A stretch of DNA of 64,000 nt, from contig NZ_CALPCP010000004.1 of the NCBI RefSeq assembly GCF_943192995.1, positions 124,001 to 188,000 on the forward strand, read 5' to 3'. This DNA comes from Flintibacter muris (GTDB lineage: Bacteria; Bacillota; Clostridia; Oscillospirales; Oscillospiraceae). The notes beneath the pieces were generated by a model that was not told where the DNA came from, searched no databases, and saw only the letters and a program-made list of their open reading frames with translations. Positions 1 to 64,000 of the stretch are shown here, piece by piece. Made by a program: the position numbers and the translations under genes. Every line of letters starts with the position of its first letter. Positions within the stretch are counted from its first letter, which is position 1.

Positions 1-41
1 CATTTTCTCGGTACAATGACCGCCAGATAGTTGAATTTCAT
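1..41 (-). CDS. Partial CDS, first 13 codons only
   Basis: An ATG at 41 follows a good ribosome binding site (AAAGGAG, 7 nt upstream). The visible protein starts MKFNYLAVIVPRK and runs off the window. It is 11 bp after the stop of the upstream small gene, so it belongs to the same operon. The product cannot be named from 13 residues. Confidence 0.6.
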   Translation of the reverse strand, partial: MKFNYLAVIVPRK

Positions 42-52
42 AGCAATCTCCT

Positions 53-337
53 TTAATAATCCTCCGGCAGCAGCACAGTTGTGGCCGACCGGTCCCATTC
101 GGTGATGATCCAGAATTTGACGCCGTCCTTGCTGTGGTAGACGGAAAGCAGGCGCTCGCCGCCCTTCACCGCTCTGTCGTTGGCCCACTTGTCCTGCGGG
201 CACACATCGCCCCAGTCGCAGTTCTGGTGTCTCTGGAGGGCGGCGAAAATTTCTGCCTTTGGGACTACCTTCAGCACATGGGGTGTCGCTACTGTCTGTC
301 CCAGGGCAAAGGGGACAGAAATCGTTGGAAATTTCAT
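53..337 (-). CDS. Small conserved mobile-element protein, unknown function
   Basis: 94-aa protein with ATG start at 337. Its C-terminal half (DRAVKGGERLLSVYH, then KFWIITEWDRSATTVLLPE) matches a family of roughly 100-residue proteins that I recognise as common on plasmids and ICEs of gut Firmicutes and usually annotated hypothetical. A WGDVCPQDK segment lies just before. No catalytic motif, membrane segment or signal peptide is visible. It is the last but one gene of the JAB-ThiF-clamp operon, 11 bp after the methyltransferase stop. No function is assigned. Confidence 0.75.
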   Translation of the reverse strand: MKFPTISVPFALGQTVATPHVLKVVPKAEIFAALQRHQNCDWGDVCPQDKWANDRAVKGGERLLSVYHSKDGVKFWIITEWDRSATTVLLPEDY

Positions 338-348
338 ACTCTCCTCCT

Positions 349-1746
349 TTAGGTCAGTGCCCGGAACCCATGCGGGGTCAGGACGTTGAAAATCATTTTG
401 TTGGAAATGGTCTCGTGGATCTCGGAGCCGATATGTTTCCCGTTGGAGGCGTACCGTTCCTCACTCTCCATCCGGGTCACCTTGATGATCCGGCCCTTGA
501 TGATATGGGGCGTGTCGCACTGGATCAGCCCGTTTATCATCCCTGAGCCGCCGATCAGGCCGATCTGGCTGATGGACAGGGGCAAAAGCGGACGCTTCAC
601 TCCCTTGTCCAGTTCGCTGCGGGCCATAAGCTGGGCGAAGCTGTCACAATGACGCAGCTGCCGCTCCAGTTCTTTCTCGTTGAACCTCTCGCCTTTGAAG
701 GTCTTCACCCCCAGCGGATGGGCCGGGAGGGGATACTGGCCCTCTGGAAGCTCCGTCAGGCTGGGAATTTTGGCGGGGTCAACGGTGTACTTCTCCAGCC
801 ACAAGGCATTCTCCGGCACGTCCGCCCGGCGCTTGCGCAGGCCCATGACGGCGATCTGCTTGAATTTCTTAAACTCGCCGTCGGTGAACCGCCAGACGGT
901 CAGTCCCTCAAAGTTGTCCGCCAGCACCCGGCAGATGTCCGGGGTAAGCCGGTAGTAGGGAATAACATAGACCAGCAGGCCGCCGTACATCAGGTGAGGA
1001 AGGCTCTCGATCAGGAACCGCTTCTCATGCCGGGCCCGACTGCCGCTCTCATTGAGGACGGACAGATAGGGCGGGTTGAGGAACAGCAGATGGAACGCCT
1101 CCTGGCTGATCTGGCTGAAAAAGAAGCTGCCGAAGCCCACCCGATGCAGGCGGGTCTGGGCCTCCTCAGCCCGGCTCTCGTCCAGCTCTACCCCGTAGGC
1201 ATAGCAGTGATTCCCTTGAGCGAGCTGCCGCAGGGCTTTCCCGCAGCCGCAGCAGGGGTCAAACAGATTGGTGGTCACCTCCTCCGGGAACTGGATGCCC
1301 CGCAGAATGAGGGAGATGTTATCCGGGTCGGTGGGGTAGTAGCCCAGCCTGACATTGTTCATCAGCCGGCCAATTACCGCCGCGTTGGCGGTCCCATCCA
1401 CGGGGAATTTCTTGATGAAGTCCTGGATGGCATCGTAGACGGGGCGGTAGACATTGCTCATCAGGTCAAACCGAAGCAGGCCCGCCTGGAGCATAGCCGC
1501 CGTCTTGGCGTTTTGGTACTCCTCCGCCTCCATCAAAAAGAGGCGGGCCTTTCCGATGGCCTCGGCCAGCTTGCGCCGGACGGCTTGCAGCAGGGAGAAA
1601 TTGTCCCGGGCGGCGGCCAGGTCGGTGTCCTTGTACTTCTCCACCCTGGCTCGCTGGATTACCATGCTCTGCGTCAAATCAGCGATGGAGCTTTGCAGGG
1701 ATTTCAGCTCCTCCACCGCGTAGCACCGCTCAGGCTGCCCGCTCAT
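349..1746 (-). CDS. DUF6094-type SAM-dependent DNA methyltransferase
   Basis: 465 aa. The start at 1746 is preferred to an upstream ATG at 1782 because AAGGAGG lies 8 nt before it and it overlaps the previous gene by only 17 bp. The N-terminal 100 residues are helical and charged. A class I SAM fold follows: DPCCGCGK (about 163-170) is the SAM-binding motif I and NPPY (about 224-227) is the catalytic motif of N6-adenine or N4-cytosine methyltransferases. The C-terminal third has no recognisable target-recognition domain. No restriction endonuclease gene is nearby, so an orphan modification or anti-restriction role is an inference. The family name DUF6094 is from memory and should be confirmed. 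Confidence 0.82.
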   Translation of the reverse strand: MSGQPERCYAVEELKSLQSSIADLTQSMVIQRARVEKYKDTDLAAARDNFSLLQAVRRKLAEAIGKARLFLMEAEEYQNAKTAAMLQAGLLRFDLMSNVYRPVYDAIQDFIKKFPVDGTANAAVIGRLMNNVRLGYYPTDPDNISLILRGIQFPEEVTTNLFDPCCGCGKALRQLAQGNHCYAYGVELDESRAEEAQTRLHRVGFGSFFFSQISQEAFHLLFLNPPYLSVLNESGSRARHEKRFLIESLPHLMYGGLLVYVIPYYRLTPDICRVLADNFEGLTVWRFTDGEFKKFKQIAVMGLRKRRADVPENALWLEKYTVDPAKIPSLTELPEGQYPLPAHPLGVKTFKGERFNEKELERQLRHCDSFAQLMARSELDKGVKRPLLPLSISQIGLIGGSGMINGLIQCDTPHIIKGRIIKVTRMESEERYASNGKHIGSEIHETISNKMIFNVLTPHGFRALT

Positions 1747-2182
1747 AGGCGTTCCCCTCCTTCCGGAGCGTGCGGAACTCATTCAGCAGTCTGCTGTAGG
1801 ACATAGTTTTCAGCGCGTCCCGGGGCAAAAAGCGGTTGCTCCCGCCGGAGTAGTCCTTGATGTGCTTGACCTCGCGGTAAATCACCAATTCCTCAAACCC
1901 AAAGCTGGACTGACCGATCATGATGTAGATGCCGCTGTTGTTCCACATTCCGATCAGGGTCGTCTCGCCGGAGACGGCAATGCCGCCGGGATTGGCGGAA
2001 ACCTTGTACTCCCGGAGGCCCAAATTCTTGGCCAGAGCCCGCAGAAATGCCTTCCCGGTGTTCAAAAACACCTTTTTGTCCCCGTTGGGGCCGCCTTCCC
2101 GCTCGCCCCAGATGTAGCTGAGGTCGTGGCTGAGCAAATCGGCCAGCTTGCGCATATTCTTTTCCTGGGATTGTACCGACAT
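1730..2182 (-). CDS. Unknown conserved protein, 150 aa
   Basis: The start at 2182 (MSVQSQEKNMRK) has AGGAGG 8 nt upstream; the longer reading frame from 2221 lacks a site. The protein is mixed alpha/beta, with an LSYIWGEREGG segment near residue 30 and a conserved-looking GGSNRFLPRD stretch near residue 115. There is no signal peptide or membrane segment. Its stop overlaps the start of the downstream methyltransferase by 17 bp, so the two are probably translated together. I do not recognise the family. Confidence 0.7.
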   Translation of the reverse strand: MSVQSQEKNMRKLADLLSHDLSYIWGEREGGPNGDKKVFLNTGKAFLRALAKNLGLREYKVSANPGGIAVSGETTLIGMWNNSGIYIMIGQSSFGFEELVIYREVKHIKDYSGGSNRFLPRDALKTMSYSRLLNEFRTLRKEGNAYERAA

Positions 2183-2256
2183 TTTGATGCCCTCCTTCAA
2201 AAATTGAGAGCGCAAGGACATAAAAATCCCTTGCGCTCCATATTTCTCAGCGGCAG

Positions 2257-2907
2257 CTACGCCGCAGGTCTGATATCCGTTCCACTACCCGTCCCAAAAA
2301 CAGGGGCGTTCTCCTCTGGGGTGCCGGGGATGATTTTCAGTGTGTAGCCGCTCTCTCTGGCTAACTTGAACATACCAACGAAACGGTTCAGCTCCTCATC
2401 TACAGATTCATCATCCTTTTGTTCCTCGACAGGCTCGAAGTCCGCATCCATGGCCTTCGACTTCTGCGGCCGGGCGGTCAGGGAAGTCCAGAAGGAGCGC
2501 AGGGCCGAGGCCAGCAGCAGCCGGAACAGGCTCCGCTTCCTGGGCTTCAGGTGGATGACATCATCGGCCTTCACCTCGTCAATCTCACTGAGGGCCACGG
2601 TGAGCTTCCCAGTCGCCACAAAGGCGGAGGACAGAAAACAGGACACCGCCGCGCTCTCAAAGGCGAACAGCTCCGGGGTCTGCACCCGCTTGGCGATCAG
2701 CCGCTGGCAGGTCACGCTGGCGGCCTCCAGGTCGTCCACCCGGATATCATCGGCGGACACGGTGCCGGCGGTGATCATGCCGCCTCCGCTGATGGTCTTG
2801 GCCTTGATGCCATAAGCCACCTTCAGACAGCCCTTGACCACCAGGCGGTCAGTCTCCAAAGTTTCATAGCTCACGGTCTCCCCCTTGGGGATGTAGACAG
2901 TTTTCAT
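2257..2907 (-). CDS. Bactofilin-like (polymer-forming beta-helix) protein
   Basis: 216 aa, ATG at 2907 with GGAG 9 nt upstream. Residues 1-120 are a run of short beta-strand repeats: YETLETDRLVVKGCLKV, IKAKTISGGGMITAG, then VSADDIRVDDLEAASV. This resembles bactofilins and related right-handed beta-helix polymers. A basic hydrophobic stretch (about 125-150, KPRKRSLFRLLLASAL) may touch the membrane, and the tail is acidic (QKDDESVDEEL). A scaffold or DNA-segregation role would be inference. Bactofilin assignment is by repeat pattern only. Confidence 0.55.
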   Translation of the reverse strand: MKTVYIPKGETVSYETLETDRLVVKGCLKVAYGIKAKTISGGGMITAGTVSADDIRVDDLEAASVTCQRLIAKRVQTPELFAFESAAVSCFLSSAFVATGKLTVALSEIDEVKADDVIHLKPRKRSLFRLLLASALRSFWTSLTARPQKSKAMDADFEPVEEQKDDESVDEELNRFVGMFKLARESGYTLKIIPGTPEENAPVFGTGSGTDIRPAA

Positions 2908-2921
2908 AGTGATACACTCCT

Positions 2922-3131
2922 TCACGTTTCTCTCGGCGGTACCGGGCGGCCATCGCCCAGCCGCACATCCTGGTGGCTGTCAAACACTTCCCGATAGACC
3001 TCTTTTCCGGTCGCTCCGCAGTCCTGACAGGTCCAGTCTACCGAGCCATTCTTGCTGGAAACGGCATTTTCCCCGTAGATCAGGGGCCCGCCGCAGACGG
3101 GGCACACACCTGCAATGTCCTTAAATTCCAT
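2922..3131 (-). CDS. Small zinc-ribbon protein
   Basis: 69 aa, ATG at 3131 with GGAGG 5 nt upstream. Two knuckles are visible, CPVCGG at about 10-15 and CQDCG at about 35-39, a four-cysteine rubredoxin-like zinc ribbon. It follows the clamp gene by 12 bp and ends just before the bactofilin-like start. Such minimal ribbons often bind nucleic acid or act as adaptors. It has no terminal Gly-Gly and does not look like a ubiquitin-like substrate. Confidence 0.75.
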   Translation of the reverse strand: MEFKDIAGVCPVCGGPLIYGENAVSSKNGSVDWTCQDCGATGKEVYREVFDSHQDVRLGDGRPVPPRET

Positions 3132-3143
3132 ACCGCCCTCCGC

Positions 3144-4238
3144 TCACGCCGCCGCGGCCTGTTTCATCCGGACAGGCAGGACCATAGCGAAGTCGCTGCG
3201 GCCCTCGGCCTCCAGAATGATTGGCGCCACAGGGTTGATGACCTTCAACTTCACCTGGGGCTCCCCCCGGAACTGCCGGAGGGCGTCGATCATGTAGCGC
3301 AGTTCAAAGCCGAAGTCGATACTGCTCTCCCCGTCGATCTGAATCTGCGTGCAATAACCTCCGCTGGGCGTTAACATTGACAGCTTGCCGCCGGAAAAAC
3401 GGACGCAGGCGCTGCCTATGCTGCGGGTCAGATTTTTCAGATAGTCCAGTTCTCTCAAGAACTCTTCGGGCCAGACGCAGAACTCCTCCTTAAATTCCTT
3501 GGGAACGGCGCCGTCCACATTGAACACAAACGGTCCTCCGATCCGGGTCTGAAGCTCTGTTGTACCATCCGTTACCTGGAGATACCACTCACCCACGCTG
3601 GCAGTCACTTCCTGATTGCCGAACATTTTCAGGTATTTCAGTGCTTCAGGCAGGACCATAAATGGCTGACGGACAGCCAGACCTTCATCCACATCCCAGG
3701 CCAGCCGGTAGCCGTCCACGGCGAACACCTTGTTGCCATCGAACTGCACATGGGTGCGCTGGGCCTCCAGCTTATCATCGGGTTTTCTCAGTGCGTATTT
3801 GACATGCTCCACCCGCTCCAGCAGCCGGGCGGCGTTGACTGTGTAGGTGTGCCGCGTCTGTTCCTCCCGCATAGCGGGGTAGTCCTCGGGCAGGAAGGCG
3901 TCCATCTGCGCGGCCCGGGGGCCGCAAGACATGGTGAGCTGGATACAGCGGGTTTTATGATTGCTTTTTTCCTCCGCCTCCAAAATCAACTCACCCTCAA
4001 AGTGGCCACAGGCCCGGGCGGCGTCCTTGGGACGCTGAAACACGAAGCTCAGATCATCGCCTCGGGCGGGAATCGTCGTGGTCAGCCAGGTGGTAAAGTC
4101 GGTGGCAGTCAGGGTACAGCGGTCATTGCTGATGCTCACCAGCACGCCCTCCAATTCGGGGATGGACGCCGGCTTGATCACCTTGATTACCTTGTTCAGT
4201 GCCTGGGAAAATTCCTTCGCGTCTACGGTTGCTCTCAT
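3144..4238 (-). CDS. DnaN-like DNA polymerase sliding clamp, paralogue 1
   Basis: 364 aa. The N-terminus (MRATVDAKEFSQALNKVIKV) and the pattern of three repeated clamp domains match DnaN. Landmarks are LEGVLVSI near residue 30, FLPEDYPAM near 115, VFAVDGYRLAW near 172, and the C-terminal MVLPVR corresponding to the end of bacterial beta clamps. Length is near the usual 366-380. It is clearly divergent from a housekeeping clamp. Its ATG overlaps the ThiF stop (ATGA), so it is translationally coupled to ThiF and JAB. It probably forms a ring on DNA that recruits element-encoded replication or repair factors. A second paralogue is encoded at 13661-14803. Confidence 0.85.
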   Translation of the reverse strand: MRATVDAKEFSQALNKVIKVIKPASIPELEGVLVSISNDRCTLTATDFTTWLTTTIPARGDDLSFVFQRPKDAARACGHFEGELILEAEEKSNHKTRCIQLTMSCGPRAAQMDAFLPEDYPAMREEQTRHTYTVNAARLLERVEHVKYALRKPDDKLEAQRTHVQFDGNKVFAVDGYRLAWDVDEGLAVRQPFMVLPEALKYLKMFGNQEVTASVGEWYLQVTDGTTELQTRIGGPFVFNVDGAVPKEFKEEFCVWPEEFLRELDYLKNLTRSIGSACVRFSGGKLSMLTPSGGYCTQIQIDGESSIDFGFELRYMIDALRQFRGEPQVKLKVINPVAPIILEAEGRSDFAMVLPVRMKQAAAA

Positions 4239-5008
4239 GCGGTTTTCCTCCTTTTCGATTTTTGAATCTCCGGCCGCACATTAATGGTATTGGTGGAGAA
4301 TGTCACTTTCCGCACCGTACTCTCACCCACGGCCAGAATGTTGTAGATCATGTCCACCACAGCGGTGGCGGCGGTGATGTTGGCCGCCATACTCTGGGGA
4401 GCCGACACCGACGCCTCGGCGCAGGACAGCTCCGTGGGAAACTTATCCGTCTCTTCCAGTACGTCCGGGTAGACCACACCGATGGGCGGGTAGTAGGTTC
4501 TACCACTCCGCCGTACACCGCAGACTACCTGGCCGGTGTACTCCCCGTTGCCGCTGTCAATGTAGATCAGCTCCTTTGCCTGGGTGAACACTCTGTGGCA
4601 CAGCTGCCGGGACTTGTTGTTGTCCACAGCTCCCAGCAGGATGACCATCTCCTCCACAATTTCCTCGCGGTACGAATTGGGCCGTCTCTGCCGGAACCGC
4701 ATGGGTATCAGCAGGTCGTTCAGGCGGTCCTCATCCTCCACGAAATCGGGGACGTACTCCGTCTCCATGCCGAACACGGAGGAGTACCGCTCCGCCAGGA
4801 CCTGGGCCTTGTTCTCTCCCAGGTCGGCGGGAGTAAAGTTTTGCCGCACCAGGTTTTTCTGCTCCACCACGTCGCCGTCGCAGATGATATACCGCACCGG
4901 ACGGTCCAGCGAGTACAGCAGCCGGTACAGATGGGGCGCAATGTGGCCCCCTGTGCCGCCGGCGCCCAGCTGAACGATCTTCACAGGGCGGGTCTGGGAG
5001 AATCTCAT
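4235..5008 (-). CDS. ThiF/MoeB/E1-like adenylyltransferase (PRTRC ThiF-like)
   Basis: 257 aa. A Rossmann fold starts with GAGGTGG (residues 15-21). The ATP-binding signature of E1-like enzymes follows: D44-D46, NLVRQNF (52-58, with the arginine) and K67 in GENKA. VDNNKSR (D129) is the loop of the catalytic aspartate. C196 in ELSCAE is the candidate thioester cysteine. The CxxC zinc pairs of MoeB are absent. The sequence fits the ThiF members of PRTRC-type plasmid cassettes. It is expected to adenylate a ubiquitin-like C-terminus, but no obvious substrate protein is in the window. It overlaps JAB upstream and the clamp downstream by 4 bp each. Confidence 0.88.
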   Translation of the reverse strand: MRFSQTRPVKIVQLGAGGTGGHIAPHLYRLLYSLDRPVRYIICDGDVVEQKNLVRQNFTPADLGENKAQVLAERYSSVFGMETEYVPDFVEDEDRLNDLLIPMRFRQRRPNSYREEIVEEMVILLGAVDNNKSRQLCHRVFTQAKELIYIDSGNGEYTGQVVCGVRRSGRTYYPPIGVVYPDVLEETDKFPTELSCAEASVSAPQSMAANITAATAVVDMIYNILAVGESTVRKVTFSTNTINVRPEIQKSKRRKTA

Positions 5009-6396
5009 AACTCACCCTCCAAAAATGTCCCAGATAACAGAACTTCGCGCAGCCGAGCTTTGGCATCCTTTATGGCTCTTGTTTCCCCGGTTTTGACGTT
5101 ATCCCGCCATTCCCGGGGAAACACCTCGCCCAGACCTTCAAAAACCAGGGCGGGGTCCAACTCGCAGTAGGTGCCGCCGCAGGACATCCGCACCGTGATC
5201 TCCGGGAAAAACCGGTCCAACCGGCCCAACACGGTATACAGCCGGGTGGCCCGCTCATCCTGGTCGTCCACAGGAGAGAATTTCGCCGCCATGCTGTTGT
5301 GGCTGTGGATGTCCATGTAGTGGAGATACCGCGTTTCATCCAGACCATCCCGGCTCAGATCGGCGTTGACCCTGGCCTTGGAGACCTCCTGGGGCGGGAT
5401 GCGGACCACATACTCCTCCGACTCCTTATCCCAGAGGATGTGGGCCAGGGCCTCAAACTCCGCTGTCTCATTCATGTAGCAGCGAAAGAAGGAGATGATC
5501 TGGCTCAGCAGGGAGGCGGGAATCAGGGGGAGGGCCGGGGTGAACCCGGCCCTGATGCGTGAAAACTCCACCACATTGTCTTTGGGGGCGACGAACTCGC
5601 CCAGCTCGGTCTTGCGCAGCTCGTAGACCCTGCCGTCCCCAGAGGGAAGCAGGCAGATGGTTTTGTCCGACGCCCTGGCCTCCTCCAGAGAGGTAAACGT
5701 CCCTTTGTAGTCGGCGATGCCTTTGCTCTGGGCGGTGACTCGGGGCTTCACCAGGCAGTCCGGGCTCTTGTCCTTGGACTTTTTCAGGCCATCCAGGAAC
5801 GCCTTGGAACGCTCGATCTCCTCCTTGACGGACTGGATGGTGGCGCCCTTAGGGTCGGTGATGGCCTTGGTCACCTTGCCGTACTCCACCGACCAGGATA
5901 CTCGCTTGCCCTCGCCCAGCTCGGGAAAATCGTCCGACTTGGCGATGCGCAGCTCCTCGAAGGTCATAGCGCCATCGGTGATCTCATCCCTGGCGCTGCC
6001 GTAGGAGAAGATGGGGGCCTTCTCAAAGAGGGATTTGGCCGCTGTCTGAGCCGCCTGGGTTTCCTGCTTGTCAATGGCCGCCGCGATGGGGTTGGCCGGC
6101 TCGCTGGCAGGCGAGGGGTTCTGTGTTTTGGCCTGGGGAACAGGCTGGGGCTTGGGTGCGGGCTCCGGCTGAGGCGCGGGGGCCACGGGGGCCGCAACCG
6201 GCTCTGCCGGTGCCGCAGGAGCTTCCGGCTTGGGCTGTTCCGGGGGAGCGGCAGGGGTTTCCGTCCGCGCCGCCGGAAGGTCAAAGGGATTGACGTCATC
6301 TGTGGGAGCGCCGCCGCCAAAGATGGCGCTGACGTCCAGTTCTTCGCTGTCCTTCATGCCGGAGAACGGGAATCCGCTGTTGATAGGCTCACTCAT
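5005..6396 (-). CDS. JAMM/JAB metallo-isopeptidase domain protein
   Basis: 463 aa, ATG at 6396 with AAAGGAG upstream; the longer frame from 6447 has no site. Residues 1-130 are a Pro/Ala/Glu-rich disordered linker. Residues 130-300 form an unassigned alpha/beta region. The C-terminal domain has the exact JAMM signature HxHx7SxxD: H364, H366, S374, D377, with E313 or E315 as candidate catalytic glutamate. JAMM proteins are zinc isopeptidases that remove or mature ubiquitin-like modifiers. The 4-bp overlap with the E1-like gene supports a shared modification pathway. The N-terminal region could contain a fused substrate or adaptor; this is not shown by sequence. Confidence 0.85.
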   Translation of the reverse strand: MSEPINSGFPFSGMKDSEELDVSAIFGGGAPTDDVNPFDLPAARTETPAAPPEQPKPEAPAAPAEPVAAPVAPAPQPEPAPKPQPVPQAKTQNPSPASEPANPIAAAIDKQETQAAQTAAKSLFEKAPIFSYGSARDEITDGAMTFEELRIAKSDDFPELGEGKRVSWSVEYGKVTKAITDPKGATIQSVKEEIERSKAFLDGLKKSKDKSPDCLVKPRVTAQSKGIADYKGTFTSLEEARASDKTICLLPSGDGRVYELRKTELGEFVAPKDNVVEFSRIRAGFTPALPLIPASLLSQIISFFRCYMNETAEFEALAHILWDKESEEYVVRIPPQEVSKARVNADLSRDGLDETRYLHYMDIHSHNSMAAKFSPVDDQDERATRLYTVLGRLDRFFPEITVRMSCGGTYCELDPALVFEGLGEVFPREWRDNVKTGETRAIKDAKARLREVLLSGTFLEGEL

Positions 6397-6585
6397 AATG
6401 CTGGCTCCTTTCAATTTTTGAACAAAAAAAGACCACAACCACCCCAAAAGGCAACTGTGATCTTCTTGTTCGTCTATTTACTTCCAGGTCGATTCGGTTT
6501 GGTGCGTTAGGGCATACTACGCCCCTGGCCGCGTTCCATTCCTCCCTCACTTACTCCGCCCTAAACTTACTCCGCCCTGAAATAC
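6397..6585 (-). ncRNA. Leader RNA copy A with terminator-like attenuator
   Basis: About 190 nt of untranslated leader between the promoter and the JAB gene. In transcript order it holds two copies of AGGGCGGAGTAAG and an AGGGAGGAATGG element. Near the end is a 13-bp stem (6431-6443 with 6450-6462) followed by seven U residues (6424-6430). Outer arms GAACAA/TTGTTC (6420-6425, 6466-6471) extend the stem. This is a rho-independent terminator placed 25 nt before the JAB ribosome binding site, as in attenuation or riboswitch leaders. The same architecture recurs at 17899-18093. A 10-codon ORF (6507-6539) lies inside. Confidence 0.72.
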
Positions 6586-6591
6586 ACTCTT

Positions 6592-6638
6592 ATTTTAGCA
6601 TTGTGAAAAGAAGCTGTATAGTTGAGGTTTTCTCAACT
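6592..6638 (-). promoter_or_regulatory. Promoter and palindromic operator, copy A
   Basis: Minus-strand -35 TATACA (6615-6620), 17-bp spacer and -10 TAAAAT (6592-6597). A perfect 7-bp inverted repeat, AGTTGAG/CTCAACT with a 5-bp loop (6620-6638), abuts the -35 box and looks like an operator. Copy B at 18100-18146 keeps both boxes, the spacing and the palindrome. It drives the JAB-ThiF-clamp operon. Confidence 0.75.
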
Positions 6639-6667
6639 AAAAAAGCGGCGGTCCGAAGGCCGCCGCT
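6639..6667 (-). terminator. Rho-independent terminator
   Basis: AGCGGCGG/CCGCCGCT stem (6644-6667) followed on the minus strand by six U residues (6639-6644). It ends the transcript from the VWA/DUF7695/Fic-remnant side and sits directly against the operator of the next promoter. Confidence 0.85.
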
Positions 6668-6677
6668 GAGATATAAA

Positions 6678-6917
6678 TTATGTTCTGTTTCTTCCACGCT
6701 CAAAACGGGCTTGCCAGGTCTTTACGGTTTGAGACTTCAAGAAATCCACCAGGCTGTCCAGCTTCTGATCGCTGTCAAACTGTTCCAGTGCGTTATAGTA
6801 CGCCCTCCGGTCCTCCGCGTGGATAATGACGGGCGGATGGTCCAGCAGAAGCAGCAGATAGTTCATCAGCAGCCGCCCGGTCCGGCCATTGCCGTCACAA
6901 CTCTGGACAAAAGTCAA
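6678..6917 (-). pseudogene. C-terminal remnant of a Fic-domain protein
   Basis: The 79 codons from 6917 down to 6678 carry the end of a Fic (AMP-transferase) core: DGNGRTGRLLMNYLLL, then an AEDRRAYYNAL helix. The first part of the motif (HPF) and the whole N-terminal domain are missing. In frame, a TAG lies two codons upstream of the TTG at 6917, where sequence of the preceding gene begins. It therefore has no valid start and is a truncated leftover joined to the tail of the DUF7695-like gene. Confidence 0.75.
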
Positions 6918-7117
6918 ATGCTATTTTCGGCATCTTCCAGAATACTTAATTCTGTGAAATCGTCCCTTGAATGGGTGAAACCTCGCCTTAAATAGTCCAA
7001 ACCACCATCAACACTACAACAGCCACATTTGCAAGTAACGAAATCATGCCTATAGGTGGATTCAATAATATCCCCACACAAGTTACATTGTATGACGTTC
7101 TTGACAATCTTTTGCAT
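6914..7117 (-). CDS. Small cysteine-rich protein, DUF7695-like
   Basis: 67 aa, ATG at 7117 with GAGGTGG upstream. CNLCG (about 11-15) and CKCGCC (about 29-34) form a likely zinc site, followed by a conserved DGGLDYLRRGF and an acidic RDDFTELSI end. I recognise this as a widespread small protein of Firmicutes genomes and mobile elements without a known function. The last residues run into the Fic remnant. The ending EDAENSI may be altered by the junction. Confidence 0.7.
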   Translation of the reverse strand: MQKIVKNVIQCNLCGDIIESTYRHDFVTCKCGCCSVDGGLDYLRRGFTHSRDDFTELSILEDAENSI

Positions 7118-7177
7118 GTTACCACCTCATAAAAAGTTTAGCATATTTCTCCCTCGCTCGCAAGGCGTCAGACAAAT

Positions 7178-8758
7178 TCAAACCCGCTTTGTCACCAGTT
7201 CCCGCACAATATCATCTCCCAGCAGCTGGCTGGTGCGGTAGATGTCCTGGCAGAACGCCTTCAGGCTGAAATCCATGTTGGGTTCATCCTTGTCCAGCAA
7301 AATGCCGGTTACCTTGAAACGGTGGGCTGTCTGCTCCTGTTTCAGTTCATCCAGGCATTCCTGGGGCAGCTCGCATTCGCCGTCTGTGATAAACACAATA
7401 TCAGCGTTTTCAAAGCCTTCCTCCTTCATCAGCCGCATGGCCTCCACCATAGGTGTCTGGAAGTCGGTGCCGCCATTGAGAAAAGTCTCGGCGGCGGACA
7501 GTTTGTCCCCCATGGTGTACTCGCCCGGCCGGAACAAGTCGGTCTTGAACTCGCCGCTGCTGGCAAAATGGATCAGCGCAAAGCCGCGGCCGCTGCCGGC
7601 GGCGATCTCCAACAGGGTCAGGGCCACGGCCTTGCCCCATGCGGCGGGGTCGCCGGCGGTGGAGATAGACTCATCCAGGCAGCAGATGATGTCCCCCATG
7701 CCTTTATAAATGGGCTCCCGCCGCTGGTACTGCTTGATCTGCTTGCGCTGATACTTTTGCAGGAACAGAGGAACCGTTTTCGACGAGGCCAGCATGGCCA
7801 GCTCCGAGGTAAGGGCCCGGGAGATGTTGCAGCCCAGCTCCAGGGAATACTTTTCGCCTCGGCCATAGGCGTAGCCGTTGCGCTTGCCCTGGGCGAATAT
7901 CTCACGGAACCGGCCCAAATATTTGGAAATGTCCTTCAGTACGTCGCTTTTCCGTACCAGGTCCAGCAGACCGGTGTTGACCTTGTTCTTCTCCAGTTTG
8001 CCCGGTTCATCGCTCCAGGCCCCGATGATGTTCCGCACTTCCTCAGCCTTTTCCACCGCGGCGCTGACAGCCTGGGCAACGCTGGCGGTCAAATCGTCCT
8101 TGTTTTTAGCGGCTTTGGCGTCGATCATCTTGCCTACGGCCTCCACCTGACGTTGCTTACTGTCCGCCCGGTTGGCGGCCTCCACCACGGACTGCTCCAG
8201 CTGTGGGTCGCGCTCCTTACACCGCTGCATCCGCTCCAGCAGGCCGGCCAGGTCCCGTTGAGCCTGTTCCTCACCCTTTTCCAGCTTCTCCAGGGTGTTC
8301 AGGGCGTTATTCTCGCCGCCCAGGTCTGAAAGAAGGCCGTCCAGCTCCCCGGCAGTCCGGGCGATAAATTCCGACGCTGCCTCATAGGCGGGCAGCTCCC
8401 GGCCCTCGCAGATGGCTTTCAGCGTGGGAAAGTCCTCGCTCTGGGTGATACGCTCCAAAATGGGGGCGTTAAACTTTCGGGCCGCCACGGACAGGGTGCT
8501 TTCATCGTTGCGCCGGGGCAGCAGGGAGTAGAAGGACTGGAACACGTCCCGGGACAATGCCGGGAACGAGGCCAACTTCTCTGCGGCAGTCTGTTCAACC
8601 TGGTCCAGGCTGCCATCGTCTGCTCGCAGGTCGGTGTAAATGCTGTCCTCCAATTTTGTGGAGCGCAGCACCCGGTCGGTGGTGTTGATCTCCGATGGAG
8701 CAACAACATTCGCCAACGGAGAATTGAGGACCGCGTTGATTGTCCGAAATTTTTTCAT
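7178..8758 (-). CDS. VWA-domain protein, ViaA-like
   Basis: 526 aa, ATG at 8758 with GGGAGG upstream; the longer frame from 8863 is not supported. Residues 1-340 are mostly helical and charged. The C-terminal VWA domain has a full metal-ion site: DESIS (D362, S364, S366), the GGT threonine near 431 and ITDGE (D459). A C-terminal VWA after a helical N-terminus is the layout of ViaA, the partner of the MoxR ATPase RavA. A MoxR ATPase is encoded 2.3 kb upstream (11064-12401). A chaperone-like role on an element protein complex is inferred. Confidence 0.8.
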   Translation of the reverse strand: MKKFRTINAVLNSPLANVVAPSEINTTDRVLRSTKLEDSIYTDLRADDGSLDQVEQTAAEKLASFPALSRDVFQSFYSLLPRRNDESTLSVAARKFNAPILERITQSEDFPTLKAICEGRELPAYEAASEFIARTAGELDGLLSDLGGENNALNTLEKLEKGEEQAQRDLAGLLERMQRCKERDPQLEQSVVEAANRADSKQRQVEAVGKMIDAKAAKNKDDLTASVAQAVSAAVEKAEEVRNIIGAWSDEPGKLEKNKVNTGLLDLVRKSDVLKDISKYLGRFREIFAQGKRNGYAYGRGEKYSLELGCNISRALTSELAMLASSKTVPLFLQKYQRKQIKQYQRREPIYKGMGDIICCLDESISTAGDPAAWGKAVALTLLEIAAGSGRGFALIHFASSGEFKTDLFRPGEYTMGDKLSAAETFLNGGTDFQTPMVEAMRLMKEEGFENADIVFITDGECELPQECLDELKQEQTAHRFKVTGILLDKDEPNMDFSLKAFCQDIYRTSQLLGDDIVRELVTKRV

Positions 8759-8826
8759 ATAGTACCTCCCAAAAAACAATAGAAGCAGCACAATTCTGTA
8801 CTGCTTCGATCCGTTTTTATTCACTT

Positions 8827-9141
8827 TTACAGAAAGTCGAGGGAATCCGTATCTTGCCGGCAATCTAGGATCGCGTCGATGTAGGCCTCATTTGTTCCTA
8901 CCTCGTACAAGATCTTATACCGGCCATAAAACAGACATTTTCGATATGTTTCAGCGGGAAGCGGCGGTTCCTCCTCATAGGCCCCTGACAAAGGGAATGA
9001 GGAAATTTGCCGTTTTGCCTCTTTGAATGATGCTAAAAACCTTCTGGCCGCCGGAACACTCACATTGGAAAGAAAGCGCATATGCTCCAGCAGCATCATC
9101 TCGGCTTTCGGCGATACAACGACTTTGTATCTTTTTGGCAT
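8827..9141 (-). CDS. ParE/RelE-family toxin
   Basis: 104 aa. The pattern fits the RelE/ParE fold: VVVSPKAEMMLLEHMRF at the N-terminus, a central SFPLSG, a basic YRKCLFYGRYKILYEV strand pair, and IDAILDCRQD at the end. ParE-like members poison gyrase; RelE-like members cut ribosome-bound mRNA. The sequence alone does not separate the two. Its ATG directly follows the antitoxin stop (9142), which is standard antitoxin-first order. It probably stabilises the element. Confidence 0.85.
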   Translation of the reverse strand: MPKRYKVVVSPKAEMMLLEHMRFLSNVSVPAARRFLASFKEAKRQISSFPLSGAYEEEPPLPAETYRKCLFYGRYKILYEVGTNEAYIDAILDCRQDTDSLDFL

Positions 9142-9429
9142 TTACCCCTCTGCTCCTTCCAGGATACGTTCCATTTCCGCAATCACTTGATCGGCATCCT
9201 GTCCCACAGAACCGTTTGCCCGGGCCTGTCTGGCCTCCAGCGCATCGGCATAGGTATTTGCCGCCGGTGTCAGAGACAAAGAAAGGGGCACCCGTTTTTC
9301 TCGGGCAATCTGCTTCAGCAGCAGTCGAATCGTTGTGGCCATATTCAGCCCCAGAGCATCTAAAACCTGTTCAGCCGCTTGCTTTTCGGCGGCATCCACA
9401 CGGACATGAACGAAAGAATCACTCGCCAT
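9142..9429 (-). CDS. RelB/DinJ-family antitoxin
   Basis: 95 aa; ATG at 9429 with GAGGTG upstream is preferred over a GTG at 9438 inside that site. The N-terminal SFVHVRVDAAEKQAAEQVL then GLNMATTIRLLLKQI is the ribbon-helix-helix DNA-binding fold of RelB/DinJ. The C-terminal half is charged and would bind the toxin. It forms an operon with the toxin and very likely represses its own promoter, where an inverted repeat is visible. Confidence 0.85.
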   Translation of the reverse strand: MASDSFVHVRVDAAEKQAAEQVLDALGLNMATTIRLLLKQIAREKRVPLSLSLTPAANTYADALEARQARANGSVGQDADQVIAEMERILEGAEG

Positions 9430-9447
9430 TATGATCACCTCGACTCT

Positions 9448-9482
9448 AGTATATCCGGTTGTGTTCCTGTTGTCAACACAAT
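9448..9482 (-). promoter_or_regulatory. Toxin-antitoxin promoter with inverted-repeat operator
   Basis: Minus-strand TTGACA (9471-9476), 17-bp spacer, TATACT (9448-9453): close to a consensus sigma-A promoter. TTGTGTT and AACACAA form an inverted repeat over the -35 box and spacer, a likely RelB-family operator. Confidence 0.8.
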
Positions 9483-9526
9483 TGGAACATACCCTGATAT
9501 ATCGACCGTAGGGTCAGCCCTTTTTC

Positions 9527-9949
9527 CTAATCGTTTGTAAATGCGTTCAGATACATATTGTAGTCCCGCCACCGGGTAATCAGGCGCACCCAGAAGTTGC
9601 AGTATTTACCCTCCAAATAGAAGTTGTACTCCTGATCTTCAGTGGGATGCACACGCGCCTCCGGGTGAGCATGGCAAAACTGCACCAGGGTATCAAAATC
9701 TGCCAAAGCGTTGCGCGCAGTTAGAGCGTCATAGACCTGGTCAATTTCCGCAGAAATTTCCTGGGTTACCAGGTCCTGATGGCAGGGCCACACAGTATTC
9801 CACCAGCGGTGACCATCGTGGTCGGCGCGGATATGTCCGATTTTTCTGCGGGGAACGCTGATGAAAGAACCCTCCGGCTTCTCTGTGTCTTGAAACACTT
9901 CCGGAAAAGAACATTCTGTCTTTAACTGGTCAAGAATGGTTTTCGGCAT
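9527..9949 (-). CDS. Unknown protein, 140 aa
   Basis: ATG at 9949 with GAGGAGG 7 nt upstream. The protein is soluble and rich in aromatics and histidine: DHDGHRWWNTVWPCHQ (about 44-59) and a C-terminal YNFYLEGKYCNFWVRLITR. That second segment is reminiscent of small proteins found beside plasmid DNA-processing genes, but I do not recognise the family. It follows ssb in the operon and precedes the toxin-antitoxin promoter. Confidence 0.65.
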   Translation of the reverse strand: MPKTILDQLKTECSFPEVFQDTEKPEGSFISVPRRKIGHIRADHDGHRWWNTVWPCHQDLVTQEISAEIDQVYDALTARNALADFDTLVQFCHAHPEARVHPTEDQEYNFYLEGKYCNFWVRLITRWRDYNMYLNAFTND

Positions 9950-10006
9950 CAATTATCCTCCTCGTTTCGGTTCGGCGGGAGGGCTATCCCCTCCCGCCGC
10001 TGATAC

Positions 10007-10465
10007 TTAAAACGGCAGAGTGCCGTCATCCGCAGGCTCCCCAAAATTCGGAGCAAAGCCGCCTGGCAGACCGCCAAAGGGATCACCGCCAGCCGCCTCC
10101 ACGGGACCGCCAGTGCTGGCCGGGGGCTCCTGGCCCTCCTTGGCCTTGGAGTCGCCGAAGTAGACGCTGTCCGCGACGATCTCAGCGGAGCGGCGCTTGT
10201 TGCCCTCCTTGTCCGTCCAGTCCCGCATCTGCAAGCGGCCAGAGACCACCGCCATGCGGCCCTGAGAAAAATACTTGCTCACAAATTCCCCGGTGGTACG
10301 CCAGGCCACAATGTCGAGGAAGTCGGTGGGCCGTTCGCCGGTGGCCTTGTCCTTATAGTCCCGGTCGCAGGCAATGGAAAAGCTGGCAACCGGAGTACCG
10401 CTCTGGGTGCGGCGAAGCTCCGGGTCGCGGGTCAGGCGGCCCATAACAGTGATGTGATTCAACAT
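10007..10465 (-). CDS. ssb: Single-stranded DNA-binding protein (SSB 1)
   Basis: 152 aa. The OB fold starts MLNHITVMGRLTRDPELR, continues SFSIACDRDYK and DFLDIVAWRTTGEFVSKYF, and has GRLQMRDWTDKEGNKR near residue 80. The linker is Gly/Pro-rich and the tail DDGTLPF keeps the acidic-hydrophobic tip that recruits helicases and repair proteins. It is a full-length bacterial SSB. A shorter, tail-less SSB is encoded at 61179-61550. Confidence 0.93.
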   Translation of the reverse strand: MLNHITVMGRLTRDPELRRTQSGTPVASFSIACDRDYKDKATGERPTDFLDIVAWRTTGEFVSKYFSQGRMAVVSGRLQMRDWTDKEGNKRRSAEIVADSVYFGDSKAKEGQEPPASTGGPVEAAGGDPFGGLPGGFAPNFGEPADDGTLPF

Positions 10466-10487
10466 AATAGTCTTTCTCCTTTTGTTT

Positions 10488-11006
10488 TTATTTCTGTGCT
10501 ATGGAAGGATCAAAGGTTGGTGCAGGTACAAACCTTGACCAACTCAAGCAGTAAAAGAAGTAGGGGTGCAGGCCATCGTCGATCTCAACGACTTCTCCCA
10601 GGGAGATATCGGCTTCCATCAGGAAATCATCCAGGTCTCCGTGGCTTACCCGCTCATAAAATGTCCTGGCATTGATGCCCAGGGACGTTTCAAGCCGCAG
10701 CTTGTAGCGAGAGGGTGACGGATAAATGTACTGGTCGTGTTTGTGGTCAAAGTTCCTGCTAGTAAGGAAGTCCAAATCCCTGCTCTGTTCATCGGCGAAA
10801 CCATAGACCCGGCACACCGGCGGCGAAATACGTTTGGGGCACCATTTGGGCGCTTTGATTTTGGGATCGGAAGCCCAAAACCGCCTGGGAGCCCTCTTTT
10901 TCGGAAACCCTCCGCAATAACGGGTGCCCAGGACGCTGTTGCCCGCATACTGCAAGTGCTGGCAGCTTCCACATCCAGGTTCCGGGAAGGAATACTTTTT
11001 TGCCAT
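10488..11006 (-). CDS. Unknown protein with N-terminal cysteine cluster
   Basis: 172 aa, ATG at 11006 with GGAG 10 nt upstream; a second ATG at 11021 lacks a site. Residues 10-60 hold CGSCQHL, RYCGGFPKKR and WCPKR, a plausible zinc-binding cluster rich in basic residues. The C-terminal half has an acidic stretch (DLDDFLMEADISLGEVVEID). No enzyme motif is visible. It sits between the MoxR ATPase and ssb, in one transcription unit. Confidence 0.65.
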   Translation of the reverse strand: MAKKYSFPEPGCGSCQHLQYAGNSVLGTRYCGGFPKKRAPRRFWASDPKIKAPKWCPKRISPPVCRVYGFADEQSRDLDFLTSRNFDHKHDQYIYPSPSRYKLRLETSLGINARTFYERVSHGDLDDFLMEADISLGEVVEIDDGLHPYFFYCLSWSRFVPAPTFDPSIAQK

Positions 11007-11063
11007 CTTATCACGCTCCACGTTTTATCAGTTCCGGCCCCCGAGAGGGCCGGACAGTCTGCT

Positions 11064-12401
11064 TTACTGCAAGGCGGCCAACTGATCCAGCGGCGTGTAG
11101 GTAAAGCCCACCGCCTCATGGGCCTGACGGCTGATGCTCTCCAGGTCGGTCAGAAGTCCGTCCGTCATCTGACGCTCGCTGTCGGACTGGGCTTCACCTG
11201 CCAGCTTCTGCTGGTCGCCGTACAGACGGATCAGCTCACCCCGCAGCTTGATCAGGGCCTTGCTGCCCACCTGCTCCTTGGCTGCGTCAAATTCTTCCTT
11301 GGCCTCCGCCGCCATGCCCCGGATGTTGTTCACCTTGTCCTGCATGGGGTTGATACACATACGGTTCAGCTCCGACTCCACCACGGCCCGCTCCCCCGGT
11401 TTCTGCCAGAGGTAGTTCTTCAGCGCAAGCAGATCCTGGGGCTCCACCTGAGTGTGGCCGGACAGCCACGCCCTGGCCTGGGCGATGGGGTAGTAGTTGA
11501 GGTACTTGCGGTCGGACACAGTGATCTCGTTCCTGCGCAGCTGGCACAGGATGTCGTCGGCCAGCTCGTTAATGGCCTCCGGAACCGGAAGATTTGCAGC
11601 TTCCTCCTGCATCTGCTTCAACTCATCCAGAGTGACGGAGGCAGCAATTTGTCCGGTGCGGCCAGCCTGCTTGTCCCGCAGGACGGCAAGCCGCTTGTCC
11701 CGATTCTCGATGTTCGCCGTCACCACCTTCAATTCCAGGCGGTCGTACAGAGCCTCCAGAATTTTCTCCTGGGGGTCGCTGAAATTGGGCACTTCATTTG
11801 ACGCCGCAAAGAAAGAGATGGTGGGGATGGGGTATGTACGGCCCTCATTGGTGTACTTGCGCTCATTCAGTGCAGTGAGCAGCGAATTGAGTACCCCGTC
11901 GTTGCATTTAAAAATTTCATCCAGAAAGCAGATGTCCGCCTCGGGAATTTTGCCGGCGGTATTGACCTGGGGATCGCCGCCATAGAGCTCACCTAAAGCC
12001 TTGCGCTGGCGCTCCATCTGCTCAGGCAGGTCGCCAACATCCCCGCCGCTAGTAAGACGGGCTTCCAACCGGCCATACATATCCTGGTACTGGGGGTTCT
12101 TCTCCAGCACATCCCTGGGTACGCTGCCGGGAATCAGACTGGACAGGTCAATGCGCCCAAAGAGCTGTTCCTCATCGGTCTGCTTGGACAGCAGCCGTTC
12201 AAACTGCCTCGCTCCGGTGATCCGGTTGCGGAAGGCATTGATGGCGTAGCTCTTGGCCTGGCCCGGGGCGCCCAGAATAAACAGGTTTTTCCCGGTCAGC
12301 AGGGCAATGGCGATCATTTCCACCAGCTCCTCCCGCTCGGCCACCTGGGCGTTGACATCGGCAATCACGGCCAACATCTGGTCTCTCAAATTACTCGGCA
12401 T
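11064..12401 (-). CDS. MoxR-family AAA+ ATPase, RavA-like
   Basis: 445 aa. The start at 12401 has AAGGAGG 11 nt upstream and overlaps the previous gene by 11 bp. Walker A is GAPGQAKS (44-51), Walker B is ICFLDE (D161, E162), followed by LNSLLTALNER typical of the MoxR group, then sensor 1 in FFAASNE. The C-terminal third is a helical domain rich in Glu/Lys. MoxR ATPases remodel proteins together with VWA partners, and a ViaA-like VWA protein is encoded downstream at 7178-8758. The substrate on this element is unknown. Confidence 0.85.
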   Translation of the reverse strand: MPSNLRDQMLAVIADVNAQVAEREELVEMIAIALLTGKNLFILGAPGQAKSYAINAFRNRITGARQFERLLSKQTDEEQLFGRIDLSSLIPGSVPRDVLEKNPQYQDMYGRLEARLTSGGDVGDLPEQMERQRKALGELYGGDPQVNTAGKIPEADICFLDEIFKCNDGVLNSLLTALNERKYTNEGRTYPIPTISFFAASNEVPNFSDPQEKILEALYDRLELKVVTANIENRDKRLAVLRDKQAGRTGQIAASVTLDELKQMQEEAANLPVPEAINELADDILCQLRRNEITVSDRKYLNYYPIAQARAWLSGHTQVEPQDLLALKNYLWQKPGERAVVESELNRMCINPMQDKVNNIRGMAAEAKEEFDAAKEQVGSKALIKLRGELIRLYGDQQKLAGEAQSDSERQMTDGLLTDLESISRQAHEAVGFTYTPLDQLAALQ

Positions 12402-12705
12402 AGAGATCAATTCCTCCTTCAAATTGTTCTGACATGTATTCCTTATAGCATTCAGCACAGACGATATTGTGCAGCGGCTGATAGCCCACCGCCTTCAGCA
12501 GCGCCGCGAACAGCAGCGCATCCCGTTCCGATGGAAATGGGTACACATCCATGTCACAGCCGCCCAGGCAGCAGAAGCTGGTCACAGCTTCCCAGCCAGG
12601 GACGGATTCTGACCGACGCACCGAAAGCCGGGAAGCTTTCCGGAGTTCTTCATTGGACATCTGAAGAATCCTGACTATGGCATCTCGCCGTGTTTTGCTA
12701 TCCAT
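12391..12705 (-). CDS. Unknown protein, 104 aa
   Basis: ATG at 12705, 9 bp after the previous stop, with only a weak site upstream, so it probably relies on coupling. The first 35 residues are a basic helix pair (TRRDAIVRILQMSNEELRKA). Then FCCLGGCDMDVYPFPSERDA and a later CAECYKEYM supply four or five cysteines. No family is recognised. Confidence 0.6.
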   Translation of the reverse strand: MDSKTRRDAIVRILQMSNEELRKASRLSVRRSESVPGWEAVTSFCCLGGCDMDVYPFPSERDALLFAALLKAVGYQPLHNIVCAECYKEYMSEQFEGGIDLYAE

Positions 12706-12714
12706 AGTTCTGTC

Positions 12715-13062
12715 TCACGCCACGACCAGCAGGCTGTCGTCATCCCGGAAATCGTCCAGGGAGATCACCGCGCCCCGCAGGTCACGGGGAGCGGCGGTAA
12801 AGCCGTACCGGCGGCGGCTGTCCTTGCAGTTGAGCATCTCATACTGGAGCTGGCACATGATGTGCTGGTCCAAATTGCCCTTTTCGGGGTCGAAGTTCTC
12901 CACGCACTGGATCAGGCGGATGGCCAGGTCCTGGTACACATCGTCGTAGTCCAAATGGGCGGCCCGCATCAGAGCAGCGTTCCGCTGAATGATCTTGCCG
13001 ATCCAGTGCAGGTTTTCCTCCACGATACGGTTGCGCTCAGCGATAGAATAGTTGTTTTTCAT
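12715..13062 (-). CDS. Sigma-70 region-2-like small protein
   Basis: 115 aa. Residues 10-80 (RIVEENLHWIGKIIQRNAAL, DYDDVYQDLAIRLIQCVENF, DPEKGNLDQHIM) follow the pattern of sigma-70 region 2. This includes the Asp-rich DDVYQD before an LIQ-type helix and the FDPEKG turn. There is no region 4, so it cannot read a -35 box by itself. Either it is a split sigma factor with its partner elsewhere, or a core-RNA-polymerase-binding regulator. RBS AAAGGA precedes the ATG. It lies within the helicase-clamp operon. Confidence 0.7.
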   Translation of the reverse strand: MKNNYSIAERNRIVEENLHWIGKIIQRNAALMRAAHLDYDDVYQDLAIRLIQCVENFDPEKGNLDQHIMCQLQYEMLNCKDSRRRYGFTAAPRDLRGAVISLDDFRDDDSLLVVA

Positions 13063-13066
13063 AATG

Positions 13067-13252
13067 TTATCCTTTCTGTATTTGGGGGGTCCAGAAGCGG
13101 CAATAGCCCTGGCCCCAGTCTTTCATGAGTTCATCATGGGTATAGTTTGGCGAGTTGTACTCCGGACTGCGGCACTTTTGCCGCAGGTGGAAGTGCTCAC
13201 ACTCCATGTAGGCGTGCAGACAGTTGCTGCAATTCTTTTCACTTTCGCTCAA
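13067..13252 (-). CDS. Small cysteine-rich protein, 61 aa
   Basis: I place the start at a TTG at 13252, which overlaps the previous stop as TTGA and has AAGGGGG upstream. An ATG at 13273 lies inside the previous gene without a site. The protein starts MSESEKNCSNCLHAYMECEH, followed by RQKC and GYCRFW: six cysteines and two histidines, fitting one zinc site. Function unknown. Confidence 0.65.
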   Translation of the reverse strand: MSESEKNCSNCLHAYMECEHFHLRQKCRSPEYNSPNYTHDELMKDWGQGYCRFWTPQIQKG

Positions 13253-13647
13253 GCGACTGCCCCCTTGTTCCATTCTTTTTCACACAGGTCAATGACCTGC
13301 TGGCACTGATCCATCTCAAAGCCGCCGATGTGGGCGTCTTTTTCGGACAATCGCATCTGACCGGCCAGCCACTTGTAGGCTTGGGTCCGGCTCATCCCGC
13401 TGCTCTGCCAGAAGTGATCAAAGACCTGGTGGGTCTCCCGCCGCTTGAGCCGCAGCACCTCATTGGCCACGTTGCCCAGGGGACGGTTGGTCCCCTTATG
13501 GCAGCCTACCCGAGCGTTGCAGTTCTGGCAGAGGTAGATGTTCTCACCAGCCAGCCCAAGCCGGTCGGTGGAAGCACCATAAATCTTCCGGGCAGGCGCC
13601 AGCCGAATCACACCCCCGCAGTAACGGCAGATGGTGGGAATTTTCAT
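13249..13647 (-). CDS. Zinc-finger-containing protein (DUF3268-like)
   Basis: 132 aa, ATG at 13647 with GGGGGTGG upstream. CRYCGG (about 7-12) and CQNCNARVGCHKGTNRPLG (about 40-58) are the paired knuckles and basic loop of the DUF3268 zinc-finger family. After these come HQVFDHFWQ, MSRTQAYKWLA and HIGGFEMDQCQ, also family landmarks. It is likely a nucleic-acid-binding protein; the family has no assigned role. It is in the same transcription unit as the second clamp. Confidence 0.78.
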   Translation of the reverse strand: MKIPTICRYCGGVIRLAPARKIYGASTDRLGLAGENIYLCQNCNARVGCHKGTNRPLGNVANEVLRLKRRETHQVFDHFWQSSGMSRTQAYKWLAGQMRLSEKDAHIGGFEMDQCQQVIDLCEKEWNKGAVA

Positions 13648-13660
13648 CTGTGTCCACCCC

Positions 13661-14803
13661 CTACGCCGCTTTCTTCCCGGCAGCCGGTTTCTTGGCCTCT
13701 TTTTGGGGAACGGACTGTGGCGCTCCAGGCCGCACACCGGCCTGCATGTAGAAGGCGTGCTCGGTATCCAGCGTCAGCATCCCGCCGGCGGCGATCCCCA
13801 AAGCAGCCGTCCCGGACAGGGACCGCAGGCAGTTGTTCAGCCGCTTGGTGAGATACCAATATTCCCCCTGGGGCATTCCGGTCAGCGGGGCCACTGTAAC
13901 AGCGTTCTGGGCACTGCCGTGAACGCCGCCGCACCGGAAGGACAGCGTCATGCCCTCAAAGGATAACTGCACCTTCCCATCAGGCTCCACACAGGACACA
14001 TTGTCCAGAGCCCTGCGCAGCTCCGCCACATCGGTGAGTACGGTAAACTGATTTTTGAGGGAACTGGTCAGAAAGTCCGTGTCAATGTACTTCTCCTGAA
14101 TCAGCCGGGCGGAGAACAGAAATCCCTCCCGGACGAAAACAATATTTTTGCCGTTAACACCCGCTCTAAATTCATCCTTATCTTCACACATCTGGGCCAG
14201 GCGGCTCAGAGAAGGTGCGGGGATCAGAACGCTGAACTCGCCGGTGCTCTTGCTGTCCCCTCTGGCTGTGACCACGCAGGTTCCGTCACTGCCGGCGGCC
14301 CGGAGGCCGTCCTGGGTGACCCGGAACTGAACGCATTTCAGCATGGGCTTCTCGTTGTTCTCGTCGGCGGCAAAAACCGTCCGCTTTGCCATGGAGGGGA
14401 TGCCGCTGATCCGGACCAGATTGGTCACAGCGGGGATTTCCACTTTGGGGTAACTGCGCCCCTCCCATACGGACACGTTGTATTTGGCGTCGCCGCTCCA
14501 AACAGCCAGCCGGCTGTCTCCGGGCATTCGCCGCAGTTCCACGGTGTCGCCGGGCAGCTTCTCCAGCATTCCGGCCAGCAGCCTGGCGTCGATGGCCAGG
14601 GCATCGTCCTCCGGGGCGGCGCAGGCCAGCTTCTGCTTCAGGGTGACCTCCAGATTTGTGGCGGTGAGAACGAGCGATTTTCTGGCAGCGCTCACCTCCA
14701 CGAGCACGCCTTTCAGCGCTTCCAGGGGCGAGTTTGCCGGGGCGACCGCCGCCGCACGCTTGACAGCGTGCAGCAGTTCGGTCCGATTCATGGTAATGTT
14801 CAA
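13661..14803 (-). CDS. DnaN-like DNA polymerase sliding clamp, paralogue 2
   Basis: 380 aa. The start is a TTG at 14803 with GGAGG 7 nt upstream. This gives MNITMNRTELLHAVKRAAAV, which aligns with clamp N-termini, whereas the next ATG is 19 nt from the site. Further landmarks are LEALKGVLVEV, LPGDTVELRR near residue 90, WEGRSYPKVEIP and LIQEKYIDTDF, spaced as in three-domain beta clamps. The last 35 residues are an extra basic tail (KKPAAGKKAA). It lies 14 bp after the SF2 helicase stop. It is strongly diverged from the other clamp (3144-4238). Confidence 0.82.
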   Translation of the reverse strand: MNITMNRTELLHAVKRAAAVAPANSPLEALKGVLVEVSAARKSLVLTATNLEVTLKQKLACAAPEDDALAIDARLLAGMLEKLPGDTVELRRMPGDSRLAVWSGDAKYNVSVWEGRSYPKVEIPAVTNLVRISGIPSMAKRTVFAADENNEKPMLKCVQFRVTQDGLRAAGSDGTCVVTARGDSKSTGEFSVLIPAPSLSRLAQMCEDKDEFRAGVNGKNIVFVREGFLFSARLIQEKYIDTDFLTSSLKNQFTVLTDVAELRRALDNVSCVEPDGKVQLSFEGMTLSFRCGGVHGSAQNAVTVAPLTGMPQGEYWYLTKRLNNCLRSLSGTAALGIAAGGMLTLDTEHAFYMQAGVRPGAPQSVPQKEAKKPAAGKKAA

Positions 14804-14817
14804 AGATATTCCTCCTT

Positions 14818-17800
14818 CTACGCAACAAAATCGAAGAAAGACAGCTGGTTTTCGTCCACCGGCTTCTTCTTCGATTTCTTTTTTCTGCGTTCTTCCAATG
14901 TCCGTTGCAGCAGCCCATCGTAGAGGGCCTGCTTGTTCTCCGTGTCGATGGTCCGCATTCGAGGCGGCTCCACCATTGCAACAGGAGCGGGGGTATCGTC
15001 CACAGCGGCCACAATGGGCACTGCTGCGGACCGGACCCGTTCACGGTGGGGGTTGATGACCGCCATTTTCTTAAAGGTGGCGGCAATGTCCTCCACATTG
15101 TCCTTGATCCCCAGGGCCAGCTCCTTCGCCATCTGAGAGGTCAGGTCCTTCACATCGCTCATAGCGGCAAGGCCCTCCTCTGAAAGATTCCCCTCGATGA
15201 TCCCGGCTACAGCCAGCTTGGAGGCCATCAGCTTCATAGCCTTGGCCTGCATGGTGTCAACGTAGTAGAGCATATAGACCTCCACCCGGGGCGCTGTCTG
15301 GTTGATCCGCCAGCTCCGGCGGGCCGCCTGGCGCAAGGTGAACAGGTTGTAGCCCATGCTGTAAAAAATCAGGGTGGTAAAGGCATTCAAATCAAGCCCT
15401 GTCTCCACACATCGGGGGTTTGTGATCAGCACCTGGCAGCCAGAGCGAACGCGCTTCTCTACCCAAGCCTCCCGTTTCTCTGGGGAGATAGCCGGAGATA
15501 GAATCTCGGTGCGGAACCCCTCCCCGGTGAGCAGCTTCACCAGTTTCTGCTGGGAATCCGTTCGGGTCCAGCTGGTGTAGATCATGACCCGCTCACCGGC
15601 GGCGATCTTCTCTCTGACAATCTCCAGCACCTTTTCTTCTTTTGGCAGGATGTCGTCAAAACCGGCCTCGTTGCTGGGGTAGGCAATAATATGGCCGTCG
15701 ATGGGGTGGACGATATCTGGCTGGTCATAGGGCTGGTCCGGGTAGACGGTGAGCAGATTCAGATAGGCGGACAGCAGCTTTTGAGCCGCTTTCCGGTCCG
15801 ACTTCAACACTGTGCGGATTTCCTGTTCCATATCCTTGTAAGCGCCATACACACTCCATGGCATATCAATGGGAATGGGAATCTCCTCATAGTCCGGGAG
15901 GTCCTTGCCCATATCGTTCAGCGAGAGAAAAGCGGTGTATTCCAGCAGGAACCGGGAAAACACCAGGGGGGACACCCCGGGGAGCTGGCGGGTCTTGGTT
16001 TTGCGCTTGCTGGCCCGGCGGTTGGCGTTGTAGGCGGCGTCGGTGGTTTCGTAGGTGTTCTCCACCACCCCGTACTCCGCGTCAAAGGTCTGGGGACTGC
16101 GGTAGCTCTTGCCGTCCTTGCGCATCAGACCGGGCACCAGCCGGTACAGCAGATGGAAAATGCCCGAGCTGTAGCCGTTGATGAGGGTGGCCGTCATGCC
16201 CACAAACCGCTTACTGACGCTGAAAATCTCCGCCATTGCGTCCCCCTGGCCGCTGTTGTTGTTGTACTCATGGAGCTCATCGGCCAGGAAAGCGTCAATT
16301 CGTCCCTTCATCTTCTTTTTGATGTAGGTGCTCAGGGGAAAACGGCGGCAGGCTCCCTTGACCGGGAAACTGCCCTGGGGATTTTCAGCAATCTCCCGCA
16401 GACGCTCCAGAATCACGTCATTTTCTGTGAGAGACTGGTAGCTGGCGGCGAAAGACTTGTAGACCCAGCCAAAATGCGATATTTTGGTCCAAAGGATATT
16501 TCTGCTTGGATTGACCGGGGCCCACAGCATAGAGCCGCACTCCCGGCAGACACGGTTTTTCTTATGTTCCCGCAGGAAAAATTGCAGGTCTGCGTTGACC
16601 AGGTAACGGGAGCCGTCGTCGCTGTACTCCATCTGAAGGGGCTTGCCGCAGTCGGGGCAGAGAAACGCCCTCTGACGTTGGTTCCAGACAACAGCGGGGT
16701 AACGCATATAGCCGTCCCGTGCCTTCTCCTTGCTGAATACCGCGTAGACGCTTTTGTCTCCGGCCTGGTACATTCCATACAGCCGCTCCAGCTCTGTGAT
16801 ACTCTTGACCACCATGGCATAGGTGTTGGGCAAGGTCTCCCCAATCTCCCGCACCCACTTCTTGGTGATATGGGAGGGGCACATGACCAGCCCAAAGGAT
16901 TTTTGGGCCCCGCCCCGGCTTTGAGCTGCCCACATACCATGCAGAGCGCCCAGGGCCGTGGAGCCGATTTTCGTCTTTCCACTTCCACATTCGGCAATGA
17001 TGAGCGCGACACCTTTCCGATCCAACTGGCGCTTGACCGCCTCGGCCACGGCCAGCTGTGCGTCGTAGAGGGAGTATCCCGCTTTCTGCTGGATGTAGTC
17101 GTTGACAGCCAGCACCTCCTCGGACAGCGGCTCGGAGGCCGGGTCGAACAGAGGTGTGAACTGGTCCCGGATGCGGTCGGCCACAGTGACGCCGAAGGTG
17201 TTGAGGTAGCCGGTGATGTTCTTCACATCTGCAAAGCCGTCCGGCTGGCCTGGGTCAGCACCGGGAATGGTAATCGCTCCGCACTCCAGGCCCCGTTCCA
17301 GAATCTCCACCACATTTTCGTCGTTGGGCCGCAGGTCCAGCACCCAGGCGTCCAGCTTCTCCTTCAGGGAGAAAACCTCCAGCGGCCGAAGTTCACCCCG
17401 GTCGATGAGGGCGTCCAGAACACAGTCCCGGAACTCTGGAATCAGGGGTGCGGCGGTCTTGCGGTCCAGCTCCTCAAAGAGTTGGTCTCTGTCCCCGGCG
17501 GGGACGAAGATGTAGCACCTTCGGGGCTGGATGGTCTGCTGCTCGCCGGCCTCCTCCGGTTCCTCCTCGCTGTCCGGCTGGTCAGCTGCCTGCGGGTCGT
17601 CGTCCACCATGAGGGTGCCCACAGCGTACAGGCCGTCGTGGGACATCTGCCGCCGGTACTGCTTGGGGACGCTCTTCAGCTGGCGGGTCTTGCCGTTGAA
17701 CGGGATTTCAATGGTGGCCCCGCCGTAGATGGCGTCCGACATGGCCTTTACCATCTCCGGGTAACCGCCGAAGCGGACGGCGCTGATCACGCTGTCCTCC

Positions 17801-17898
17801 CCGTTCCGGTCCAGGATGATGGTGTCTGCGTACACGGTCAGACGCACAGATTTGCCAGGGTCAAAATAGGTCAATGCGATCAGTCTGCTCTGTGTCAT
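14818..17898 (-). CDS. Large SF2 (SNF2-like) helicase with zinc ribbon and clamp-binding-like tail
   Basis: 1026 aa, ATG at 17898 with AAGGAG 11 nt upstream. Residues 1-280 have no recognisable domain. Then YDAQ (Q-motif-like, 278-281), Walker A GSGKT (305-309), DELH (540-543) and GMTAT (567-571). A four-cysteine ribbon (C414, C417, C451, C454) is inserted between Walker A and DELH. The second RecA domain has TNPRCVETGLDL and RQAARRSWRI, like the last SNF2 motifs. The protein ends DENQLSFFDFVA; QLSFF (1018-1022) fits the pentameric beta-clamp-binding motif. Clamp paralogue 2 is the next gene, so a helicase-clamp complex in element replication or repair is inferred. Confidence 0.85.
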   Translation of the reverse strand: MTQSRLIALTYFDPGKSVRLTVYADTIILDRNGEDSVISAVRFGGYPEMVKAMSDAIYGGATIEIPFNGKTRQLKSVPKQYRRQMSHDGLYAVGTLMVDDDPQAADQPDSEEEPEEAGEQQTIQPRRCYIFVPAGDRDQLFEELDRKTAAPLIPEFRDCVLDALIDRGELRPLEVFSLKEKLDAWVLDLRPNDENVVEILERGLECGAITIPGADPGQPDGFADVKNITGYLNTFGVTVADRIRDQFTPLFDPASEPLSEEVLAVNDYIQQKAGYSLYDAQLAVAEAVKRQLDRKGVALIIAECGSGKTKIGSTALGALHGMWAAQSRGGAQKSFGLVMCPSHITKKWVREIGETLPNTYAMVVKSITELERLYGMYQAGDKSVYAVFSKEKARDGYMRYPAVVWNQRQRAFLCPDCGKPLQMEYSDDGSRYLVNADLQFFLREHKKNRVCRECGSMLWAPVNPSRNILWTKISHFGWVYKSFAASYQSLTENDVILERLREIAENPQGSFPVKGACRRFPLSTYIKKKMKGRIDAFLADELHEYNNNSGQGDAMAEIFSVSKRFVGMTATLINGYSSGIFHLLYRLVPGLMRKDGKSYRSPQTFDAEYGVVENTYETTDAAYNANRRASKRKTKTRQLPGVSPLVFSRFLLEYTAFLSLNDMGKDLPDYEEIPIPIDMPWSVYGAYKDMEQEIRTVLKSDRKAAQKLLSAYLNLLTVYPDQPYDQPDIVHPIDGHIIAYPSNEAGFDDILPKEEKVLEIVREKIAAGERVMIYTSWTRTDSQQKLVKLLTGEGFRTEILSPAISPEKREAWVEKRVRSGCQVLITNPRCVETGLDLNAFTTLIFYSMGYNLFTLRQAARRSWRINQTAPRVEVYMLYYVDTMQAKAMKLMASKLAVAGIIEGNLSEEGLAAMSDVKDLTSQMAKELALGIKDNVEDIAATFKKMAVINPHRERVRSAAVPIVAAVDDTPAPVAMVEPPRMRTIDTENKQALYDGLLQRTLEERRKKKSKKKPVDENQLSFFDFVA

Positions 17899-18093
17899 TC
17901 ATCTAAAAACTCCTTCCCTTTTGAACAAAAAAAGACCGTGTTCGCCTCTGAAACAGGCAATACACGGTCGTTCTTGTTCGTTATTTGATTTCAAGGTCGA
18001 TTGAAGTCCGGTGCGGCTGGGCGCACTACGCCCCTGGCCACATTCCATTCCTCCCTAACTTACTCCGCCCTAACTTACTCCGCCCTGAAATAC
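17899..18093 (-). ncRNA. Leader RNA copy B with terminator-like attenuator
   Basis: Same architecture as the leader at 6397-6585. It has two AGGGCGGAGTAAGTT units, AGGGAGGAATGG, a conserved GGCCAGGGGCGTAGT, then a terminator hairpin close to the first gene. The hairpin is GACCGTGT/ACACGGTC (17934-17941 with 17962-17969), inner GCCT/AGGC, and seven U residues (17927-17933). The stem bases differ from copy A while pairing is kept. A 49-codon ORF (17899-18048, MECGQGRSAP...) runs through it and stops one base before the helicase ATG. In copy A the same ORF is only 10 codons, so its translation is doubtful. Confidence 0.72.
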
Positions 18094-18099
18094 ACCTAC

Positions 18100-18146
18100 A
18101 TTTTACCATTGTGGAACGGAGCTGTATAGTTGAGGTTTTTTCAACT
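18100..18146 (-). promoter_or_regulatory. Promoter and palindromic operator, copy B
   Basis: -35 TATACA (18123-18128), 17-bp spacer, -10 TAAAAT (18100-18105) on the minus strand, identical to copy A. The inverted repeat AGTTGA/TCAACT (18128-18146) is kept with one mismatch relative to copy A. The upper arm overlaps the stop codon of the SLOG gene. It drives the helicase-clamp operon. Confidence 0.75.
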
Positions 18147-18693
18147 AATCCTGATTTTCATAGGAGACCGCCGCAGAATCGGGGTGAATCAGGATTATGG
18201 GCAGCTTCCTTCTCCTTGCATAATTCACAGTCTGCATGGTGCCAGAGCGGAGATTTCGGTCGTTATCATACACAGCCAGCAGGCAGTCCGCATGGTCTAC
18301 CATGTACTGGTTTCTCAATCTGTAATTGGTCATGGGGGGATTTTCCTCACTTCCGGCGATGATAACCTCTGTACTGTGCTGGCGCAGGACAGACAGCCGG
18401 TGACGGCTGACCTTATCCCAGTTATCGTCATGTCCCACGAAGGGCAGGACCAGAACCAGCTCCAGTTCGCTGTACTCCGGCTGTTCCTTCAACTCTATCA
18501 GCAGCTCCCCGGACCAGAGGTCTACCCCCAGGGCGCCCCCGATATAAAAACGGCGGGCGCCTTTATCATAAAGCTGAACAAGCTGCTCCTTCAACCGGTG
18601 CTTGAGCCGCTTGCAGCCGTTGTTGTTTTCATTGTATTTCCACTTGAACCGGGTGGGCCGGTGGCCGGTAATGGCGCAGGCTTTATGCTCCAT
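18145..18693 (-). CDS. SLOG-family protein (YpsA/DUF1273-like)
   Basis: 182 aa. It begins MEHKACAITGHRPTRF, the typical start of SLOG/YpsA proteins, then has RRFYIGGALGVDLWSGELLI (glycine loop of the nucleotide pocket) and LLAVYDNDRNLRSGTMQTV near residue 140. SLOG folds bind nucleotide derivatives and occur in stress and mobile-element proteins; the ligand is unknown. Its ATG sits in the last codons of the upstream gene (11-bp overlap) with GGAGGAG before it. Confidence 0.85.
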   Translation of the reverse strand: MEHKACAITGHRPTRFKWKYNENNNGCKRLKHRLKEQLVQLYDKGARRFYIGGALGVDLWSGELLIELKEQPEYSELELVLVLPFVGHDDNWDKVSRHRLSVLRQHSTEVIIAGSEENPPMTNYRLRNQYMVDHADCLLAVYDNDRNLRSGTMQTVNYARRRKLPIILIHPDSAAVSYENQD

Positions 18694-19279
18694 ATTGCTC
18701 CTCCAACTGCTCAGAGTTCCAGAGCGGCTTAAAATCCAGATTTGCCAGCGCGTCCCGGAAGGCCATCAGCGTTTCCTCCCACAGTGAGGACTTCTGCGAC
18801 AGTTCAGCCAGATAGTCCTCCCAGGAGTACGCTTTTCCCCTGGCAAGCTGTCGCTTATATTGAACAACTTCCGTAGTCAGTAAAATGCTCTCCACAAGTG
18901 CGCGCCCCTCATCGACGGTGAAAAGCTGGGCGGAATATATATTGCCGCCGCGCCTATCATCCATATCGCTGTCAAGGAACAGTTCAACTTCTTTAACATC
19001 GAAGTTAAAGTGTCCTTTTTTCCGAAAGTTTTTCAGTGTCTCCCGCACTACCATAGCCGCCGTATTTCTGATCTGCTTTATTTGTCGTATGTCCCAAACA
19101 AATTCCTGCCACGACATATCGCAGAATTGACCATCTTCATGTAATAGCTCATACAAATCCCGCTGAACCCGATAGGTGAGGTAGTACACATAGGCGTCCA
19201 GTTCATCCTTATTTTCCAGAGTCATATAAAAGTGAGTGCTGATTATCATATCGCCCTCTGAGGACAGAATATCGTTCAA
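18683..19279 (-). CDS. Unknown protein, 198 aa
   Basis: The start is likely a TTG at 19279 with AAGGAGG 9 nt upstream; an ATG at 19249 with a weaker GAGG is the alternative. The protein is soluble and acidic. It has DELDAYVYYLTYRVQRDLYE (about 26-45), SWQEFVWDIRQIKQIRN (about 57-73), and a Trp-rich C-terminus. No known motif is seen. It is the first gene after the divergent promoter shared with the XRE regulator and is coupled to the SLOG gene. Confidence 0.65.
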   Translation of the reverse strand: MNDILSSEGDMIISTHFYMTLENKDELDAYVYYLTYRVQRDLYELLHEDGQFCDMSWQEFVWDIRQIKQIRNTAAMVVRETLKNFRKKGHFNFDVKEVELFLDSDMDDRRGGNIYSAQLFTVDEGRALVESILLTTEVVQYKRQLARGKAYSWEDYLAELSQKSSLWEETLMAFRDALANLDFKPLWNSEQLEEQYGA

Positions 19280-19340
19280 AGCCTTATCCCTCCTTATGCT
19301 GATTGTCTTTTGTTCCTTACTTACGAGTTATGGCGTTAAA

Positions 19341-19390
19341 TATTATACGGCTTAACACACTAAAAATCAAGTTTTTTGCGAAGTATAATA
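19341..19390. promoter_or_regulatory. Divergent promoter region with inverted-repeat operators
   Basis: Minus strand: TTGATT (19365-19370), 17 bp, TATAAT (19342-19347). Plus strand: TATAAT (19384-19389) with a poor -35. TATTATAC (19341-19348) and GTATAATA (19383-19390) are a perfect 8-bp inverted repeat, one arm over each -10 box. The XRE protein encoded just downstream could bind both and control both directions. Confidence 0.65.
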
Positions 19391-19420
19391 TACGATATAA
19401 CGAAGCAAGGGGGATGGCGT

Positions 19421-19726
19421 ATGAAGGACATTCTACAAGAGATTACCAGACTTCGCTTGGAACGTGGTTGGTCAGAGTATGATTTGGCTAAAAATTCTGG
19501 GATGTCACAATCCACTATTTCCACTTGGTATCGAAAGAAGCAAACTCCAACCATCCAAAGTTTGGACAAAGTATGCGCCGGTCTTGGAATATCGCTGTCA
19601 CAATTTTTTGCAGAGGGCACAGACGCAATCGTGCTTACCAATGAGCAAAAAGAATTGCTGGATAATTGGTCTGCATTGAACAAAACACAGCGGAAAATTG
19701 TGATTCAATTACTCGAAAATATGTGA
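19421..19726 (+). CDS. XRE-family transcriptional regulator
   Basis: 101 aa, ATG at 19421 after AAGGGGG. Residues 5-60 form a Cro/CI helix-turn-helix: LAKNSGMSQSTISTWYRKK with the recognition helix in SQSTISTWYR, followed by LDKVCAGLGISLSQFF. The C-terminal 40 residues are a short helix pair (KELLDNWSALNKTQRKIVIQ), typical of small ICE and phage repressors. Transcribed opposite to its neighbours from a divergent promoter, so it probably regulates itself and the 18683-19279 operon. Confidence 0.88.
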   Translation: MKDILQEITRLRLERGWSEYDLAKNSGMSQSTISTWYRKKQTPTIQSLDKVCAGLGISLSQFFAEGTDAIVLTNEQKELLDNWSALNKTQRKIVIQLLENM

Positions 19727-19757
19727 AAAAGCGGCCCCAGGCTATAAGCCCGGGGCC
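19726..19757 (-). terminator. Rho-independent terminator
   Basis: GGCCCC/GGGGCC stem (19733-19738, 19752-19757) with inner GGC/GCC pairs, followed on the minus strand by five U residues (19726-19730). It ends the RepA_N/S1 operon and overlaps the stop of the convergent XRE gene. Confidence 0.75.
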
Positions 19758-19764
19758 ATTCTCA

Positions 19765-21060
19765 TTACCACTTGCTCATAATTTTGCCGTACATCTGCCG
19801 CTTTTCCTCCGCAAACCGCTGGACCAGGACAATCACGGTGTCGCCCACCATAAAGTCGGAGTCCTCGTGCTGGTAGGAGTAGTTGCACATACAGACAGTG
19901 CCGTCGGGCAGATTGCAGAACACGCCGCCGCCGTACTTCCCGGCGATGGTGGCGTACCGGCGGCTGCCGACGGGGTGGCGCTGCTCCGCGCCGTCAAAGG
20001 GGTTGGACTGGGTGGCCTTCACCGAAATCTGGAGGTCATCCTTCTCCGGGTCGAAGCCGGTGACAACACAGTCCAGCTCCTCGCCGGGGTGGTACTCATC
20101 CCGCAGGTCGGGGATGGCGGTGTACCGCAGCTCCCGCTGGGTCAGGTTGATGTCGTGGCCGTAGCACTCCACCAGACACCGCCGGGGCCCCACCGACAAC
20201 ACCCGGCACTTGACCTGAGCGCCGGTCTGGCTCAGGCTGGACCGGTGGGCGAAGAAATACCGCTGGGACCGGGCAGCCAGACGCCGGGAGGCTACCGCCA
20301 CACCATTTTCTCTGTCCACCTTGATGATAATGAAGTCGATGGTAGCCCCAACCATGTTCTGGAGCACGAAGTCGGGCCGGGCCTGTTCCTGCTCCCACAT
20401 CTCGGTGTCGGGGATGACCACCCGCACCCGGTAGGGCACCACGATGGCGCAGTACATGGTCTTTTTCTCCATCGCTCCGGTCTCCTTGTTCCGGACGCTG
20501 ATGTGGAGGGGGTCTACGCCGATGATGGTCCCGGTGAGGGCGCTGCGGCCCCGGTAGGAGGCGTAGATGGAGTTCCACTCCTGGCGCTCCTCCGCTGTCA
20601 GGCCACGATCCAGGGCGTTGAAGTCCAGACCGTAGAAGTTTTGCCGGTCGCTTTTGGGGAGAGGGGGCGTAGGCTCAGGGTCGGGCGGCTGCTCTGCCGC
20701 AGGCGGCGGGGACGGCGGGGTGCTGGGCTCCATCCAGAAGGGCTTCATGGCGGAGGGTTCCTCCGGGACATCCACAGGTTCCTCCAGAGGCGGCGGCTCA
20801 ACTTGGACGGTCGCTTCCCCGTCCTGTCCGGTGTCCTGGCCCTCCGCAGGGAACTCGACCGGGGGTGTGTCCATGTCCTCGGGCGGCGGCTCAGGCAGCG
20901 GGGCCTCCTCATCAACGGTGGGCGGGGACACATCCTCCGGGGGGATATCAGCGGGCGGCTGTTCCAAGCCCTCCACAGCATCTTCCGTGACCTGGGATTC
21001 CAGTTCGGTGTCGTTGACCTGTTCGGGTTCCTCTACGGGATTGACTTTCTTTCTAGGCAT
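19765..21060 (-). CDS. S1 RNA-binding domain protein with acidic proline-rich N-terminus
   Basis: 431 aa, ATG at 21060 with GGAGG upstream; the longer frame to 21249 is not supported. Residues 1-150 are almost only Pro, Glu and Asp. From about 165 on, three beta-barrel segments resemble S1 domains: LTGTIIGVDPLHISVRNK, VGATIDFIIIKVDRENGVAV and EELDCVVTGFDPEKDDLQIS. The last carries the usual closing DLQIS strand. A nucleic-acid-binding role is likely. It is the last gene of the RepA_N operon. Confidence 0.72.
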   Translation of the reverse strand: MPRKKVNPVEEPEQVNDTELESQVTEDAVEGLEQPPADIPPEDVSPPTVDEEAPLPEPPPEDMDTPPVEFPAEGQDTGQDGEATVQVEPPPLEEPVDVPEEPSAMKPFWMEPSTPPSPPPAAEQPPDPEPTPPLPKSDRQNFYGLDFNALDRGLTAEERQEWNSIYASYRGRSALTGTIIGVDPLHISVRNKETGAMEKKTMYCAIVVPYRVRVVIPDTEMWEQEQARPDFVLQNMVGATIDFIIIKVDRENGVAVASRRLAARSQRYFFAHRSSLSQTGAQVKCRVLSVGPRRCLVECYGHDINLTQRELRYTAIPDLRDEYHPGEELDCVVTGFDPEKDDLQISVKATQSNPFDGAEQRHPVGSRRYATIAGKYGGGVFCNLPDGTVCMCNYSYQHEDSDFMVGDTVIVLVQRFAEEKRQMYGKIMSKW

Positions 21061-21085
21061 AATGCTACCTCCAAAAATGTATTTT

Positions 21086-21619
21086 TTACGGCCCGTTGGA
21101 GCCATAAAAGCGATGTGAGCCGTCCGTCTGCCGGGCGGCAAAGAAGTGTTTGGGCGGCAAGGCCAGCCCATCCGGGGGCGTGCCGCTATCGCTGATCCAG
21201 ACGATCCGCTCCGACCGCTCCCGCTGGAGCAGCTGGGTGTCGGAGACATGGGACAGCATGGCCACGGAAAACAGCTTCAGCTTGTCCCCGCCCAGGGTGA
21301 AGCAGAGCAGCCGGGGGCTGTCCACCTTCACGGTGAACTCCTGGGGGGCGCCCTCGCTCAGCTCCAGCATAACGTCGATGGCCTCCAGGCGGGCGGTGTC
21401 GGGCTGGCCCCGGGCCAAGTAGACAAAGCCGCCGTCCACATGGAAATCACCCAAACCGGAACGCAGCTGCCGCAGCATTGTGGTCATGTGCTCCTCCCTG
21501 ACCGCAAAGCCAGGACGCTGGAATTTGCCCCGCACCAGGGCGTGGAGCTGATCTTCCCGGACACAGCCCAGCTTCCGCAGGGCGTCCAGGATGTATTTCT
21601 GCTGGTTGGACAAAAGCAT
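21086..21619 (-). CDS. Winged-helix-like protein (DUF5697-like)
   Basis: 177 aa, ATG at 21619 with GGAGG 7 nt upstream. The start, MLLSNQQKYILDALRKLGCV then REDQLHALV, is a winged-helix pattern. HMTTMLRQLRSGLGDFHVDG gives the recognition helix and wing. The C-terminal half is a beta-rich domain with DGLALPPKHFF near the end. Proteins of this kind follow RepA_N initiators in clostridial ICEs; I recall the label DUF5697 but cannot verify it. It overlaps nothing and starts 3 bp before the RepA stop position. Confidence 0.6.
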   Translation of the reverse strand: MLLSNQQKYILDALRKLGCVREDQLHALVRGKFQRPGFAVREEHMTTMLRQLRSGLGDFHVDGGFVYLARGQPDTARLEAIDVMLELSEGAPQEFTVKVDSPRLLCFTLGGDKLKLFSVAMLSHVSDTQLLQRERSERIVWISDSGTPPDGLALPPKHFFAARQTDGSHRFYGSNGP

Positions 21620-21621
21620 TG

Positions 21622-22629
21622 CTACCACCTCCCCGAGGGCACATTCATCCGGTTGAGCTCCGGGTCCACTATCAGGTCGCTCTCACTCTCGGCGATGCAG
21701 TTGAAGATGGTGGCCATGGTGTAGGCGGTGGAGTTCCTGACCTCCCGGTCCAGGTTGGCCCGCAGCTTCCGCTCCGCGTCCCGCAGGATCATCCCATCCA
21801 GCAGCTTCAGCCGGGCCCGCACCCGCTTCTGGGGCAGGGTGGCCCCGCCCACTCGGAAGTGGTCCAGATAGAACAGCCGCTCGATAGCGTTCTCGAACAC
21901 CCGGGCCACCTCCGGGGAGAAACAGGAAAGCTCACAGGCGTCCAAAATGCCCATGAGCTCCTCCTCATCGTCCGCCGGTCCGTCCGCGCCCCCGGCGCTG
22001 GCTGACTGACTGACATCAGTATAGCTGGATTCAGTATGACTGGATTTAATATAACTTGGCCGCATTTTTTGAGGTTCTGCAACCGCCGGTTCTGCGGTTC
22101 TTGAAGCTCCATTTTGGAGATTCTTGCCGCTCAGATCCTGCGGTTCTTGTTCGGGCATGGGAAAGCCGGCGCCGTCAAGACCGTCAGAATCCGCGGTTCT
22201 TGAATCGCTGTCCGGCTCCGGAACGAAGGGGGCGCTGGAGTAGCTGGGGTTATCCACCGGCTCCACGCTGGCCAGGTAGATTTGGTTGGCGTCGCCCCGG
22301 CCACAGCGTTTCTCCCAGACCAGCTTCAGTTCCACCAGCTTCTTAAAGGCCGCCGTCACCCGCTGTTCGCAGATGCGCAGTTCCCGAGCCAGTTCCTTCC
22401 GGGGGAAAATGACAAAGACCTCGCCGAAGTCGTTCACCCAGCCGTTCCTGCGGGAGAGCTGGAAGCGGTTGAGCAGGAAGGTATAGGTCACCTTGGCGTC
22501 CAGGCTCATGCCGGCGTACCGGGGGTCGGAGAACAGCCAGCGGGGCATCTGCATGTGGTAAATGGTCTGCACGTCTGTCTGCTTCATCAGCGAGAAGCCG
22601 GGGCGTTCTTTCATCTGTGCGGCCCTCAT
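21622..22629 (-). CDS. RepA_N-family replication initiator
   Basis: 335 aa. Residues 23-125 match the RepA_N domain: YHMQMPRWLFSDPRYAGMSL, DAKVTYTFLLNRFQLSRRNG, WVNDFGEVFVIFPR, and WEKRCGRGDANQIYLA. The middle (130-230) is a polar linker and the C-terminal 100 residues form a helical domain, as in other RepA_N proteins. These initiators start theta replication of Gram-positive plasmids and ICEs, usually at iterons inside or near their own gene. GGAGG lies 9 nt before the ATG. It marks this region as the replication module. Confidence 0.9.
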   Translation of the reverse strand: MRAAQMKERPGFSLMKQTDVQTIYHMQMPRWLFSDPRYAGMSLDAKVTYTFLLNRFQLSRRNGWVNDFGEVFVIFPRKELARELRICEQRVTAAFKKLVELKLVWEKRCGRGDANQIYLASVEPVDNPSYSSAPFVPEPDSDSRTADSDGLDGAGFPMPEQEPQDLSGKNLQNGASRTAEPAVAEPQKMRPSYIKSSHTESSYTDVSQSASAGGADGPADDEEELMGILDACELSCFSPEVARVFENAIERLFYLDHFRVGGATLPQKRVRARLKLLDGMILRDAERKLRANLDREVRNSTAYTMATIFNCIAESESDLIVDPELNRMNVPSGRW

Positions 22630-22659
22630 TCGGGGTCACCTCCAACTGTTGAATTTTTC

Positions 22660-22688
22660 TTGAAATTAAGGAGTAAGTGGTATATAAT
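22660..22688 (+). promoter_or_regulatory. Sigma-A promoter
   Basis: TTGAAA (22660-22665), 17-bp spacer, TATAAT (22683-22688). It reads the small plus-strand gene at 22712 and points away from repA. Confidence 0.8.
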
Positions 22689-22711
22689 TCGCTTTGAAAG
22701 GGGGAGTCCAT

Positions 22712-22921
22712 ATGTCCGGAGGCCCAATGTTTAATATCTTTCCAAGTTCCGCAGAGGAAGCTGTTGCAATGCTGTATGTCCAGAGACAAGATCTGACGGG
22801 CAAAAGTCCGTCCGAAATTTATACAATGTTTCAAGAGGCGTACTATGAGGTTCGGAAAGACCGGCGGGAAAAGCAGAAATCCGGCTGGTTTAAGGATAAA
22901 AAAGATGACCTGCAAGTGTGA
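22712..22921 (+). CDS. Small unknown protein, 69 aa
   Basis: ATG at 22712 after AAGGGGGAG, downstream of a near-consensus promoter, so it is probably expressed alone. The sequence MSGGPMFNIFPSSAEEAVAM, then LTGKSPSEIYTMFQEAYYEV and a basic tail (KDRREKQKSG), is soluble and helical. The DLTGKSPSEI segment resembles helical hairpins of small regulatory proteins, but no family is recognised. It is antiparallel to repA and virD4. Confidence 0.7.
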   Translation: MSGGPMFNIFPSSAEEAVAMLYVQRQDLTGKSPSEIYTMFQEAYYEVRKDRREKQKSGWFKDKKDDLQV

Positions 22922-22970
22922 TCGGCTCGCTTGCCTATCATAACGTCTGCAACAGCGCAGCCCGCTGGGA

Positions 22971-25049
22971 TCACCGTCCCGGCGGGCTGTCCGCTTCTTC
23001 CTCGGGCTCATCGTCACCGACTACATCTCCCAGGTCAATCAGCCCAATCCCGCCGGCGGTTTCCTGCTTGGTATCCTCAACGCTGTACTCCAGGTCCTGA
23101 GCGGGATTGACCACCTCCTTCGCTGGCGGCGGTTTTTTTGGGACAGGCTCCATCGGTTTGGTCTGCTTACTGGCGGCCTGTTTCTTCTGCGCCTGCTGTT
23201 CCCGCCGTTTCCACTTGGGGATGTACTTGACCACCCGGCGGGATTTCAGCGAGCCATAATCCGGAAGTTCCTCCGGGGCCAGCTTATAGAGCAGGGCGGG
23301 TTTGTGGCCCTGGAACAGGGCAATGCACTGCCGCCGGTCCAAGCGGAGAATTTCATCCGGCTGCATAAGCTCCCGCTGGGTATTGCTCCGGGTCTGGGAG
23401 TAGGGCCGGGTGGAGGTGTAGACCGGGGAGAACAGGGGCATGAGGGGCATCTGGTTGTTGGTCACGGAGATGGTCACCTTGCCGCACTTCTTGGAGATGT
23501 AGTCCGCTGTGGTCCAGTCGTTGGCCCCCATGTAGAGGGTCTGGTCGAAGGTGGCCAGCTGGTTCTCCCACTCCTTGCCGGGGTACTTTTCCTGCCACTG
23601 GCTCAGGCTCTGCACCACGATCTGGCAGCTCATGTTGAAGCCTCGAATGCTGTTCAGGGCATCGGCAATGCCGTCCATATAGCCAATGTTGCAGTATTCG
23701 TCCAGGCAGAAGTTAACCAGCACCGGCAGACGGCCGCCCTTGCCCTTCAGCCGGGCGTAGTCGGACAGCCGGGGCAGGGCCAGGGAGAAAAACAGGGAGC
23801 TGAGGAAGCGGTAGGCGCTGTCCTGGGCAGAGATGATGACGAAGTAGGCGCAGGGCTTTTGTCCCGGGAGCAGCAGATCGACATCGTGGTTCCGGGTGAT
23901 GGTGTCCACCAGCTTGTTCTGAAAAATAGCCAGCCGGTTGCCCAGTCCAATGGCAATGTTGCCCCAGAGATTTTCCCGGGCCTTGAGGAACAGACCGTGG
24001 TGGCCCTTGGCCGGGTGCTCCGGGGGCAGCTGGGCTAGGGTGCGGTTGATCTCCTGGATGCTCTTGTTGGCCAGCAGCTGGTACACATCCCCCAGCCCCC
24101 GCTGTTCGATGGGGAGCAGCTTGCCGTTGGCGTCCTTCAGATTGCAGACGTAGTGGATGAGGGCCATAAGCAGGTTCAGCTCCGCCCGGCTCCAGAAGTC
24201 GTCCGCCTCCTTGGGGCCGGAGGTGTTCTGGATAATGGTGTTGGCCACCGTCTGCACCAGCTGGGTCTCCTGATCCAGGGAGTACAGGCAGTTCCAGCCG
24301 TCCGAGTGGGCCATGTCCAAAAAGTTCACCGCCCGGACGCAGTAGCCGTGTTTGGTAAAGTAGGGAGCCATTTTTTCAAAAAGCTCGGCCTTGGGATCGG
24401 TCACAAATACCGATTCCCCCCGTTGGGCACAGCCCAACAGGAAGGGGATGATAAAGCCCCTGGATTTTCCGCTGCCTGGCGCTCCGATGCACAGCAGATT
24501 GTTGTTGTCCCCGGGCACCATCCGGTGGGCCACATAGGCGGCATATTTGTCCGGGTCGTCCGGTCGCTTTTTCCACTTTCCCAACATCATGCCCCTGACC
24601 TCTGCGACGCTGCCCAGCTCCAAAAACTCCTCCAGCTCCTTTTTCGTCAGGAAGCCGGAGGAGCCGTGGGTGGCGTCCGGTAGGATATCGAAGCCCCGGG
24701 GATCGCGGATAAACTTGTAGCCGGAGAAAAAGATGTACCCCTTTTTCGTGATAAGGCAGATCAGCAGAAGGATGACAATGGTGAAGCCCAGCCCGAAGGG
24801 CGTGAACAGCACAAACCAGTTGCGCAGGGGATTAAACACCCAGATACTGCCCACCTCTTCACCCTCGGTGTGGAAGGTGGCGGCGGTACCCAGGCGGATG
24901 GAGTTGAGGAACATCCCATAGAAGTACCAGCCCAGCAGTCCAAGGGGGATGTAGACAGGAAATTTGGCTTTATGCCGCTCAAACCAGGGGCCTAGCCTTT
25001 CGGCCAGCTTGTCCTCCAGCTTTTCCAGATATGCGGATGGGCGGAGCAT
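22971..25049 (-). CDS. VirD4/TraG-family conjugative coupling ATPase
   Basis: 692 aa; ATG at 25049 has GGAG 9 nt upstream, better than a TTG two codons earlier. Two membrane segments lie at about 31-50 and 77-101. Walker A is GAPGSGKS (189-196) and a Walker B region is VNFCLDEYCNIG. VFVTDPKAELFE and a DEIL...RRQCIALFQGHKP C-terminal part are typical of TraG/VirD4. It hands relaxase-bound DNA to the transfer channel at the membrane. The C-terminal 80 residues are Lys/Pro-rich then acidic. It overlaps the upstream gene by 71 bp. Confidence 0.92.
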   Translation of the reverse strand: MLRPSAYLEKLEDKLAERLGPWFERHKAKFPVYIPLGLLGWYFYGMFLNSIRLGTAATFHTEGEEVGSIWVFNPLRNWFVLFTPFGLGFTIVILLLICLITKKGYIFFSGYKFIRDPRGFDILPDATHGSSGFLTKKELEEFLELGSVAEVRGMMLGKWKKRPDDPDKYAAYVAHRMVPGDNNNLLCIGAPGSGKSRGFIIPFLLGCAQRGESVFVTDPKAELFEKMAPYFTKHGYCVRAVNFLDMAHSDGWNCLYSLDQETQLVQTVANTIIQNTSGPKEADDFWSRAELNLLMALIHYVCNLKDANGKLLPIEQRGLGDVYQLLANKSIQEINRTLAQLPPEHPAKGHHGLFLKARENLWGNIAIGLGNRLAIFQNKLVDTITRNHDVDLLLPGQKPCAYFVIISAQDSAYRFLSSLFFSLALPRLSDYARLKGKGGRLPVLVNFCLDEYCNIGYMDGIADALNSIRGFNMSCQIVVQSLSQWQEKYPGKEWENQLATFDQTLYMGANDWTTADYISKKCGKVTISVTNNQMPLMPLFSPVYTSTRPYSQTRSNTQRELMQPDEILRLDRRQCIALFQGHKPALLYKLAPEELPDYGSLKSRRVVKYIPKWKRREQQAQKKQAASKQTKPMEPVPKKPPPAKEVVNPAQDLEYSVEDTKQETAGGIGLIDLGDVVGDDEPEEEADSPPGR

Positions 25050-26112
25050 CGACAACGTCTCCTTTCTCGGTGAGGAATTGAGTGCGGGGCGGGGTATAGG
25101 GAACCGGTGGTCGGCCGGTGACTGCCGAAATGACCTCGTTGGTCAAGGCGAATACTCTGGCGTGACCAGTGGATTGGCAGCGGGGGATCAGCACTGTCCT
25201 GGCCTGCCCCTCCAAGGCAGCAACGGCGATCTTCTTTATCCCCCGGCCCCGGGCGGCCTGAATGGCGGCGTTCAAGCGGCGCAGATCCATGTCGGCGGCG
25301 ATGACAAGAGGGCGGTCCCGATAGATGGCGTCCCAGACAGGCACATCCAAAGGCGGAGGCTGGTACTCCTCCTTCAGCGCGGCCCGGGCCAGCCGGGTAC
25401 GGTAGTCAGGCTGTGCCATGATTTGAAGCTGCACTGCCCCGGTGTCGTCACAGGACAGGAGGTGGACCGGAAGCTGAAGACACTGGTATGCACCCCCGTA
25501 GGAGATCAGCTTGGAATCGGCCTGGGTGTCGGCTTCCAGCTCGGTGAGGATATCCTTGTAGCTCTCACCGGCGAAAAGAAAAGCCCGCTTGCTGCCCGGA
25601 AACTGGGCGGTCTGGTTGGAGAAAGCAGTCAGTTCATCTGTCAGGGCCACTTTACCGATACCGGGACAGACATAGTGGACGGCGCAGATTAAGTCCCCCA
25701 GGTGAGCGATGGCCGCCACCCGAGTGCTGCCCCAGGGATTGGAACCACGGCCTCGTGTAATAGCAGATAGGAACAGCGAAGGAGCGTCGCTTAATTCTTC
25801 CGGTGTTGTCGTAAAAATATTGATGGCCCCCTTATAGGCAGTAAGTGCCAGATTGGTCAATCTCAGGCGGCGGTCAACCGTGTCTTTGTGATAAGATTTG
25901 GTCAGGTCGGGGAGCGTAAAAATCTTCTGTAAAAAAGAACTTCCCTTTTTCGTGAGGGTAAATGATTCGCTCTTTTTGTGGAACTGAATCAGCCCCATAT
26001 CGAACAAATTATCCCGCTCTACTGGAGTGGATAGGCTGTTCAAAGACTCTGGCTTGACAAATTGACACCAGCAAATCAGTCGCAGAATATCTATGTCACT
26101 CTGGCTGAACAT
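24979..26112 (-). CDS. Unknown protein with N-terminal helix-turn-helix
   Basis: 377 aa, ATG at 26112 with AAGGAGG 9 nt upstream. Residues 1-70 (MFSQSDIDILRLICWCQFV, ERDNLFDMGLIQFHKK, FTLTKKGSSFL) are a winged-helix pattern. The rest has alpha/beta elements with RPLVIAADMDLRRLNAAIQA near 275 and a Gly/Pro-rich end. It overlaps virD4 by 71 bp, an unusually long overlap that suggests tight coupling. Position directly before virD4 suggests a transfer or regulatory accessory protein; I do not recognise the family. Confidence 0.65.
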   Translation of the reverse strand: MFSQSDIDILRLICWCQFVKPESLNSLSTPVERDNLFDMGLIQFHKKSESFTLTKKGSSFLQKIFTLPDLTKSYHKDTVDRRLRLTNLALTAYKGAINIFTTTPEELSDAPSLFLSAITRGRGSNPWGSTRVAAIAHLGDLICAVHYVCPGIGKVALTDELTAFSNQTAQFPGSKRAFLFAGESYKDILTELEADTQADSKLISYGGAYQCLQLPVHLLSCDDTGAVQLQIMAQPDYRTRLARAALKEEYQPPPLDVPVWDAIYRDRPLVIAADMDLRRLNAAIQAARGRGIKKIAVAALEGQARTVLIPRCQSTGHARVFALTNEVISAVTGRPPVPYTPPRTQFLTEKGDVVDAPPIRISGKAGGQAGRKARPLV

Positions 26113-26157
26113 CACCAAAATCCCTCCTTCCTTTACATTCCTGCGGGCACCGAAACC

Positions 26158-26185
26158 GCCTTTGCGCCGGTTCCGGCGCAAAGGC
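26158..26185. repeat. Perfect 13-bp inverted repeat with 2-bp centre
   Basis: GCCTTTGCGCCGG (26158-26170) and its exact complement CCGGCGCAAAGGC (26173-26185) around TT. It lies 46 bp upstream of the 26112 start in a 273-bp intergenic region with two further inverted repeats. It could be a protein-binding palindrome, an RNA hairpin or part of an oriT. Confidence 0.7.
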
Positions 26186-26278
26186 AATTTCGGCGCTTCC
26201 CAGGGCCCTATGTGGGGTCAAGCTGTTGCCCCCACATAGAGGACAGATGATGTAGAAAATTTTGGAGCGCCTATGAAT

Positions 26279-26311
26279 AAAAGGCCCTTGTGCCACAAGA
26301 CTTTCAAGGGC
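26279..26311 (-). terminator. Possible terminator hairpin
   Basis: GCCCTTG/CAAGGGC arms (26284-26290, 26305-26311) followed on the minus strand by four U residues, downstream of the 26386-27066 gene. The U run is short. Confidence 0.45.
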
Positions 26312-26317
26312 TAGACC

Positions 26318-26383
26318 CCCAACAGCTGGCCGTTTATATCCAAAGAACGAAAAATGTGCATTTTTTCATAGCGGCCTGTTGGG
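26318..26383. repeat. Long-range inverted repeat, candidate RNA structure or oriT
   Basis: CCCAACA (26318-26324) pairs with TGTTGGG (26377-26383) and the following GGCCG with CGGCC, with a 3-nt bulge. Inside lies a second palindrome, GAAAAATG/CATTTTTTC. Together this makes a 66-nt branched structure directly after the stop at 26386. Confidence 0.6.
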
Positions 26384-26385
26384 TG

Positions 26386-27066
26386 TCAGAGCCCCCAACT
26401 GCCGCTATAGAAGTCAGGGACAGCGTAATCTCCGGAGCGGTAGGCAAAGAAGTCAGCCACATCCACCATGTCCAGCAGGGTGATATGGCAGACATCTAGC
26501 TCGCTCTTGGTAGACAGCAGTGCCAAGGCCAGAGTGTGCTGGTCGTCATCAGGGATCAGCCTGCCCTTGATGGCGTTGCTCACCGCCTTATAGCCCTTAT
26601 TATCTTGGTCGAAGATGTGCCGGCCCTTGACTGCGCAATGTTCGTCGATGACCAGCATGGCCTCCTTGAAAAAGGGCAGCTCGCTCCCACCGCTCTCATA
26701 TTCGTCCAGCAGGCGGCGGATGGTGTCGCTGAGCCAATCCGATGTTTGATACCGGCAGTGGGGCAGCAGGGTGTTCAGCTGAATGTGGAGCCAGCCGTAG
26801 CCAAACCGCTCCACAAATCCGGCCGTCTCCATCCGGGGCAGGACCGGCCGGTTGCCGTATCCGCCCACTCCAGGGCTGTGGCGTTCACACAGCTTTCGTA
26901 TCTCCAGAGTAGAGCGTTCAAACTGCCCGGAGGCCTGTTCCAATGTCCGCTGCAATTTCTCCGGAGCCATACCGCTGTCCGCTAGGGCCGAAAGGATACC
27001 CGCCTGCCGAGCGGCGTCCACCACCAGCTCTTGGATGCGGTTCATATCGTCTTTCATCGCGTTCAT
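26386..27066 (-). CDS. Conjugation-module protein (DUF6100-like), unknown function
   Basis: 226 aa. The ATG at 27066 overlaps the VirB4 stop as ATGA. Residues 75-226 contain WLHIQLNTLLPHCRYQTSDW, LVIDEHCAVKGRHIFDQDN, KGYKAVSNAIKGRLIPDDDQ and CHITLLDMVDVADFF. I associate this pattern with the DUF6100 family found next to VirB4 in gut Firmicutes ICEs. There is no signal peptide or membrane segment. Histidines and acidic residues in IDEHC and GRHIFDQD could form a metal site, but this is only a guess. Confidence 0.68.
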   Translation of the reverse strand: MNAMKDDMNRIQELVVDAARQAGILSALADSGMAPEKLQRTLEQASGQFERSTLEIRKLCERHSPGVGGYGNRPVLPRMETAGFVERFGYGWLHIQLNTLLPHCRYQTSDWLSDTIRRLLDEYESGGSELPFFKEAMLVIDEHCAVKGRHIFDQDNKGYKAVSNAIKGRLIPDDDQHTLALALLSTKSELDVCHITLLDMVDVADFFAYRSGDYAVPDFYSGSWGL

Positions 27067-29009
27067 GTCTCTTCCTTTCTCCGGGCCCGCAGGTCGGTGG
27101 GCGATGTGGTGATGGCGTCGTACTCCTTTTCGGTGGCGTGGAACTGGACGGGGACATGGTTATAGCCGATACAGAGGAGGCCCTCCCCCCGGCGGAACCG
27201 GGTGATCTGGCGCACTTCATCCTCGGACAGGTTGAGCACGCCCTGGATGAGCCGGGCCTCCTGTTCCTCCATCTGCATGACCAGCTTGATCCGGCTGGAA
27301 TCCAAAATCCCCTTGCCGTATTTGCCGCCGTCCAGACCGAACAGGTCCTGCATCCCCTGGGTGGAGGTGACGGCGATCCCGCCCAGGCCCCGGATGGTCT
27401 TGACCATCTCCTGAACGAAGCCAGCGGCCAGGGGGTTGGAGTTGGCCCCCACCAGGGACCACAGCTCGTCGGCGATGAGGGCGGACAGGTCGCCGCCGGC
27501 GTCCATGATGAGGTCGTTTGCCACATCGGTGGCCCAGAAGATACCGGGGAGCAGCAGGTCGTCGGGCATCCCCGAAGTATCCAGCACGATATACTTATTA
27601 TCAAGGTCAATGTCGTTACGCTGGCCCATAGCCGAGGCGGAGCCGGTCACATACCGGGCCAGTACCACGGCCAGGTGCCTGGTTTCGGGATTCTGGGAGA
27701 GCACATCATACCAGTCCGGCAGAACAGGCATCTCCACAAAATTGCCAAATTCATCGGTGATGGTGGCGTTGTCGAAGGTGATCCCGTACCGCCGGTAGCA
27801 CTCCACCAGGGAGGAATCCAAGTGGTTTTTATCTTCATCTCTCAGGTCACGTTTTTGGAGGGAGTACCAGATAATCAGCCGGGAAATCTTGTCGGCCAGG
27901 ACAGAATCGTCCCGGGCGGCCATGTCACGAAGTCCGGCGTAACTGTCCAGGGATTTTCTCCGGATGGCCATGATGTTGGGGCAGTCCCGGGAGGAGGGCG
28001 ACAGCCGCAGATACAGCCCGCCCAGCAGCTCACACAGGGGCCGGAACTCGTGGCCCTTTTTCGGCACAATGAAGATGACCCGTTTGCCCTGTTGGCGCAG
28101 CCGCCCGCCCAAACACTGGAGTGTGAAGGTCTTGCCCGCTCCGGAGGAGCCGCCGATCCAGCAGTTGCCGTTGGTGTACTTATAGTCGTCAAAGGGGTCC
28201 AGAAACACCGGGGAGCGGTTATAGAGGTTGAGGCCCAGGAAAATGCCGTTGCGGTCGCTCAACTCGTAGGAGGCAAAGGGGAAGGCCGCTGCCACACCGC
28301 TTGTCAGAGCGTTGCGCCGGGATTTGCGTTCCACGTCCGGGTCCAGAGCCAGCAGCGGGAGCATGGAGAGAAACGCCTGCTCATTCTTGTAGTCGCACCG
28401 CCGGGCGATCATGTCAATGGAGACACACAGTTTTTCCACCGCCGTCACCCGCTGCTCCAACGTCTCCGGATCGTTGGCTGTGACCTCAATGAGCGTATTC
28501 ATGTAGTAGAAGTCCTCTCCTTGCCGGTTCATGGCGTCCTTCAGGTAGAGGCCGGAGCTGATGGCGCTGTCCAGCTCCTCGAAGTCCTGTCGGGTGTCAC
28601 CCGCATCCCGCATCCGGGAGCGGTTGACCATAGTCGTCTGGGCGATTTTGGACAGGATTTTTTCCTTGGGCTGGCGCTTGAAGGTAAAGCTGAGGTTGAC
28701 CCCCTCCCCGGCCTCCACCAGAGGAGCCAGCCAGCAGGAGCCCACGGTGGTGGAGTAGCCGTAGCCGGCCACATAGAGGTAGGCATGAAAAATGCCGTCC
28801 ACTACAATGTAGTCCCGGCTTTTGGTGTCTATGGTGGTGGGAGAGAGAATGTCCAGAACGGTGGTGGACCCGGCCTCCAGCTCGGTGAGGTCGGGCTTCT
28901 CCTCGCCCATGATCAGGCGCTTGAGGGAAAACTTCTGGTCCTGTTTTTTGACCGGAGGCTTCTTCTTTTTTGCCGTCTTTGCGGGCGGCTTTGCTGCTTT
29001 CTTTTGCAT
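27063..29009 (-). CDS. VirB4-family conjugation ATPase
   Basis: 648 aa, ATG at 29009 with AAGGAG upstream. A Lys/Pro-rich N-terminus (1-26) is followed by a TraC-like domain. Walker A GGSSGAGKT is at 286-294 and Walker B LIADELW near 480. FIVPKKGHEFRPLCELLGG and VTSTQGMQDLF are also family landmarks. It energises assembly of the transfer channel at the inner face of the membrane. A 222-aa gene upstream resembles the N-terminal part of VirB4/TraC proteins, and the two are separated by an antiparallel vanZ-like gene. Confidence 0.9.
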   Translation of the reverse strand: MQKKAAKPPAKTAKKKKPPVKKQDQKFSLKRLIMGEEKPDLTELEAGSTTVLDILSPTTIDTKSRDYIVVDGIFHAYLYVAGYGYSTTVGSCWLAPLVEAGEGVNLSFTFKRQPKEKILSKIAQTTMVNRSRMRDAGDTRQDFEELDSAISSGLYLKDAMNRQGEDFYYMNTLIEVTANDPETLEQRVTAVEKLCVSIDMIARRCDYKNEQAFLSMLPLLALDPDVERKSRRNALTSGVAAAFPFASYELSDRNGIFLGLNLYNRSPVFLDPFDDYKYTNGNCWIGGSSGAGKTFTLQCLGGRLRQQGKRVIFIVPKKGHEFRPLCELLGGLYLRLSPSSRDCPNIMAIRRKSLDSYAGLRDMAARDDSVLADKISRLIIWYSLQKRDLRDEDKNHLDSSLVECYRRYGITFDNATITDEFGNFVEMPVLPDWYDVLSQNPETRHLAVVLARYVTGSASAMGQRNDIDLDNKYIVLDTSGMPDDLLLPGIFWATDVANDLIMDAGGDLSALIADELWSLVGANSNPLAAGFVQEMVKTIRGLGGIAVTSTQGMQDLFGLDGGKYGKGILDSSRIKLVMQMEEQEARLIQGVLNLSEDEVRQITRFRRGEGLLCIGYNHVPVQFHATEKEYDAITTSPTDLRARRKEET

Positions 29010-29048
29010 TGTGTCACTCCTTCTTAATATACGGCAAGGCTTCAGGCC

Positions 29049-29077
29049 TTGAACCAGACAGGATAATATGATATAGT
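29049..29077 (+). promoter_or_regulatory. Sigma-A promoter for the VanZ-like gene
   Basis: TTGAAC (29049-29054), 17-bp spacer, TATAGT (29072-29077), followed by GAAAGGAG before the ATG at 29125. The gene therefore carries its own promoter inside the conjugation module. Confidence 0.75.
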
Positions 29078-29124
29078 TTAGAAAATGAAACAGCGATAAA
29101 TCGGGGTTTGAAAGGAGAACTACT

Positions 29125-29646
29125 ATGAAATACTTGATAGATTTTATAGTATTGGCTCTCTTATATGTTTTTTACCTTTTCAATAAATGGAAAAGAAAAG
29201 GCAAAGATGTATTGATTTTTAACACACTTATGTATGTGTATCTTTCTTTTGTACTTTATTTCACTTTGATGCCAATCATAGTAAAACTCCCGTTTATCCT
29301 GAATCACCCCTATACTCCTATGAATATGGTTCCGTTTGTAGATGTGCTATTGGGCAGAGGAGATTTTTTCAGGCAGGTAGTATTGAATGTCATTATGACC
29401 ATACCGTTTGGCTTTCTATATCCGCTGTCACGAGGACATAATCCGGGGCTTTTCAAAACAATATTTTGTTGTTGTCTACTGAGCCTTGGCATTGAATTAT
29501 TGCAACCTTTAATTGACGGTTTCCGTTCATCGGACATTACGGATTTAATTACTAATATAACTGGTGGAATGATAGGATATTGTTTTTATATCATATTTAA
29601 GCCCGTTACAGACTGGATTTCACAACGGCTAAAAGAGAATAATTAG
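29125..29646 (+). CDS. VanZ-family membrane protein
   Basis: 173 aa, ATG at 29125. Four to five membrane segments are visible (about 3-19, 28-50, 88-105, 113-130, 143-162). NMVPFVDVL near residue 66 and LLSLGIELLQPLI then SSDITDLITNITGGMIGY are the standard VanZ signature. VanZ proteins give low-level teicoplanin or lipoglycopeptide resistance in some hosts; here that is only possible. Base composition is clearly more AT-rich than the flanking conjugation genes and it runs antiparallel, so it is probably inserted cargo. Confidence 0.85.
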   Translation: MKYLIDFIVLALLYVFYLFNKWKRKGKDVLIFNTLMYVYLSFVLYFTLMPIIVKLPFILNHPYTPMNMVPFVDVLLGRGDFFRQVVLNVIMTIPFGFLYPLSRGHNPGLFKTIFCCCLLSLGIELLQPLIDGFRSSDITDLITNITGGMIGYCFYIIFKPVTDWISQRLKENN

Positions 29647-29670
29647 CAATCCAAAACTTCCAGTTTATCG

Positions 29671-29697
29671 GGCGGCTGTCAGTATCAGACAGCCGCC
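29671..29697. terminator. Bidirectional terminator
   Basis: GGCGGCTGTC (29671-29680) and GACAGCCGCC (29688-29697) form a perfect 10-bp stem with a 7-nt loop between the convergent ends of vanZ and the 29710 gene. Flanking U runs are short in both directions. Confidence 0.7.
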
Positions 29698-29709
29698 TAT
29701 TTGCGCCTG

Positions 29710-30378
29710 TTACTCATAAATCCCGTGAATGGCCGTGGTCATGTCAAAGACGCCCTCGGGCAGCTTGACCCGCTGGCTGGTGCGCTTGTTGATGATCTCA
29801 TACAGCAGCTTCAGAATGAAGTCGTCGGAGAACCGGGGTTCCAGCACCTCCAGCTCGCACAGGTCCAGGTAGCGCCGGGCGGTATCCGCTTCCTCGTTCA
29901 GACGCTGGATGATCGCTTCGACGCTGTGGCCCTTGGACTTCATCTGTGCCTCATACTGGAAAATGAGAAAGAAGCGGTGCCGGATGGCGTCGCTGGCCAC
30001 CCCCTCACCGATCTGGGCGATGTTGTCCTCAATCATCTCCCAACAGCACTCGTTGTCCTCGGCCTCCGCATACTCCCGCATCCGGTCCACATAGGCGGCG
30101 GTGTCGGCGGGGAGAGTGCGGGCCTCCAGCTGTAAGCTGTCTGGGGCAATCTTCAAATAGGCCGCATAGCTGGAAACGATGTTTTGCCGGTCATTGGGGG
30201 ATTTGAGGTAGATGTTCACCGGCAGCACCTCCAGAATTTTGATGAAGCGGTTGTCCCGGGTGATGACCACCCCATTGATGATATTTTTAATCGGCAGCCA
30301 GGCCTGGATACTGTCCCGCCAGGCCCCACCCCCGGCGGTCTTGACAGCGCCGCCGAAAATCAGTTCTTTGATGTTCAA
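29710..30378 (-). CDS. TraC/VirB4 N-terminal-domain-like conjugation protein
   Basis: 222 aa. The start is a TTG at 30378, overlapping the PrgI stop as TTGA, with GAGGGGAG 8 nt upstream. WLPIKNIINGVVITRDNRFI, KILEVLPVNIYLKSPNDRQN and LQLEARTLPADT follow the N-terminal domain of VirB4/TraC proteins, which contacts the membrane complex. The Walker motifs are absent and are encoded in the next conjugation gene. Either this family splits VirB4 into two proteins, or an ancestral gene was divided. Both halves have good starts, so I favour natural separation. Confidence 0.72.
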   Translation of the reverse strand: MNIKELIFGGAVKTAGGGAWRDSIQAWLPIKNIINGVVITRDNRFIKILEVLPVNIYLKSPNDRQNIVSSYAAYLKIAPDSLQLEARTLPADTAAYVDRMREYAEAEDNECCWEMIEDNIAQIGEGVASDAIRHRFFLIFQYEAQMKSKGHSVEAIIQRLNEEADTARRYLDLCELEVLEPRFSDDFILKLLYEIINKRTSQRVKLPEGVFDMTTAIHGIYE

Positions 30379-30677
30379 TTTGTACACTCCCCTCGGTAAA
30401 AAATCAGGCGGCGGTTTTTCCGCCAGCGCCACCAGCAGCCCAGCCATCGGGTCAGGCTGTCGTCACTGATGCCAATGAGCCCAAAGCCCCCCACGGGTAC
30501 GATAACGGTCAGCGTGACCATGATCTTGGGCGTCAGGGACAGAGGCAGCAGGACGACGCACAGGTACAGGATAGGAAGGGTGAGCAGGATGGCTTCGACC
30601 ATATTCCTGATCTCAAACAGGCCCATCACCCGGCCGGCATCAGTAAAGTTGGTGGGGATGTAGTAGGTCTCATTCAT
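30375..30677 (-). CDS. PrgI-family conjugation membrane protein
   Basis: 100 aa, ATG at 30677 with GGAGG upstream. YYIPTNFTDAGRVMGLFEIR precedes two adjacent membrane segments (about 24-44 and 50-70), then a basic RWRKNRRLIFYRGE end. This is the layout of PrgI (VirB3-like), which sits directly before VirB4 genes in Gram-positive systems. It overlaps the XRE gene before it (8 bp) and the TraC-like gene after it (4 bp). Confidence 0.88.
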   Translation of the reverse strand: MNETYYIPTNFTDAGRVMGLFEIRNMVEAILLTLPILYLCVVLLPLSLTPKIMVTLTVIVPVGGFGLIGISDDSLTRWLGCWWRWRKNRRLIFYRGECTN

Positions 30678-30939
30678 CCAATTCGCCCCCCTCCGGCTGG
30701 AGCAGGCGGCCCTTGCGGACCGCAAAGCTCCGTTCTAACGCGCTGAGCCGTTCACGCCGCTGGAGGATCACAGCGTCCACGGCGGCGCCCAGCTTGTCCT
30801 CCAGGCGGGGCGTGGGGGAAATCTCCCCCAGTTCTGCCCGGCTGATGTACTGGTTGGACAGCCCAGAGGCCGCCGACATCTCCGACAGCGGGATTTCGTA
30901 CCGCAGGCGCAGCGCCCGCAGATTTGTTTTTCGATTCAA
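30670..30939 (-). CDS. XRE-family helix-turn-helix protein
   Basis: 89 aa with a TTG start at 30939, GGAGG 8 nt upstream. Residues 5-55: LRALRLRYEIPLSEMSAASG, LSNQYISRAELGEI and PRLEDKLGAAVDAVI form a helix-turn-helix with an arginine-rich first helix. The remainder is charged. It is embedded in the conjugation operon between the C39 peptidase and prgI, so it may adjust transfer-gene expression from within. Confidence 0.78.
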   Translation of the reverse strand: MNRKTNLRALRLRYEIPLSEMSAASGLSNQYISRAELGEISPTPRLEDKLGAAVDAVILQRRERLSALERSFAVRKGRLLQPEGGELDE

Positions 30940-30954
30940 GCTGCCTTCCTCCCC

Positions 30955-32082
30955 TCATGGATGCAGGACCCAGAACGGCCCGCCGGCAGAGCCAACCTTG
31001 CGGCTGGCCTCGCCAGTGACGATTCTCAGGTCCCATTCCTTGTTGCTTCTCTTGACGCTGGCCGGGTCGGCCACCAGGAGCTTGCCGTCAGCAGTGACGC
31101 CCCGGAGAACGATAAAATGTCCGCTGTTGGTAAAGTGGCCCTTGGACATGATGGCGATAACCAGCTTACCCTCTTGCAGGGCCTCCACCAGCTTTTTCCC
31201 ATCCCGGCCAATGCTGGTCACGGTCAGGCCGTAGTGCCGTCCTCCGTTGGGAATCAGGCTGTGATAGCTCCCGCTGCCCTCACAGAGCCCGCCGTTCGCC
31301 ACCGACCACTGGGCCACATCATAGGGGGTGACTCTGTTGCCAGTCAGGGAGGCCACGGCGATAGCCAGAGCCGTGGGGCCGCAGCCCGCCCGGCCGATGG
31401 TACTGGTCTTGCCGTAGGGCTTATTGCCCCACCGGGCGTCCGTCTGGTTGTAGTAGACCACGGGCGTAGCCGCATTGCTGAAGGTGATATCGCCGTAGTC
31501 AGTGCCGTAGGAGCCGGGGCCATCTGTGTCGCCGACAGTCACCCGCTGATCCTCCGCCATGACGGAGTAGAGCAACGTGGCCCAGTCCTTCTCCGCCTGA
31601 GAGAAGCCCAGCCGGGTCATGTAGGCCTCCGGGGTCAGGTCCCAGACGGAGATATTCAGCACCCGGTCGGTGATAGAGGCGGAGTAGTCCAGCTTGCCGT
31701 AGAGCAAGTCCTCCAGGGCAGCGTCATCCATGACAGCCAGGTCCTGTTTGTAACGGACAGAACCGATGGCGATAAGCCAGTTTTGATTCATGCCCCCTGA
31801 GCTGTCCGTCACCTGGTAGTTGTCGTAGTCCGAGAAATTGGGAAGGATGCTGCTGACCAGACGCTCCAGCGCCGATTGATTTTTCTGGCCGATATTTTGG
31901 TAAGTGTTGGTCAGCCGTCGGGCGGAGGCGGTAAAGTCCGCCACGCCCTGATTCGTTGCGCTGTCAAAACCGAAAATTGTATTGGGCAGCGCTGTGAAAA
32001 TCAGCAAGGGCAGGAGCAGCAGCGTGGCCAAAACGCCCGAAATTACCTTGGGTAAAATAGATGTGCTTTTTGCGCTATACAC
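30955..32082 (-). CDS. Membrane-anchored C39-like cysteine peptidase, transfer cell-wall protein
   Basis: 375 aa with a GTG start at 32082 (GGAGG 8 nt upstream). A membrane segment lies at about 12-36 and the rest should be extracellular. Residues 55-180 are a lysozyme-like or linker region. The C-terminal domain is a C39_2-type peptidase: AGCGPTALAIAVASL with nucleophile C234, GHFIVLRG with H322 and ADP with D339. Gram-positive conjugation systems place a wall-degrading enzyme here; a cysteine peptidase instead of a classic CHAP or NlpC hydrolase is slightly unusual. It overlaps the VirB6-like gene by 8 bp. Confidence 0.8.
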   Translation of the reverse strand: MYSAKSTSILPKVISGVLATLLLLPLLIFTALPNTIFGFDSATNQGVADFTASARRLTNTYQNIGQKNQSALERLVSSILPNFSDYDNYQVTDSSGGMNQNWLIAIGSVRYKQDLAVMDDAALEDLLYGKLDYSASITDRVLNISVWDLTPEAYMTRLGFSQAEKDWATLLYSVMAEDQRVTVGDTDGPGSYGTDYGDITFSNAATPVVYYNQTDARWGNKPYGKTSTIGRAGCGPTALAIAVASLTGNRVTPYDVAQWSVANGGLCEGSGSYHSLIPNGGRHYGLTVTSIGRDGKKLVEALQEGKLVIAIMSKGHFTNSGHFIVLRGVTADGKLLVADPASVKRSNKEWDLRIVTGEASRKVGSAGGPFWVLHP

Positions 32083-34555
32083 TTGTGGGACCTCCCTCCC
32101 GTTTGGTTTGTCGTGTGGGCTTCTGTTTCGATGGTCCGCCGCCCAGCTTCTGGCCCGGCGGTGAGCGGGAGCCTGGCGCGGTTCCTGCCATGCCGGGGCG
32201 GGGAACGGAGCCGCCTCCTTTCACCGGAGGCTTGTCCTTCTTGGAGACCCGGCGCTGTTCCTGCTGTACCGGGCTGGAACTCTGCGCCCCAGACGTGGGC
32301 GTGGCGGGTGTCGGGGGAATATTCCTGCTGTGCCGGGATTCAGTGGCGGGAGGCCTCCGGGTACTGCGTGTTCCTGCTGTGCCGGGCTGAGAGCCGGGAG
32401 CAGTTGTCCCGGACAATTTGGTAGCCGGAGGCTTCGCCGTTCCTGCCATGCCGGGGCGGGAGGCGGAGCCGCCGCCTTTCATCGGGTGCCTGTCCTTCCC
32501 GGGGCCCCGGCGCTGTTCCTGCTGTGCCGGGCTGGAGCTCTGCGCCCCTGATGTGGGCGTGACAGGTATCGGGGGCGCATTCCTGCTGTACCGGGGTTCT
32601 GTGGCAGGAGGACGCTGTGTGCTGCGGGTCCCCATTCCTGCTGCGCCGGGTTGAGAGCTGGGAGCTCCCATCCCAGGCTTTCCAGCTGCCGGAGGCATCC
32701 CGGTTCCTGCTGCACCGGACTGGGAGATTTCCATTTTCTGAGAGGTTTTGGAGAATGTACCGCCGAAACCAGCGCCTCGGGGTGTGCCGCTGGGCCTTCC
32801 CCCGAACGTGCCGCCACCGCGAGGTGTATCCGTTTTTGCACCAGCGCCGCCAAAGCCGCTGTGAGTATCGCTAGAGCTACCACCAAAACCTCCGCTGCGA
32901 GGAGTACCCTCGCCGGTAAAGCCGCCACCCCTTGGGGCGTCCTTGGAAAATCCGCCGCCACGGGGAGTACCCTTGCCGGTGAAGCCACCACCCCTCGGGG
33001 TGTCCTTGGAAAATCCGCCGCCACGGGGAGTACCATCGCCGGTGAAGCCTCCGCCCCTCGGGGTATCCTTGGAAAATCCGCCACCACGGCCTCCGGTGAA
33101 GCCGCCGCCCTGGGGACCGTGAAAGCCAGTGAATCCGCTGGAAGAAGTGGATTTTTCCTCTGTTTTGCTCTGACTGTCGGGCGGCGTGACATAGCTGGAG
33201 CCCCGGCGAGTACCGGGCTGCACCGACGTTTTCCTGCTGGACCGGTCTGGACGGAATGTACCGCCGGGGCCAGTTCTCTGACCGCCGGATGTGCGTTCCT
33301 GCTCTGCCGTCTGACGCTGACCATTGGTCTGGGTCTGGGACGTATTCTGCTGGGATGTGTGCCGGTTTTGTTCCTGCCGGGTGTTGGACTGCTGTTCCTG
33401 CCGTGTGTCGGTCTGGCTGGCCTGAGTCCGTCCGCCGCCATAGCGTGGACCAGCTGCCGCACCGCCGATCCCGCCCACAGCCGCACCAGCCGCAGCACCG
33501 CCGATCCCGCCGACAGCGCCAGCCGCAGCGCCGCCGATCCCGCCGACAGCGCCAGCCGCAGCGCCAAAACCTTTCCCGGCACCCTTGAAGGCTCTGCCAG
33601 CCGCGCCTTTTCCTATGCCGGCGCTCTTGCCAACCCCGGCCGCCGCTTTTCCGGTCAGGCCCAGAGCGCCGCCAATCCCGTTTGCCGCCCCCTTTGTCAC
33701 CATGGACAGGGCGGTGCGGAATACGGTGTAGGCGATTACGCCGGGGAGACTGGACTTGTTTCCAGTGATGGCTGGATTCAGGCCGATCCGGGTGATAATT
33801 TCGTCCGCCTTTTTCGCCACCTTGACGATGCTGACGATCAGCACCATCCACAGGAACACGTCTGGAAAGCTGGGGACAGTGGACACCACCGACAGCAGCA
33901 TTTTGAAAAAGACGATGTTGGTGGCCATGAGAAAGCACATACTGCCGAACATCCGGCACCAGCCGGAGAAAATCTCCGATGTGCTCTTACTGCCACCCAT
34001 AGCAAAAGCCAGCGGGGCCATGACGGTGAGCATAGCCAGCACCATGTACCGCTCTGCCACCTCCAGCAGCAGGGAGAACACCATGAACATGGTGATAAGG
34101 TCGAAGATGATGACCAGCAGCCAGGAGGCGGTAAAGACACCAAAGACGCTGCCGTCCACCAGCTGGACATGGATGGCGTCCGGGACATCCAGCAGGGCAA
34201 TCACTTTGCTGGTGATACCCAGAACGATTTCACAGATCTGAGGGCTGGCCAGCAGGAGGAAGCCAAACACAAAAGTCCGGGCGAAGAGCAGGTTGGGGTC
34301 CTCCCCCTCGAAGCCCAGCCCGGCGGCCATGCTCCGCAGGGCCTGGAACACCAGGTTCCCCAGCAGCAGCGCCCAGCCTACCGCCAAAATGATTTGCTGT
34401 ATGTCCCCCATGACGGGGATGTGGGTCTTGATGTAGGCGAAATCCAGGCTCATTACATTGAGCAGGGATGATGAAAAGTAATTCCATATGTCCAAAATCA
34501 GGCTGTAAACCCACTCAAAGAAGCCTTGAAAAAGAAATTCCAGCAGCGTCAACAC
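32075..34555 (-). CDS. VirB6/TrbL-like channel protein with repeat-rich cytoplasmic or surface tail
   Basis: About 826 aa. AGGAGGTG overlaps the first codons, so the true start may be a TTG or CTG a few codons in. Residues 1-270 have seven or more membrane segments and follow VirB6/TrbL (DIWNYFSSSLL, VGWALLLGNLVFQALRSM, CRMFGSMCFLMATNIVFF). Residues 290-380 are Gly/Ala repeats (GGIGGAAAGAV). Then come Gln/Thr-rich, GGGF repeats (21-residue unit) and two 86-residue Pro/Ser/Gln repeats, ending basic. Such a 550-residue low-complexity tail is far longer than usual for the family. It overlaps the MT-A70 gene by 41 bp. Confidence 0.82.
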   Translation of the reverse strand: MLTLLEFLFQGFFEWVYSLILDIWNYFSSSLLNVMSLDFAYIKTHIPVMGDIQQIILAVGWALLLGNLVFQALRSMAAGLGFEGEDPNLLFARTFVFGFLLLASPQICEIVLGITSKVIALLDVPDAIHVQLVDGSVFGVFTASWLLVIIFDLITMFMVFSLLLEVAERYMVLAMLTVMAPLAFAMGGSKSTSEIFSGWCRMFGSMCFLMATNIVFFKMLLSVVSTVPSFPDVFLWMVLIVSIVKVAKKADEIITRIGLNPAITGNKSSLPGVIAYTVFRTALSMVTKGAANGIGGALGLTGKAAAGVGKSAGIGKGAAGRAFKGAGKGFGAAAGAVGGIGGAAAGAVGGIGGAAAGAAVGGIGGAAAGPRYGGGRTQASQTDTRQEQQSNTRQEQNRHTSQQNTSQTQTNGQRQTAEQERTSGGQRTGPGGTFRPDRSSRKTSVQPGTRRGSSYVTPPDSQSKTEEKSTSSSGFTGFHGPQGGGFTGGRGGGFSKDTPRGGGFTGDGTPRGGGFSKDTPRGGGFTGKGTPRGGGFSKDAPRGGGFTGEGTPRSGGFGGSSSDTHSGFGGAGAKTDTPRGGGTFGGRPSGTPRGAGFGGTFSKTSQKMEISQSGAAGTGMPPAAGKPGMGAPSSQPGAAGMGTRSTQRPPATEPRYSRNAPPIPVTPTSGAQSSSPAQQEQRRGPGKDRHPMKGGGSASRPGMAGTAKPPATKLSGTTAPGSQPGTAGTRSTRRPPATESRHSRNIPPTPATPTSGAQSSSPVQQEQRRVSKKDKPPVKGGGSVPRPGMAGTAPGSRSPPGQKLGGGPSKQKPTRQTKREGGPTSV
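32184..32690. repeat. Two diverged 258-bp tandem repeats in the VirB6-like gene
   Basis: CCTGCCATGCCGGGGCGGG recurs at 32184 and 32442 and the flanking 230 bp align. They encode two copies of an 86-residue segment containing TSGAQSSSP and KGGGS. Both lie in the tail of the channel protein. Confidence 0.7.
32930..33115. repeat. Three 63-bp tandem repeats in the VirB6-like gene
   Basis: CCTTGGAAAATCCGCC recurs at 32941, 33004 and 33067. Each unit encodes 21 residues (GGGFSKD.PRGGGFTG.GTPR). The near-identity at DNA level suggests recent expansion. Confidence 0.8.
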
Positions 34556-35114
34556 CTCCTATCTCATTTCCCCAGCAGTCCCACCCTTCTCTCTGCTGTC
34601 TTGCGAAAAGTTCAAGTCTTTCTGCGCCGTCAAACATATCCTCTAACATTTTATAAGCGCATACCGGCTTGCGGCTGTGGTATGAAGCAGGCTCCCGCAT
34701 GACTGTTGTGTACTTGCCAAAGCATTCTCGCCTGGGCATCAGGATTTTGTTCGGCTTGTAAAACCATAGCAGATACTCGTGGCTGAATCGAACAGTGAAG
34801 GCGGGCGCAATCCCATTCTCTTTATCCCAGATGAAGCGGGCGTGGAGTTTATATCCGCGCTTTTCCATTTGGAGCGATGTTTCCAGCAAAAATTTATCTA
34901 TTGTCCAGATAAATATGTTGTGCTTTTCGTTCGTCCGCTCAAAAAATGGGTCCTGCGTCTTAAAGCAGTCTCCCACTGCCATTGTCGGATAATCAAGCTG
35001 TCTGCCCTGATTCGGACGGCATTTTCGGATATGCCCCTTCCTTTGCGGCCAGGGTGGGTCCGTATAAATCAGGTCGTACCGTTTATCCGTTTTGGATATA
35101 TCTGTAATGATCAT
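34515..35114 (-). CDS. MT-A70-family adenine methyltransferase
   Basis: 199 aa, ATG at 35114, overlapping the upstream stop as TGATG. YDLIYTDPPWPQ carries the DPPW catalytic motif (19-22). FIWTIDKFLLETSLQMEKRG, LHARFIWDKENGI and HEYLLWFYKP complete the MT-A70 pattern. The end, ARQQREGWDCWGNEI, is the usual closing motif of phage and plasmid MT-A70 enzymes. It methylates adenine N6 in DNA in known bacterial members. Its location inside the type IV secretion operon suggests protection of transferred DNA from restriction, which is an inference. Confidence 0.88.
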   Translation of the reverse strand: MIITDISKTDKRYDLIYTDPPWPQRKGHIRKCRPNQGRQLDYPTMAVGDCFKTQDPFFERTNEKHNIFIWTIDKFLLETSLQMEKRGYKLHARFIWDKENGIAPAFTVRFSHEYLLWFYKPNKILMPRRECFGKYTTVMREPASYHSRKPVCAYKMLEDMFDGAERLELFARQQREGWDCWGNEIGGVDAAGISFSRLL

Positions 35115-35485
35115 CAGGGCGTCAGGGTAGCCAGACCGCTGAACAGTGGGGTGACGTAGGCGATAAAGGCCCCAATACCGTTTATAATCATCCAGGCGAT
35201 CCAGATGCGCTTGAGCCAGTCCCAGGCCTGATCGACCTTGTGCTGGTTGTTGGACAGCTTGGCCCCCACCACAGCCACGGCGGACATCAGGCCGGCCAGG
35301 ACAGTGCTGACGCCGGCGATTTTGCCGTAGACATCCACAATGATCCGGTTGGCGACCGTCCACATATCATCCAGCGCGAAGGCAGGCGTCACCATGCAGG
35401 CACACACCAGCACCACAACCATTGTCCGGACGTAGTACCTGGGGAGCCGGGGGCAAAACCGCGCCCAAAAGTTTCGTTTCTTCAA
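35114..35485 (-). CDS. VirB2/TrbC-like conjugal pilin candidate
   Basis: 123 aa. The start is a TTG at 35485 with AGGAGG 7 nt upstream; there is no supported start further up. A basic N-terminus and hydrophobic MVVVLVCACMVTPAFA form a signal peptide. The mature part has two membrane segments (IAGVSTVLAGLMSAVAVVGA and IWIAWMIINGIGAFIAYV) separated by a polar SNNQHKVDQAWDWLKR loop. That hairpin is the layout of VirB2/TrbC pilins. It is the first gene of the transfer operon. Sequence similarity to a named family was not recognised, so the pilin call rests on topology and position. Confidence 0.65.
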   Translation of the reverse strand: MKKRNFWARFCPRLPRYYVRTMVVVLVCACMVTPAFALDDMWTVANRIIVDVYGKIAGVSTVLAGLMSAVAVVGAKLSNNQHKVDQAWDWLKRIWIAWMIINGIGAFIAYVTPLFSGLATLTP

Positions 35486-35497
35486 AAAAAGACCTCC

Positions 35498-35526
35498 TAT
35501 ACAAACCGGCGAGGATGTGATATACT
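35498..35526 (+). promoter_or_regulatory. Promoter for the small zinc-ribbon gene
   Basis: TATACA (35498-35503), 17-bp spacer, TATACT (35521-35526), 20 bp before the ATG at 35546. It has the same -35 hexamer as the two duplicated leader promoters. Confidence 0.6.
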
Positions 35527-35545
35527 TGCCTCTCGGTGATATAAA

Positions 35546-35698
35546 ATGATTTTTGCTTGTGATAAGTGCCATTTCCTGTTCAGCCGCACCCGACAGCCGG
35601 AACAGTGCCCCGATTGTGGCAAGTTCGCCGTCCGTGAGGCGACTGAGGCGGAGCGGCAGGAGTATGAGGAACACCTGAAGGAGTTCCAGAACGGTTAA
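35546..35698 (+). CDS. Mini zinc-ribbon protein, 50 aa
   Basis: MIFACDKCHFLFSRTRQPEQ then CPDCGKFAVREA and an acidic tail. CDKC (5-8) and CPDC (21-24) form a rubredoxin-like zinc knuckle pair. The ATG at 35546 has a modest GGTG site and a good promoter. It lies between the divergent pilin operon and the methyltransferase at 35721, 22 bp before the latter. Similar tiny ribbons are common in clostridial ICEs; function unknown. Confidence 0.7.
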   Translation: MIFACDKCHFLFSRTRQPEQCPDCGKFAVREATEAERQEYEEHLKEFQNG

Positions 35699-35720
35699 AT
35701 ATAAAATGGGACTTGATATT

Positions 35721-36455
35721 ATGAGAGAAAATAAGTACGATGACTGCGTATTTTTTCAGAAATACAGCGAGATGAATCGTTCCCGGCAAGGACTTGCCGG
35801 AGCTGGTGAATGGTACAAGCTAGAAAAGCTGTTACCGGATTTTCAGGGTTTGTCCGTTCTGGACCTGGGCTGCGGTTATGGCTGGCACTGTAAGTATGCG
35901 GTCGAACATGGGGCCGCCTATGTGCTGGGGACGGACATCTCCCATAAAATGCTGGAAGCCGCCGCACGGAAAAATCCCGGTCCCAACATTGAATACCGGC
36001 AAGCCGCTATGGAGGATCTGCAATTTGCGGACGCCTATTTCGATGTGGTATTGAGTTCCCTGGCCTTTCATTATGTCGCTGATTTTACCTCACTGGTCCG
36101 GAATATCAGCCACTGGCTGAAGCCGGGCGGCAGATTCGTCTTTTCAGTTGAGCACCCCGTATTTACCGCCTACGGCTCTCAGGACTGGTACTATGATGAA
36201 AACGGTAATATTCTTCACTTTCCCATAGATAATTACTATCTGGAAGGAAAGCGTGACGCAATCTTTCTGGGTGAGCAGGTTACAAAATACCACCGGACGC
36301 TAACCACCTATCTTGAAACGCTTATAGCAAACGGATTTCGGCTTCAGCATGTGGTGGAGCCTCAGCCCCCAGGGCATATGATGGATATCCCGGGCATGAA
36401 AGACGAGTTGCGAAGGCCCATGATGTTGTTGGTTTCAGCGACTAGGGAAGGGTGA
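35721..36455 (+). CDS. Class I SAM-dependent methyltransferase
   Basis: 244 aa; I start at the second ATG (MRENKYDDCVFFQKYSEMNR), which matches related proteins, rather than at 35706. VLDLGCGYGWH (motif I, 46-56), LGTDISHKML, FDVVLSSLAFHYV and LKPGGRFVFSVEHP are the UbiE/Methyltransf_11 landmarks. The substrate is probably a small molecule or metabolite; no evidence for nucleic acid. Plus-strand, in an apparent two-gene unit with the mini zinc ribbon. Probably accessory cargo. Confidence 0.87.
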   Translation: MRENKYDDCVFFQKYSEMNRSRQGLAGAGEWYKLEKLLPDFQGLSVLDLGCGYGWHCKYAVEHGAAYVLGTDISHKMLEAAARKNPGPNIEYRQAAMEDLQFADAYFDVVLSSLAFHYVADFTSLVRNISHWLKPGGRFVFSVEHPVFTAYGSQDWYYDENGNILHFPIDNYYLEGKRDAIFLGEQVTKYHRTLTTYLETLIANGFRLQHVVEPQPPGHMMDIPGMKDELRRPMMLLVSATREG

Positions 36456-36458
36456 TGG

Positions 36459-37067
36459 TCAGTTATAGAACGCCTGGGCGATCATGCCGATATGCCGGGC
36501 GAAGCAGGCCAGGAGCAGCGGGTCAAAGATACCGCAAGCCCCGGATACGATCATGTCACTGGCCTGGTCCTGGGGGTAGGCCGGCTTGTAGACCCGGGGG
36601 TGGATGAGCGCGTCAAAGGCATCTGCCAGCCCTACCACCTGGACCCAGGGGGTGATGCTGTCCCCGGCCAGCCTGTCCGGGTAGCCGCTGCCGTCCCACC
36701 GTTCATGGTGGTGGCGGCACACGTCGCAGATCAGAGGAAACGCCTCGCACTCCCGCAACTCCGGGATGTTCTCCAGCAGCTCGCAGCCCTGGGTGGTGTG
36801 GGACTTCATCACCTCAAATTCCTCCGGGGTCAGGTAACCCGGCTTGTTGAGAATTTCCTGCGGGATGGCCCGCTTGCCCACGTCATGGAGCAGGGCCAGG
36901 GTGGCGTAGAGCCGGATTTCCGCCATAGTCAGCGGTGGAATGACAGCGGCAGCGGAAAAGGTACGCAAAAGCTGTCCGGTCAGGTTTTCAAACTGTACGC
37001 TGTGGGGAGCGTGGTCCATGAGAAGCTGCTCCCGGCGCAGGACAGTAAACGCAGGTTCTATATTCAA
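36459..37067 (-). CDS. HD-GYP domain phosphohydrolase
   Basis: 202 aa, TTG start at 37067 with GAGGTG upstream. The HD pair is LLHDVGK (H61, D62), followed by IPQEILNKPGYLTPEEFEVM, then HHHERWDGSGYP with the GYP triad at 128-130 and a closing AFDALIHPRVYKPAY. HD-GYP domains hydrolyse cyclic di-GMP or related dinucleotides. There is no receiver or sensor domain. It lies directly downstream of the giant adhesin gene, so a link between cyclic nucleotide signalling and adhesion or transfer is possible. Confidence 0.87.
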   Translation of the reverse strand: MNIEPAFTVLRREQLLMDHAPHSVQFENLTGQLLRTFSAAAVIPPLTMAEIRLYATLALLHDVGKRAIPQEILNKPGYLTPEEFEVMKSHTTQGCELLENIPELRECEAFPLICDVCRHHHERWDGSGYPDRLAGDSITPWVQVVGLADAFDALIHPRVYKPAYPQDQASDMIVSGACGIFDPLLLACFARHIGMIAQAFYN

Positions 37068-37097
37068 TTTTAGTTCACCTCTACCTTAATATAATGC

Positions 37098-37124
37098 GAG
37101 GGACGACCCGATGGGCCGTCCCTC
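37098..37124. terminator. Hairpin between adhesin and HD-GYP gene
   Basis: GAGGGACG (37098-37105) and CGTCCCTC (37117-37124) with inner CCC/GGG. On the minus strand it follows the adhesin stop but lacks a clear U run; the plus strand has CTCTTTT. A terminator or mRNA-processing hairpin. Confidence 0.45.
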
Positions 37125-37132
37125 TTTTCAGT

Positions 37133-40100
37133 TTAGTAGCCGGTCTTGGGGAGGGTGGGAACGTAAGTGGGCGTCAGCTTGCGGATGACGGTGAGCCAGG
37201 TAGCCTGGGCAGTCTGCCAGGCGCCCTGATACTTACCGCCCACATCGGCCCGGTTGATCAGTTGGTAGCCGTTGGCCGCCGTACCGCTGACGGTGACGGT
37301 CAAAGTGGGATTGGCCACCGACTGGAAGCCCACGGGCACCTTGCCAAAGTCCAAATACACATCAGTGACATACTCCCCAGCCTGCATGGGGATAGCGTTC
37401 AGGCTGAAGGAGTAGTTGCTGCTGGTGATGAGATTGGACGCCAGCACCTGGTAGGCCCCGGAGTAATTGGTCTTGTAGAGAATCCGGTAATTGAGCCGGG
37501 CGCTGTAGGTTCCGGTGGTGAAAATAGTCGCTCGGGCCGCGTCGGTGGGAATGCGGTCATGCCAGTAGTAGGATTCAAGCGGTACATTGCTGGTGTTGGC
37601 CACGGTGAAGTCATAGCGCATCTGGCTCCCGGCCAGGACCTCGGCGTTGCCCCGTTTGGTGATAGTCACGCCCAGGTTGGAGGGCTTGTCGTAGTCGCTC
37701 ACCTTGATGATCTGGCCCGAATACTCCAATGTTTCGTCAAAGGTCTTGCCGCTGACCTGCCAGTAGGCCGGGGCAGTAACCTCCACAATTTTATAGCGCC
37801 CTAACGGCAGAGGCTTGGAGGCGGCTACGCCTCTGGCATCGGTGGTAATATAATCGACGACCTTGCCTGAGCGGGCCTCGCTGATCTCATAGACCGCGCC
37901 CTGGAGGGGAGCACCGGCAGGGGCCCCGGTGACCTCATTGTACTCGGCAGCGTACTTGTAAATCTGGAACTGGCCGGTGATGGGAGTATTTTCCCACTCG
38001 ATTTCCACCGTTTTCCCCGGCTGGACATAGACAGTCTTATACTCCTTGTCCAGCTCATAGCCGGGTGCGGCCTCCAATTCACGGATGAACAGCTTGCCCT
38101 TGCCCTGTACGGTCAAATCGTCGATATAAATGTAGCCGTTGTCGTCCGTGGCATACTCCCCAATGGGATTCTTGTTGGAATCGTAGACCAGGAATTTCAC
38201 GTTATAAATCCCCAGGCCGGTCACGCTGTCAATCTTGTGCAGGATAATACCGCTGAATGGGGCGTTGGTCACGGTCAGTGTGGTGGTCTCGTTGTCCCGG
38301 ATGGTGAAGTAGTGGGGGGTGCTGTCAATCTTGAAGCCCTCCGCCGCCTCGACCTCCACGCAGTAGTAGTCGCCCGCGTCCAGGGAGACATGGACCCGGC
38401 CACGGTCCCCGGTGGTCACGGTGTCCACCAGAGCGCCGTCCATCTTGCGGATTTCAAAGGTCACACCCTTGATCCGCTGGGTCTTGTCCGCTTCGGACAC
38501 CTTGATCAGCTCCAAGCCGCCCACAGGAGTGTTGTAAAACTTCAAGGTCTGAGCGTCACCCACCTTGATCTGGATGCTCTTGGGGCTGGTATCGAGCACA
38601 TAACCGTCCAGGCCCCGGATTTCTTTCGCAATGATGGTCACACCGGGCTCCAGGCCCTCAATTACAATCCGGCCATTCTCATCGGTCACATACTCGCCGT
38701 TGGCGCTGCCCAGCACCTGCCCGTTGGACTCAGTGACCAAAAACGTCACGCCCTTCAGCGGAGTGGTGGTTCCGGTGATGTATTTTTCGATAATCAGCCG
38801 GGTTTTGGGGTCGTTCTCAAACGTGAGATCATTGCCGCCGTTGGTTCCGCCGCCAGTGCTGGTGTTTCCGCCTGGATTGGCCGTACCGCCAGTGGTTCCG
38901 CCGCTGCTCACGGAATTGGAGCCATTTTTCACAATAATGGTCTGGGGTGTGCTGTTGAGAACGTAACCGCTGGGGACTTTGGTTTCCACAACCACGATGG
39001 TACTGCCAGGCACGAGGCCGGTGACTGTCACAGCCCCATCCTTGCCGGTGGTGTAGCGGCCCAGCACAGTCCCGTTGCCGTCCTTGACCGTGAATTCGGT
39101 TCCCGGTACAGGCTTTCCGGTAACGGAATCTTTTTTCGTAATCGTGAGAGAGCACAGAGGTTCGTTGAGGAAAGTTAAAGTTTGTGTGTCCATGGGGTTG
39201 ACCGTGACCGTCTGCGTCTGGGTGCTCTGGTCAATCACATAGCCGGGGGCTGGTTTGACCTCTTTGGCAACGATAGTGCCCGTCACGCCGGAAATCCGAA
39301 TTTCACCTTTGTCATCGGTGGTATAGAGGCCGTTGCTGCTCAAATGGCCGTTGTCGTTATCAACGTACCCACCGTTGGCATACGTCACTTGGAATTGTGC
39401 GCCGGGAATAAAATTGCCGGTTACACTGTCTTTCTTTTGAATCACCAGTGTACCAGCCTTGGCGTTCCAAAAGGTGAGCTGCTGCACACGTCCGCCCTCG
39501 ATTTTGATGTCCTGGGGCGTGCCATCAAGGACATACCCTTCCACGGTCTTGATCTCTCTGACAATCACCGTAGTTCCGGGCTCAATGCCTTCCAGGACGA
39601 TTTCTCCCGCCTTGTCGGTGTAATAGCAGCCATCGTCCGGGCCAACGGCGGCCCCGGAGCCGTCCACCACCTTGAAGCACACGCCGCTCAAAGGCTCGTT
39701 TTCGGTTCCCTCGATGAACTTCCGAATTATTAAGGTTGTACCCGGTTGGTTGTCAAAAATCAGGCTGTTGGAAATGCCAGACTTCACCACAATGCTCTTG
39801 GGTGTCTCATCGAGGATGTAACCTGTAGGTGCTCTGGTTTCAGACACCATGATGGTACTGCCAGGCTCCAGTCCGGAGACAATCACTGTGCCGTCCGTTC
39901 CGGTTTTGTAGATACCGTTGGTGGGGCCGACAGCGTGGCCCTCGCTGTCCCGGACAATAAATTCAGCGTTTGCCAAAGGCTTGCGGGTCACAGCGTCTCT
40001 TTTCGTGATGGTCAATGTGGCCTTGGGGGTGTTGGTGATAATGATCGTCTGCGTGTCTCCGTTGGGGCCGATGACCACGTTGGTGCTGGGGCTGTCCATG

Positions 40101-43100
40101 ACGTAACCGTCCGGGGCTTTGATTTCAGACAGTACATAGGCTCCCGGAGCGAGATTGCTGATCCGGATTTCACCTTGGGAATCGGTAGTAAAAATGCCGT
40201 TGGAAGTCAAAGTAGCGGTGCCGATCACGCCGTCCAGGCCTACTTCACAGCCTGCAGCGGTGGTCACCCGGAACTGAGCGCCGTGCAAGACCTGGTTGGT
40301 CTGACTGTCCCGTTTCTGGATGATCAGTTTTCCTCGGGGCTGGTTTTTCATTGTCACCGTGACCGTTTTTCCTGCCTGAATCACAATGGTCTGAGACTGG
40401 GTATCAATGAGGAATCCCGCCGGGGCTTTTGTCTCGGTAATGACCACGCTCCGGCCAGGGGTCAGGCCCTCGATGCGCACCTCGCCATTTTCGTCCGAAC
40501 GGTAAACGCCGTTGCTGTCGCCAATGAGGCTGCCGTCCGAGTAGGCCACCTTAAACTCCGCATTCGCCAGTGTAACACTGGGGTTGACACTGCACACCTT
40601 CCGAATGAGGAGGGAGCCGGTGGGCTGGTTGCGGAACTCCAGGGTGACGGTCTGGCCTGCATTGATGACAGCGGTCTGGGGTACGTCGTCCAGGATGTAG
40701 CCGTCCTTGGCTCGGACCTCTTTCACGATCAGCGTCGTGCTGGGGTCGATACCGCTGACAGTGAAGCTGCCGGTGCTGTCCGTCACAAACTTACCGTTGG
40801 CGTCGCCGACGACATTGCCCTTGCTGTCAGTGACCAAAAATTCAACGTCAGAAAGCGGCTGTTTTGTGACGGAATCCACCTTTTTCACCAGAAGGGAACC
40901 CTTGGGGCTGTTTCCGAAATGGACCTGAATAACCTCCTGATCGTTGCCGGAGAGGTACACGGTCTGGGGCGGGGTGTCAATCACATGGTCGCCATCGCTG
41001 GACAGCTCCTCAATGATATAGGTGCCGGCGGGGAGACCAGTGGCCGTGAAGGAGCCGTTCTGTCCGGTGCGGTAGGTGCCGATCACGGTGCCGCCTGTCC
41101 CGGAAGTGTTGCCGGAGAGGTAGCGGATCTGGAACACCGCCCCCTCAATGGCCATGTTGGGGCTGACACTGTCATACTTCCAAACGCAAATGGCCGACAG
41201 GGGCCGGTTCTGGAACAGGAAGGTGTGGCTTGTCCCGGAGGGGATGAACGCCTCCTGGGTGTCGGGGTCGGCCAAGGCAAAGCCGTGGGGCGGTTCCAGC
41301 TCCTTCACCCGGAACCAGCCATCCCGGAGGAAAATATCCGGCTCAGTGAGGACAATACGGCCATTTTCGTCCGTATAATGTACACCCAGGTCGTTGTACT
41401 CACCGGTGCTGGTGTTATTGGAAGCGTACCAGACCTGGAAGGGCACGTTAGCCTGCCGCTCATGGGTGATGGAATTTTCCTTGATGATCTCGATAGTGGG
41501 CCGCTTGTGGTTCTCAAAGAGAACTTCCCGGTCTTTGTTGGGATAGAGGGTCACAAGCTGGTTGGCCGCGTCCTGGAGGTAGGGCTCCGGGACTGATTTC
41601 TCAGAAATTTCGTATACGCCGGGGAGCAGATTCTCCAGAGTGCCCTTGCCGTCCGGTCCGGTCTTGACCTCGTTGACGCTGTGGCCGTCCGCGGACTTTA
41701 CCAGGAAAACCGTGTTGGGGACGACCTCGCCGGTGTCCGCGTCCCGTTTCCAAATGATAAGGTTGGGCCGCTTGTCGTTCTTTACCCGCAGCTCAGAGGT
41801 CTTGTTAGGGAACAGCTCTACATGGTACTCGGTCTTGTCCAGAATGTGGTCGGGCAAGGTGGCAGTTTCCACCACGGAATACATGCCAGGCTCCAAATCC
41901 TCTACAAAAATCTCACCGCCGTTTTTCGTGGTGCGGTCAATATACCGGCTTCCGTCTTCGATTTTGGAAATGCGAAAGGTAACACCGTCCAGGGGAGTGC
42001 CGTCCGCACTGGTCTTGATCAGACGGAAACCGGGCTTTTTGTCGTTGCTCAGACGTAACTCGGAAACCTTGCCCGGAGACAGCTCCACATGGTACTCTGT
42101 TTTATCCAGAATGTGATTGGGTAAAGTGGCTGTTTCCTGCACCGAGTAAATCCCAGGCTCCAAATCCTCCACAAAGATTTCGCCGCCGTTCTGGGTAGTG
42201 CGGTCGATGGAATGGCTGGCGTCGCCAATGGGAGCAATACGGAATGTCACGCCATCCAGAGGAGTGCCATCCGCGCTGGTTTTCACCAGACGGAAACCGG
42301 GCTTCTTGGTGTTGGTAAAGACAAATTCAGCCCGGTCGTTTGCCCTCAGATGAATAATGCGCTGGGCATTGTCAATAACATACCCGGCGCACTCTATCTC
42401 AGTGACCTCATAGGACCCCTCGGGAAGATTGGAAAGGTCGATCTCCCCGCTGTCGTTGGTCACAAATTCCTGCGGCCCAAAGCTGCCGTCCACGGCCCGA
42501 ATGCGGAATTTAGCATTGGGAATGGTCTTGGACGGGTCAGAGCTGTCCACCTTCACCAACTTCATGCCGGGCTTGGTGTCGTTGAAGAAAAACAGCTCTT
42601 TTGTCCCACAGCCGGCGGTCAACTCAATCTCCTGGGGGGCGGTGTCCTTGATGTGGCTGTCGTCCCCGGTGTCCACCTCGACTGCCCGGTAGGTGCCGGG
42701 TTCGATGCCGGTCAGGAGGATCTCACCGCTAGCGTTCGTCTCATAGTTGCCCAGAGAAACGCCGTCCCGGAAAATCTCAAAGGTGACGTTCGCCATGGGC
42801 CGGTGGCTCTGCCGGTCATATTTCACGATCTTCAGTCCGACCTTCGCCAGATTTTTGAAGACAAGGGGGCCGGCGGGGATGGGGTTGCCGTTGGCGTCCA
42901 GTTCCAGCTTGATTTGCTGGACCTCGGTGGTGGGCTCGTAATTGGGGGGCGGGACCAGCTCCGTCACGGCGTACTCGCCGGGCTTGATGTACTTTCCTGC
43001 CGCCTCGGTGGGGTCCCACCACTGGACGCTCTCCAGAACGCCGTTTTCATCGGTGTCAAACTCATAGACGCCGTTGGTGACAGAGGAGAACTTGAACGTG

Positions 43101-45766
43101 GCGGGGCCAACGCCGGTATTGGTATTGGCGTCCCGTTTGAACAGGAGGGCCTTCCCAGGCTCAGGAATGCCGCCATTTTCAATGCCGCTCGCGGGGCCGA
43201 CCTGGACCGCGCCCGCCGCCGTGCTGTTCTCCGGGGCCTTGCAGGTCACGGTGAAGGGGGAGGCCAGCGGAGCACAGCCGGCGGGGGCCTTTGTCTCCTT
43301 GACGTACAGGGTCACAGAGCCACCATCCTCCACAATGTTGGGGACGGAGGTGCTGGCTGTGCCGTCGGAACCAGTGGTCATTACGGCCAGGGGTGTGCCA
43401 CTGCAAGAGGAATCCGCATATACAGAGAACTCCGCGCCGGCCAGGGGCTTCTTGTCCTTGGCGGCGATTTTTTTGAGCTTCAGGTAGACGGGTTTCTTCT
43501 CGGTAATAGTAGTGCCGTTGGTAAAAGTCACCTTGGAGGCTCCGCCGCTGCTGGTAAATTTCTTAGCGGACATATCGGCTGTGCCGCCGATGCCGGTGAT
43601 ATTGGTCAGCTGGGAGGAGTCGTCCTCCGTCACTTCGTAGCGGAAGGATGAGTCAGCCTCGAAATCAATGCGGATGGTCTCGTCGGCCTTCAGTGAGAAT
43701 TTCAAACTGTTGTCAGTCTCAGTCACCTGACTCGTGCAGTCAACATCATTTTTCTTGGCGCTAAAACTGGCAGGACTGCCAGAGGTATATCTAACTGTGA
43801 AGTTCCATTCCACACCGGCCGGAATGCCCGTCCCAACTTTTTTAGTAACTTCCAAGGACGGCCTTGTAGGTTCAGGACGCTCAAAATTAAAAGGACTAAA
43901 AATGTGAAGTCCGAAGGATCGACGTTCGCTAAATATAGTATCCCGGATAGGTCGAGGATACTGGATGGTATCCACATAGCTGTCTGTCTCTCTGAACCCG
44001 TTGGTGGAGTGCAGCTCCTCACCGGTAGGAGTACCGTCCTCGTTAAGCGGATATTCGAGGAACTGCTGATCCTTGCCCTGCCGCATCCAGCGGGCCATGT
44101 TCACCATGGTGGACGCCTGGTCCCAAATTAAATTGCCTTTGACTTGGGATTCATTATTGTAAATGGTGTAGGCCATCATCTCCCGCAGCGTGTAGGCCCG
44201 GCGCACACCGTCAGGGTCCCTAAAGACACCGCCTGTTTCTACAATGACCCGGTACTTTGTGCGCAGATTGCCGTCCGCATCGTGGACATACTCAGACCAA
44301 CGCTCCATGGCTTCGTCCTTGCTCCAGCCGGTAACATCTCCGCCAGCACCGTTGTCTGTTTCACTCAACCGGCCCAGAAGATAAAGGAACGCATCATTGG
44401 CCTTGTAAACTTTGTAGAGGTTTCCAGGGGTCACAGACTCGGCGTCAGTGCCCCACATGGAGGTGTAATCGCCATCTCTCCAGCCAGAGGACCAGGAACT
44501 GGAGTTACAGTGGAACATCTGCTCCTTCTGTTGGTCGGTAATGCCCGTTTCCTTTTGGAACTCATCCGCAGTGGTCACCCAGCGTTTGTTGTGACCGGCG
44601 GTAGCATCGTAGGAATAGACACCCTGGGGCACAGAGGAGCCGGCCATAAGCTGGGCGGCATCCGCACCTTTTCCGTTGTACTGCATGGCACAGGAGTTGT
44701 ACCAGGTAATGTCACTCCGGCACTTGTCGGCGGACCAGACATCTGACCCGTTCTTGTTCCATACCACATTAAGGGGCGTGCCGACAACGTGCCAAGTACT
44801 GTAATCGTTGGTATTGAGGTCGGTAACAACACCATTCGGAAATTCAATCAGGGTAAAGCGCAGAAATGTCCGCTCCGCATCAGTGCGCCAGTCTACGTTG
44901 GAGGTAGTGGGTTTCTTACCGCCGGGGCTGCCAGGGTTATAGGCCCCAACGCCTCCGGTGGGGTCGCTGGCGCTTACCTTAGAGGGAACGTGCTTGACCG
45001 TCTGCGGGCAGAACCTTGTAAGCGTCACGCTGGGGTCGGCGCTGTAGGCCCGGTCAACGGAAAAGGGCAGGTCATAGCTGAGATTACTCAGACTGTCGTC
45101 CGCCGTTTTGTACTCAGTCCAGACGTCATACTTCTGGTAGGTCACCCCGTCCAGGGTGTAGCTGTGCAGTTGGGCGGGGTCGCCTTTGGCCCGGCTGACA
45201 CTCACCGTCTGGCCGCTCTGCCGGACTACCAGCGTGTCACCGGCGACCATAGCCTCCTGCTGACGCTGGGCCAGCTGTTCGGCCAGAGCGTAGGAACCGA
45301 GGACCACATACTCAAATCGGGTCAGGCGGGAGTTGAACAGCCTGCTGCCGTCCAACTCATAGGCAACGCTGGGGAGCACATCAGGCAGGTTGACCAGGAC
45401 ACTGTCCTTGTCCGCCCAACCGGTGCCGTCCAGGCCAGCGCCGGTCCAGCCACCCTCCGTGACATAGCCAATCTTGATCCGGTTGTCGCCCTTGTCCTCC
45501 AGAAGGGCAAATGGAGTGGCAGTAGGGATGGCGGCGGCCTGGGTGTCGCCGCTCTCGGTCTTGTAAACGGTGAGGACCTCATCACCGCCGTTCCAGGCGG
45601 TGGTGCCGGCCACGTTCAACTCGAAGCTGCCGGTAGGGGCGTAAGGGTTGGAGCTACCGCCTATGTCAGCGGCGAAAGCGGAAACCGGGAGCATACCAGC
45701 GGCCATAATGACAACCAGCAGACCAGAAACTGCCCGTTTCCAATGGGCTTTCATACATTTCAGCAT
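37133..45766 (-). CDS. Giant SpaA/Cna-B-repeat adhesin ending in LPKTG
   Basis: 2877 aa, ATG at 45766 with AAGGAGG 9 nt upstream. Signal peptide about 1-32 (VVIMAAGMLPVSAFA). Residues 33-620 are a unique N-terminal head with many Trp, Tyr and Asn, possibly with a thioester-type or collagen-binding fold. From about 630 to 2700 I count about 20 prealbumin-like SpaA/Cna-B repeats (K.DS.T..PL.GA.F.V, YTTD..G.I.I.GL.PG, E..AP.GY.LD..P). Lys, Asn and Glu residues typical of isopeptide formation are present. A final 180-residue domain (NTSNVPLESYYWHDRIP...) leads to PTLPKTGY-stop. The hydrophobic anchor and basic tail normally after LPxTG are missing. A paralogue lies at 61648-64000. Confidence 0.9.
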   Translation of the reverse strand: MLKCMKAHWKRAVSGLLVVIMAAGMLPVSAFAADIGGSSNPYAPTGSFELNVAGTTAWNGGDEVLTVYKTESGDTQAAAIPTATPFALLEDKGDNRIKIGYVTEGGWTGAGLDGTGWADKDSVLVNLPDVLPSVAYELDGSRLFNSRLTRFEYVVLGSYALAEQLAQRQQEAMVAGDTLVVRQSGQTVSVSRAKGDPAQLHSYTLDGVTYQKYDVWTEYKTADDSLSNLSYDLPFSVDRAYSADPSVTLTRFCPQTVKHVPSKVSASDPTGGVGAYNPGSPGGKKPTTSNVDWRTDAERTFLRFTLIEFPNGVVTDLNTNDYSTWHVVGTPLNVVWNKNGSDVWSADKCRSDITWYNSCAMQYNGKGADAAQLMAGSSVPQGVYSYDATAGHNKRWVTTADEFQKETGITDQQKEQMFHCNSSSWSSGWRDGDYTSMWGTDAESVTPGNLYKVYKANDAFLYLLGRLSETDNGAGGDVTGWSKDEAMERWSEYVHDADGNLRTKYRVIVETGGVFRDPDGVRRAYTLREMMAYTIYNNESQVKGNLIWDQASTMVNMARWMRQGKDQQFLEYPLNEDGTPTGEELHSTNGFRETDSYVDTIQYPRPIRDTIFSERRSFGLHIFSPFNFERPEPTRPSLEVTKKVGTGIPAGVEWNFTVRYTSGSPASFSAKKNDVDCTSQVTETDNSLKFSLKADETIRIDFEADSSFRYEVTEDDSSQLTNITGIGGTADMSAKKFTSSGGASKVTFTNGTTITEKKPVYLKLKKIAAKDKKPLAGAEFSVYADSSCSGTPLAVMTTGSDGTASTSVPNIVEDGGSVTLYVKETKAPAGCAPLASPFTVTCKAPENSTAAGAVQVGPASGIENGGIPEPGKALLFKRDANTNTGVGPATFKFSSVTNGVYEFDTDENGVLESVQWWDPTEAAGKYIKPGEYAVTELVPPPNYEPTTEVQQIKLELDANGNPIPAGPLVFKNLAKVGLKIVKYDRQSHRPMANVTFEIFRDGVSLGNYETNASGEILLTGIEPGTYRAVEVDTGDDSHIKDTAPQEIELTAGCGTKELFFFNDTKPGMKLVKVDSSDPSKTIPNAKFRIRAVDGSFGPQEFVTNDSGEIDLSNLPEGSYEVTEIECAGYVIDNAQRIIHLRANDRAEFVFTNTKKPGFRLVKTSADGTPLDGVTFRIAPIGDASHSIDRTTQNGGEIFVEDLEPGIYSVQETATLPNHILDKTEYHVELSPGKVSELRLSNDKKPGFRLIKTSADGTPLDGVTFRISKIEDGSRYIDRTTKNGGEIFVEDLEPGMYSVVETATLPDHILDKTEYHVELFPNKTSELRVKNDKRPNLIIWKRDADTGEVVPNTVFLVKSADGHSVNEVKTGPDGKGTLENLLPGVYEISEKSVPEPYLQDAANQLVTLYPNKDREVLFENHKRPTIEIIKENSITHERQANVPFQVWYASNNTSTGEYNDLGVHYTDENGRIVLTEPDIFLRDGWFRVKELEPPHGFALADPDTQEAFIPSGTSHTFLFQNRPLSAICVWKYDSVSPNMAIEGAVFQIRYLSGNTSGTGGTVIGTYRTGQNGSFTATGLPAGTYIIEELSSDGDHVIDTPPQTVYLSGNDQEVIQVHFGNSPKGSLLVKKVDSVTKQPLSDVEFLVTDSKGNVVGDANGKFVTDSTGSFTVSGIDPSTTLIVKEVRAKDGYILDDVPQTAVINAGQTVTLEFRNQPTGSLLIRKVCSVNPSVTLANAEFKVAYSDGSLIGDSNGVYRSDENGEVRIEGLTPGRSVVITETKAPAGFLIDTQSQTIVIQAGKTVTVTMKNQPRGKLIIQKRDSQTNQVLHGAQFRVTTAAGCEVGLDGVIGTATLTSNGIFTTDSQGEIRISNLAPGAYVLSEIKAPDGYVMDSPSTNVVIGPNGDTQTIIITNTPKATLTITKRDAVTRKPLANAEFIVRDSEGHAVGPTNGIYKTGTDGTVIVSGLEPGSTIMVSETRAPTGYILDETPKSIVVKSGISNSLIFDNQPGTTLIIRKFIEGTENEPLSGVCFKVVDGSGAAVGPDDGCYYTDKAGEIVLEGIEPGTTVIVREIKTVEGYVLDGTPQDIKIEGGRVQQLTFWNAKAGTLVIQKKDSVTGNFIPGAQFQVTYANGGYVDNDNGHLSSNGLYTTDDKGEIRISGVTGTIVAKEVKPAPGYVIDQSTQTQTVTVNPMDTQTLTFLNEPLCSLTITKKDSVTGKPVPGTEFTVKDGNGTVLGRYTTGKDGAVTVTGLVPGSTIVVVETKVPSGYVLNSTPQTIIVKNGSNSVSSGGTTGGTANPGGNTSTGGGTNGGNDLTFENDPKTRLIIEKYITGTTTPLKGVTFLVTESNGQVLGSANGEYVTDENGRIVIEGLEPGVTIIAKEIRGLDGYVLDTSPKSIQIKVGDAQTLKFYNTPVGGLELIKVSEADKTQRIKGVTFEIRKMDGALVDTVTTGDRGRVHVSLDAGDYYCVEVEAAEGFKIDSTPHYFTIRDNETTTLTVTNAPFSGIILHKIDSVTGLGIYNVKFLVYDSNKNPIGEYATDDNGYIYIDDLTVQGKGKLFIRELEAAPGYELDKEYKTVYVQPGKTVEIEWENTPITGQFQIYKYAAEYNEVTGAPAGAPLQGAVYEISEARSGKVVDYITTDARGVAASKPLPLGRYKIVEVTAPAYWQVSGKTFDETLEYSGQIIKVSDYDKPSNLGVTITKRGNAEVLAGSQMRYDFTVANTSNVPLESYYWHDRIPTDAARATIFTTGTYSARLNYRILYKTNYSGAYQVLASNLITSSNYSFSLNAIPMQAGEYVTDVYLDFGKVPVGFQSVANPTLTVTVSGTAANGYQLINRADVGGKYQGAWQTAQATWLTVIRKLTPTYVPTLPKTGY

Positions 45767-45800
45767 TGAAATTTCCTCCTTGTAACGGATTTTTGGTATG

Positions 45801-45829
45801 AAAAAGGACCGCACAGAATTGTGCAGTCC
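45801..45829 (-). terminator. Rho-independent terminator
   Basis: GGACTGCACA/TGTGCGGTCC stem (45806-45829) with loop ATTC, followed on the minus strand by five U residues (45801-45805). It separates the SLH gene from the adhesin gene. No obvious promoter fits in the 35 bp left before the adhesin ribosome binding site, so the adhesin may rely on read-through. Confidence 0.85.
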
Positions 45830-45905
45830 TTGCGGATGTGATTCTTTACTTGTAATTGGGGCTGTTCATGTGGGGAATGGGTGGTTTTAGGTGCATAGAT
45901 ACTCC

Positions 45906-47048
45906 TTATTTTCCGGTAGGCCAGCCCATAACGCTGTTCCCGGTGTAGGGGACGCTCTCGGGATACCGGGTCCAGACCTCCAGATGGTAATGCTTACCCT
46001 CGCCCCGATAGCAATCTAGGTTCTCTCTTCCATAGGGATTCTCCCGGTCAGGCCACTGGACTGTCTCTCCGACATTTCCGTCGGTATAGTGGAATGCGTT
46101 GATTTTGTTGGGAGATTCCAGGGCAATCATCACATGCCAAATTGAGCCGGTCTTGTTGTTAACCAGAAACAAGATATCTCCAGGCCGAATCTGTGATAGG
46201 TTGTCCACTCTGCGGCCCGGGTTGGTCTGATTACCAAATATAAGAGAACTTACCATGGAAGCGTAACCGCTGCATCCATAGTACTCGCTGATCCGGTAAA
46301 CATCCATAATGCGGTTTGCCGCTGTACTGGGCACATCATTCTTGTGGGTTCCCGGAGTATTGTGAGTACCCCAGACAGTGCCAGTAGGCCAATCCTTTTC
46401 AATTTGGCGAAGCAACTCCAGCACATTTTCCTCGGTAATGGGCTTGCCATTAGTCAGATAGCCGTCTCCGATACCCTGCGAAGCCGTGTGAGAGTTTCCT
46501 GCCATAACATTCAGTGCCCGATAGATCAGGATGGCGATGTTCCCCCGGTTGATGGCTACGCCAGCCGCCGCGCTGTCCGGGAGCAGGCCTAACTCAATAG
46601 CTTTGTCACAAGCGGTGGCATAGTTCCACTGGCTGGCCGGGCAGTCCAGATACCGGAGCATGACGGTGCAGGCCGCCGCCGGGGTCACCGGGTCACTTGG
46701 GCCAAATTGCTTGTTGCCATAGCCGGCCATCAGCTTTTTCTCGGCACAGTAACCGGCATAGGGCATGGCCCAATCGGGAACATCGGTGAAGGGACAGATG
46801 GTGCGGTAATAGGCGGCGTTTCGGCCCATATCCCCGGTATCATCGGAGAGCCGGGTCAGGATTACAGCCAGCTCCGCCCGGGTCAGGCCGGAACCGAGAT
46901 TCAGATTGCCGTTCTGGTCACCGGTCAGGATACCCTTTTCCTTCAGCCAAACCGCCGCCGTTTCCCGCTCGGACTGAACGGCCAGGGCGGGGACCGCCAG
47001 TGACAGTGTCAGTGCGGCGCACAGCAGCAAGGTCAAGATCCGTTTCAT
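45906..47048 (-). CDS. SLH-domain surface protein with NlpC/P60-like domain
   Basis: 380 aa, ATG at 47048 with GGAG 8 nt upstream. Signal peptide about 1-23 (LTLLLCAALTLSLAVPALA). Two to three SLH repeats follow (LTRAELAVILTRLSDD, FTDVPDWAMPYAGYCAEKKL, INRGNIAILIYRALN), which bind secondary wall polymer. The C-terminal 130 residues resemble NlpC/P60: YYGCSGYASMVSSL with C259 as nucleophile, RPGDILFLV and WHVMIALE with H305. It would be a wall-bound peptidoglycan endopeptidase, useful for opening the wall for pilus or transfer-channel assembly. Confidence 0.82.
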   Translation of the reverse strand: MKRILTLLLCAALTLSLAVPALAVQSERETAAVWLKEKGILTGDQNGNLNLGSGLTRAELAVILTRLSDDTGDMGRNAAYYRTICPFTDVPDWAMPYAGYCAEKKLMAGYGNKQFGPSDPVTPAAACTVMLRYLDCPASQWNYATACDKAIELGLLPDSAAAGVAINRGNIAILIYRALNVMAGNSHTASQGIGDGYLTNGKPITEENVLELLRQIEKDWPTGTVWGTHNTPGTHKNDVPSTAANRIMDVYRISEYYGCSGYASMVSSLIFGNQTNPGRRVDNLSQIRPGDILFLVNNKTGSIWHVMIALESPNKINAFHYTDGNVGETVQWPDRENPYGRENLDCYRGEGKHYHLEVWTRYPESVPYTGNSVMGWPTGK

Positions 47049-47101
47049 ATTTTGCACTCCTTTCAGTACCCAAAATCAACTTGTTTCTTCCTTCTGATTT
47101 G

Positions 47102-47152
47102 AGCATAGTACGGAATCCGGACTCTGTCAAAGGATTATTTTAAATCCCTTTG
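47102..47152 (-). promoter_or_regulatory. Strong promoter with adjacent inverted repeat
   Basis: TTGACA (47125-47130), 17-bp spacer, TATGCT (47102-47107) on the minus strand, reading the SLH gene. AAAGG(G)ATT/AATCCTTT arms (about 47129-47152) flank the -35 box and could bind a regulator. Confidence 0.78.
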
Positions 47153-47246
47153 CCGATATTTTGAACCTTGCCGTATTTGTTGAATTTCGGTCGTTTCACC
47201 TCCGCTTTTCACGGAGTTTCGCCGCAAAAGGTTATTTGTAAACCTT

Positions 47247-48071
47247 TTATGAACGAATCTCTACCGCCTGTACCACGACCCGGCTCTCCGGGTGGTCGGC
47301 CAGGCAGGTGGTGAGGGTGAGCCGGTTGTCGGAGGTGGCCTGGAGGTAGCTCCAGTCGGTGTTGGAGATGGTTTTCACCAGTGTGACCGCATAGGTCCGG
47401 GTGCCGTACATGGTAGTGTAGGTGATGGTGTCCCCCTGCTTCAGATTTTTGATTGCGCCAATGGCGTACTTGGTCCCCCGGTTGTGGCCGCACGCCCCGA
47501 CGTTGCCGTCCCAGGCGGAGGTAGAGCTGTAATGCCCCAGACCCTTGGACATACTGGTACTCGTTTCCCCCTCCCAGACCTTCATGTTGATCTTGAGGGA
47601 CGGAATCTTGATGGTGCCGATATGGCCGTCCTTGTAGGCCATGCCCTCCGCGCTGGTGTAGGCGGGTTGCTGGTAGGTGGGAGTAGTGGGGATGGTGGGC
47701 GTGGGGGGAACGGCGGAGCCCGGCTTGCCGGCTTCTACCAGCTCGGTAATAGGTCCGCCGCCGGCCACGCCATAGCCGCCCCTGCCCGTTGCCACGGACT
47801 GCTGGAGACCAGGAAGTGTGGTACGCTCCATCACGCCGGTCATGGTGGTGCTTTGGAGGCCGTACTCCAACTCGGGAATCTGGTAGTCCACCACGTTTTT
47901 GCCGCCGTAGTTGTATTGACTGCCATAAACATCCTCGTAGCTGGTGCTCTTATAGTAGTCCTGGGGAGCGGTGGTCTCAAAGGAGTAGTCCGCCGCGTAG
48001 GCGGAGGGGGCCAAGACCAGCATAGCCAGGACGGGCAGGATTGCTTTGCTCAAAGTTTTCCAGGTTTTCAT
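47247..48071 (-). CDS. Sortase (class D-like)
   Basis: 274 aa, ATG at 48071 overlapping the upstream stop as ATGA, GGAGG upstream. Signal or anchor segment at about 9-26. Residues 30-135 are a low-complexity linker. The sortase domain follows: GACGHNRG with H196, LTLTTC with C256 and R264 in PESRVVV. IGTIKIPSLKINMKVWEG is the usual first strand. TLTTC with a short catalytic loop suggests class D or a related class. It is the best candidate to process the two LPKTG adhesins in this window. Confidence 0.88.
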   Translation of the reverse strand: MKTWKTLSKAILPVLAMLVLAPSAYAADYSFETTAPQDYYKSTSYEDVYGSQYNYGGKNVVDYQIPELEYGLQSTTMTGVMERTTLPGLQQSVATGRGGYGVAGGGPITELVEAGKPGSAVPPTPTIPTTPTYQQPAYTSAEGMAYKDGHIGTIKIPSLKINMKVWEGETSTSMSKGLGHYSSTSAWDGNVGACGHNRGTKYAIGAIKNLKQGDTITYTTMYGTRTYAVTLVKTISNTDWSYLQATSDNRLTLTTCLADHPESRVVVQAVEIRS

Positions 48072-48979
48072 TTCGTCTCCTCCTCTTCAGATTCGTCCTC
48101 CGGTTCCTCCTGGAGCTGCCGCAGCGCCCGGCGGGAGCGGAACAGCAGCACCCCCAGGGTGGCAATGATTCCTGCACCCAGGATGCCCAAGGCATAGGGC
48201 AGGATTTTACCGGGCAGGCCGGCCACGCTGACGCCGCTCCGGTCGGGAAGCAGGTTGATGCCTGATGTCTCCGTCCCCAGGTAGGTCACCTTGTAGGTGA
48301 CGCTCTCCACGTCGTCTCGGGTGACCTCGCCCACATAGTCGGCGGAGGTGATGTACCCAGTGGCGACCTTGTGGTAGCTCTTACCGGAGTAGGTGGCTAC
48401 GGCCTGATAAGAGGCCGGGGCCAGGGCATCCCCCACCAGGTCAGTGCCAATGATCTGCCAGTCCACGTTGGACAGGTTCAGCGTCACCCCGTCCTTGACT
48501 GTGGTGGCCGGGATGTAGGACATATCGTTGCGGTCCAGCGGCCCGATGGTCTTGGTGGCGGTGACGGTCTTGGCCTTGCTGGCATAGCCGGAGGCCTCGG
48601 TGCGAATGGCAGTGTGATCCAGGGTCAGGACGCCGGAATAGGTGCCGTCATCATAGTCCAGCGTGGTCGCCAGCTGTTCCAGGATCTTGCCCAGGTCCTT
48701 GGTGCCGGTCTCCAGGGTCACCGTCTCGGTGTGGTACTTGCGGTCCGACACCTGATTCTCCTCCTTCACGATCTCCGCGAAGGTGTAGCGGTAGCCCTCC
48801 TGCTCGAAGGGCTCCTCAATGAGCTGCTGGGGATCAGTCCCGGGGGGCAGGGTGTAGGTCTTGATGAGCTGCTGGCTCCCGTTGAGGTTCTGGATGGTGG
48901 TGTCGGTGGGCACCTCCAGGGCGCAGGCGTTGGTTACCAGAGCCGCCGCCAGCAGCAAACAGGTGAGCAGTCTTTTCAT
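48068..48979 (-). CDS. Secreted membrane-anchored protein of the sortase operon
   Basis: 303 aa, ATG at 48979 with AAGGAGG upstream. Signal peptide about 1-20 (LLTCLLLAAALVTNACA; possibly a lipobox-like NAC). The extracellular part is beta-rich. A C-terminal membrane segment (YALGILGAGIIATLGVLLF, about 262-280) is followed by basic RSRRALRQ and an acidic end. It lacks an LPxTG. Coupled to the sortase by a 4-bp overlap, it may be an assembly partner. The family was not recognised. Confidence 0.72.
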   Translation of the reverse strand: MKRLLTCLLLAAALVTNACALEVPTDTTIQNLNGSQQLIKTYTLPPGTDPQQLIEEPFEQEGYRYTFAEIVKEENQVSDRKYHTETVTLETGTKDLGKILEQLATTLDYDDGTYSGVLTLDHTAIRTEASGYASKAKTVTATKTIGPLDRNDMSYIPATTVKDGVTLNLSNVDWQIIGTDLVGDALAPASYQAVATYSGKSYHKVATGYITSADYVGEVTRDDVESVTYKVTYLGTETSGINLLPDRSGVSVAGLPGKILPYALGILGAGIIATLGVLLFRSRRALRQLQEEPEDESEEEETK

Positions 48980-49062
48980 CTCCGGGCCCTCCTTTTCCAG
49001 AAAAATACCGCACTGGACAGTGCCAGCGCGGCCGCCAGGGTGATGGGTACGATGTGTTTCAT
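48976..49062 (-). CDS. 28-aa membrane microprotein with basic tail
   Basis: MKHIVPITLAAALALSSAVF then FWKRRARR. ATG at 49062 overlaps the toxin stop as ATGA, AAGGAGG lies 10 nt upstream, and its stop overlaps the next ATG. One membrane segment plus a clustered basic end looks like the hydrophobic and positive parts of an LPxTG sorting signal without the LPxTG. The tight coupling on both sides supports that it is translated. Function unknown. Confidence 0.62.
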   Translation of the reverse strand: MKHIVPITLAAALALSSAVFFWKRRARR

Positions 49063-49454
49063 GTGCGTTTTTCCTCCTTGACGATATATTCTACTGCGTA
49101 CTCCGGGTGATCCCAGAGCGACGCCAGCAGTCTGAGTGAGTGCTCCAGCGCTTTTTCGGTGTCACGCTTTTGGCGCTTCACAAAGGCGTGCAGGAGCAGA
49201 TAGTCCCCGTTGGGACAGGGGGTGAAGATGACCCGCACCACCACCCGGCCCTTCTCCCGGAGCTCATAGAGGCTTTGATACTTTTCAATGGAGAAGTGCT
49301 TGTAGTGGGGCTCTTTCAGTTCCGAAAGGGGCGTCTGGGAGAGATAAAAAATCTGCCGGACCAGCTTGTCCCGCAGCTTGGGCTCCAGCCCCTCAATGAA
49401 CTCCGCCGCCTGGGCAGGACCATCCGGGGGCTTGTAAATTTTAATACGATCCAT
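49059..49454 (-). CDS. HigB/Gp49-family (RelE superfamily) toxin-like protein
   Basis: 131 aa, ATG at 49454 with GGAGG 8 nt upstream. LEPKLRDKLVRQIFYLSQ, LRDK-type basic helix, then YELREKGRVVVRVIFTPC, YLLLHAFVKRQKRDTEKALE match phage-derived Gp49/HigB toxins, which cleave mRNA at the ribosome. The normal XRE antitoxin (HigA) is absent on both sides; the neighbours are the 28-aa microprotein and a 127-aa unknown. Either the antitoxin function is supplied by the unknown upstream protein, or this is a domesticated regulator. Confidence 0.78.
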   Translation of the reverse strand: MDRIKIYKPPDGPAQAAEFIEGLEPKLRDKLVRQIFYLSQTPLSELKEPHYKHFSIEKYQSLYELREKGRVVVRVIFTPCPNGDYLLLHAFVKRQKRDTEKALEHSLRLLASLWDHPEYAVEYIVKEEKRT

Positions 49455-49468
49455 GTTCTCATCCTCCG

Positions 49469-49852
49469 TTATGTATTTTCTGCCAGACGTTTTAAGTGAG
49501 TCAGAAAGTCCTCGGCAAACAGCTCCGCAAAATCCGGGCTGCCGCTGATCCACCACACCGGGTCGGGCAGGGAGCGGTAGATGCTGTCATATTGCAGGCA
49601 GATCATCAAAAATTTCTGCTTGGGATCGGCCTGCTCCGCCGTGTGGAAAATCTGGGCTATGGTTTCCTGGACGTTCTCGTAGTCCTGATAATAGTCGCAC
49701 AGATCATCAAAAAACTGGCCGGCGAATATGCTGCTAAATACGGCCATAGCGTCCCGTTCCGGGGAGCCGTCCTCGGTGGTCAGGCCCATGCGCCGCAATC
49801 GCTGAGTGGCGGAGTCCTCAAAGGGACTGTGGGCCCGTTGGTAGTTGTTCAT
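49469..49852 (-). CDS. Unknown protein, 127 aa
   Basis: ATG at 49852 with a perfect AAGGAGGTGA upstream. Acidic and helical: RAHSPFEDSATQRLRRMGL, then YYQDYENVQETIAQIFHTAE, and a C-terminal DFAELFAEDFLTHLKRLAEN. No helix-turn-helix is clear. It starts the operon that continues with the HigB-like toxin and the sortase genes, so it is in the position of an antitoxin. Function not assigned. Confidence 0.65.
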   Translation of the reverse strand: MNNYQRAHSPFEDSATQRLRRMGLTTEDGSPERDAMAVFSSIFAGQFFDDLCDYYQDYENVQETIAQIFHTAEQADPKQKFLMICLQYDSIYRSLPDPVWWISGSPDFAELFAEDFLTHLKRLAENT

Positions 49853-49947
49853 ATCGTTGTCACCTCCTTCCAGGTATAAAAATAGCCTGACGCCCACAGG
49901 CATCAAGCCAAAATTGAAAATTCTCTATTGCAAAAACGGCCCGCAAA

Positions 49948-49976
49948 TTGACCGAAGGGGCTTTCTGTGCTATACT
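49948..49976 (+). promoter_or_regulatory. Sigma-A promoter for the Rpn-family gene
   Basis: TTGACC (49948-49953), 17-bp spacer, TATACT (49971-49976), 34 bp before the ATG at 50011. Confidence 0.8.
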
Positions 49977-50010
49977 AATGGCAGGAAGCAGTGAAAAGGA
50001 GCGTTGCCCC

Positions 50011-50844
50011 ATGCCAAAGCAATATACCATTACCCCGCTCAGCGAACTCCCTCTGAAATCGGATTTTATGTTCGGGCAGGTCATGCGCTCTGATGAGATA
50101 TGCAGATTGTTTCTGGAGGCGCTGTTGGGCATAGATATCCAGCGAATCGAATTTCTCGACCGCCAAAAAGAAATGAGCGACAGCTATGAATACCACGGCA
50201 TCCGCCTGGACATATATTTAAAAGATGGAAAGGGCACTGTTTTTAATGTAGAGATCCAAGCAGAGCGGAAGGACGACCTGCCCCGCCGGGTCAGGTTTTA
50301 CCAGAGCGGCATCGACCGCAATGAGCTGCCCAAGGGGGCGGACTTTGCCAGTCTCTCCGAAAGCTACATCATATTCGTCTGTGACTTCGATTACTTCCAC
50401 ATTGGCAAGGCGGTGGGCGAACGGATAGCTTTCTTGAAGGATACCAACGTCCCCTATGCGGATGGTTCCCATGTGTATTTCCTCAACAGCCGATACACAG
50501 AGGCCAACGCCAGCAAACCGATTTTGGAGTTTCTAGATCTAATCCGCACAAACGACTTGGAACAGCCCTATGAGACGCCCCTAGGGCAAATGGCCCGGGA
50601 ACGGATACAAGAGGTGCGCAGTGACAAGAAGCTGGAGGTGTCGTATATGACGTATGCGCAGAAGATGATGGATGAACGCAGAGTAGGTTATATGGACGGA
50701 TTGGAAGACGGCCGCGCAGAGGGCATGGAAAAAGGATTCAAAGATACAATTATTGCATTAAAGGACATCCTTGACCCCGCCGTAATTGCAGAGCGTTTCA
50801 AGATGTCCCTGGAGCAGGTGATGGACATTCTTAACCAGAAATAG
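50011..50844 (+). CDS. Rpn-family PD-(D/E)XK nuclease/transposase-like protein
   Basis: 277 aa, ATG at 50011 after AAAAGGAG. LKSDFMFGQVMRSDEICRLF is the usual N-terminus of the family. The nuclease core is GIRLDIYLKD (D67) and FNVEIQAERK (E81, Q83). YFLNSRYTEANA and the C-terminal GMEKGF..TI repeats also fit. Rpn proteins promote RecA-independent recombination in E. coli and are abundant in clostridia. Plus-strand with its own promoter and terminator: an independent unit. Confidence 0.87.
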   Translation: MPKQYTITPLSELPLKSDFMFGQVMRSDEICRLFLEALLGIDIQRIEFLDRQKEMSDSYEYHGIRLDIYLKDGKGTVFNVEIQAERKDDLPRRVRFYQSGIDRNELPKGADFASLSESYIIFVCDFDYFHIGKAVGERIAFLKDTNVPYADGSHVYFLNSRYTEANASKPILEFLDLIRTNDLEQPYETPLGQMARERIQEVRSDKKLEVSYMTYAQKMMDERRVGYMDGLEDGRAEGMEKGFKDTIIALKDILDPAVIAERFKMSLEQVMDILNQK

Positions 50845-50851
50845 CCTTATG

Positions 50852-50890
50852 AAATCAGGGCGGCCCCATATAATGAGGCTGCCCTGATTT
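50852..50890. terminator. Bidirectional terminator
   Basis: AAATCAGGGC (50852-50861) and GCCCTGATTT (50881-50890) form a 10-bp stem between the convergent rpn-like and parB genes. The A and T ends of the stem supply U-rich tails in both directions. Confidence 0.72.
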
Positions 50891-50893
50891 AGT

Positions 50894-51889
50894 CTATGAA
50901 ACCTTAGCCCTTTCTCGCAGAAACTCCAGGAACAGCTTTTCAATTTCCTGGTCACTGCTGAACCTCTCCAAATAGGGGGCAAACTGCTTGCGGTCAAAGG
51001 ATATTTTCCTGGGCGGGGCCATCATACGTTTTTCCGCCGCATTCCGGGCTTCACGCCAAGCGGCGTACATTTCCTGCCGTCCGGCAGTCGGGGGAGGGCA
51101 TTTGCAGACAATGTGCTGCATAATGGCTTTGTTCATCGGATAGCCCTCAATAGAACACATCTCAATAAACGCTTGCTGAGACGCAGCGTCGTAGTCCGCA
51201 ATCAGGTCGGCACAGGCGAGGTTGAGCTGCTTTGGGGTGTTCTCCAGAATATCGGACAGTTCCGGTATCAGCTGGGTCAGCTTAACGGCTTTCCGAATTT
51301 CGTACTCGGTGACGCCAAAAAATTCGGCGACCAAGGCCCGGGCCGAATACTTCTGGCGAGAATCGCCAGAAGTTCCGTTCTCCATATCGGAACGGTATCC
51401 TTGGCGGTTTTTTGCGTCCAGCAATGCTTTGTATGCCTTTCCTCGCTCTATGGTGGAAAGCCCTTGCCGCTGGATCAGGTTAGTAGAGGTGGCAATCACG
51501 ATGGCCCTAGCATCATCCGCCTCCACTACCTCCGCAGGAATCGTAGTCCACCCAGCCAGTTTTGCAGCGGCAACTCGATTGTGACCGCTCAGGATCTCAT
51601 ACTTATCTGTACTGATAGGGCGGACGATGATTCTGACAAACAGGCCGTCCTCCTGAATCTGTTCCGAAAAGGCTTCCAGCTTGGCCCTGGGGTAAGGGCG
51701 AAAGCCGATATCCGCTGTGAAAAAGGATACCAGCTTGTCCAGCGGGAGGTCGCAGAGCTGGGAGGCTCCAGCTGGTGCCTTTTCACGGAAAATCTGCTGG
51801 TAGGCTTCATCGCTGGTTTGTAACTCTGATGCCTGCTGGGTAGCGGCCATGCGCCGTTTCAACATATCGTTCATGTTCGCTTTAGGCAA
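50894..51889 (-). CDS. parB: ParB/Spo0J-family partition protein
   Basis: 331 aa. A TTG at 51889 (GGAGG 9 nt upstream, 8-bp overlap with parA) is the likely start. LPLDKLVSFF, GLFVRIIVRPISTDKYEILS, GHNRVAAAKLAGW and TNLIQRQGLSTIERGKAYKA are the ParB N-terminal CTPase/nuclease-like domain. VAEFFGVTEYEIRKAVKLTQ is the helix-turn-helix. The C-terminus is helical and probably dimerises. With ParA it should segregate the element; a parS site was not identified. Confidence 0.92.
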   Translation of the reverse strand: MPKANMNDMLKRRMAATQQASELQTSDEAYQQIFREKAPAGASQLCDLPLDKLVSFFTADIGFRPYPRAKLEAFSEQIQEDGLFVRIIVRPISTDKYEILSGHNRVAAAKLAGWTTIPAEVVEADDARAIVIATSTNLIQRQGLSTIERGKAYKALLDAKNRQGYRSDMENGTSGDSRQKYSARALVAEFFGVTEYEIRKAVKLTQLIPELSDILENTPKQLNLACADLIADYDAASQQAFIEMCSIEGYPMNKAIMQHIVCKCPPPTAGRQEMYAAWREARNAAEKRMMAPPRKISFDRKQFAPYLERFSSDQEIEKLFLEFLRERAKVS

Positions 51890-52706
51890 GCCTCAGCACC
51901 TCCTCTGCCAGACTGCGGTAGGACTCAGCGGCAGCATTCTTCGGAGCGTAATCGAAAATGCTCTGCCCGGCGGCGGGACACTCCGCTACCTTGATGGAGT
52001 ATTCTATGGGCCGCTCAAAAACATGAAACGTCTCGCCGTAGATCTCGCCCACACTTTCCCGGACGCTGCGGCACAGCTGAGGCCGGGACTGGTACATGGT
52101 CAGCAGGATGCCAGCGACCTGGAGTCTGGGGTTGAACCGTTCCCGCACTGACCTTACCAACTCCAGCACCTCCGGGATACCCTCGCTGGCCAGAAAGTGA
52201 GCCTGGACCGGAACGATACAGAAATCCGACGCTGCCAGCGCATTGACGGTCAGCAATTCATGCTTCAATCCGCAGTCGATGATAATGTAGTCATAGCAGG
52301 GACGCAGATGCTCTAACAGTTCAGACATGACACATTCGCTGGCCCGATCAGAATCCCCAACAGCATTGTACTGAGAGAGCTGCATGACCTGAAGCCGGGC
52401 AGCAGCATCCGACAGCCGGCGGTTGGCTGGGATGAGGTCGATGCCTGTGTCCGTGTGGATGATAGTCTTCCGCAAGTGAAAATCCAGATCCTCTGGGTAG
52501 TCGATGGCAGACAGTAGAAGGTTGGCAAGGGTGCGAGGCTGCTCGGCAGGGGTGTAGCCCAGCGACGCTGTGAGATTGCTTTGAACATCGTTGTCAATCA
52601 GGGCAACAGACTTCCCAGCAGCTGCTAATGCAGCTCCCAAATTTAAGGCTGTTGATGTTTTACCACAGCCCCCCTTAAAATTGCTGACGCTGTAAATAAT
52701 TCCCAT
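51882..52706 (-). CDS. parA: ParA/Soj-family partition ATPase
   Basis: 274 aa, ATG at 52706 with GAGGGG 9 nt upstream; an ATG three codons earlier overlaps that site. The deviant Walker A is KGGCGKT (11-17), with the signature lysine K11. VALIDNDVQSNLT and YDYIIIDCGLKHELL give the A' and B motifs. FCIVPVQAHFLASEGI completes the family. It has no N-terminal DNA-binding domain, so it is a type Ib or Soj-like ParA. Operon with parB. Confidence 0.93.
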   Translation of the reverse strand: MGIIYSVSNFKGGCGKTSTALNLGAALAAAGKSVALIDNDVQSNLTASLGYTPAEQPRTLANLLLSAIDYPEDLDFHLRKTIIHTDTGIDLIPANRRLSDAAARLQVMQLSQYNAVGDSDRASECVMSELLEHLRPCYDYIIIDCGLKHELLTVNALAASDFCIVPVQAHFLASEGIPEVLELVRSVRERFNPRLQVAGILLTMYQSRPQLCRSVRESVGEIYGETFHVFERPIEYSIKVAECPAAGQSIFDYAPKNAAAESYRSLAEEVLRLA

Positions 52707-52761
52707 TCCGCACATCCCCTCATTTTTTATTTCAAATTTTTAACGCAAAAAATGGACCAAA

Positions 52762-53004
52762 TCAGATAAAGGCTTCTTTTATAAGCACTTTCTGACTTGG
52801 TCCTAATATAGCACTATCATCAGCATAGATGTCCACCAGCTCCCAGCCGTCATGATGCCCGATTTCCTCGGTGTATTTGCGGATCTGCGAGGCGTAGGAG
52901 TGAAGCTGGTCGGAGGAGTCGGAGCTGACCCGGCAGTATGCAGCTACCCGCAGGGTATCGGGCTTGCTCTGGCTGGGCGGGATGATGGTCACGTTTTTGC
53001 TCAT
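52762..53004 (-). pseudogene. Truncated serine recombinase
   Basis: 80 aa with ATG at 53004 and GGAGG upstream. [16 protein letters not shown] contains the catalytic serine region of large serine recombinases, followed by [19 protein letters not shown]. After DIYADD the family continues with GISG and a further 400 residues; here the frame reads [12 protein letters not shown] and stops. Most of the catalytic domain and all of the DNA-binding region are gone. Probably the remnant of the element's own or an inserted integrase. Confidence 0.8.
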
Positions 53005-53069
53005 CTGGTGCGGCCTCCTTTCCTCTGGATACCGACAACACTACCACACCTCACCGGGAAAAGCTATCA

Positions 53070-53219
53070 CTATTCCCAAACAGTTGCGGGGCGATACCGC
53101 TCCAGCGCCAGCCGCTTGGCGGCCCACAACTCCTCGGCAGACAGCAGACCAACTTCCGCTGCCTGCTCCAACAGCCGCATCACCAAAATGTACCGCATCT
53201 CGTTCTTCACATCGATCAT
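53070..53219 (-). CDS. Small SHOCT-like protein upstream of the recombinase
   Basis: 49 aa, MIDVKNEMRYILVMRLLEQA, then AEVGLLSAEELWAAKRLALE. Its ATG overlaps the DinG stop as ATGA. The short helical pair (LEQAAEVGLLSAEEL) is the SHOCT pattern of small proteins that regularly precede serine recombinase genes in clostridial ICEs. Its role is unknown. Confidence 0.72.
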   Translation of the reverse strand: MIDVKNEMRYILVMRLLEQAAEVGLLSAEELWAAKRLALERYRPATVWE

Positions 53220-55144
53220 GCGGATGCCTCCCGGAAATAGTCCGGCCCCTTCACCTGCTGAATAAAGCGCGCCACATCCTCCAGGCTGCCAGTGACGGGC
53301 ATCTCCGGCAGAGCGGCCAGCACATCCTTGCTGTAGCGCTTGCCCTTAGTGGCTCGTTCGTCCAGGATGGCCACCACGCAGGTGTCGGTCTCGGTGCGGA
53401 TGGCCCGCCCGAAGCCCTGTTTCAGCTTAATCTGCATCTCCGGCACCACCACCGCCCGAATGAACAGCCGAAGGGAGGGATGATTCTCCCTCTCTTTTTC
53501 CTTCAGAGCGTCCGGGACGGCGAAGGGCAGGCGGGGGATGATCAGCAGGGACACACAGTCGCCGGGGAAGTCGAAGCCCTCCCAGGCGGCCCCCGCCGCC
53601 AGCAGCACACTGCCGGGGCTGGCTTTGAACTGCTCGGTAGTATGGATGGCGCTGCGGCCCATGGTGAACAGCGGATAGCGCAGACCGTGGTCCGGCAGGC
53701 GCTCCTTCACTGCCGACATAGCGGCGTAGGATGTGAACAGCGCCAGGGCGTGGCCCTGGGCCGCGTCCAGCAGGGCGGCGATCTCCTTCGCCAATTCGTC
53801 ATAATAGGCGGCAGCTTTCTGCCTGGGCGGAAACTGAGGTAAGTACAGCAGACAATTCTGCTGGTAGTCGAAGGGCGAAAGCGCAACAGACTCCGTAACG
53901 CAGCTGTCGGTCAGCAGGCCAGTTTCCTCTTTGAAGCGGCGAAAGTCCTCGCCTACGGCCAGCGTGGCGGAGGTGAGGACGGCGGGCCGCTCCTGCCGCC
54001 AGAGCGTCTGGCGGAGCTGAGCGGTCAGATCAGAAATGGCGGCGCACAGCATGGTGCCGCCGCAGCCGTCCTCCGCTGTGTAAAACACCAGATCAGAGCG
54101 GCCCTGCTGGAACAGGGACACAGCAGAGGAGACAGTTTCCAACTGCCTGCGGGTAGGTGGGGTGAGAAGGCCGTGGAGCTGCTTTCGGATCACGGTCAGA
54201 CTCCGATCCGGGGCAGCCAGCGATCTTGCATAATGCTCAAAGGGCCGGTCCTCCGGTGGGCGGGCCAGTTTCCGCAGCAGAGACTTGGCGCTGTCACTCA
54301 GGATCTCCGCCGCCAGCAGGAACCGTTCTCCACGCAGGCTGTGGGTGAGGGTGCGGATGTCCTCCGCCTCCAGCGTTACGCCGAACATCTGACGGGCAGT
54401 GTCCGGCAGTTTGTGAGCCTCGTCCACGATGAGGGCGCAGGCGTCCGGCAGGATGGGTCTGAGCCCGCTGCCTCGATGGATGGCGTCCGCCAGCAGCAGG
54501 TTGTGGTTGCAGACCTGGAAAAGAAATTGGCCTGTGTCACAGGATTCCAAAAAGGCAAGGTATCGGCAGCCCTCCCGCCTGCAGTCGCAGACGGGAGGGA
54601 CGCAGACCCGCGCCCGGTCATAGCCGCTCAGGTGGGCGGCTTCATCGGTGTCGAGCTGGCCCCGCAGGGTGAGCAGAGCCGCGCCGGATCTCCAGTTCTT
54701 CTTGCTCAGATCCAGCTGGCCCAGCCGGTTTTCCAGACGTTCATCGCAGACGTAGTGGGACTTTCCCTTGCGGATCACCGCCTGGATGGGCTGACCAGCC
54801 AGACCGTCCTCCATCAGCACAGAGGACAAGAGCGGCAGGTATTCATCCCGCACCGCATTCTGCAGAGCGATGCTGGAGGTGGAAATGAGGAGGGGGTGAA
54901 CCTCCAGCCCGCTGGTGGCCCGGAAACGGCTGAACACCGTCCCAGCCACCAGATAGGCGTAAGTCTTGCCGATCCCCGTTCCGGCGTCGCACAAGGCGAT
55001 ACCGCCGTCCAGCATGGCGTCCAGCATCCGGTGGCAGAGCGACACCTGTTCAGGGCGCTCCGCCATGTTTCGTGCGGGGAGTAATACTTTGAAAACCCTA
55101 TCAATCTCGTTGTGGGCGTTTTGCCTGTTATTGTTGATATTCAT
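53216..55144 (-). CDS. DinG/XPD-like helicase
   Basis: 642 aa, ATG at 55144 with AAGGGG 9 nt upstream. Walker A DAGTGIGKT (53-61), DEAH (241-244), a late GAAWEGFDFPGD and QGFGRAIRTETD (motif VI). Cysteines C133, C181, C186, C188, C193 lie where DinG and XPD hold a 4Fe-4S cluster, so an iron-sulfur helicase is likely. DinG unwinds R-loops and damaged DNA from 5' to 3'. It follows a structured RNA (55184-55436) and precedes the SHOCT-recombinase pair. Confidence 0.88.
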   Translation of the reverse strand: MNINNNRQNAHNEIDRVFKVLLPARNMAERPEQVSLCHRMLDAMLDGGIALCDAGTGIGKTYAYLVAGTVFSRFRATSGLEVHPLLISTSSIALQNAVRDEYLPLLSSVLMEDGLAGQPIQAVIRKGKSHYVCDERLENRLGQLDLSKKNWRSGAALLTLRGQLDTDEAAHLSGYDRARVCVPPVCDCRREGCRYLAFLESCDTGQFLFQVCNHNLLLADAIHRGSGLRPILPDACALIVDEAHKLPDTARQMFGVTLEAEDIRTLTHSLRGERFLLAAEILSDSAKSLLRKLARPPEDRPFEHYARSLAAPDRSLTVIRKQLHGLLTPPTRRQLETVSSAVSLFQQGRSDLVFYTAEDGCGGTMLCAAISDLTAQLRQTLWRQERPAVLTSATLAVGEDFRRFKEETGLLTDSCVTESVALSPFDYQQNCLLYLPQFPPRQKAAAYYDELAKEIAALLDAAQGHALALFTSYAAMSAVKERLPDHGLRYPLFTMGRSAIHTTEQFKASPGSVLLAAGAAWEGFDFPGDCVSLLIIPRLPFAVPDALKEKERENHPSLRLFIRAVVVPEMQIKLKQGFGRAIRTETDTCVVAILDERATKGKRYSKDVLAALPEMPVTGSLEDVARFIQQVKGPDYFREASA

Positions 55145-55183
55145 CCGTAAAATCCCCTTGTTTGGTTCATTTTCTCATTGGTA

Positions 55184-55436
55184 CTCATCGTATTTGCAGC
55201 TCGCCCCCCGATGAGGTATAGGGAACAGTAACGGATAAGGCTCGGCAGACCTTCACGGACACATTCCAAGGGTCTCTACTGCTTTCAACCCAGGGGATGA
55301 TAGGCGGCGATGCCAAGGCCGTCCCGCGCAGGCTTAATCGCGGCCCGGAAGGGACTGTTGCCCCCTCCGGGTCATGGCGCGCACTGTGCGTCTGTCCGTG
55401 TGGTGATCCGTACTGCTGATATGAAATTTTCAAGGT
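55184..55436 (-). ncRNA. Candidate structured non-coding RNA
   Basis: A 386-bp gap between genes holds nested complementary segments: CAGTA(A)CGGAT 55226-55236 with ATCCGTACTG 55406-55415; CACGGACA 55254-55261 with TGTCCGTG 55393-55400; a 10-bp hairpin 55344-55353 with 55362-55371; GGGT/ACCC 55270-55273 with 55288-55291; and CTCATCG/CGATGAG 55184-55190 with 55209-55215. The hairpin has an A-C mismatch if read from the plus strand but a G-U pair from the minus strand, so the transcript is minus. The overlapping 82-codon frame (55185-55433) has no family resemblance or good start. I cannot name an Rfam family. It could be a standalone RNA or a leader of dinG. Confidence 0.7.
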
Positions 55437-55530
55437 GCAGGGGTATTTGCCTTGGTTCTATTGTAGAGGACTTGCGGGATGATTTTTAGAGTGTTTTAGT
55501 CACATTTCCGTGACAAATCGTCACATCTCA

Positions 55531-55839
55531 TCACAGCTTTCGCTGAAACGCCTCCAAACTGCCAATCAGTTCTGCTATATCCATTTTCAGCATATCCCGG
55601 TCGTTTACGCTTGATGACATGGCTTGCTCCTTACCCAAAATGAGCAGATCCAGCGATACACTAAAAATATTGGAGAGCTGAACAAACAAATCTACAGAGC
55701 AACCCCTTTTGCCGGCCTCGACATGACTTAATAGGCTTCGGTCAATATTCAGTTCTTTTGCAAGCGTTTCTTGGGTATACCTGTGTTGAATGCGGAGCTG
55801 ACGGATACGTTCTCCGCTTTGTTTCACATCATAAGTCAT
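55531..55839 (-). CDS. XRE-family transcriptional regulator
   Basis: 102 aa, ATG at 55839 with GGAG 9 nt upstream. SGERIRQLRIQHRYTQETLA, KELNIDRSLLSHVEAGKRG then LFVQLSNIFSVSLDLLILG is a complete Cro/CI helix-turn-helix. The C-terminus is a short acidic helix. It precedes the candidate structured RNA and dinG on the same strand, and may control them. Confidence 0.9.
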   Translation of the reverse strand: MTYDVKQSGERIRQLRIQHRYTQETLAKELNIDRSLLSHVEAGKRGCSVDLFVQLSNIFSVSLDLLILGKEQAMSSSVNDRDMLKMDIAELIGSLEAFQRKL

Positions 55840-56250
55840 TTATGTAAGCTCCAATCTCAAATTTAGGTGTGCGGGGTGAGATTGGATGTCATGGGTATTT
55901 TGCTATGTACGGCTGCCACTGTGAAAAAATGGGCCAATAATAGAGGAACCCCCATTTTTTCCAAATAGTGAATATTTTATGAATTTTTCTTGTGTTTTCC
56001 CCTTGCTTGGAGAAATTCCGCTCAGGCTGAGCAAACAATATTACACGAGGGTGGTCGTTCAGATCGCCATCTGCCTGCATTCGGCGGTACAAAAGGGCTT
56101 TTTCATAATATCACCTGCTTATGGGTACAAAATGAGGGCGTTAAGGGAAATTTCCTCCCTTAACGCCCTCAGAAATATCGCACATGGAATGTCAAAATTT
56201 TGAGGGCTTTATACTGATAAAACCAGTTGCAAATATGGATACGCCTAAAA
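55840..56250. other. Intergenic stretch, no gene recognised
   Basis: About 410 bp, AT-richer than its surroundings. A 67-codon minus-strand frame (55889-56092) and a 15-codon frame start near 56105 but neither resembles a known protein. The only clear element is the terminator hairpin at 56134-56170. It probably includes debris from insertion of the neighbouring MATE cassette. Confidence 0.5.
56134..56170 (-). terminator. Long hairpin terminator of the MATE cassette
   Basis: GAGGGCGTTAAGGGA (56134-56148) and TCCCTTAACGCCCTC (56156-56170) form a perfect 15-bp stem; on the minus strand it is followed by CATTTTG. It closes the MATE/radical-SAM unit. Confidence 0.65.
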
Positions 56251-56717
56251 TCAGTTTTTCATATCCTTTTCCCCGTTTTGGCTTATACTCCACAATTCTT
56301 CAGCAGTACCAGACCAGCAGGCCGCATAGCTCTTGCACTTATCACAAAGATGATTCACACTCTCCGGCGATTGCAAATCGGTGGACTTTGCACCGGTACG
56401 CTTTACTATTGCCCGCAGACACTCCGGGTTTTCCAGCGTGGGGCAGGGCCGCAGCATATGAAGTTCTGGAAGAACGTCTTTCGGACACCCGTATCCAGTT
56501 GATAGGCTTTCAAAAGGGGCTGATACCAGTTGCCCTTTTCCTCAATGGCTTTATGGAAAGCGGCCCGCTGTTCTTCGTACCAGCCGTCCGGGAGGGCCGT
56601 GTCGATCAGCTTCATGGCCTTGGGAATGTTGGCCTTCGGGTCTTTTTCCAGATAGTTGAGCGCCGCTGTAACGGCGGTGCTGAAAGCGGCGTTTTTCATC
56701 GCACTGATAATGTCCAT
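56251..56717 (-). pseudogene. Radical-SAM protein gene with internal deletion and frameshift
   Basis: The first 80 codons from 56717 (MDIISAMKNAAF..., LDTGVRKTFFQNFI) are the N-terminus of a clostridial radical-SAM protein. Near 56450 the frame shifts, and from 56457 the other frame gives MLRPCPTLENPECLRAIVKR and LCDKCKSYAACW, the C-terminal cysteine-rich end of the same family. The middle of some 300 residues, including the CxxxCxxC cluster, is absent. The gene is therefore inactive. Confidence 0.82.
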
Positions 56718-56733
56718 ATCTCTATCTTTCTCC

Positions 56734-56832
56734 TTAGTTTTTGCTCCAGATTACACGATCCCATATCCACCATGCGATACCACCCAGGATAGTGAGAAGC
56801 AGCAAAGAGCAAAGTACATATTTCTTTTTCAT
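56734..56832 (-). CDS. 32-aa membrane microprotein in the MATE cassette
   Basis: MKKKYVLCSLLLLTILGGIA then WWIWDRVIWSKN, one membrane segment with a Lys-rich start and Trp-rich end. ATG at 56832 with AAGGAGG 5 nt upstream, an excellent site. It lies between the MATE gene and the radical-SAM pseudogene. Function unknown. Confidence 0.65.
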   Translation of the reverse strand: MKKKYVLCSLLLLTILGGIAWWIWDRVIWSKN

Positions 56833-56845
56833 AGGAACCTCCTTG

Positions 56846-56880
56846 CCAGGATGGGGATACGGCTTGTATCCCCATCCTGG
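56846..56880. repeat. Perfect 15-bp hairpin between MATE gene and microprotein
   Basis: CCAGGATGGGGATAC (56846-56860) and GTATCCCCATCCTGG (56866-56880). On the minus strand it follows the MATE stop and is directly followed by the microprotein ribosome binding site. It lacks a U run, so it is more likely an mRNA stabiliser or processing hairpin. Confidence 0.65.
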
Positions 56881-56890
56881 TATTTTTGTG

Positions 56891-58255
56891 CTATGCAGTC
56901 TGTTTTGATAAACTCCGAAACTCAGAAATCAGCATAATAATAGCAATAACCAGTACGATCAAATCCGTTAGCGCTGGAGCGAGGAATACGCCGCTGATAC
57001 CTATCCCGCCCAGTTTGGGAACCAGAAGGACCAGAGGAACAAACAGTACGATCTGCCGCAGCAATACCAATACACTGGCCTTGGATGCCTTGCCCAGAGC
57101 CTGCATCAATGTAATGGCCATCAGCACAAGCCCCAGGAAGATATAGGTACTGAACAGGATGCGGAAATCCGTTACGCCCATGCTCACGATCCTGTTTTCT
57201 TTAATGAACCAGGACAGCACCGGTTCCGCGCCAAGCTGGATGGGGATGTAGAAAATCAGGCTCAGAACAGTGACACCTGTGATAAAGACTTTCGTAATCT
57301 GCTTGACCCGGCCATACTGCTTTGCTCCGTAGTTTGTCCCGACCGCAGGCTGGAATCCCTGGCTGGCGCCCCACATGGGGATCATGGTAAAGGATTGTAC
57401 GCTCAGTGCGGCTCCTAAAAGAATCTGCCAGTCATCCCCGCCGTAGCTATGGGCGGTGTGATAAAGGACCGTCTGCTGGAGCAAGGTCATGACCTGCATG
57501 AGCATGGCGGAGAAGCCGACCCCGAAAATCTCGGGAATCAGGCTCTTTTCCACCCGAATGCCGTGGATACGGACATTTTTACTTTTGGAGCGGAAGTGCC
57601 ACAGCATCGCCGCCGCATAGACGATCTGGGCAATGACCGTTGCGTAAGCCGCGCCTTCAACTCCCATCCCACGAGGCTTGAGGGCGGAAATCAGAATGGG
57701 GTCAAGGATGATATTTAGGATTGCCGACCCCCCGCTGAACACCATAGCCTGTTTCAAAAGGCCCTCTCCCCGCATAATCATATTGGACGACTGAGCGAAG
57801 TTGACAAACAGGCTGCCCGCGAAGATGATGCGCAGATAGCGTTCGGCATTGTTCAAGATTTCGCCCTCCGCACCGCTCAGGGAAAGAATGGGGCGGGTAA
57901 AAATCATGCCCAGAGCTGTAACAATCAAGCCGAGGATCAGGTTCAGCGCGATCAGGTTGCCCATGATCTTGTCAATAGTTTCCTGATCTTTCTTTCCCAC
58001 CGCTCTGGATAAGACCGACGCCGACCCAACTCCAATCAAGGTGGAAATGCCAGAGTTGATTAGGGTAAATGGGTAGGAAACGGAAACCGCACCCATAGCC
58101 ACCTGGTCGATTAGCTGGCCCACGAATACTCTGTCCATGAAGCTGTACAGCCCGACTACAACCATGCCGATGATTGCCGGAAGGCTCAGGGAAATCATCA
58201 ACTGAAACGGTGATGCCGTCAGCAATTGTGTACGAGTGTCTTGTTTTTGTGCCAT
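56891..58255 (-). CDS. MATE-family multidrug efflux transporter
   Basis: 454 aa, ATG at 58255 with AGGAGG upstream. Twelve membrane segments in two six-helix halves. LPAIIGMVVVGLYSFMDRVF, VSVSYPFTLINSGISTLIGV and WGASQGFQPAVGTNYGAKQY are typical of the MATE fold. It exports cationic drugs with sodium or proton antiport in known members; its substrate here cannot be inferred. It forms a cargo unit with the microprotein and the broken radical-SAM gene, inserted in the 3' end of the unknown gene at 58334. Confidence 0.92.
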   Translation of the reverse strand: MAQKQDTRTQLLTASPFQLMISLSLPAIIGMVVVGLYSFMDRVFVGQLIDQVAMGAVSVSYPFTLINSGISTLIGVGSASVLSRAVGKKDQETIDKIMGNLIALNLILGLIVTALGMIFTRPILSLSGAEGEILNNAERYLRIIFAGSLFVNFAQSSNMIMRGEGLLKQAMVFSGGSAILNIILDPILISALKPRGMGVEGAAYATVIAQIVYAAAMLWHFRSKSKNVRIHGIRVEKSLIPEIFGVGFSAMLMQVMTLLQQTVLYHTAHSYGGDDWQILLGAALSVQSFTMIPMWGASQGFQPAVGTNYGAKQYGRVKQITKVFITGVTVLSLIFYIPIQLGAEPVLSWFIKENRIVSMGVTDFRILFSTYIFLGLVLMAITLMQALGKASKASVLVLLRQIVLFVPLVLLVPKLGGIGISGVFLAPALTDLIVLVIAIIMLISEFRSLSKQTA

Positions 58256-58333
58256 TACATATACCTCCTATTTTATGGCAAATTGTGAGTTGATGTTTAA
58301 CTGCTATAATGAATATCCATAGTCCGATGCAGA

Positions 58334-59092
58334 TCAACACAACGCCACCGAATATAAAAAGCAATCTGGCGCAGCATGACAAATAGCCAGATCACTGCCG
58401 TCCAGAGGCTGCGGATCATCATACTCCTGTTCCGTCAGTTCCCCGGATAGATGGCTGTACAGTTTCAGCTCTGTCGTTTTATTCTCTATCGCCCCCACCT
58501 CCTGACCGGGCGCTAAAATATCTTGAAAACCCATCCGCCCCAGCACCTTCTCATAGAGCTGCTTTTCAAACGCATGGTATTCCGGGGCGGAGGTATCCAC
58601 CTCCAGCAGCGTGGCGGATTCGTAGGTGCTGCCGGGGATGATTTCCCAATCCACCGCCTGGAAACGGACGGCAATCAGCCAATCCATGAGCTGATGCCCT
58701 TCCATCAGTTCAAACATTCCACGGTTATCTTCATAAGGGAACAGCGAGGGGACATCGATCCCCGTCAGCTCCTTCGCCATGCGGTACAGGGTAAAGCCCT
58801 GGGCGTCCATGCTGGGCGAGATCGCATCGTAAAACCGTTTCATATCCTCCGGCGTGGACAGCCGGGGGCAAAATTCCCCCAGGGCGTCCTGGAGCGCCTC
58901 TGCCTTATGGGAGAGAAAGTTCATGTACTCCTGCTGCTCGTTCGATGTGAGCAACAACGATTCGCAGTTCTGTTGGTTCTGTTCCAAGGCTTGTTGTGCC
59001 TGCCGCAGCTCAGTGCGGGACGTTTCCAGCTCGGCGCGGACGGCGGGGTATTCCCGGATGGCCCGGAGCATATCTCTCAGTCCCACCGTCAT
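58334..59092 (-). CDS. Unknown protein with N-terminal coiled coil; 3' end probably altered
   Basis: 252 aa, ATG at 59092 overlapping the previous stop as ATGA. Residues 15-60 are a coiled coil (VRAELETSRTELRQAQQALE). Later LMDWLIAVRFQAVDWEIIPG and LGRMGFQDILAPGQEVG suggest a nucleotide- or protein-binding core. The last 15 residues (CHAAPDCFLYSVALC) read in a sequence whose other frame is membrane-like. The original end was probably near 58385 and was replaced by the inserted MATE cassette. Function unknown. Confidence 0.65.
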   Translation of the reverse strand: MTVGLRDMLRAIREYPAVRAELETSRTELRQAQQALEQNQQNCESLLLTSNEQQEYMNFLSHKAEALQDALGEFCPRLSTPEDMKRFYDAISPSMDAQGFTLYRMAKELTGIDVPSLFPYEDNRGMFELMEGHQLMDWLIAVRFQAVDWEIIPGSTYESATLLEVDTSAPEYHAFEKQLYEKVLGRMGFQDILAPGQEVGAIENKTTELKLYSHLSGELTEQEYDDPQPLDGSDLAICHAAPDCFLYSVALC

Positions 59093-59511
59093 CCCGCCTT
59101 TCTGAACCGGGAAATCAGCCGGTCCAGCACTCGGATGCGGCCCTGCACCTTCCCGGCAGACACGTCCAGGCCCTTCATCTGGCTGTCGATACGATAGCGG
59201 ATGGCCTTGAGGGCCTGCCGGTCGCTGCAGCATTCCATCACGATGTACTCGCTGCCGCGGGCCAGTACCTCCCGCCTGCCGTTTTCATCCCGGATGCTGG
59301 ACATTAGCCGCTGGCCCAGGCGCTTGCGGTAGGCAGTCTGAAGGGCGTCCGCGTCCCCGGACACACCATGCTTTTTCAAAATAGCGGCGATCTCATCGGA
59401 GCTGATCCGCATATTGGCGGACAGCGTGTCCATGATCTCCTGCTCCGCCTCCAGGGGCAGCACCGGCCTGCCGGGAGGCCCAGCCGCCCGTGCGGGGTGT
59501 TCTTTGCTCAT
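59089..59511 (-). CDS. Unknown protein, 140 aa
   Basis: ATG at 59511 with AAGGAG upstream, overlapping the previous stop as ATGA. Helical and basic: PLEAEQEIMDTLSANMRISS, DEIAAILKKHG, then QTAYRKRLGQRLMSSIRDEN and a C-terminal RIRVLDRLISRFRKAG. The DEIAAILKKHGVSG stretch could be a helix-turn-helix. It is part of a four-gene coupled set (SSB, ParB-like, 249-aa, this gene). Confidence 0.65.
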   Translation of the reverse strand: MSKEHPARAAGPPGRPVLPLEAEQEIMDTLSANMRISSDEIAAILKKHGVSGDADALQTAYRKRLGQRLMSSIRDENGRREVLARGSEYIVMECCSDRQALKAIRYRIDSQMKGLDVSAGKVQGRIRVLDRLISRFRKAG

Positions 59512-60257
59512 CGCTCCGGCTCCTTTCTTTTCTGAGATTTGTTTGCAGTCTGCAGCATCGGATCAGCCAGCGGTATCCCCGCATCCTCCGGGCAATAGAC
59601 ATACATCCCTTTGATGGAATGGGCCTGTTCCGAAACAAAACCCACAGGCGCGTCCTCCAGGCTGGTCACAGCCATGACCGTCCGCTTGCGCCGGTCCCGC
59701 CAGGAGGTATAGCTGTAGTGGTGGTTCCAGTCCCGGTAGATGTGGATGCTCTCCGGCTCCCCGCGCCGCTGGGCATAGGCGGTCACAGCGACTTTTTCCG
59801 CGATGAACGGAGGGATAACACCCTGCTGCAGCTCCGGGCCGATGCTGTTGATGTACTTGACCATCTCCCGGATGTCCCGGCAGTCAAATTCCGGCGCGTC
59901 AAAGCCGTACCGCTCTGTGACCAGCGCCCATTTGAACCGTTCGTGGGGGCTGTCCAGAGACACCACAAAATATTTGCCGTCACGCTCCCCGGACAGCGGC
60001 TCGAAGCGGGCATCGTCATACAGCGGCCCATCCAAGGGGCAGTTGTTCTTGAACCAGACATAGTAATTGTCCAGGATGAACGGGTCGGTGATCCCCATGA
60101 CCACCCTGCCGATCTTCTTCAGGCGGCCAGCCAGAGCGTGATCCTGGCAGAACCAGTCGTACCAGCCTGCTTCGCATTGCGTGGTAATGTCTGAACGGGC
60201 AAAGGCCCCGGCCCGAAACTTCTCCTGCCATTGTCGGACAGACATCTCATCCGGCAT
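59508..60257 (-). CDS. Unknown protein, 249 aa
   Basis: ATG at 60257 with GGGAGG upstream; the apparent longer frame to 60620 is a shadow. The start overlaps the ParB-like stop by 11 bp. MSVRQWQEKFRAGAFARSDI, then WYDWFCQDHALAGRLKKIGR and DPFILDNYYVWFKNNCPLDG are soluble, aromatic-rich segments. No enzyme motif is visible and the family was not recognised. Confidence 0.68.
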   Translation of the reverse strand: MPDEMSVRQWQEKFRAGAFARSDITTQCEAGWYDWFCQDHALAGRLKKIGRVVMGITDPFILDNYYVWFKNNCPLDGPLYDDARFEPLSGERDGKYFVVSLDSPHERFKWALVTERYGFDAPEFDCRDIREMVKYINSIGPELQQGVIPPFIAEKVAVTAYAQRRGEPESIHIYRDWNHHYSYTSWRDRRKRTVMAVTSLEDAPVGFVSEQAHSIKGMYVYCPEDAGIPLADPMLQTANKSQKRKEPER

Positions 60258-61179
60258 CGCTGTCACCTCCCGGCAGCATTGTTTCCAGGATACCGGCAAT
60301 GGCGGTGAACACCTCCGCCAATTCACGGGCCTCCTTGATGTTGTTCTCGATCTCATCGGGGCGCATCCGGGTACACTCCGTCCAGATGCGGACGTTTTCC
60401 TCCGTGGGCGTGAGCAGCACAGCCTTCTCAAAGGCTTTGCAGAACAGTCCGGCGATCTTGCCGCGGCGGTTGGCCTCGGCATCCAGGGCCTTGATCTCCT
60501 TTTTCGCCTTTTCCAGCTCCACTGCCTGGGCGGCGGCCTCATCCCGCTGCTCCTCCGGCAGTTCCTGCACCTGCCGGGTGATGTTGTAGCCCTGGTTGAT
60601 GGACAGGTCGCCGCTGTCAAGTGCCTCCTTCACGGCGGGAGGGGCGTGTTCGTCAATCTGTATGACTCTGCTCATAGTTTGCTGTCCAATGCCCACGGCA
60701 CCTGCCAATTCTTTCGTGGTATTTATGGAAGGAGGAAGGTTTTGCGAATTCGCAAAACCTTCCTCACCGATATCACTGGGACGGTACGCTTGCCCACCAA
60801 GCGACATATTTTCTTTTGCCCTGGCCTCAATGTCCGGCTTCAGCCGGAGGGCGATCTTACCCAGCTCCCACTTGTCCAGGTTGCGGCGGCCCTTCTGGGT
60901 GTCCAGCGCCCACTGTTTGGCCTCCAGCAGATCCGCGAACGAGAACACGGCCATCTGGTAGGGCAGGCCGTGCTGTTCGCACAGCCTCTGCCTGTTGTGA
61001 CCATCGATGATGACCATTTCCTCATTGACGATAACCGGGGAATAACAGCCGTTTTTCAGGATGTCCGCCTCCAGGGCGGCGAGCTGCTCCCCCGTCAACG
61101 GGGGGAGCAGCTCGGCCATCTCAGGCAGTACGGTGGGGCTGCGCTCCGTACTGCTGTATATGGTTCCGGTGTTGCGCAT
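60247..61179 (-). CDS. ParB-like nuclease-domain protein, second copy
   Basis: 310 aa; ATG at 61179 overlaps the SSB stop as TGATG. LPPLTGEQLAALEADILKNG, CYSPVIVNEEMVIIDGHNRQ and RLCEQHGLPYQMAVF form the ParB N-terminal domain. ELAGAVGIGQQTMSRVIQID is a helix-turn-helix. The C-terminal half is a long charged helix. It is distinct from parB at 50894-51889 and not next to a ParA. ParB-related proteins of this type occur in replication and PRTRC-like cassettes, so a DNA-processing role is as likely as partition. Confidence 0.85.
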   Translation of the reverse strand: MRNTGTIYSSTERSPTVLPEMAELLPPLTGEQLAALEADILKNGCYSPVIVNEEMVIIDGHNRQRLCEQHGLPYQMAVFSFADLLEAKQWALDTQKGRRNLDKWELGKIALRLKPDIEARAKENMSLGGQAYRPSDIGEEGFANSQNLPPSINTTKELAGAVGIGQQTMSRVIQIDEHAPPAVKEALDSGDLSINQGYNITRQVQELPEEQRDEAAAQAVELEKAKKEIKALDAEANRRGKIAGLFCKAFEKAVLLTPTEENVRIWTECTRMRPDEIENNIKEARELAEVFTAIAGILETMLPGGDSDAG

Positions 61180-61550
61180 CAGGCGGCGTCCGCCGCGCCG
61201 CCGTCCTCAGCGGCCACGCCAGCGGCCTCCTCCACCTTCCGGGGGGACAGGAACTCCACCTCGTTGGCCTTGATGAGAAATCCGGGCTGGCGGGTGGGGT
61301 CCTCGGAAAAGACGATGGTCTCGAAGTCCCCGGAGGCGGCCAGCTTGCAGCCCTTGTAGGCGAAGGCGGCGCACCGCTCCGCCAGAGCGCCCCGTACCTT
61401 GATGGAGATGAAGTCGGTGAGCTTGTTGCCGTCCCGGTCCCGGTAGCGGCGGTCGGAGGCGATCCGCAGGATGGCGTAGGGCTTGCCGTCCTCATGGGAG
61501 CGCAGTTCCACATCGTTGGTCAGGTTTCCGATTGCAGTGATCTTCAGCAT
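61179..61550 (-). CDS. Single-stranded DNA-binding protein (SSB 2), no acidic tail
   Basis: 123 aa, ATG at 61550 with AAAAGGAG upstream. MLKITAIGNLTNDVELRSHE, YAILRIASDRRYRDRDGNKL and TDFISIKVRGALAERCAAFA are the SSB OB-fold. CKLAASGDFETIVFSED replaces the usual GRL. The C-terminus is Ala/Asp-rich and lacks the DDxLPF tip of SSB 1, so it may not recruit the usual partners. It heads a coupled operon with the ParB-like protein. Confidence 0.88.
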   Translation of the reverse strand: MLKITAIGNLTNDVELRSHEDGKPYAILRIASDRRYRDRDGNKLTDFISIKVRGALAERCAAFAYKGCKLAASGDFETIVFSEDPTRQPGFLIKANEVEFLSPRKVEEAAGVAAEDGGAADAA

Positions 61551-61608
61551 AGTTTTTCTCCTTTTCAGATTGGTGATTTGATGGTATTATTTAATGTATA
61601 GGGAAAGC

Positions 61609-61636
61609 GGAGGCCCCCTCCGAAGAGGGAGCCTCC
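61609..61636 (-). terminator. Terminator after the second adhesin
   Basis: GGAGGC/GCCTCC (61609-61614, 61631-61636) with inner CCCTC/GAGGG and, in the transcript, a TTCG loop. The U run on the minus strand is short (CTTTCCC). Confidence 0.65.
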
Positions 61637-61647
61637 ATGGTGCGCGA

Positions 61648-64000
61648 TCAATAGCCGGTCTTGGGGAGCGGGGTGGGCTTGCCGTAGACCGTGGTCACCC
61701 AGCGGCTGATGGCCTGCACCCAGACTCCGTTGTAAGTACCGCCCACGTCAGCGATGTTGACAAAGCTGCTGCCAGCCGTCAGACCGGCGATGGCGGTGCA
61801 TTTAATCTGGGGCTTCTCCACCTGGGCGGAGCCAGCCGGGGCCTGCCCAAACACGAACATGATTTCGGTGACACGCTCATTGGCTGCGAGGCCCAGGGCC
61901 GCGGGGGATGCCGCCAGGGTATAGTTTTTGCTGGTGGACAGGTTATCCGCCAGCGTCCGGTACTCGCCGCCGTTCACCCGGTAGGTGATCTTATAGGTGC
62001 CGGGGAAGTTGTAGGTGCCGGTGACCACTGTCTCCAGCCGTACCTGTGCGGGCAGGGTGTCCCTCCAGTAGAAGTTGTCCAGCCGGACGTTGGAGGTGTT
62101 GGCGATGCCAGAGAGCACATAGTTTACCGGCTGGCCTGCCATGGCCTCCTTGGGTCCGGTCTTGGTGATGGACACTCCGGTGGTCAGGCTCTTGTTGGTC
62201 ACCTCGAAGCGGAGGATCTGGCCCTCATGCTCCAGGTAGGCGGTCAGCTCCTGGTCGCTCACACCGTAATTCGCCGGAGCCTGCACTTCTCGAATGGTAT
62301 AGCGGCCCAGAGGCAGGAGCTTGGAGGAGGCCAGTCCACGGCTGTCGCTCTTGATGGTGTCCACCAGATTGCCCGCCTTGTCGTAGATCTCGAACACAGC
62401 GCCCTCCAGCAGCGTACCGGCAGGCAGGCCGTTGGTGGAATTGTAGTCGGCGGATTTCTTCGTGATCTGGATCTGAGCGGTGATGGGGATGTTTTTCCAC
62501 TCGATCAGAGTGGTTTCCCCTGCGGTCACATACACGGTTTTCATCTGAGTGTCGGGGACGTAGCCCTCGTTTTCCAGCTCCCGCAGGTAGTACCGCCCGG
62601 AAGTGGTAAGCCCCTCGATGTACACGTACCCGCTGTTGTCGCTGGTGTACTGCCCGATAGGAGTGTTGGTGCTGTCGTACAGCAGGAAGGTCACCCCATA
62701 GATACCCTTGCCGGTGACGCTGTCGGTTTTATGAATCAAAATGCCGGAAAAGGGCTTGTTTTTTACCGTCAGAGTGGTGGTTTTCCCATCTGTCACAGTG
62801 AAATAATGGGGCGTATCATCCAGCTTGAAGCCCTGCGCGGCCTCGATCTCCACGGCATAGTAGTCCCCGGCGTCCAGGTTGACATGGACACGTCCGTTGT
62901 CGCCGGTGGTGACTGTCTCCACCAGAGCGCCGTCCATTTTGCGGATCTCGAAGGTGGTGCCGGGGATACGCTGGGTGCTGTCGCTCTCGTTGACCTTGAT
63001 CAGTTCCAAGCCGCCCTCCGCCTTGTTGAAGAAGGTGAGCGTCTGCCCCTGGCCCTCTTTGATGAGGATGCTCTGGGGCATGGTGTCGAGGACGTAGCCG
63101 TCAGCCGTCCGGGTTTCCTTGGCGGTGATGGTAATGCCGGGGGTCAGGCCGGTGATTACGATTTGGCCATTTTTATCGGTCACATACTCTCCGTTATTCG
63201 GCCCCACATACTGACCGCTGGAATCGGTGACGAGGAAGGCCACGCCCTGGATGGGGTTGGTGGTGCCATCCACATACTTCTGGATCGTCAGAGTGGTGCC
63301 AGGAGTGTTGTAAAACACAAGGGTTTGGGTATCGTCCGGGTTGACAGTGACGGTCTGCGTCTTGGTGGCCTGGTCGATGGTGTAGCCGGGGATCGTCCTG
63401 GTCTCGGTGGCCACGATGGTGCCGGTCACGCCGGAGATGCGGATCTCACCGTTGGCGTCCGTGGTATAGAGGCCATTGGAGGACAGATGCCCGTTGGCGT
63501 TGTCCACATAGCCGCCGTTGGCATAGGTGAGCTGGAACTCCACGCCTGCCAGGGGTTTCCCGGTCAGGGAGTCCTTCTTTTGGATGACCAGGGTACCGGC
63601 CCGCTGGTTCCAGAAGGTGAGTTCGGGGGCCTGGGGGCCTGCGGTGATCTTCACGGTCTTGGGGGTGCCGTCCAGCACGAAACCTTCCACCGTCTTGATC
63701 TCCCGTGCGGTGATCACAGCGCCGGGTTCCAGCCCTTCGATCACGATCTCGCCTGCTGCGTTGGTGTAGAAGGTGCCATCGCCGGGGCCGACAGGCGCGC
63801 CGGAGCCGTCCACTACCTTAAAGGCCACGCCAGCCAGAGGCTCATTGGCGGTTCCCTCGATGTACTTGTGGATCGTCAAGGTCATGGTGGGATCATTCTC
63901 AAAAGTCAGATCGTTGCCGCCGCCAGTATTACCATTGGTGGTCCCGCCCACGGTTCCAGTGATGCCGCTGCTCACCGTGTTGGAGCCGTTTTTGACGGTG
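61648..64000 (-). CDS. Second SpaA/Cna-B-repeat adhesin, C-terminal part (runs off window)
   Basis: Open from the window end to a stop at 61648, about 784 residues seen. It contains six prealbumin-like repeats and then the same C-terminal domain as the adhesin at 37133-45766, ending PLPKTGY-stop. The order of repeats and linkers (VKNGSNTVSSG, GGNDLTFENDP) is the same as in the last third of that protein, so the two are paralogues from a duplication. The 5' end lies beyond 64000. As in the first copy, no hydrophobic anchor follows LPKTG. Confidence 0.88.
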   Translation of the reverse strand, partial: TVKNGSNTVSSGITGTVGGTTNGNTGGGNDLTFENDPTMTLTIHKYIEGTANEPLAGVAFKVVDGSGAPVGPGDGTFYTNAAGEIVIEGLEPGAVITAREIKTVEGFVLDGTPKTVKITAGPQAPELTFWNQRAGTLVIQKKDSLTGKPLAGVEFQLTYANGGYVDNANGHLSSNGLYTTDANGEIRISGVTGTIVATETRTIPGYTIDQATKTQTVTVNPDDTQTLVFYNTPGTTLTIQKYVDGTTNPIQGVAFLVTDSSGQYVGPNNGEYVTDKNGQIVITGLTPGITITAKETRTADGYVLDTMPQSILIKEGQGQTLTFFNKAEGGLELIKVNESDSTQRIPGTTFEIRKMDGALVETVTTGDNGRVHVNLDAGDYYAVEIEAAQGFKLDDTPHYFTVTDGKTTTLTVKNKPFSGILIHKTDSVTGKGIYGVTFLLYDSTNTPIGQYTSDNSGYVYIEGLTTSGRYYLRELENEGYVPDTQMKTVYVTAGETTLIEWKNIPITAQIQITKKSADYNSTNGLPAGTLLEGAVFEIYDKAGNLVDTIKSDSRGLASSKLLPLGRYTIREVQAPANYGVSDQELTAYLEHEGQILRFEVTNKSLTTGVSITKTGPKEAMAGQPVNYVLSGIANTSNVRLDNFYWRDTLPAQVRLETVVTGTYNFPGTYKITYRVNGGEYRTLADNLSTSKNYTLAASPAALGLAANERVTEIMFVFGQAPAGSAQVEKPQIKCTAIAGLTAGSSFVNIADVGGTYNGVWVQAISRWVTTVYGKPTPLPKTGY

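Follow-up and report, generated by a model that had tools for sequence, protein, structure and literature searches.

A probable ubiquitin-like conjugation and deconjugation system with a fused modifier–isopeptidase precursor in a mobile element of Flintibacter muris

Flintibacter muris, examined here in a window of 64,000 nucleotides (the whole stretch of DNA analysed), probably carries, as part of the backbone of an integrated conjugative-type mobile element, a complete system for attaching and removing a ubiquitin-like (Ubl) modifier, comprising an E1-like enzyme (ThiF), an E2-like protein, the Ubl and a JAMM isopeptidase, with the JAB protein as a two-part precursor of modifier and isopeptidase. 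This reading is built on observed gene order, residue conservation, fold prediction and gene co-occurrence, from which we infer cleavage, thioester transfer, conjugation and substrates. In the proposed cycle, the JAB precursor would have its ubiquitin-like modifier, with Lys-Gly at the end, in the N-terminal part and the JAMM isopeptidase behind it; the isopeptidase would cut after Gly226, in cis or in trans, to free the modifier. ThiF would adenylate the freed modifier and hold it on C196, the Prok-E2_D protein would take it over from ThiF and hand it on to lysines in proteins of the element or the host, and the same JAMM would strip it from its targets again. The clamps, SSB, helicase and a ParB-like match in the window (51410–51688, 45.6 bits with the model of PRTRC-type ParB), together with Rad52, DnaN and DnaX genes in the surroundings of relatives, point to substrates that would act in replicating, repairing or partitioning DNA.

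JAB, ThiF and a DnaN-like clamp (CLAMP2) follow one another in this order on the minus strand, as the initial annotation had described, and the open reading frame listing of the window gives each pair of neighbours 4 bp in common (5005–5008 for JAB and ThiF, 4235–4238 for ThiF and the clamp). The JAB frame can be read on that strand from a TTG (5005–6447) or from an ATG (5005–6396), with the ATG start at 6396 preferable because M18 of the TTG form is present in 41 of 42 aligned rows. Of the 50 loci surveyed, 49 contain the JAB frame, the exception (L056) being a sequence that begins within ThiF, and every non-decayed clamp directly after ThiF begins at the identical 4-bp overlap, so the arrangement is not a product of chance. 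JAB and ThiF lie in a recurring string of replication and transfer genes (Table 1). A second DnaN-like clamp (CLAMP1), upstream, is to be added to the initial annotation.

Table 1. Features of the system and of its gene string, in window coordinates.
Feature	Position	Strand	Basis
Fusion of Ubl and JAMM in one protein (463 aa counted from the ATG), with a disordered tail rich in Pro, then the ubiquitin-like domain, a part resembling JAB-N and the JAMM isopeptidase	5005–6396	-	
Predicted ubiquitin-like (beta-grasp) domain, JAB residues about 129–226	5719–6012	-	AF2, Foldseek, hhalign, leave-family-out HMM
Lys225-Gly226, proposed modifier C-terminus and cleavage point	5719–5724	-	Row conservation, ends of stand-alone Ubls, phage polyUbl junctions
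JAMM domain, residues about 284–412 (E315, H364, H366, S374, D377)	5161–5547	-	
E1-like ThiF protein, 257 aa, nucleotide-binding motif, candidate catalytic C196	4235–5008	-	
DnaN-like sliding clamp CLAMP2, 364 aa, optional neighbour of ThiF	3144–4238	-	
Second DnaN-like clamp CLAMP1, 380 aa, upstream in the same gene string as JAB-ThiF	13661–14803	-	
SSB, same gene string as JAB-ThiF	10007–10465	-	
Helicase-like protein, 1026 aa, near JAB-ThiF in distant loci too	14818–17898	-	
DUF6094 methyltransferase-like protein, common downstream neighbour	349–1782	-	
E2-like gene, outside the window beyond the DUF6094 gene	contig C4:121932–122633 (window about -2068 to -1367)	-	

The motifs first read in the two enzymes are all found in the sequence, and their catalytic residues are conserved among homologues. 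JAB carries HSHNSMAAKFSPVD, fitting HxHx7SxxD; in the numbering of the TTG form, E332 is kept in 45/46 rows and H381, H383, S391 and D394 in 44/44 each (E315, H364, H366, S374 and D377 in the ATG form), giving the protein the Glu and HxH-x7-S-xx-D signature expected of an active JAMM isopeptidase. ThiF carries GAGGTGG, NLVRQNF and the candidate C196, which is kept in 46/47 rows and in all 12 rows of an alignment with distant relatives, and so appears to possess the nucleotide-binding glycines and catalytic Cys of an E1-like enzyme. It scores 53.3 bits with the Pfam ThiF model (PF00899), and no PDB relative was found by phmmer at E<=0.001. A search of 398 genomes of the phylum with the ThiF alignment gave three matches at E<=1e-30, own genome included; relatives also occur in viral contigs (5) and phage records (9), mostly distant.

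For the N-terminal region of JAB, a ubiquitin-like fold had been raised at the outset as something to check, and the outcome is a predicted ubiquitin-like (beta-grasp) domain with PRTRC protein C and Prok_Ub as its relatives. The order of beta-grasp elements appears in both AF2 models, that of JAB and that of the excised Ubl piece, with two of the five models of the piece poor (pLDDT 62.8 and 58.8). Foldseek searches with the piece returned mostly ubiquitin-like or related folds, judged by title, among the 50 matches listed, none of them under E 0.001. Aligned by hhalign, the domain matches PRTRC C at 80.3% over 35 columns (reversed control 0.2%). An HMM made without Oscillospiraceae-type rows found 27 of 28 Oscillospiraceae-type JABs at E<1, within the predicted domain, and none of 560 shuffles, with the window's own JAB at just E 0.058, one locus (L032) missed and one unrelated frame at 0.019. 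The profile matches span the N-terminal half of the domain only (JAB residues about 130–162), which counts against the conjugation system as read here. Across 20 genomes, Prok_Ub (PF14454) gave nothing above its cut-off and no match in the own genome; weak matches lie in the JAB N-terminus of both Alicyclobacillus genomes (E 0.388 and 0.403, 13 bits) and elsewhere in a further genome (G266, E 0.059), and alone prove nothing because 4/14 control genomes matched as well. The PRTRC C model (TIGR03738) had no match at E<=1 in the own genome, with 89.4 bits for the control plasmid and matches below cut-off in 4/14 control genomes.

The proposed end of the modifier is highly conserved. K225-G226 is present in 30/30 aligned rows, and in a larger alignment K in 45/46 and G in 46/46. 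The ends of stand-alone relatives and the junctions of tandem phage copies match it: in Metabacillus it is a separate protein ending in AKG whose gene overlaps the JAB gene by 4 bp, in Thermoanaerobacterium it is separate, ends in KKG and directly precedes ThiF, and in a Bacillus phage four tandem copies each end in KG. Other ends exist (Niallia KNG, Pelobacter TKA, G614 KMG), and six residues past G226 the 30-row alignment has another Gly that hardly varies, G232 (usually YKG). Equating the Oscillospiraceae KG with the KG end of stand-alone Ubls depends on alignment and invariance. The JAMM protein would carry, and probably release, its own modifier. An unlikely alternative is that the Ubl is never freed and stays in JAB for good as a regulatory or docking element, with ThiF serving sulfur transfer or a different carrier; the fusion is seen in all 30 rows selected for alignment, and in two loci (L023 and L043) JAB and ThiF even share a single open frame. 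However, the separate KG-ending proteins just described, the stand-alone domain of the proteobacterial records examined, the co-occurring Prok-E2 protein and the lack of a second Ubl in the element (the 1125 frames of window and flanks, about 90 kb, contain none at E<0.01) argue against it. Against the conjugation reading, the Ubl could also work solely in cis as a docking domain.

The E2-like protein lies on the same strand and in the same gene string, 1.4 kb past the left edge of the window and at the far end of the string, apart from JAB-ThiF, and scores 31.4 bits with Prok-E2_D against a cut-off of 25. It was found in 33 of 37 ThiF-bearing genomes and not in the other four; by locus, it was not found within the long flanks of 6/33 Clostridia loci. 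Among 250 genomes of the family, ThiF occurs in 9, E2 in 8 and both in 7 (Fisher p 2.6e-11, or 6.2e-10 without the own genome). The mobile-element pathway first proposed for these genes, ubiquitin-like and resembling PRTRC, is supported, with JAMM and E1 residues conserved, while the accompanying statement that PRTRC proteins B, C and E are absent stands for E (below cut-off) but not for B, represented by the E2 just outside the window, or C, fused to JAB; the candidate explanation that B and C are missing is ruled out by the Prok-E2_D protein and the PRTRC-C-like Ubl in JAB. For PRTRC E and F, the best matches in the own genome reach 12.2 and 14.7 bits on other contigs, with the control plasmid over the cut-off for both, and for PRTRC-type ParB the own-genome best is 120.8 bits against a cut-off of 278.6, with 9/14 controls matching too.

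CLAMP2 matches the PHROG family 'DNA polymerase processivity factor' over residues 1–360 (E 1.3e-34) and PDB beta clamps (best E 1.6e-9). It scores 59 bits with the full-length dnaN model, under the cut-off of 137.65, and has the three DnaN domains of a putative bacterial beta clamp, two of them below their Pfam cut-offs. A neighbourhood search for conserved JAB-ThiF-DnaN triplets had been suggested, with refutation to lie in JAB-ThiF pairs found mostly without the clamp. Counted by hand over 49 distinct Clostridia loci, the clamp directly follows ThiF in 26 and is missing in 21, with 2 ambiguous, which is near even. As the ThiF tree requires at least five gains or losses of the clamp (three forced by well-supported branches) while the enzymes stayed, it is not a required part, and an obligate clamp is ruled out by these counts and the tree; it is a frequent but dispensable neighbour.

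Against this has to be weighed the idea that the main substrate is CLAMP2 itself or one of its bound proteins, like PCNA for ubiquitin and SUMO in eukaryotes, and we regard it as doubtful. The constant 4-bp overlap speaks for it, as does the recurrence of clamp and clamp-loader genes beside the system: DnaN, or DnaX with delta-prime, repeatedly neighbours it in Bacillota plasmids, with a clamp in 9 of 14 examined outside Oscillospiraceae (one divergent Sporosarcina clamp included, on a plasmid where ThiF also overlaps dnaX) and in L090/L091, and in 13/37 genomes the contig has, on the same strand and up to 21 kb upstream, a CLAMP1-like match. Yet the clamp is often absent after ThiF, has no invariant lysine (best 19/23 rows) and, in comparison with the window, shows lower conservation than ThiF in 20 of 22 rows; the flanks of four loci from Proteobacteria or Cyanobacteria, and those of the Oscillospiraceae plasmid L101, showed no clamp. 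The linkage may moreover just mark a string of replication genes. A link of the system to the replisome is plausible. The sharper proposal is that Bacillota mobile elements have a ubiquitin-like pathway of their own, in which the modifier is the front half of a self-releasing Ubl-JAMM zymogen and is put on replisome proteins, for instance the element's clamp or clamp loader, as a bacterial counterpart of PCNA ubiquitination; this is speculative and rather unlikely.

A role in anti-phage defence, as in the CBASS type II and Bil systems, which share E1, E2, Ubl and JAB, is improbable. ThiF does give weak matches to PADLOC E1-E2 models (best 28 bits) and to the NCBIfam anti-phage cap2 protein (36.4 bits against a cut-off of 320), but JAB, E2 and the clamp had no PADLOC match at E<=0.01 among the four proteins scanned, and the genes sit within the recurring string of replication and transfer genes. 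Decay into genes without function is extremely improbable, as broken copies occur in relatives (e.g. L018, L045, L052) but active-site residues are kept in nearly all rows despite large divergence.

If the conjugation reading holds, the element would offer a complete and compact set of components with a precise prediction, a single cut after Gly226 of a single protein, and would connect bacterial Ub-like tagging with the mobile-element replisome in a way that can be tested. Were the clamp or its loader the target, Ub-like tagging of sliding clamps would extend to bacteria.

CBASS type II (Cap2/Cap3) and Bil systems also have E1, E2, Ubl and JAB. The system described here shares the logic of E1, E2 and JAB with them, but its ThiF lacks an E2 fusion, and no cyclase was found among the subset of window proteins scanned with Pfam. 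Archaeal Rpn11 and its substrate are separate proteins, as are enzyme and substrate for DRJAMM, whereas here the two are one protein. The likeness is that of a JAMM enzyme whose substrate is an extended Ub-like protein: Rpn11 is reported to process a ubiquitin precursor (PMC6043591) and DRJAMM to cut MoaD-MoaE (PMC8832034). In the open-access literature searched, no dedicated experimental study of PRTRC was found, nor anything on the system of the window among the matches listed; genes of this kind are merely mentioned in passages of two papers (PMC10910872, PMC10434189). ThiF, A (JAB) and B (E2) of the PRTRC cassette (TIGR03734–03742) are related to the proteins here by sequence, and C through a profile match to part of the domain and through its KG end. 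The scores differ from the cassette in falling under the NCBIfam cut-offs (101.4 bits against 144.75 for PRTRC_ThiF, TIGR03736; 47.2 against 101.8 for PRTRC_A, TIGR03735; 32.1 against 131.45 for protein B, TIGR03737), and C is fused to JAB. Operon type 6d, which our analysis equates with PRTRC, was described from sequence with a small, stand-alone Ub-like protein (Iyer, Burroughs and Aravind, 2006; PMC1779556). Its row in that paper gives Bacillus cereus and B. thuringiensis, not Clostridia, as Gram-positives and names no clamp, and the entries on its proteins list a conserved C-terminal Gly in the Ub-like protein, a conserved E2 Cys with a downstream His, and a conserved Arg and Trp in the JAB-N domain (PMC1779556). 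In the part of about 55 residues that precedes the JAMM here, R261 is nearly invariant and an equivalent Trp was not seen in the 30-row alignment; likewise, seven aligned E2 rows, judged by eye, show no clear conservation of a His downstream of the Cys. E1-like and JAB genes are adjacent in both and the E2-like protein has the conserved Cys, but the E2 gene is not adjacent here, and the Ub-like protein, a separate gene in the type 6d entries, is here fused to JAB with an internal KG. The system of the window looks like a variant of type 6d.

A full E1-E2-Ubl-JAMM set is likely present, embedded in a single minus-strand gene string that extends past the left edge of the window and in which JAB (the predicted Ubl-JAMM fusion protein) overlaps ThiF (E1-like), and ThiF the DnaN-like clamp behind it, by 4 bp each. 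JAB, ThiF and the clamp all score under the NCBIfam cut-offs and match known families, the clamp matching PDB beta clamps and a phage processivity-factor family along its length. Since the string and its surroundings also hold conjugation genes and an integrase identified by eye, we infer that the region is an integrated conjugative-type element. Features of this string, its flank and selected relatives are collected in the table.

Features of the gene string, its surroundings and related loci
Feature	Location	Strand	Remarks
JAB	5005-6396	-	ATG at 6396 preferred as start
ThiF	4235-5008	-	
DnaN-like clamp after ThiF	3144-4238	-	
Second DnaN-like clamp	13661-14803	-	further member of string
SSB, sigma-like protein, helicase		-	further members of string
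VWA protein and MoxR ATPase	7178-8863 and 11064-12458	-	further members of string; RavA-ViaA-like; upstream of JAB in several relatives
Fic-like short frame	6678-6917	-	79 aa, apparently truncated
Two small genes resembling a RelE-RelB toxin-antitoxin pair	8827-9438	-	by eye
T4SS coupling protein	22971-25055		same string; conjugation gene
TraG P-loop protein	27063-29009		same string; conjugation gene
SpaA-repeat surface protein, very long	37133-45814	-	2893 aa
SpaA-repeat surface protein, shorter	61648-63975	-	775 aa
E2-like protein	C4 (window's contig):121932-122633	-	233 aa; Prok-E2_D 31.4 bits, cut-off 25
Integrase	L064 (window flank):14387-15658		by eye; past left end of window
Phage-like set beyond integrase-like gene	L064:198-14063	+	by eye: DNA ligase, ThyX, FolD, dUTPase, anaerobic ribonucleotide reductase parts
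Fic protein	L012 (relative):7580-8332		250 aa; match to the 79-aa frame
Bacillus phage KLEB27-3 locus	L070:733-6723		four-copy polyubiquitin-like protein, E2, JAB, ThiF
Ubl locus	L090:7902-14253		E2, 118-aa Ubl with KMG end, ThiF, then ribonucleotide reductase-like gene, DnaN, SSB-like gene; no JAB by HMM
Sporosarcina plasmid run	L099:4943-11822		Ubl-JAB, ThiF overlapping dnaX, delta-prime, divergent clamp

A single ThiF search of genome contigs gave 50 loci, mostly from Oscillospiraceae and other Clostridia, with two from Alicyclobacillus; ThiF of the window type occurs in 9/250 genomes of the family. A JAB frame accompanies 49 of the 50 (the sequence of the exception, L056, begins within ThiF), and in two loci (L023, L043) JAB and ThiF are joined in one reading frame, 714 or 734 aa long. 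The active sites are conserved, with the JAMM Glu in 45/46 rows, both His in 44/44 and the Ser and Asp in 44/44, while ThiF C196 is kept in 46/47 rows and in 12/12 of an alignment extended with Alicyclobacillus, Bacillaceae and a phage.

Distant loci encode an E2-like protein, and one was therefore sought outside the window. The protein found on the same contig is also a weak PRTRC_B match (32.1 bits, cut-off 131.45). Of 33 Clostridia loci whose sequence continues for 7.4 kb or more past ThiF, an HMM placed E2 downstream of this gene in 27, and did not find it there in L012, L017, L035, L045, L052 and L054. By protein search, 33/37 genomes with ThiF also encode E2, in some cases on a different contig. 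Of the family's 250 genomes, nine have ThiF, eight E2 and seven both (Fisher p 2.6e-11; 6.2e-10 minus the window's own genome), the one E2-only match being a 48-residue piece at the start of a contig. The Cys of the [ILV]C motif is kept in 7/7 aligned E2 rows.

The AlphaFold2 model of JAB, built with 30 chosen relatives (mean pLDDT 72.5, pTM 0.47), runs from a disordered tail through b-b-a-b-b-(a-a)-b at residues 129-220, the predicted ubiquitin-like domain (Ubl), to a linker containing K225-G226, more strands and the JAMM domain; JAMM proteins top the Foldseek list for the whole model. Modelled alone (28 rows), the Ubl piece gave five models ranging in pLDDT from 58.8 to 81.2. Its PDB matches score weakly, with 8.3e-3 as the best E and none at 0.001, and most of the 50 listed are ubiquitin-like or related folds as judged by title, including UBL domains of USP15, USP4 and TBCE, elongin B, PB1, Atg8 and SUMO. 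In profile comparison the Clostridia Ubl rows matched PRTRC C at 80.3% probability (pairwise E 1.4e-5, 35 columns; reversed control 0.2%) and matched the Bacilli rows at 77.5% (21 columns); the Bacilli rows matched PRTRC C at 52.5%. An HMM of 20 relatives that left out the Clostridia Ubl rows, run against 1713 sequences, placed Clostridia JABs in the top 17 places, with E <1 for 27/28 (best 3.3e-5); the window's own JAB reached only 0.058 and L032 6.1, one unrelated frame scored 0.019, and 0/560 shuffles fell under 4.9. These matches lie inside the predicted Ubl, in its N-terminal half only (about residues 130-162 of the window's JAB).

K225-G226 is kept in 30/30 rows, and in a wider set of 46 the K is found in 45 and the G in all. 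Stand-alone relatives terminate at Lys-Gly (Piscinibacter and Novosphingobium TKG, Metabacillus AKG, Thermoanaerobacterium KKG), the Metabacillus Ubl gene overlapping its JAB gene by 4 bp, and a single protein of a Bacillus phage strings together four Prok_Ub copies (93.9 bits) that each close with KG. Tails beyond KG occur in Cupriavidus, Azonexus, Polaromonas, Manganitrophus and Nostoc, and departures from it in Pelobacter (TKA), Niallia (KNG) and genome G614 (KMG). Release of the modifier after Gly226 is predicted as probable; a second Gly, G232, is nearly invariant in Clostridia rows six residues past G226, so that placing the exact end at Gly226 is tentative. As none of 1125 stop-to-stop frames of at least 40 aa in the window and both flanks (L064, L065) contained a second Ubl at E <0.01 (next match 0.017), the modifier most likely derives from the JAB protein itself.

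Clamp linkage was tallied by hand over ThiF clusters at 97% identity, the 51 clusters less two of Alicyclobacillus leaving 49 from Clostridia, three loci from viral contigs included. A clamp directly follows ThiF in 26, is lacking in 21 and is not judgeable in two (L054, L060). Of the 26, 22 have a whole ThiF (in L019 the contig end truncates the clamp), two a broken ThiF (L050, L056) and two a decayed clamp (L045, L052); all non-decayed clamps right behind ThiF start with the identical 4-bp overlap. On a ThiF tree of 46 rows (23 with clamp, 19 without, four outgroup; L050, L052, L054-L058 and L060 not included), clamp gains or losses number at least five, at least three forced by supported branches, against a shuffled mean of 15.6 (as low as observed in 0/500). 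In 13/37 genomes a match to the second clamp is encoded upstream in the same orientation on the same contig, at most 21 kb away, a count in which short contigs leave many genomes undecidable; elsewhere it sits on a different contig, on the opposite strand (G264) or at a great distance (G259), or is missing (G279). Among 14 Bacillota plasmids outside Oscillospiraceae, hand-picked from 383 + 44 records, nine carry a clamp near ThiF, in eight a gene annotated dnaN that precedes E2, Ubl-JAB and ThiF, and in the ninth the divergent Sporosarcina clamp (36 bits; Pfam 22.4 bits, under the cut-off of 27). It is absent from the examined flank in the other five, and was not found at four proteobacterial or cyanobacterial loci or on the Oscillospiraceae plasmid L101. 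The clamp after ThiF has no invariant lysine (best column 19/23), and in 20/22 rows it is less similar to the window's than ThiF is. That the clamp is a target of the modifier, as the initial annotation suggested for the clamp or a clamp-bound protein, is possible though rather unlikely.

The type 6d genes of Iyer et al., 2006 (PMC1779556) would, on our reading of the annotated gene order in two fetched records (L069, L071), be the PRTRC cassette. The window system fails the NCBIfam cut-offs for that cassette and, though not one by this measure, is predicted to work like it; what sets it apart from known type 6d/PRTRC systems is the Ubl-JAMM fusion together with its replisome neighbours.
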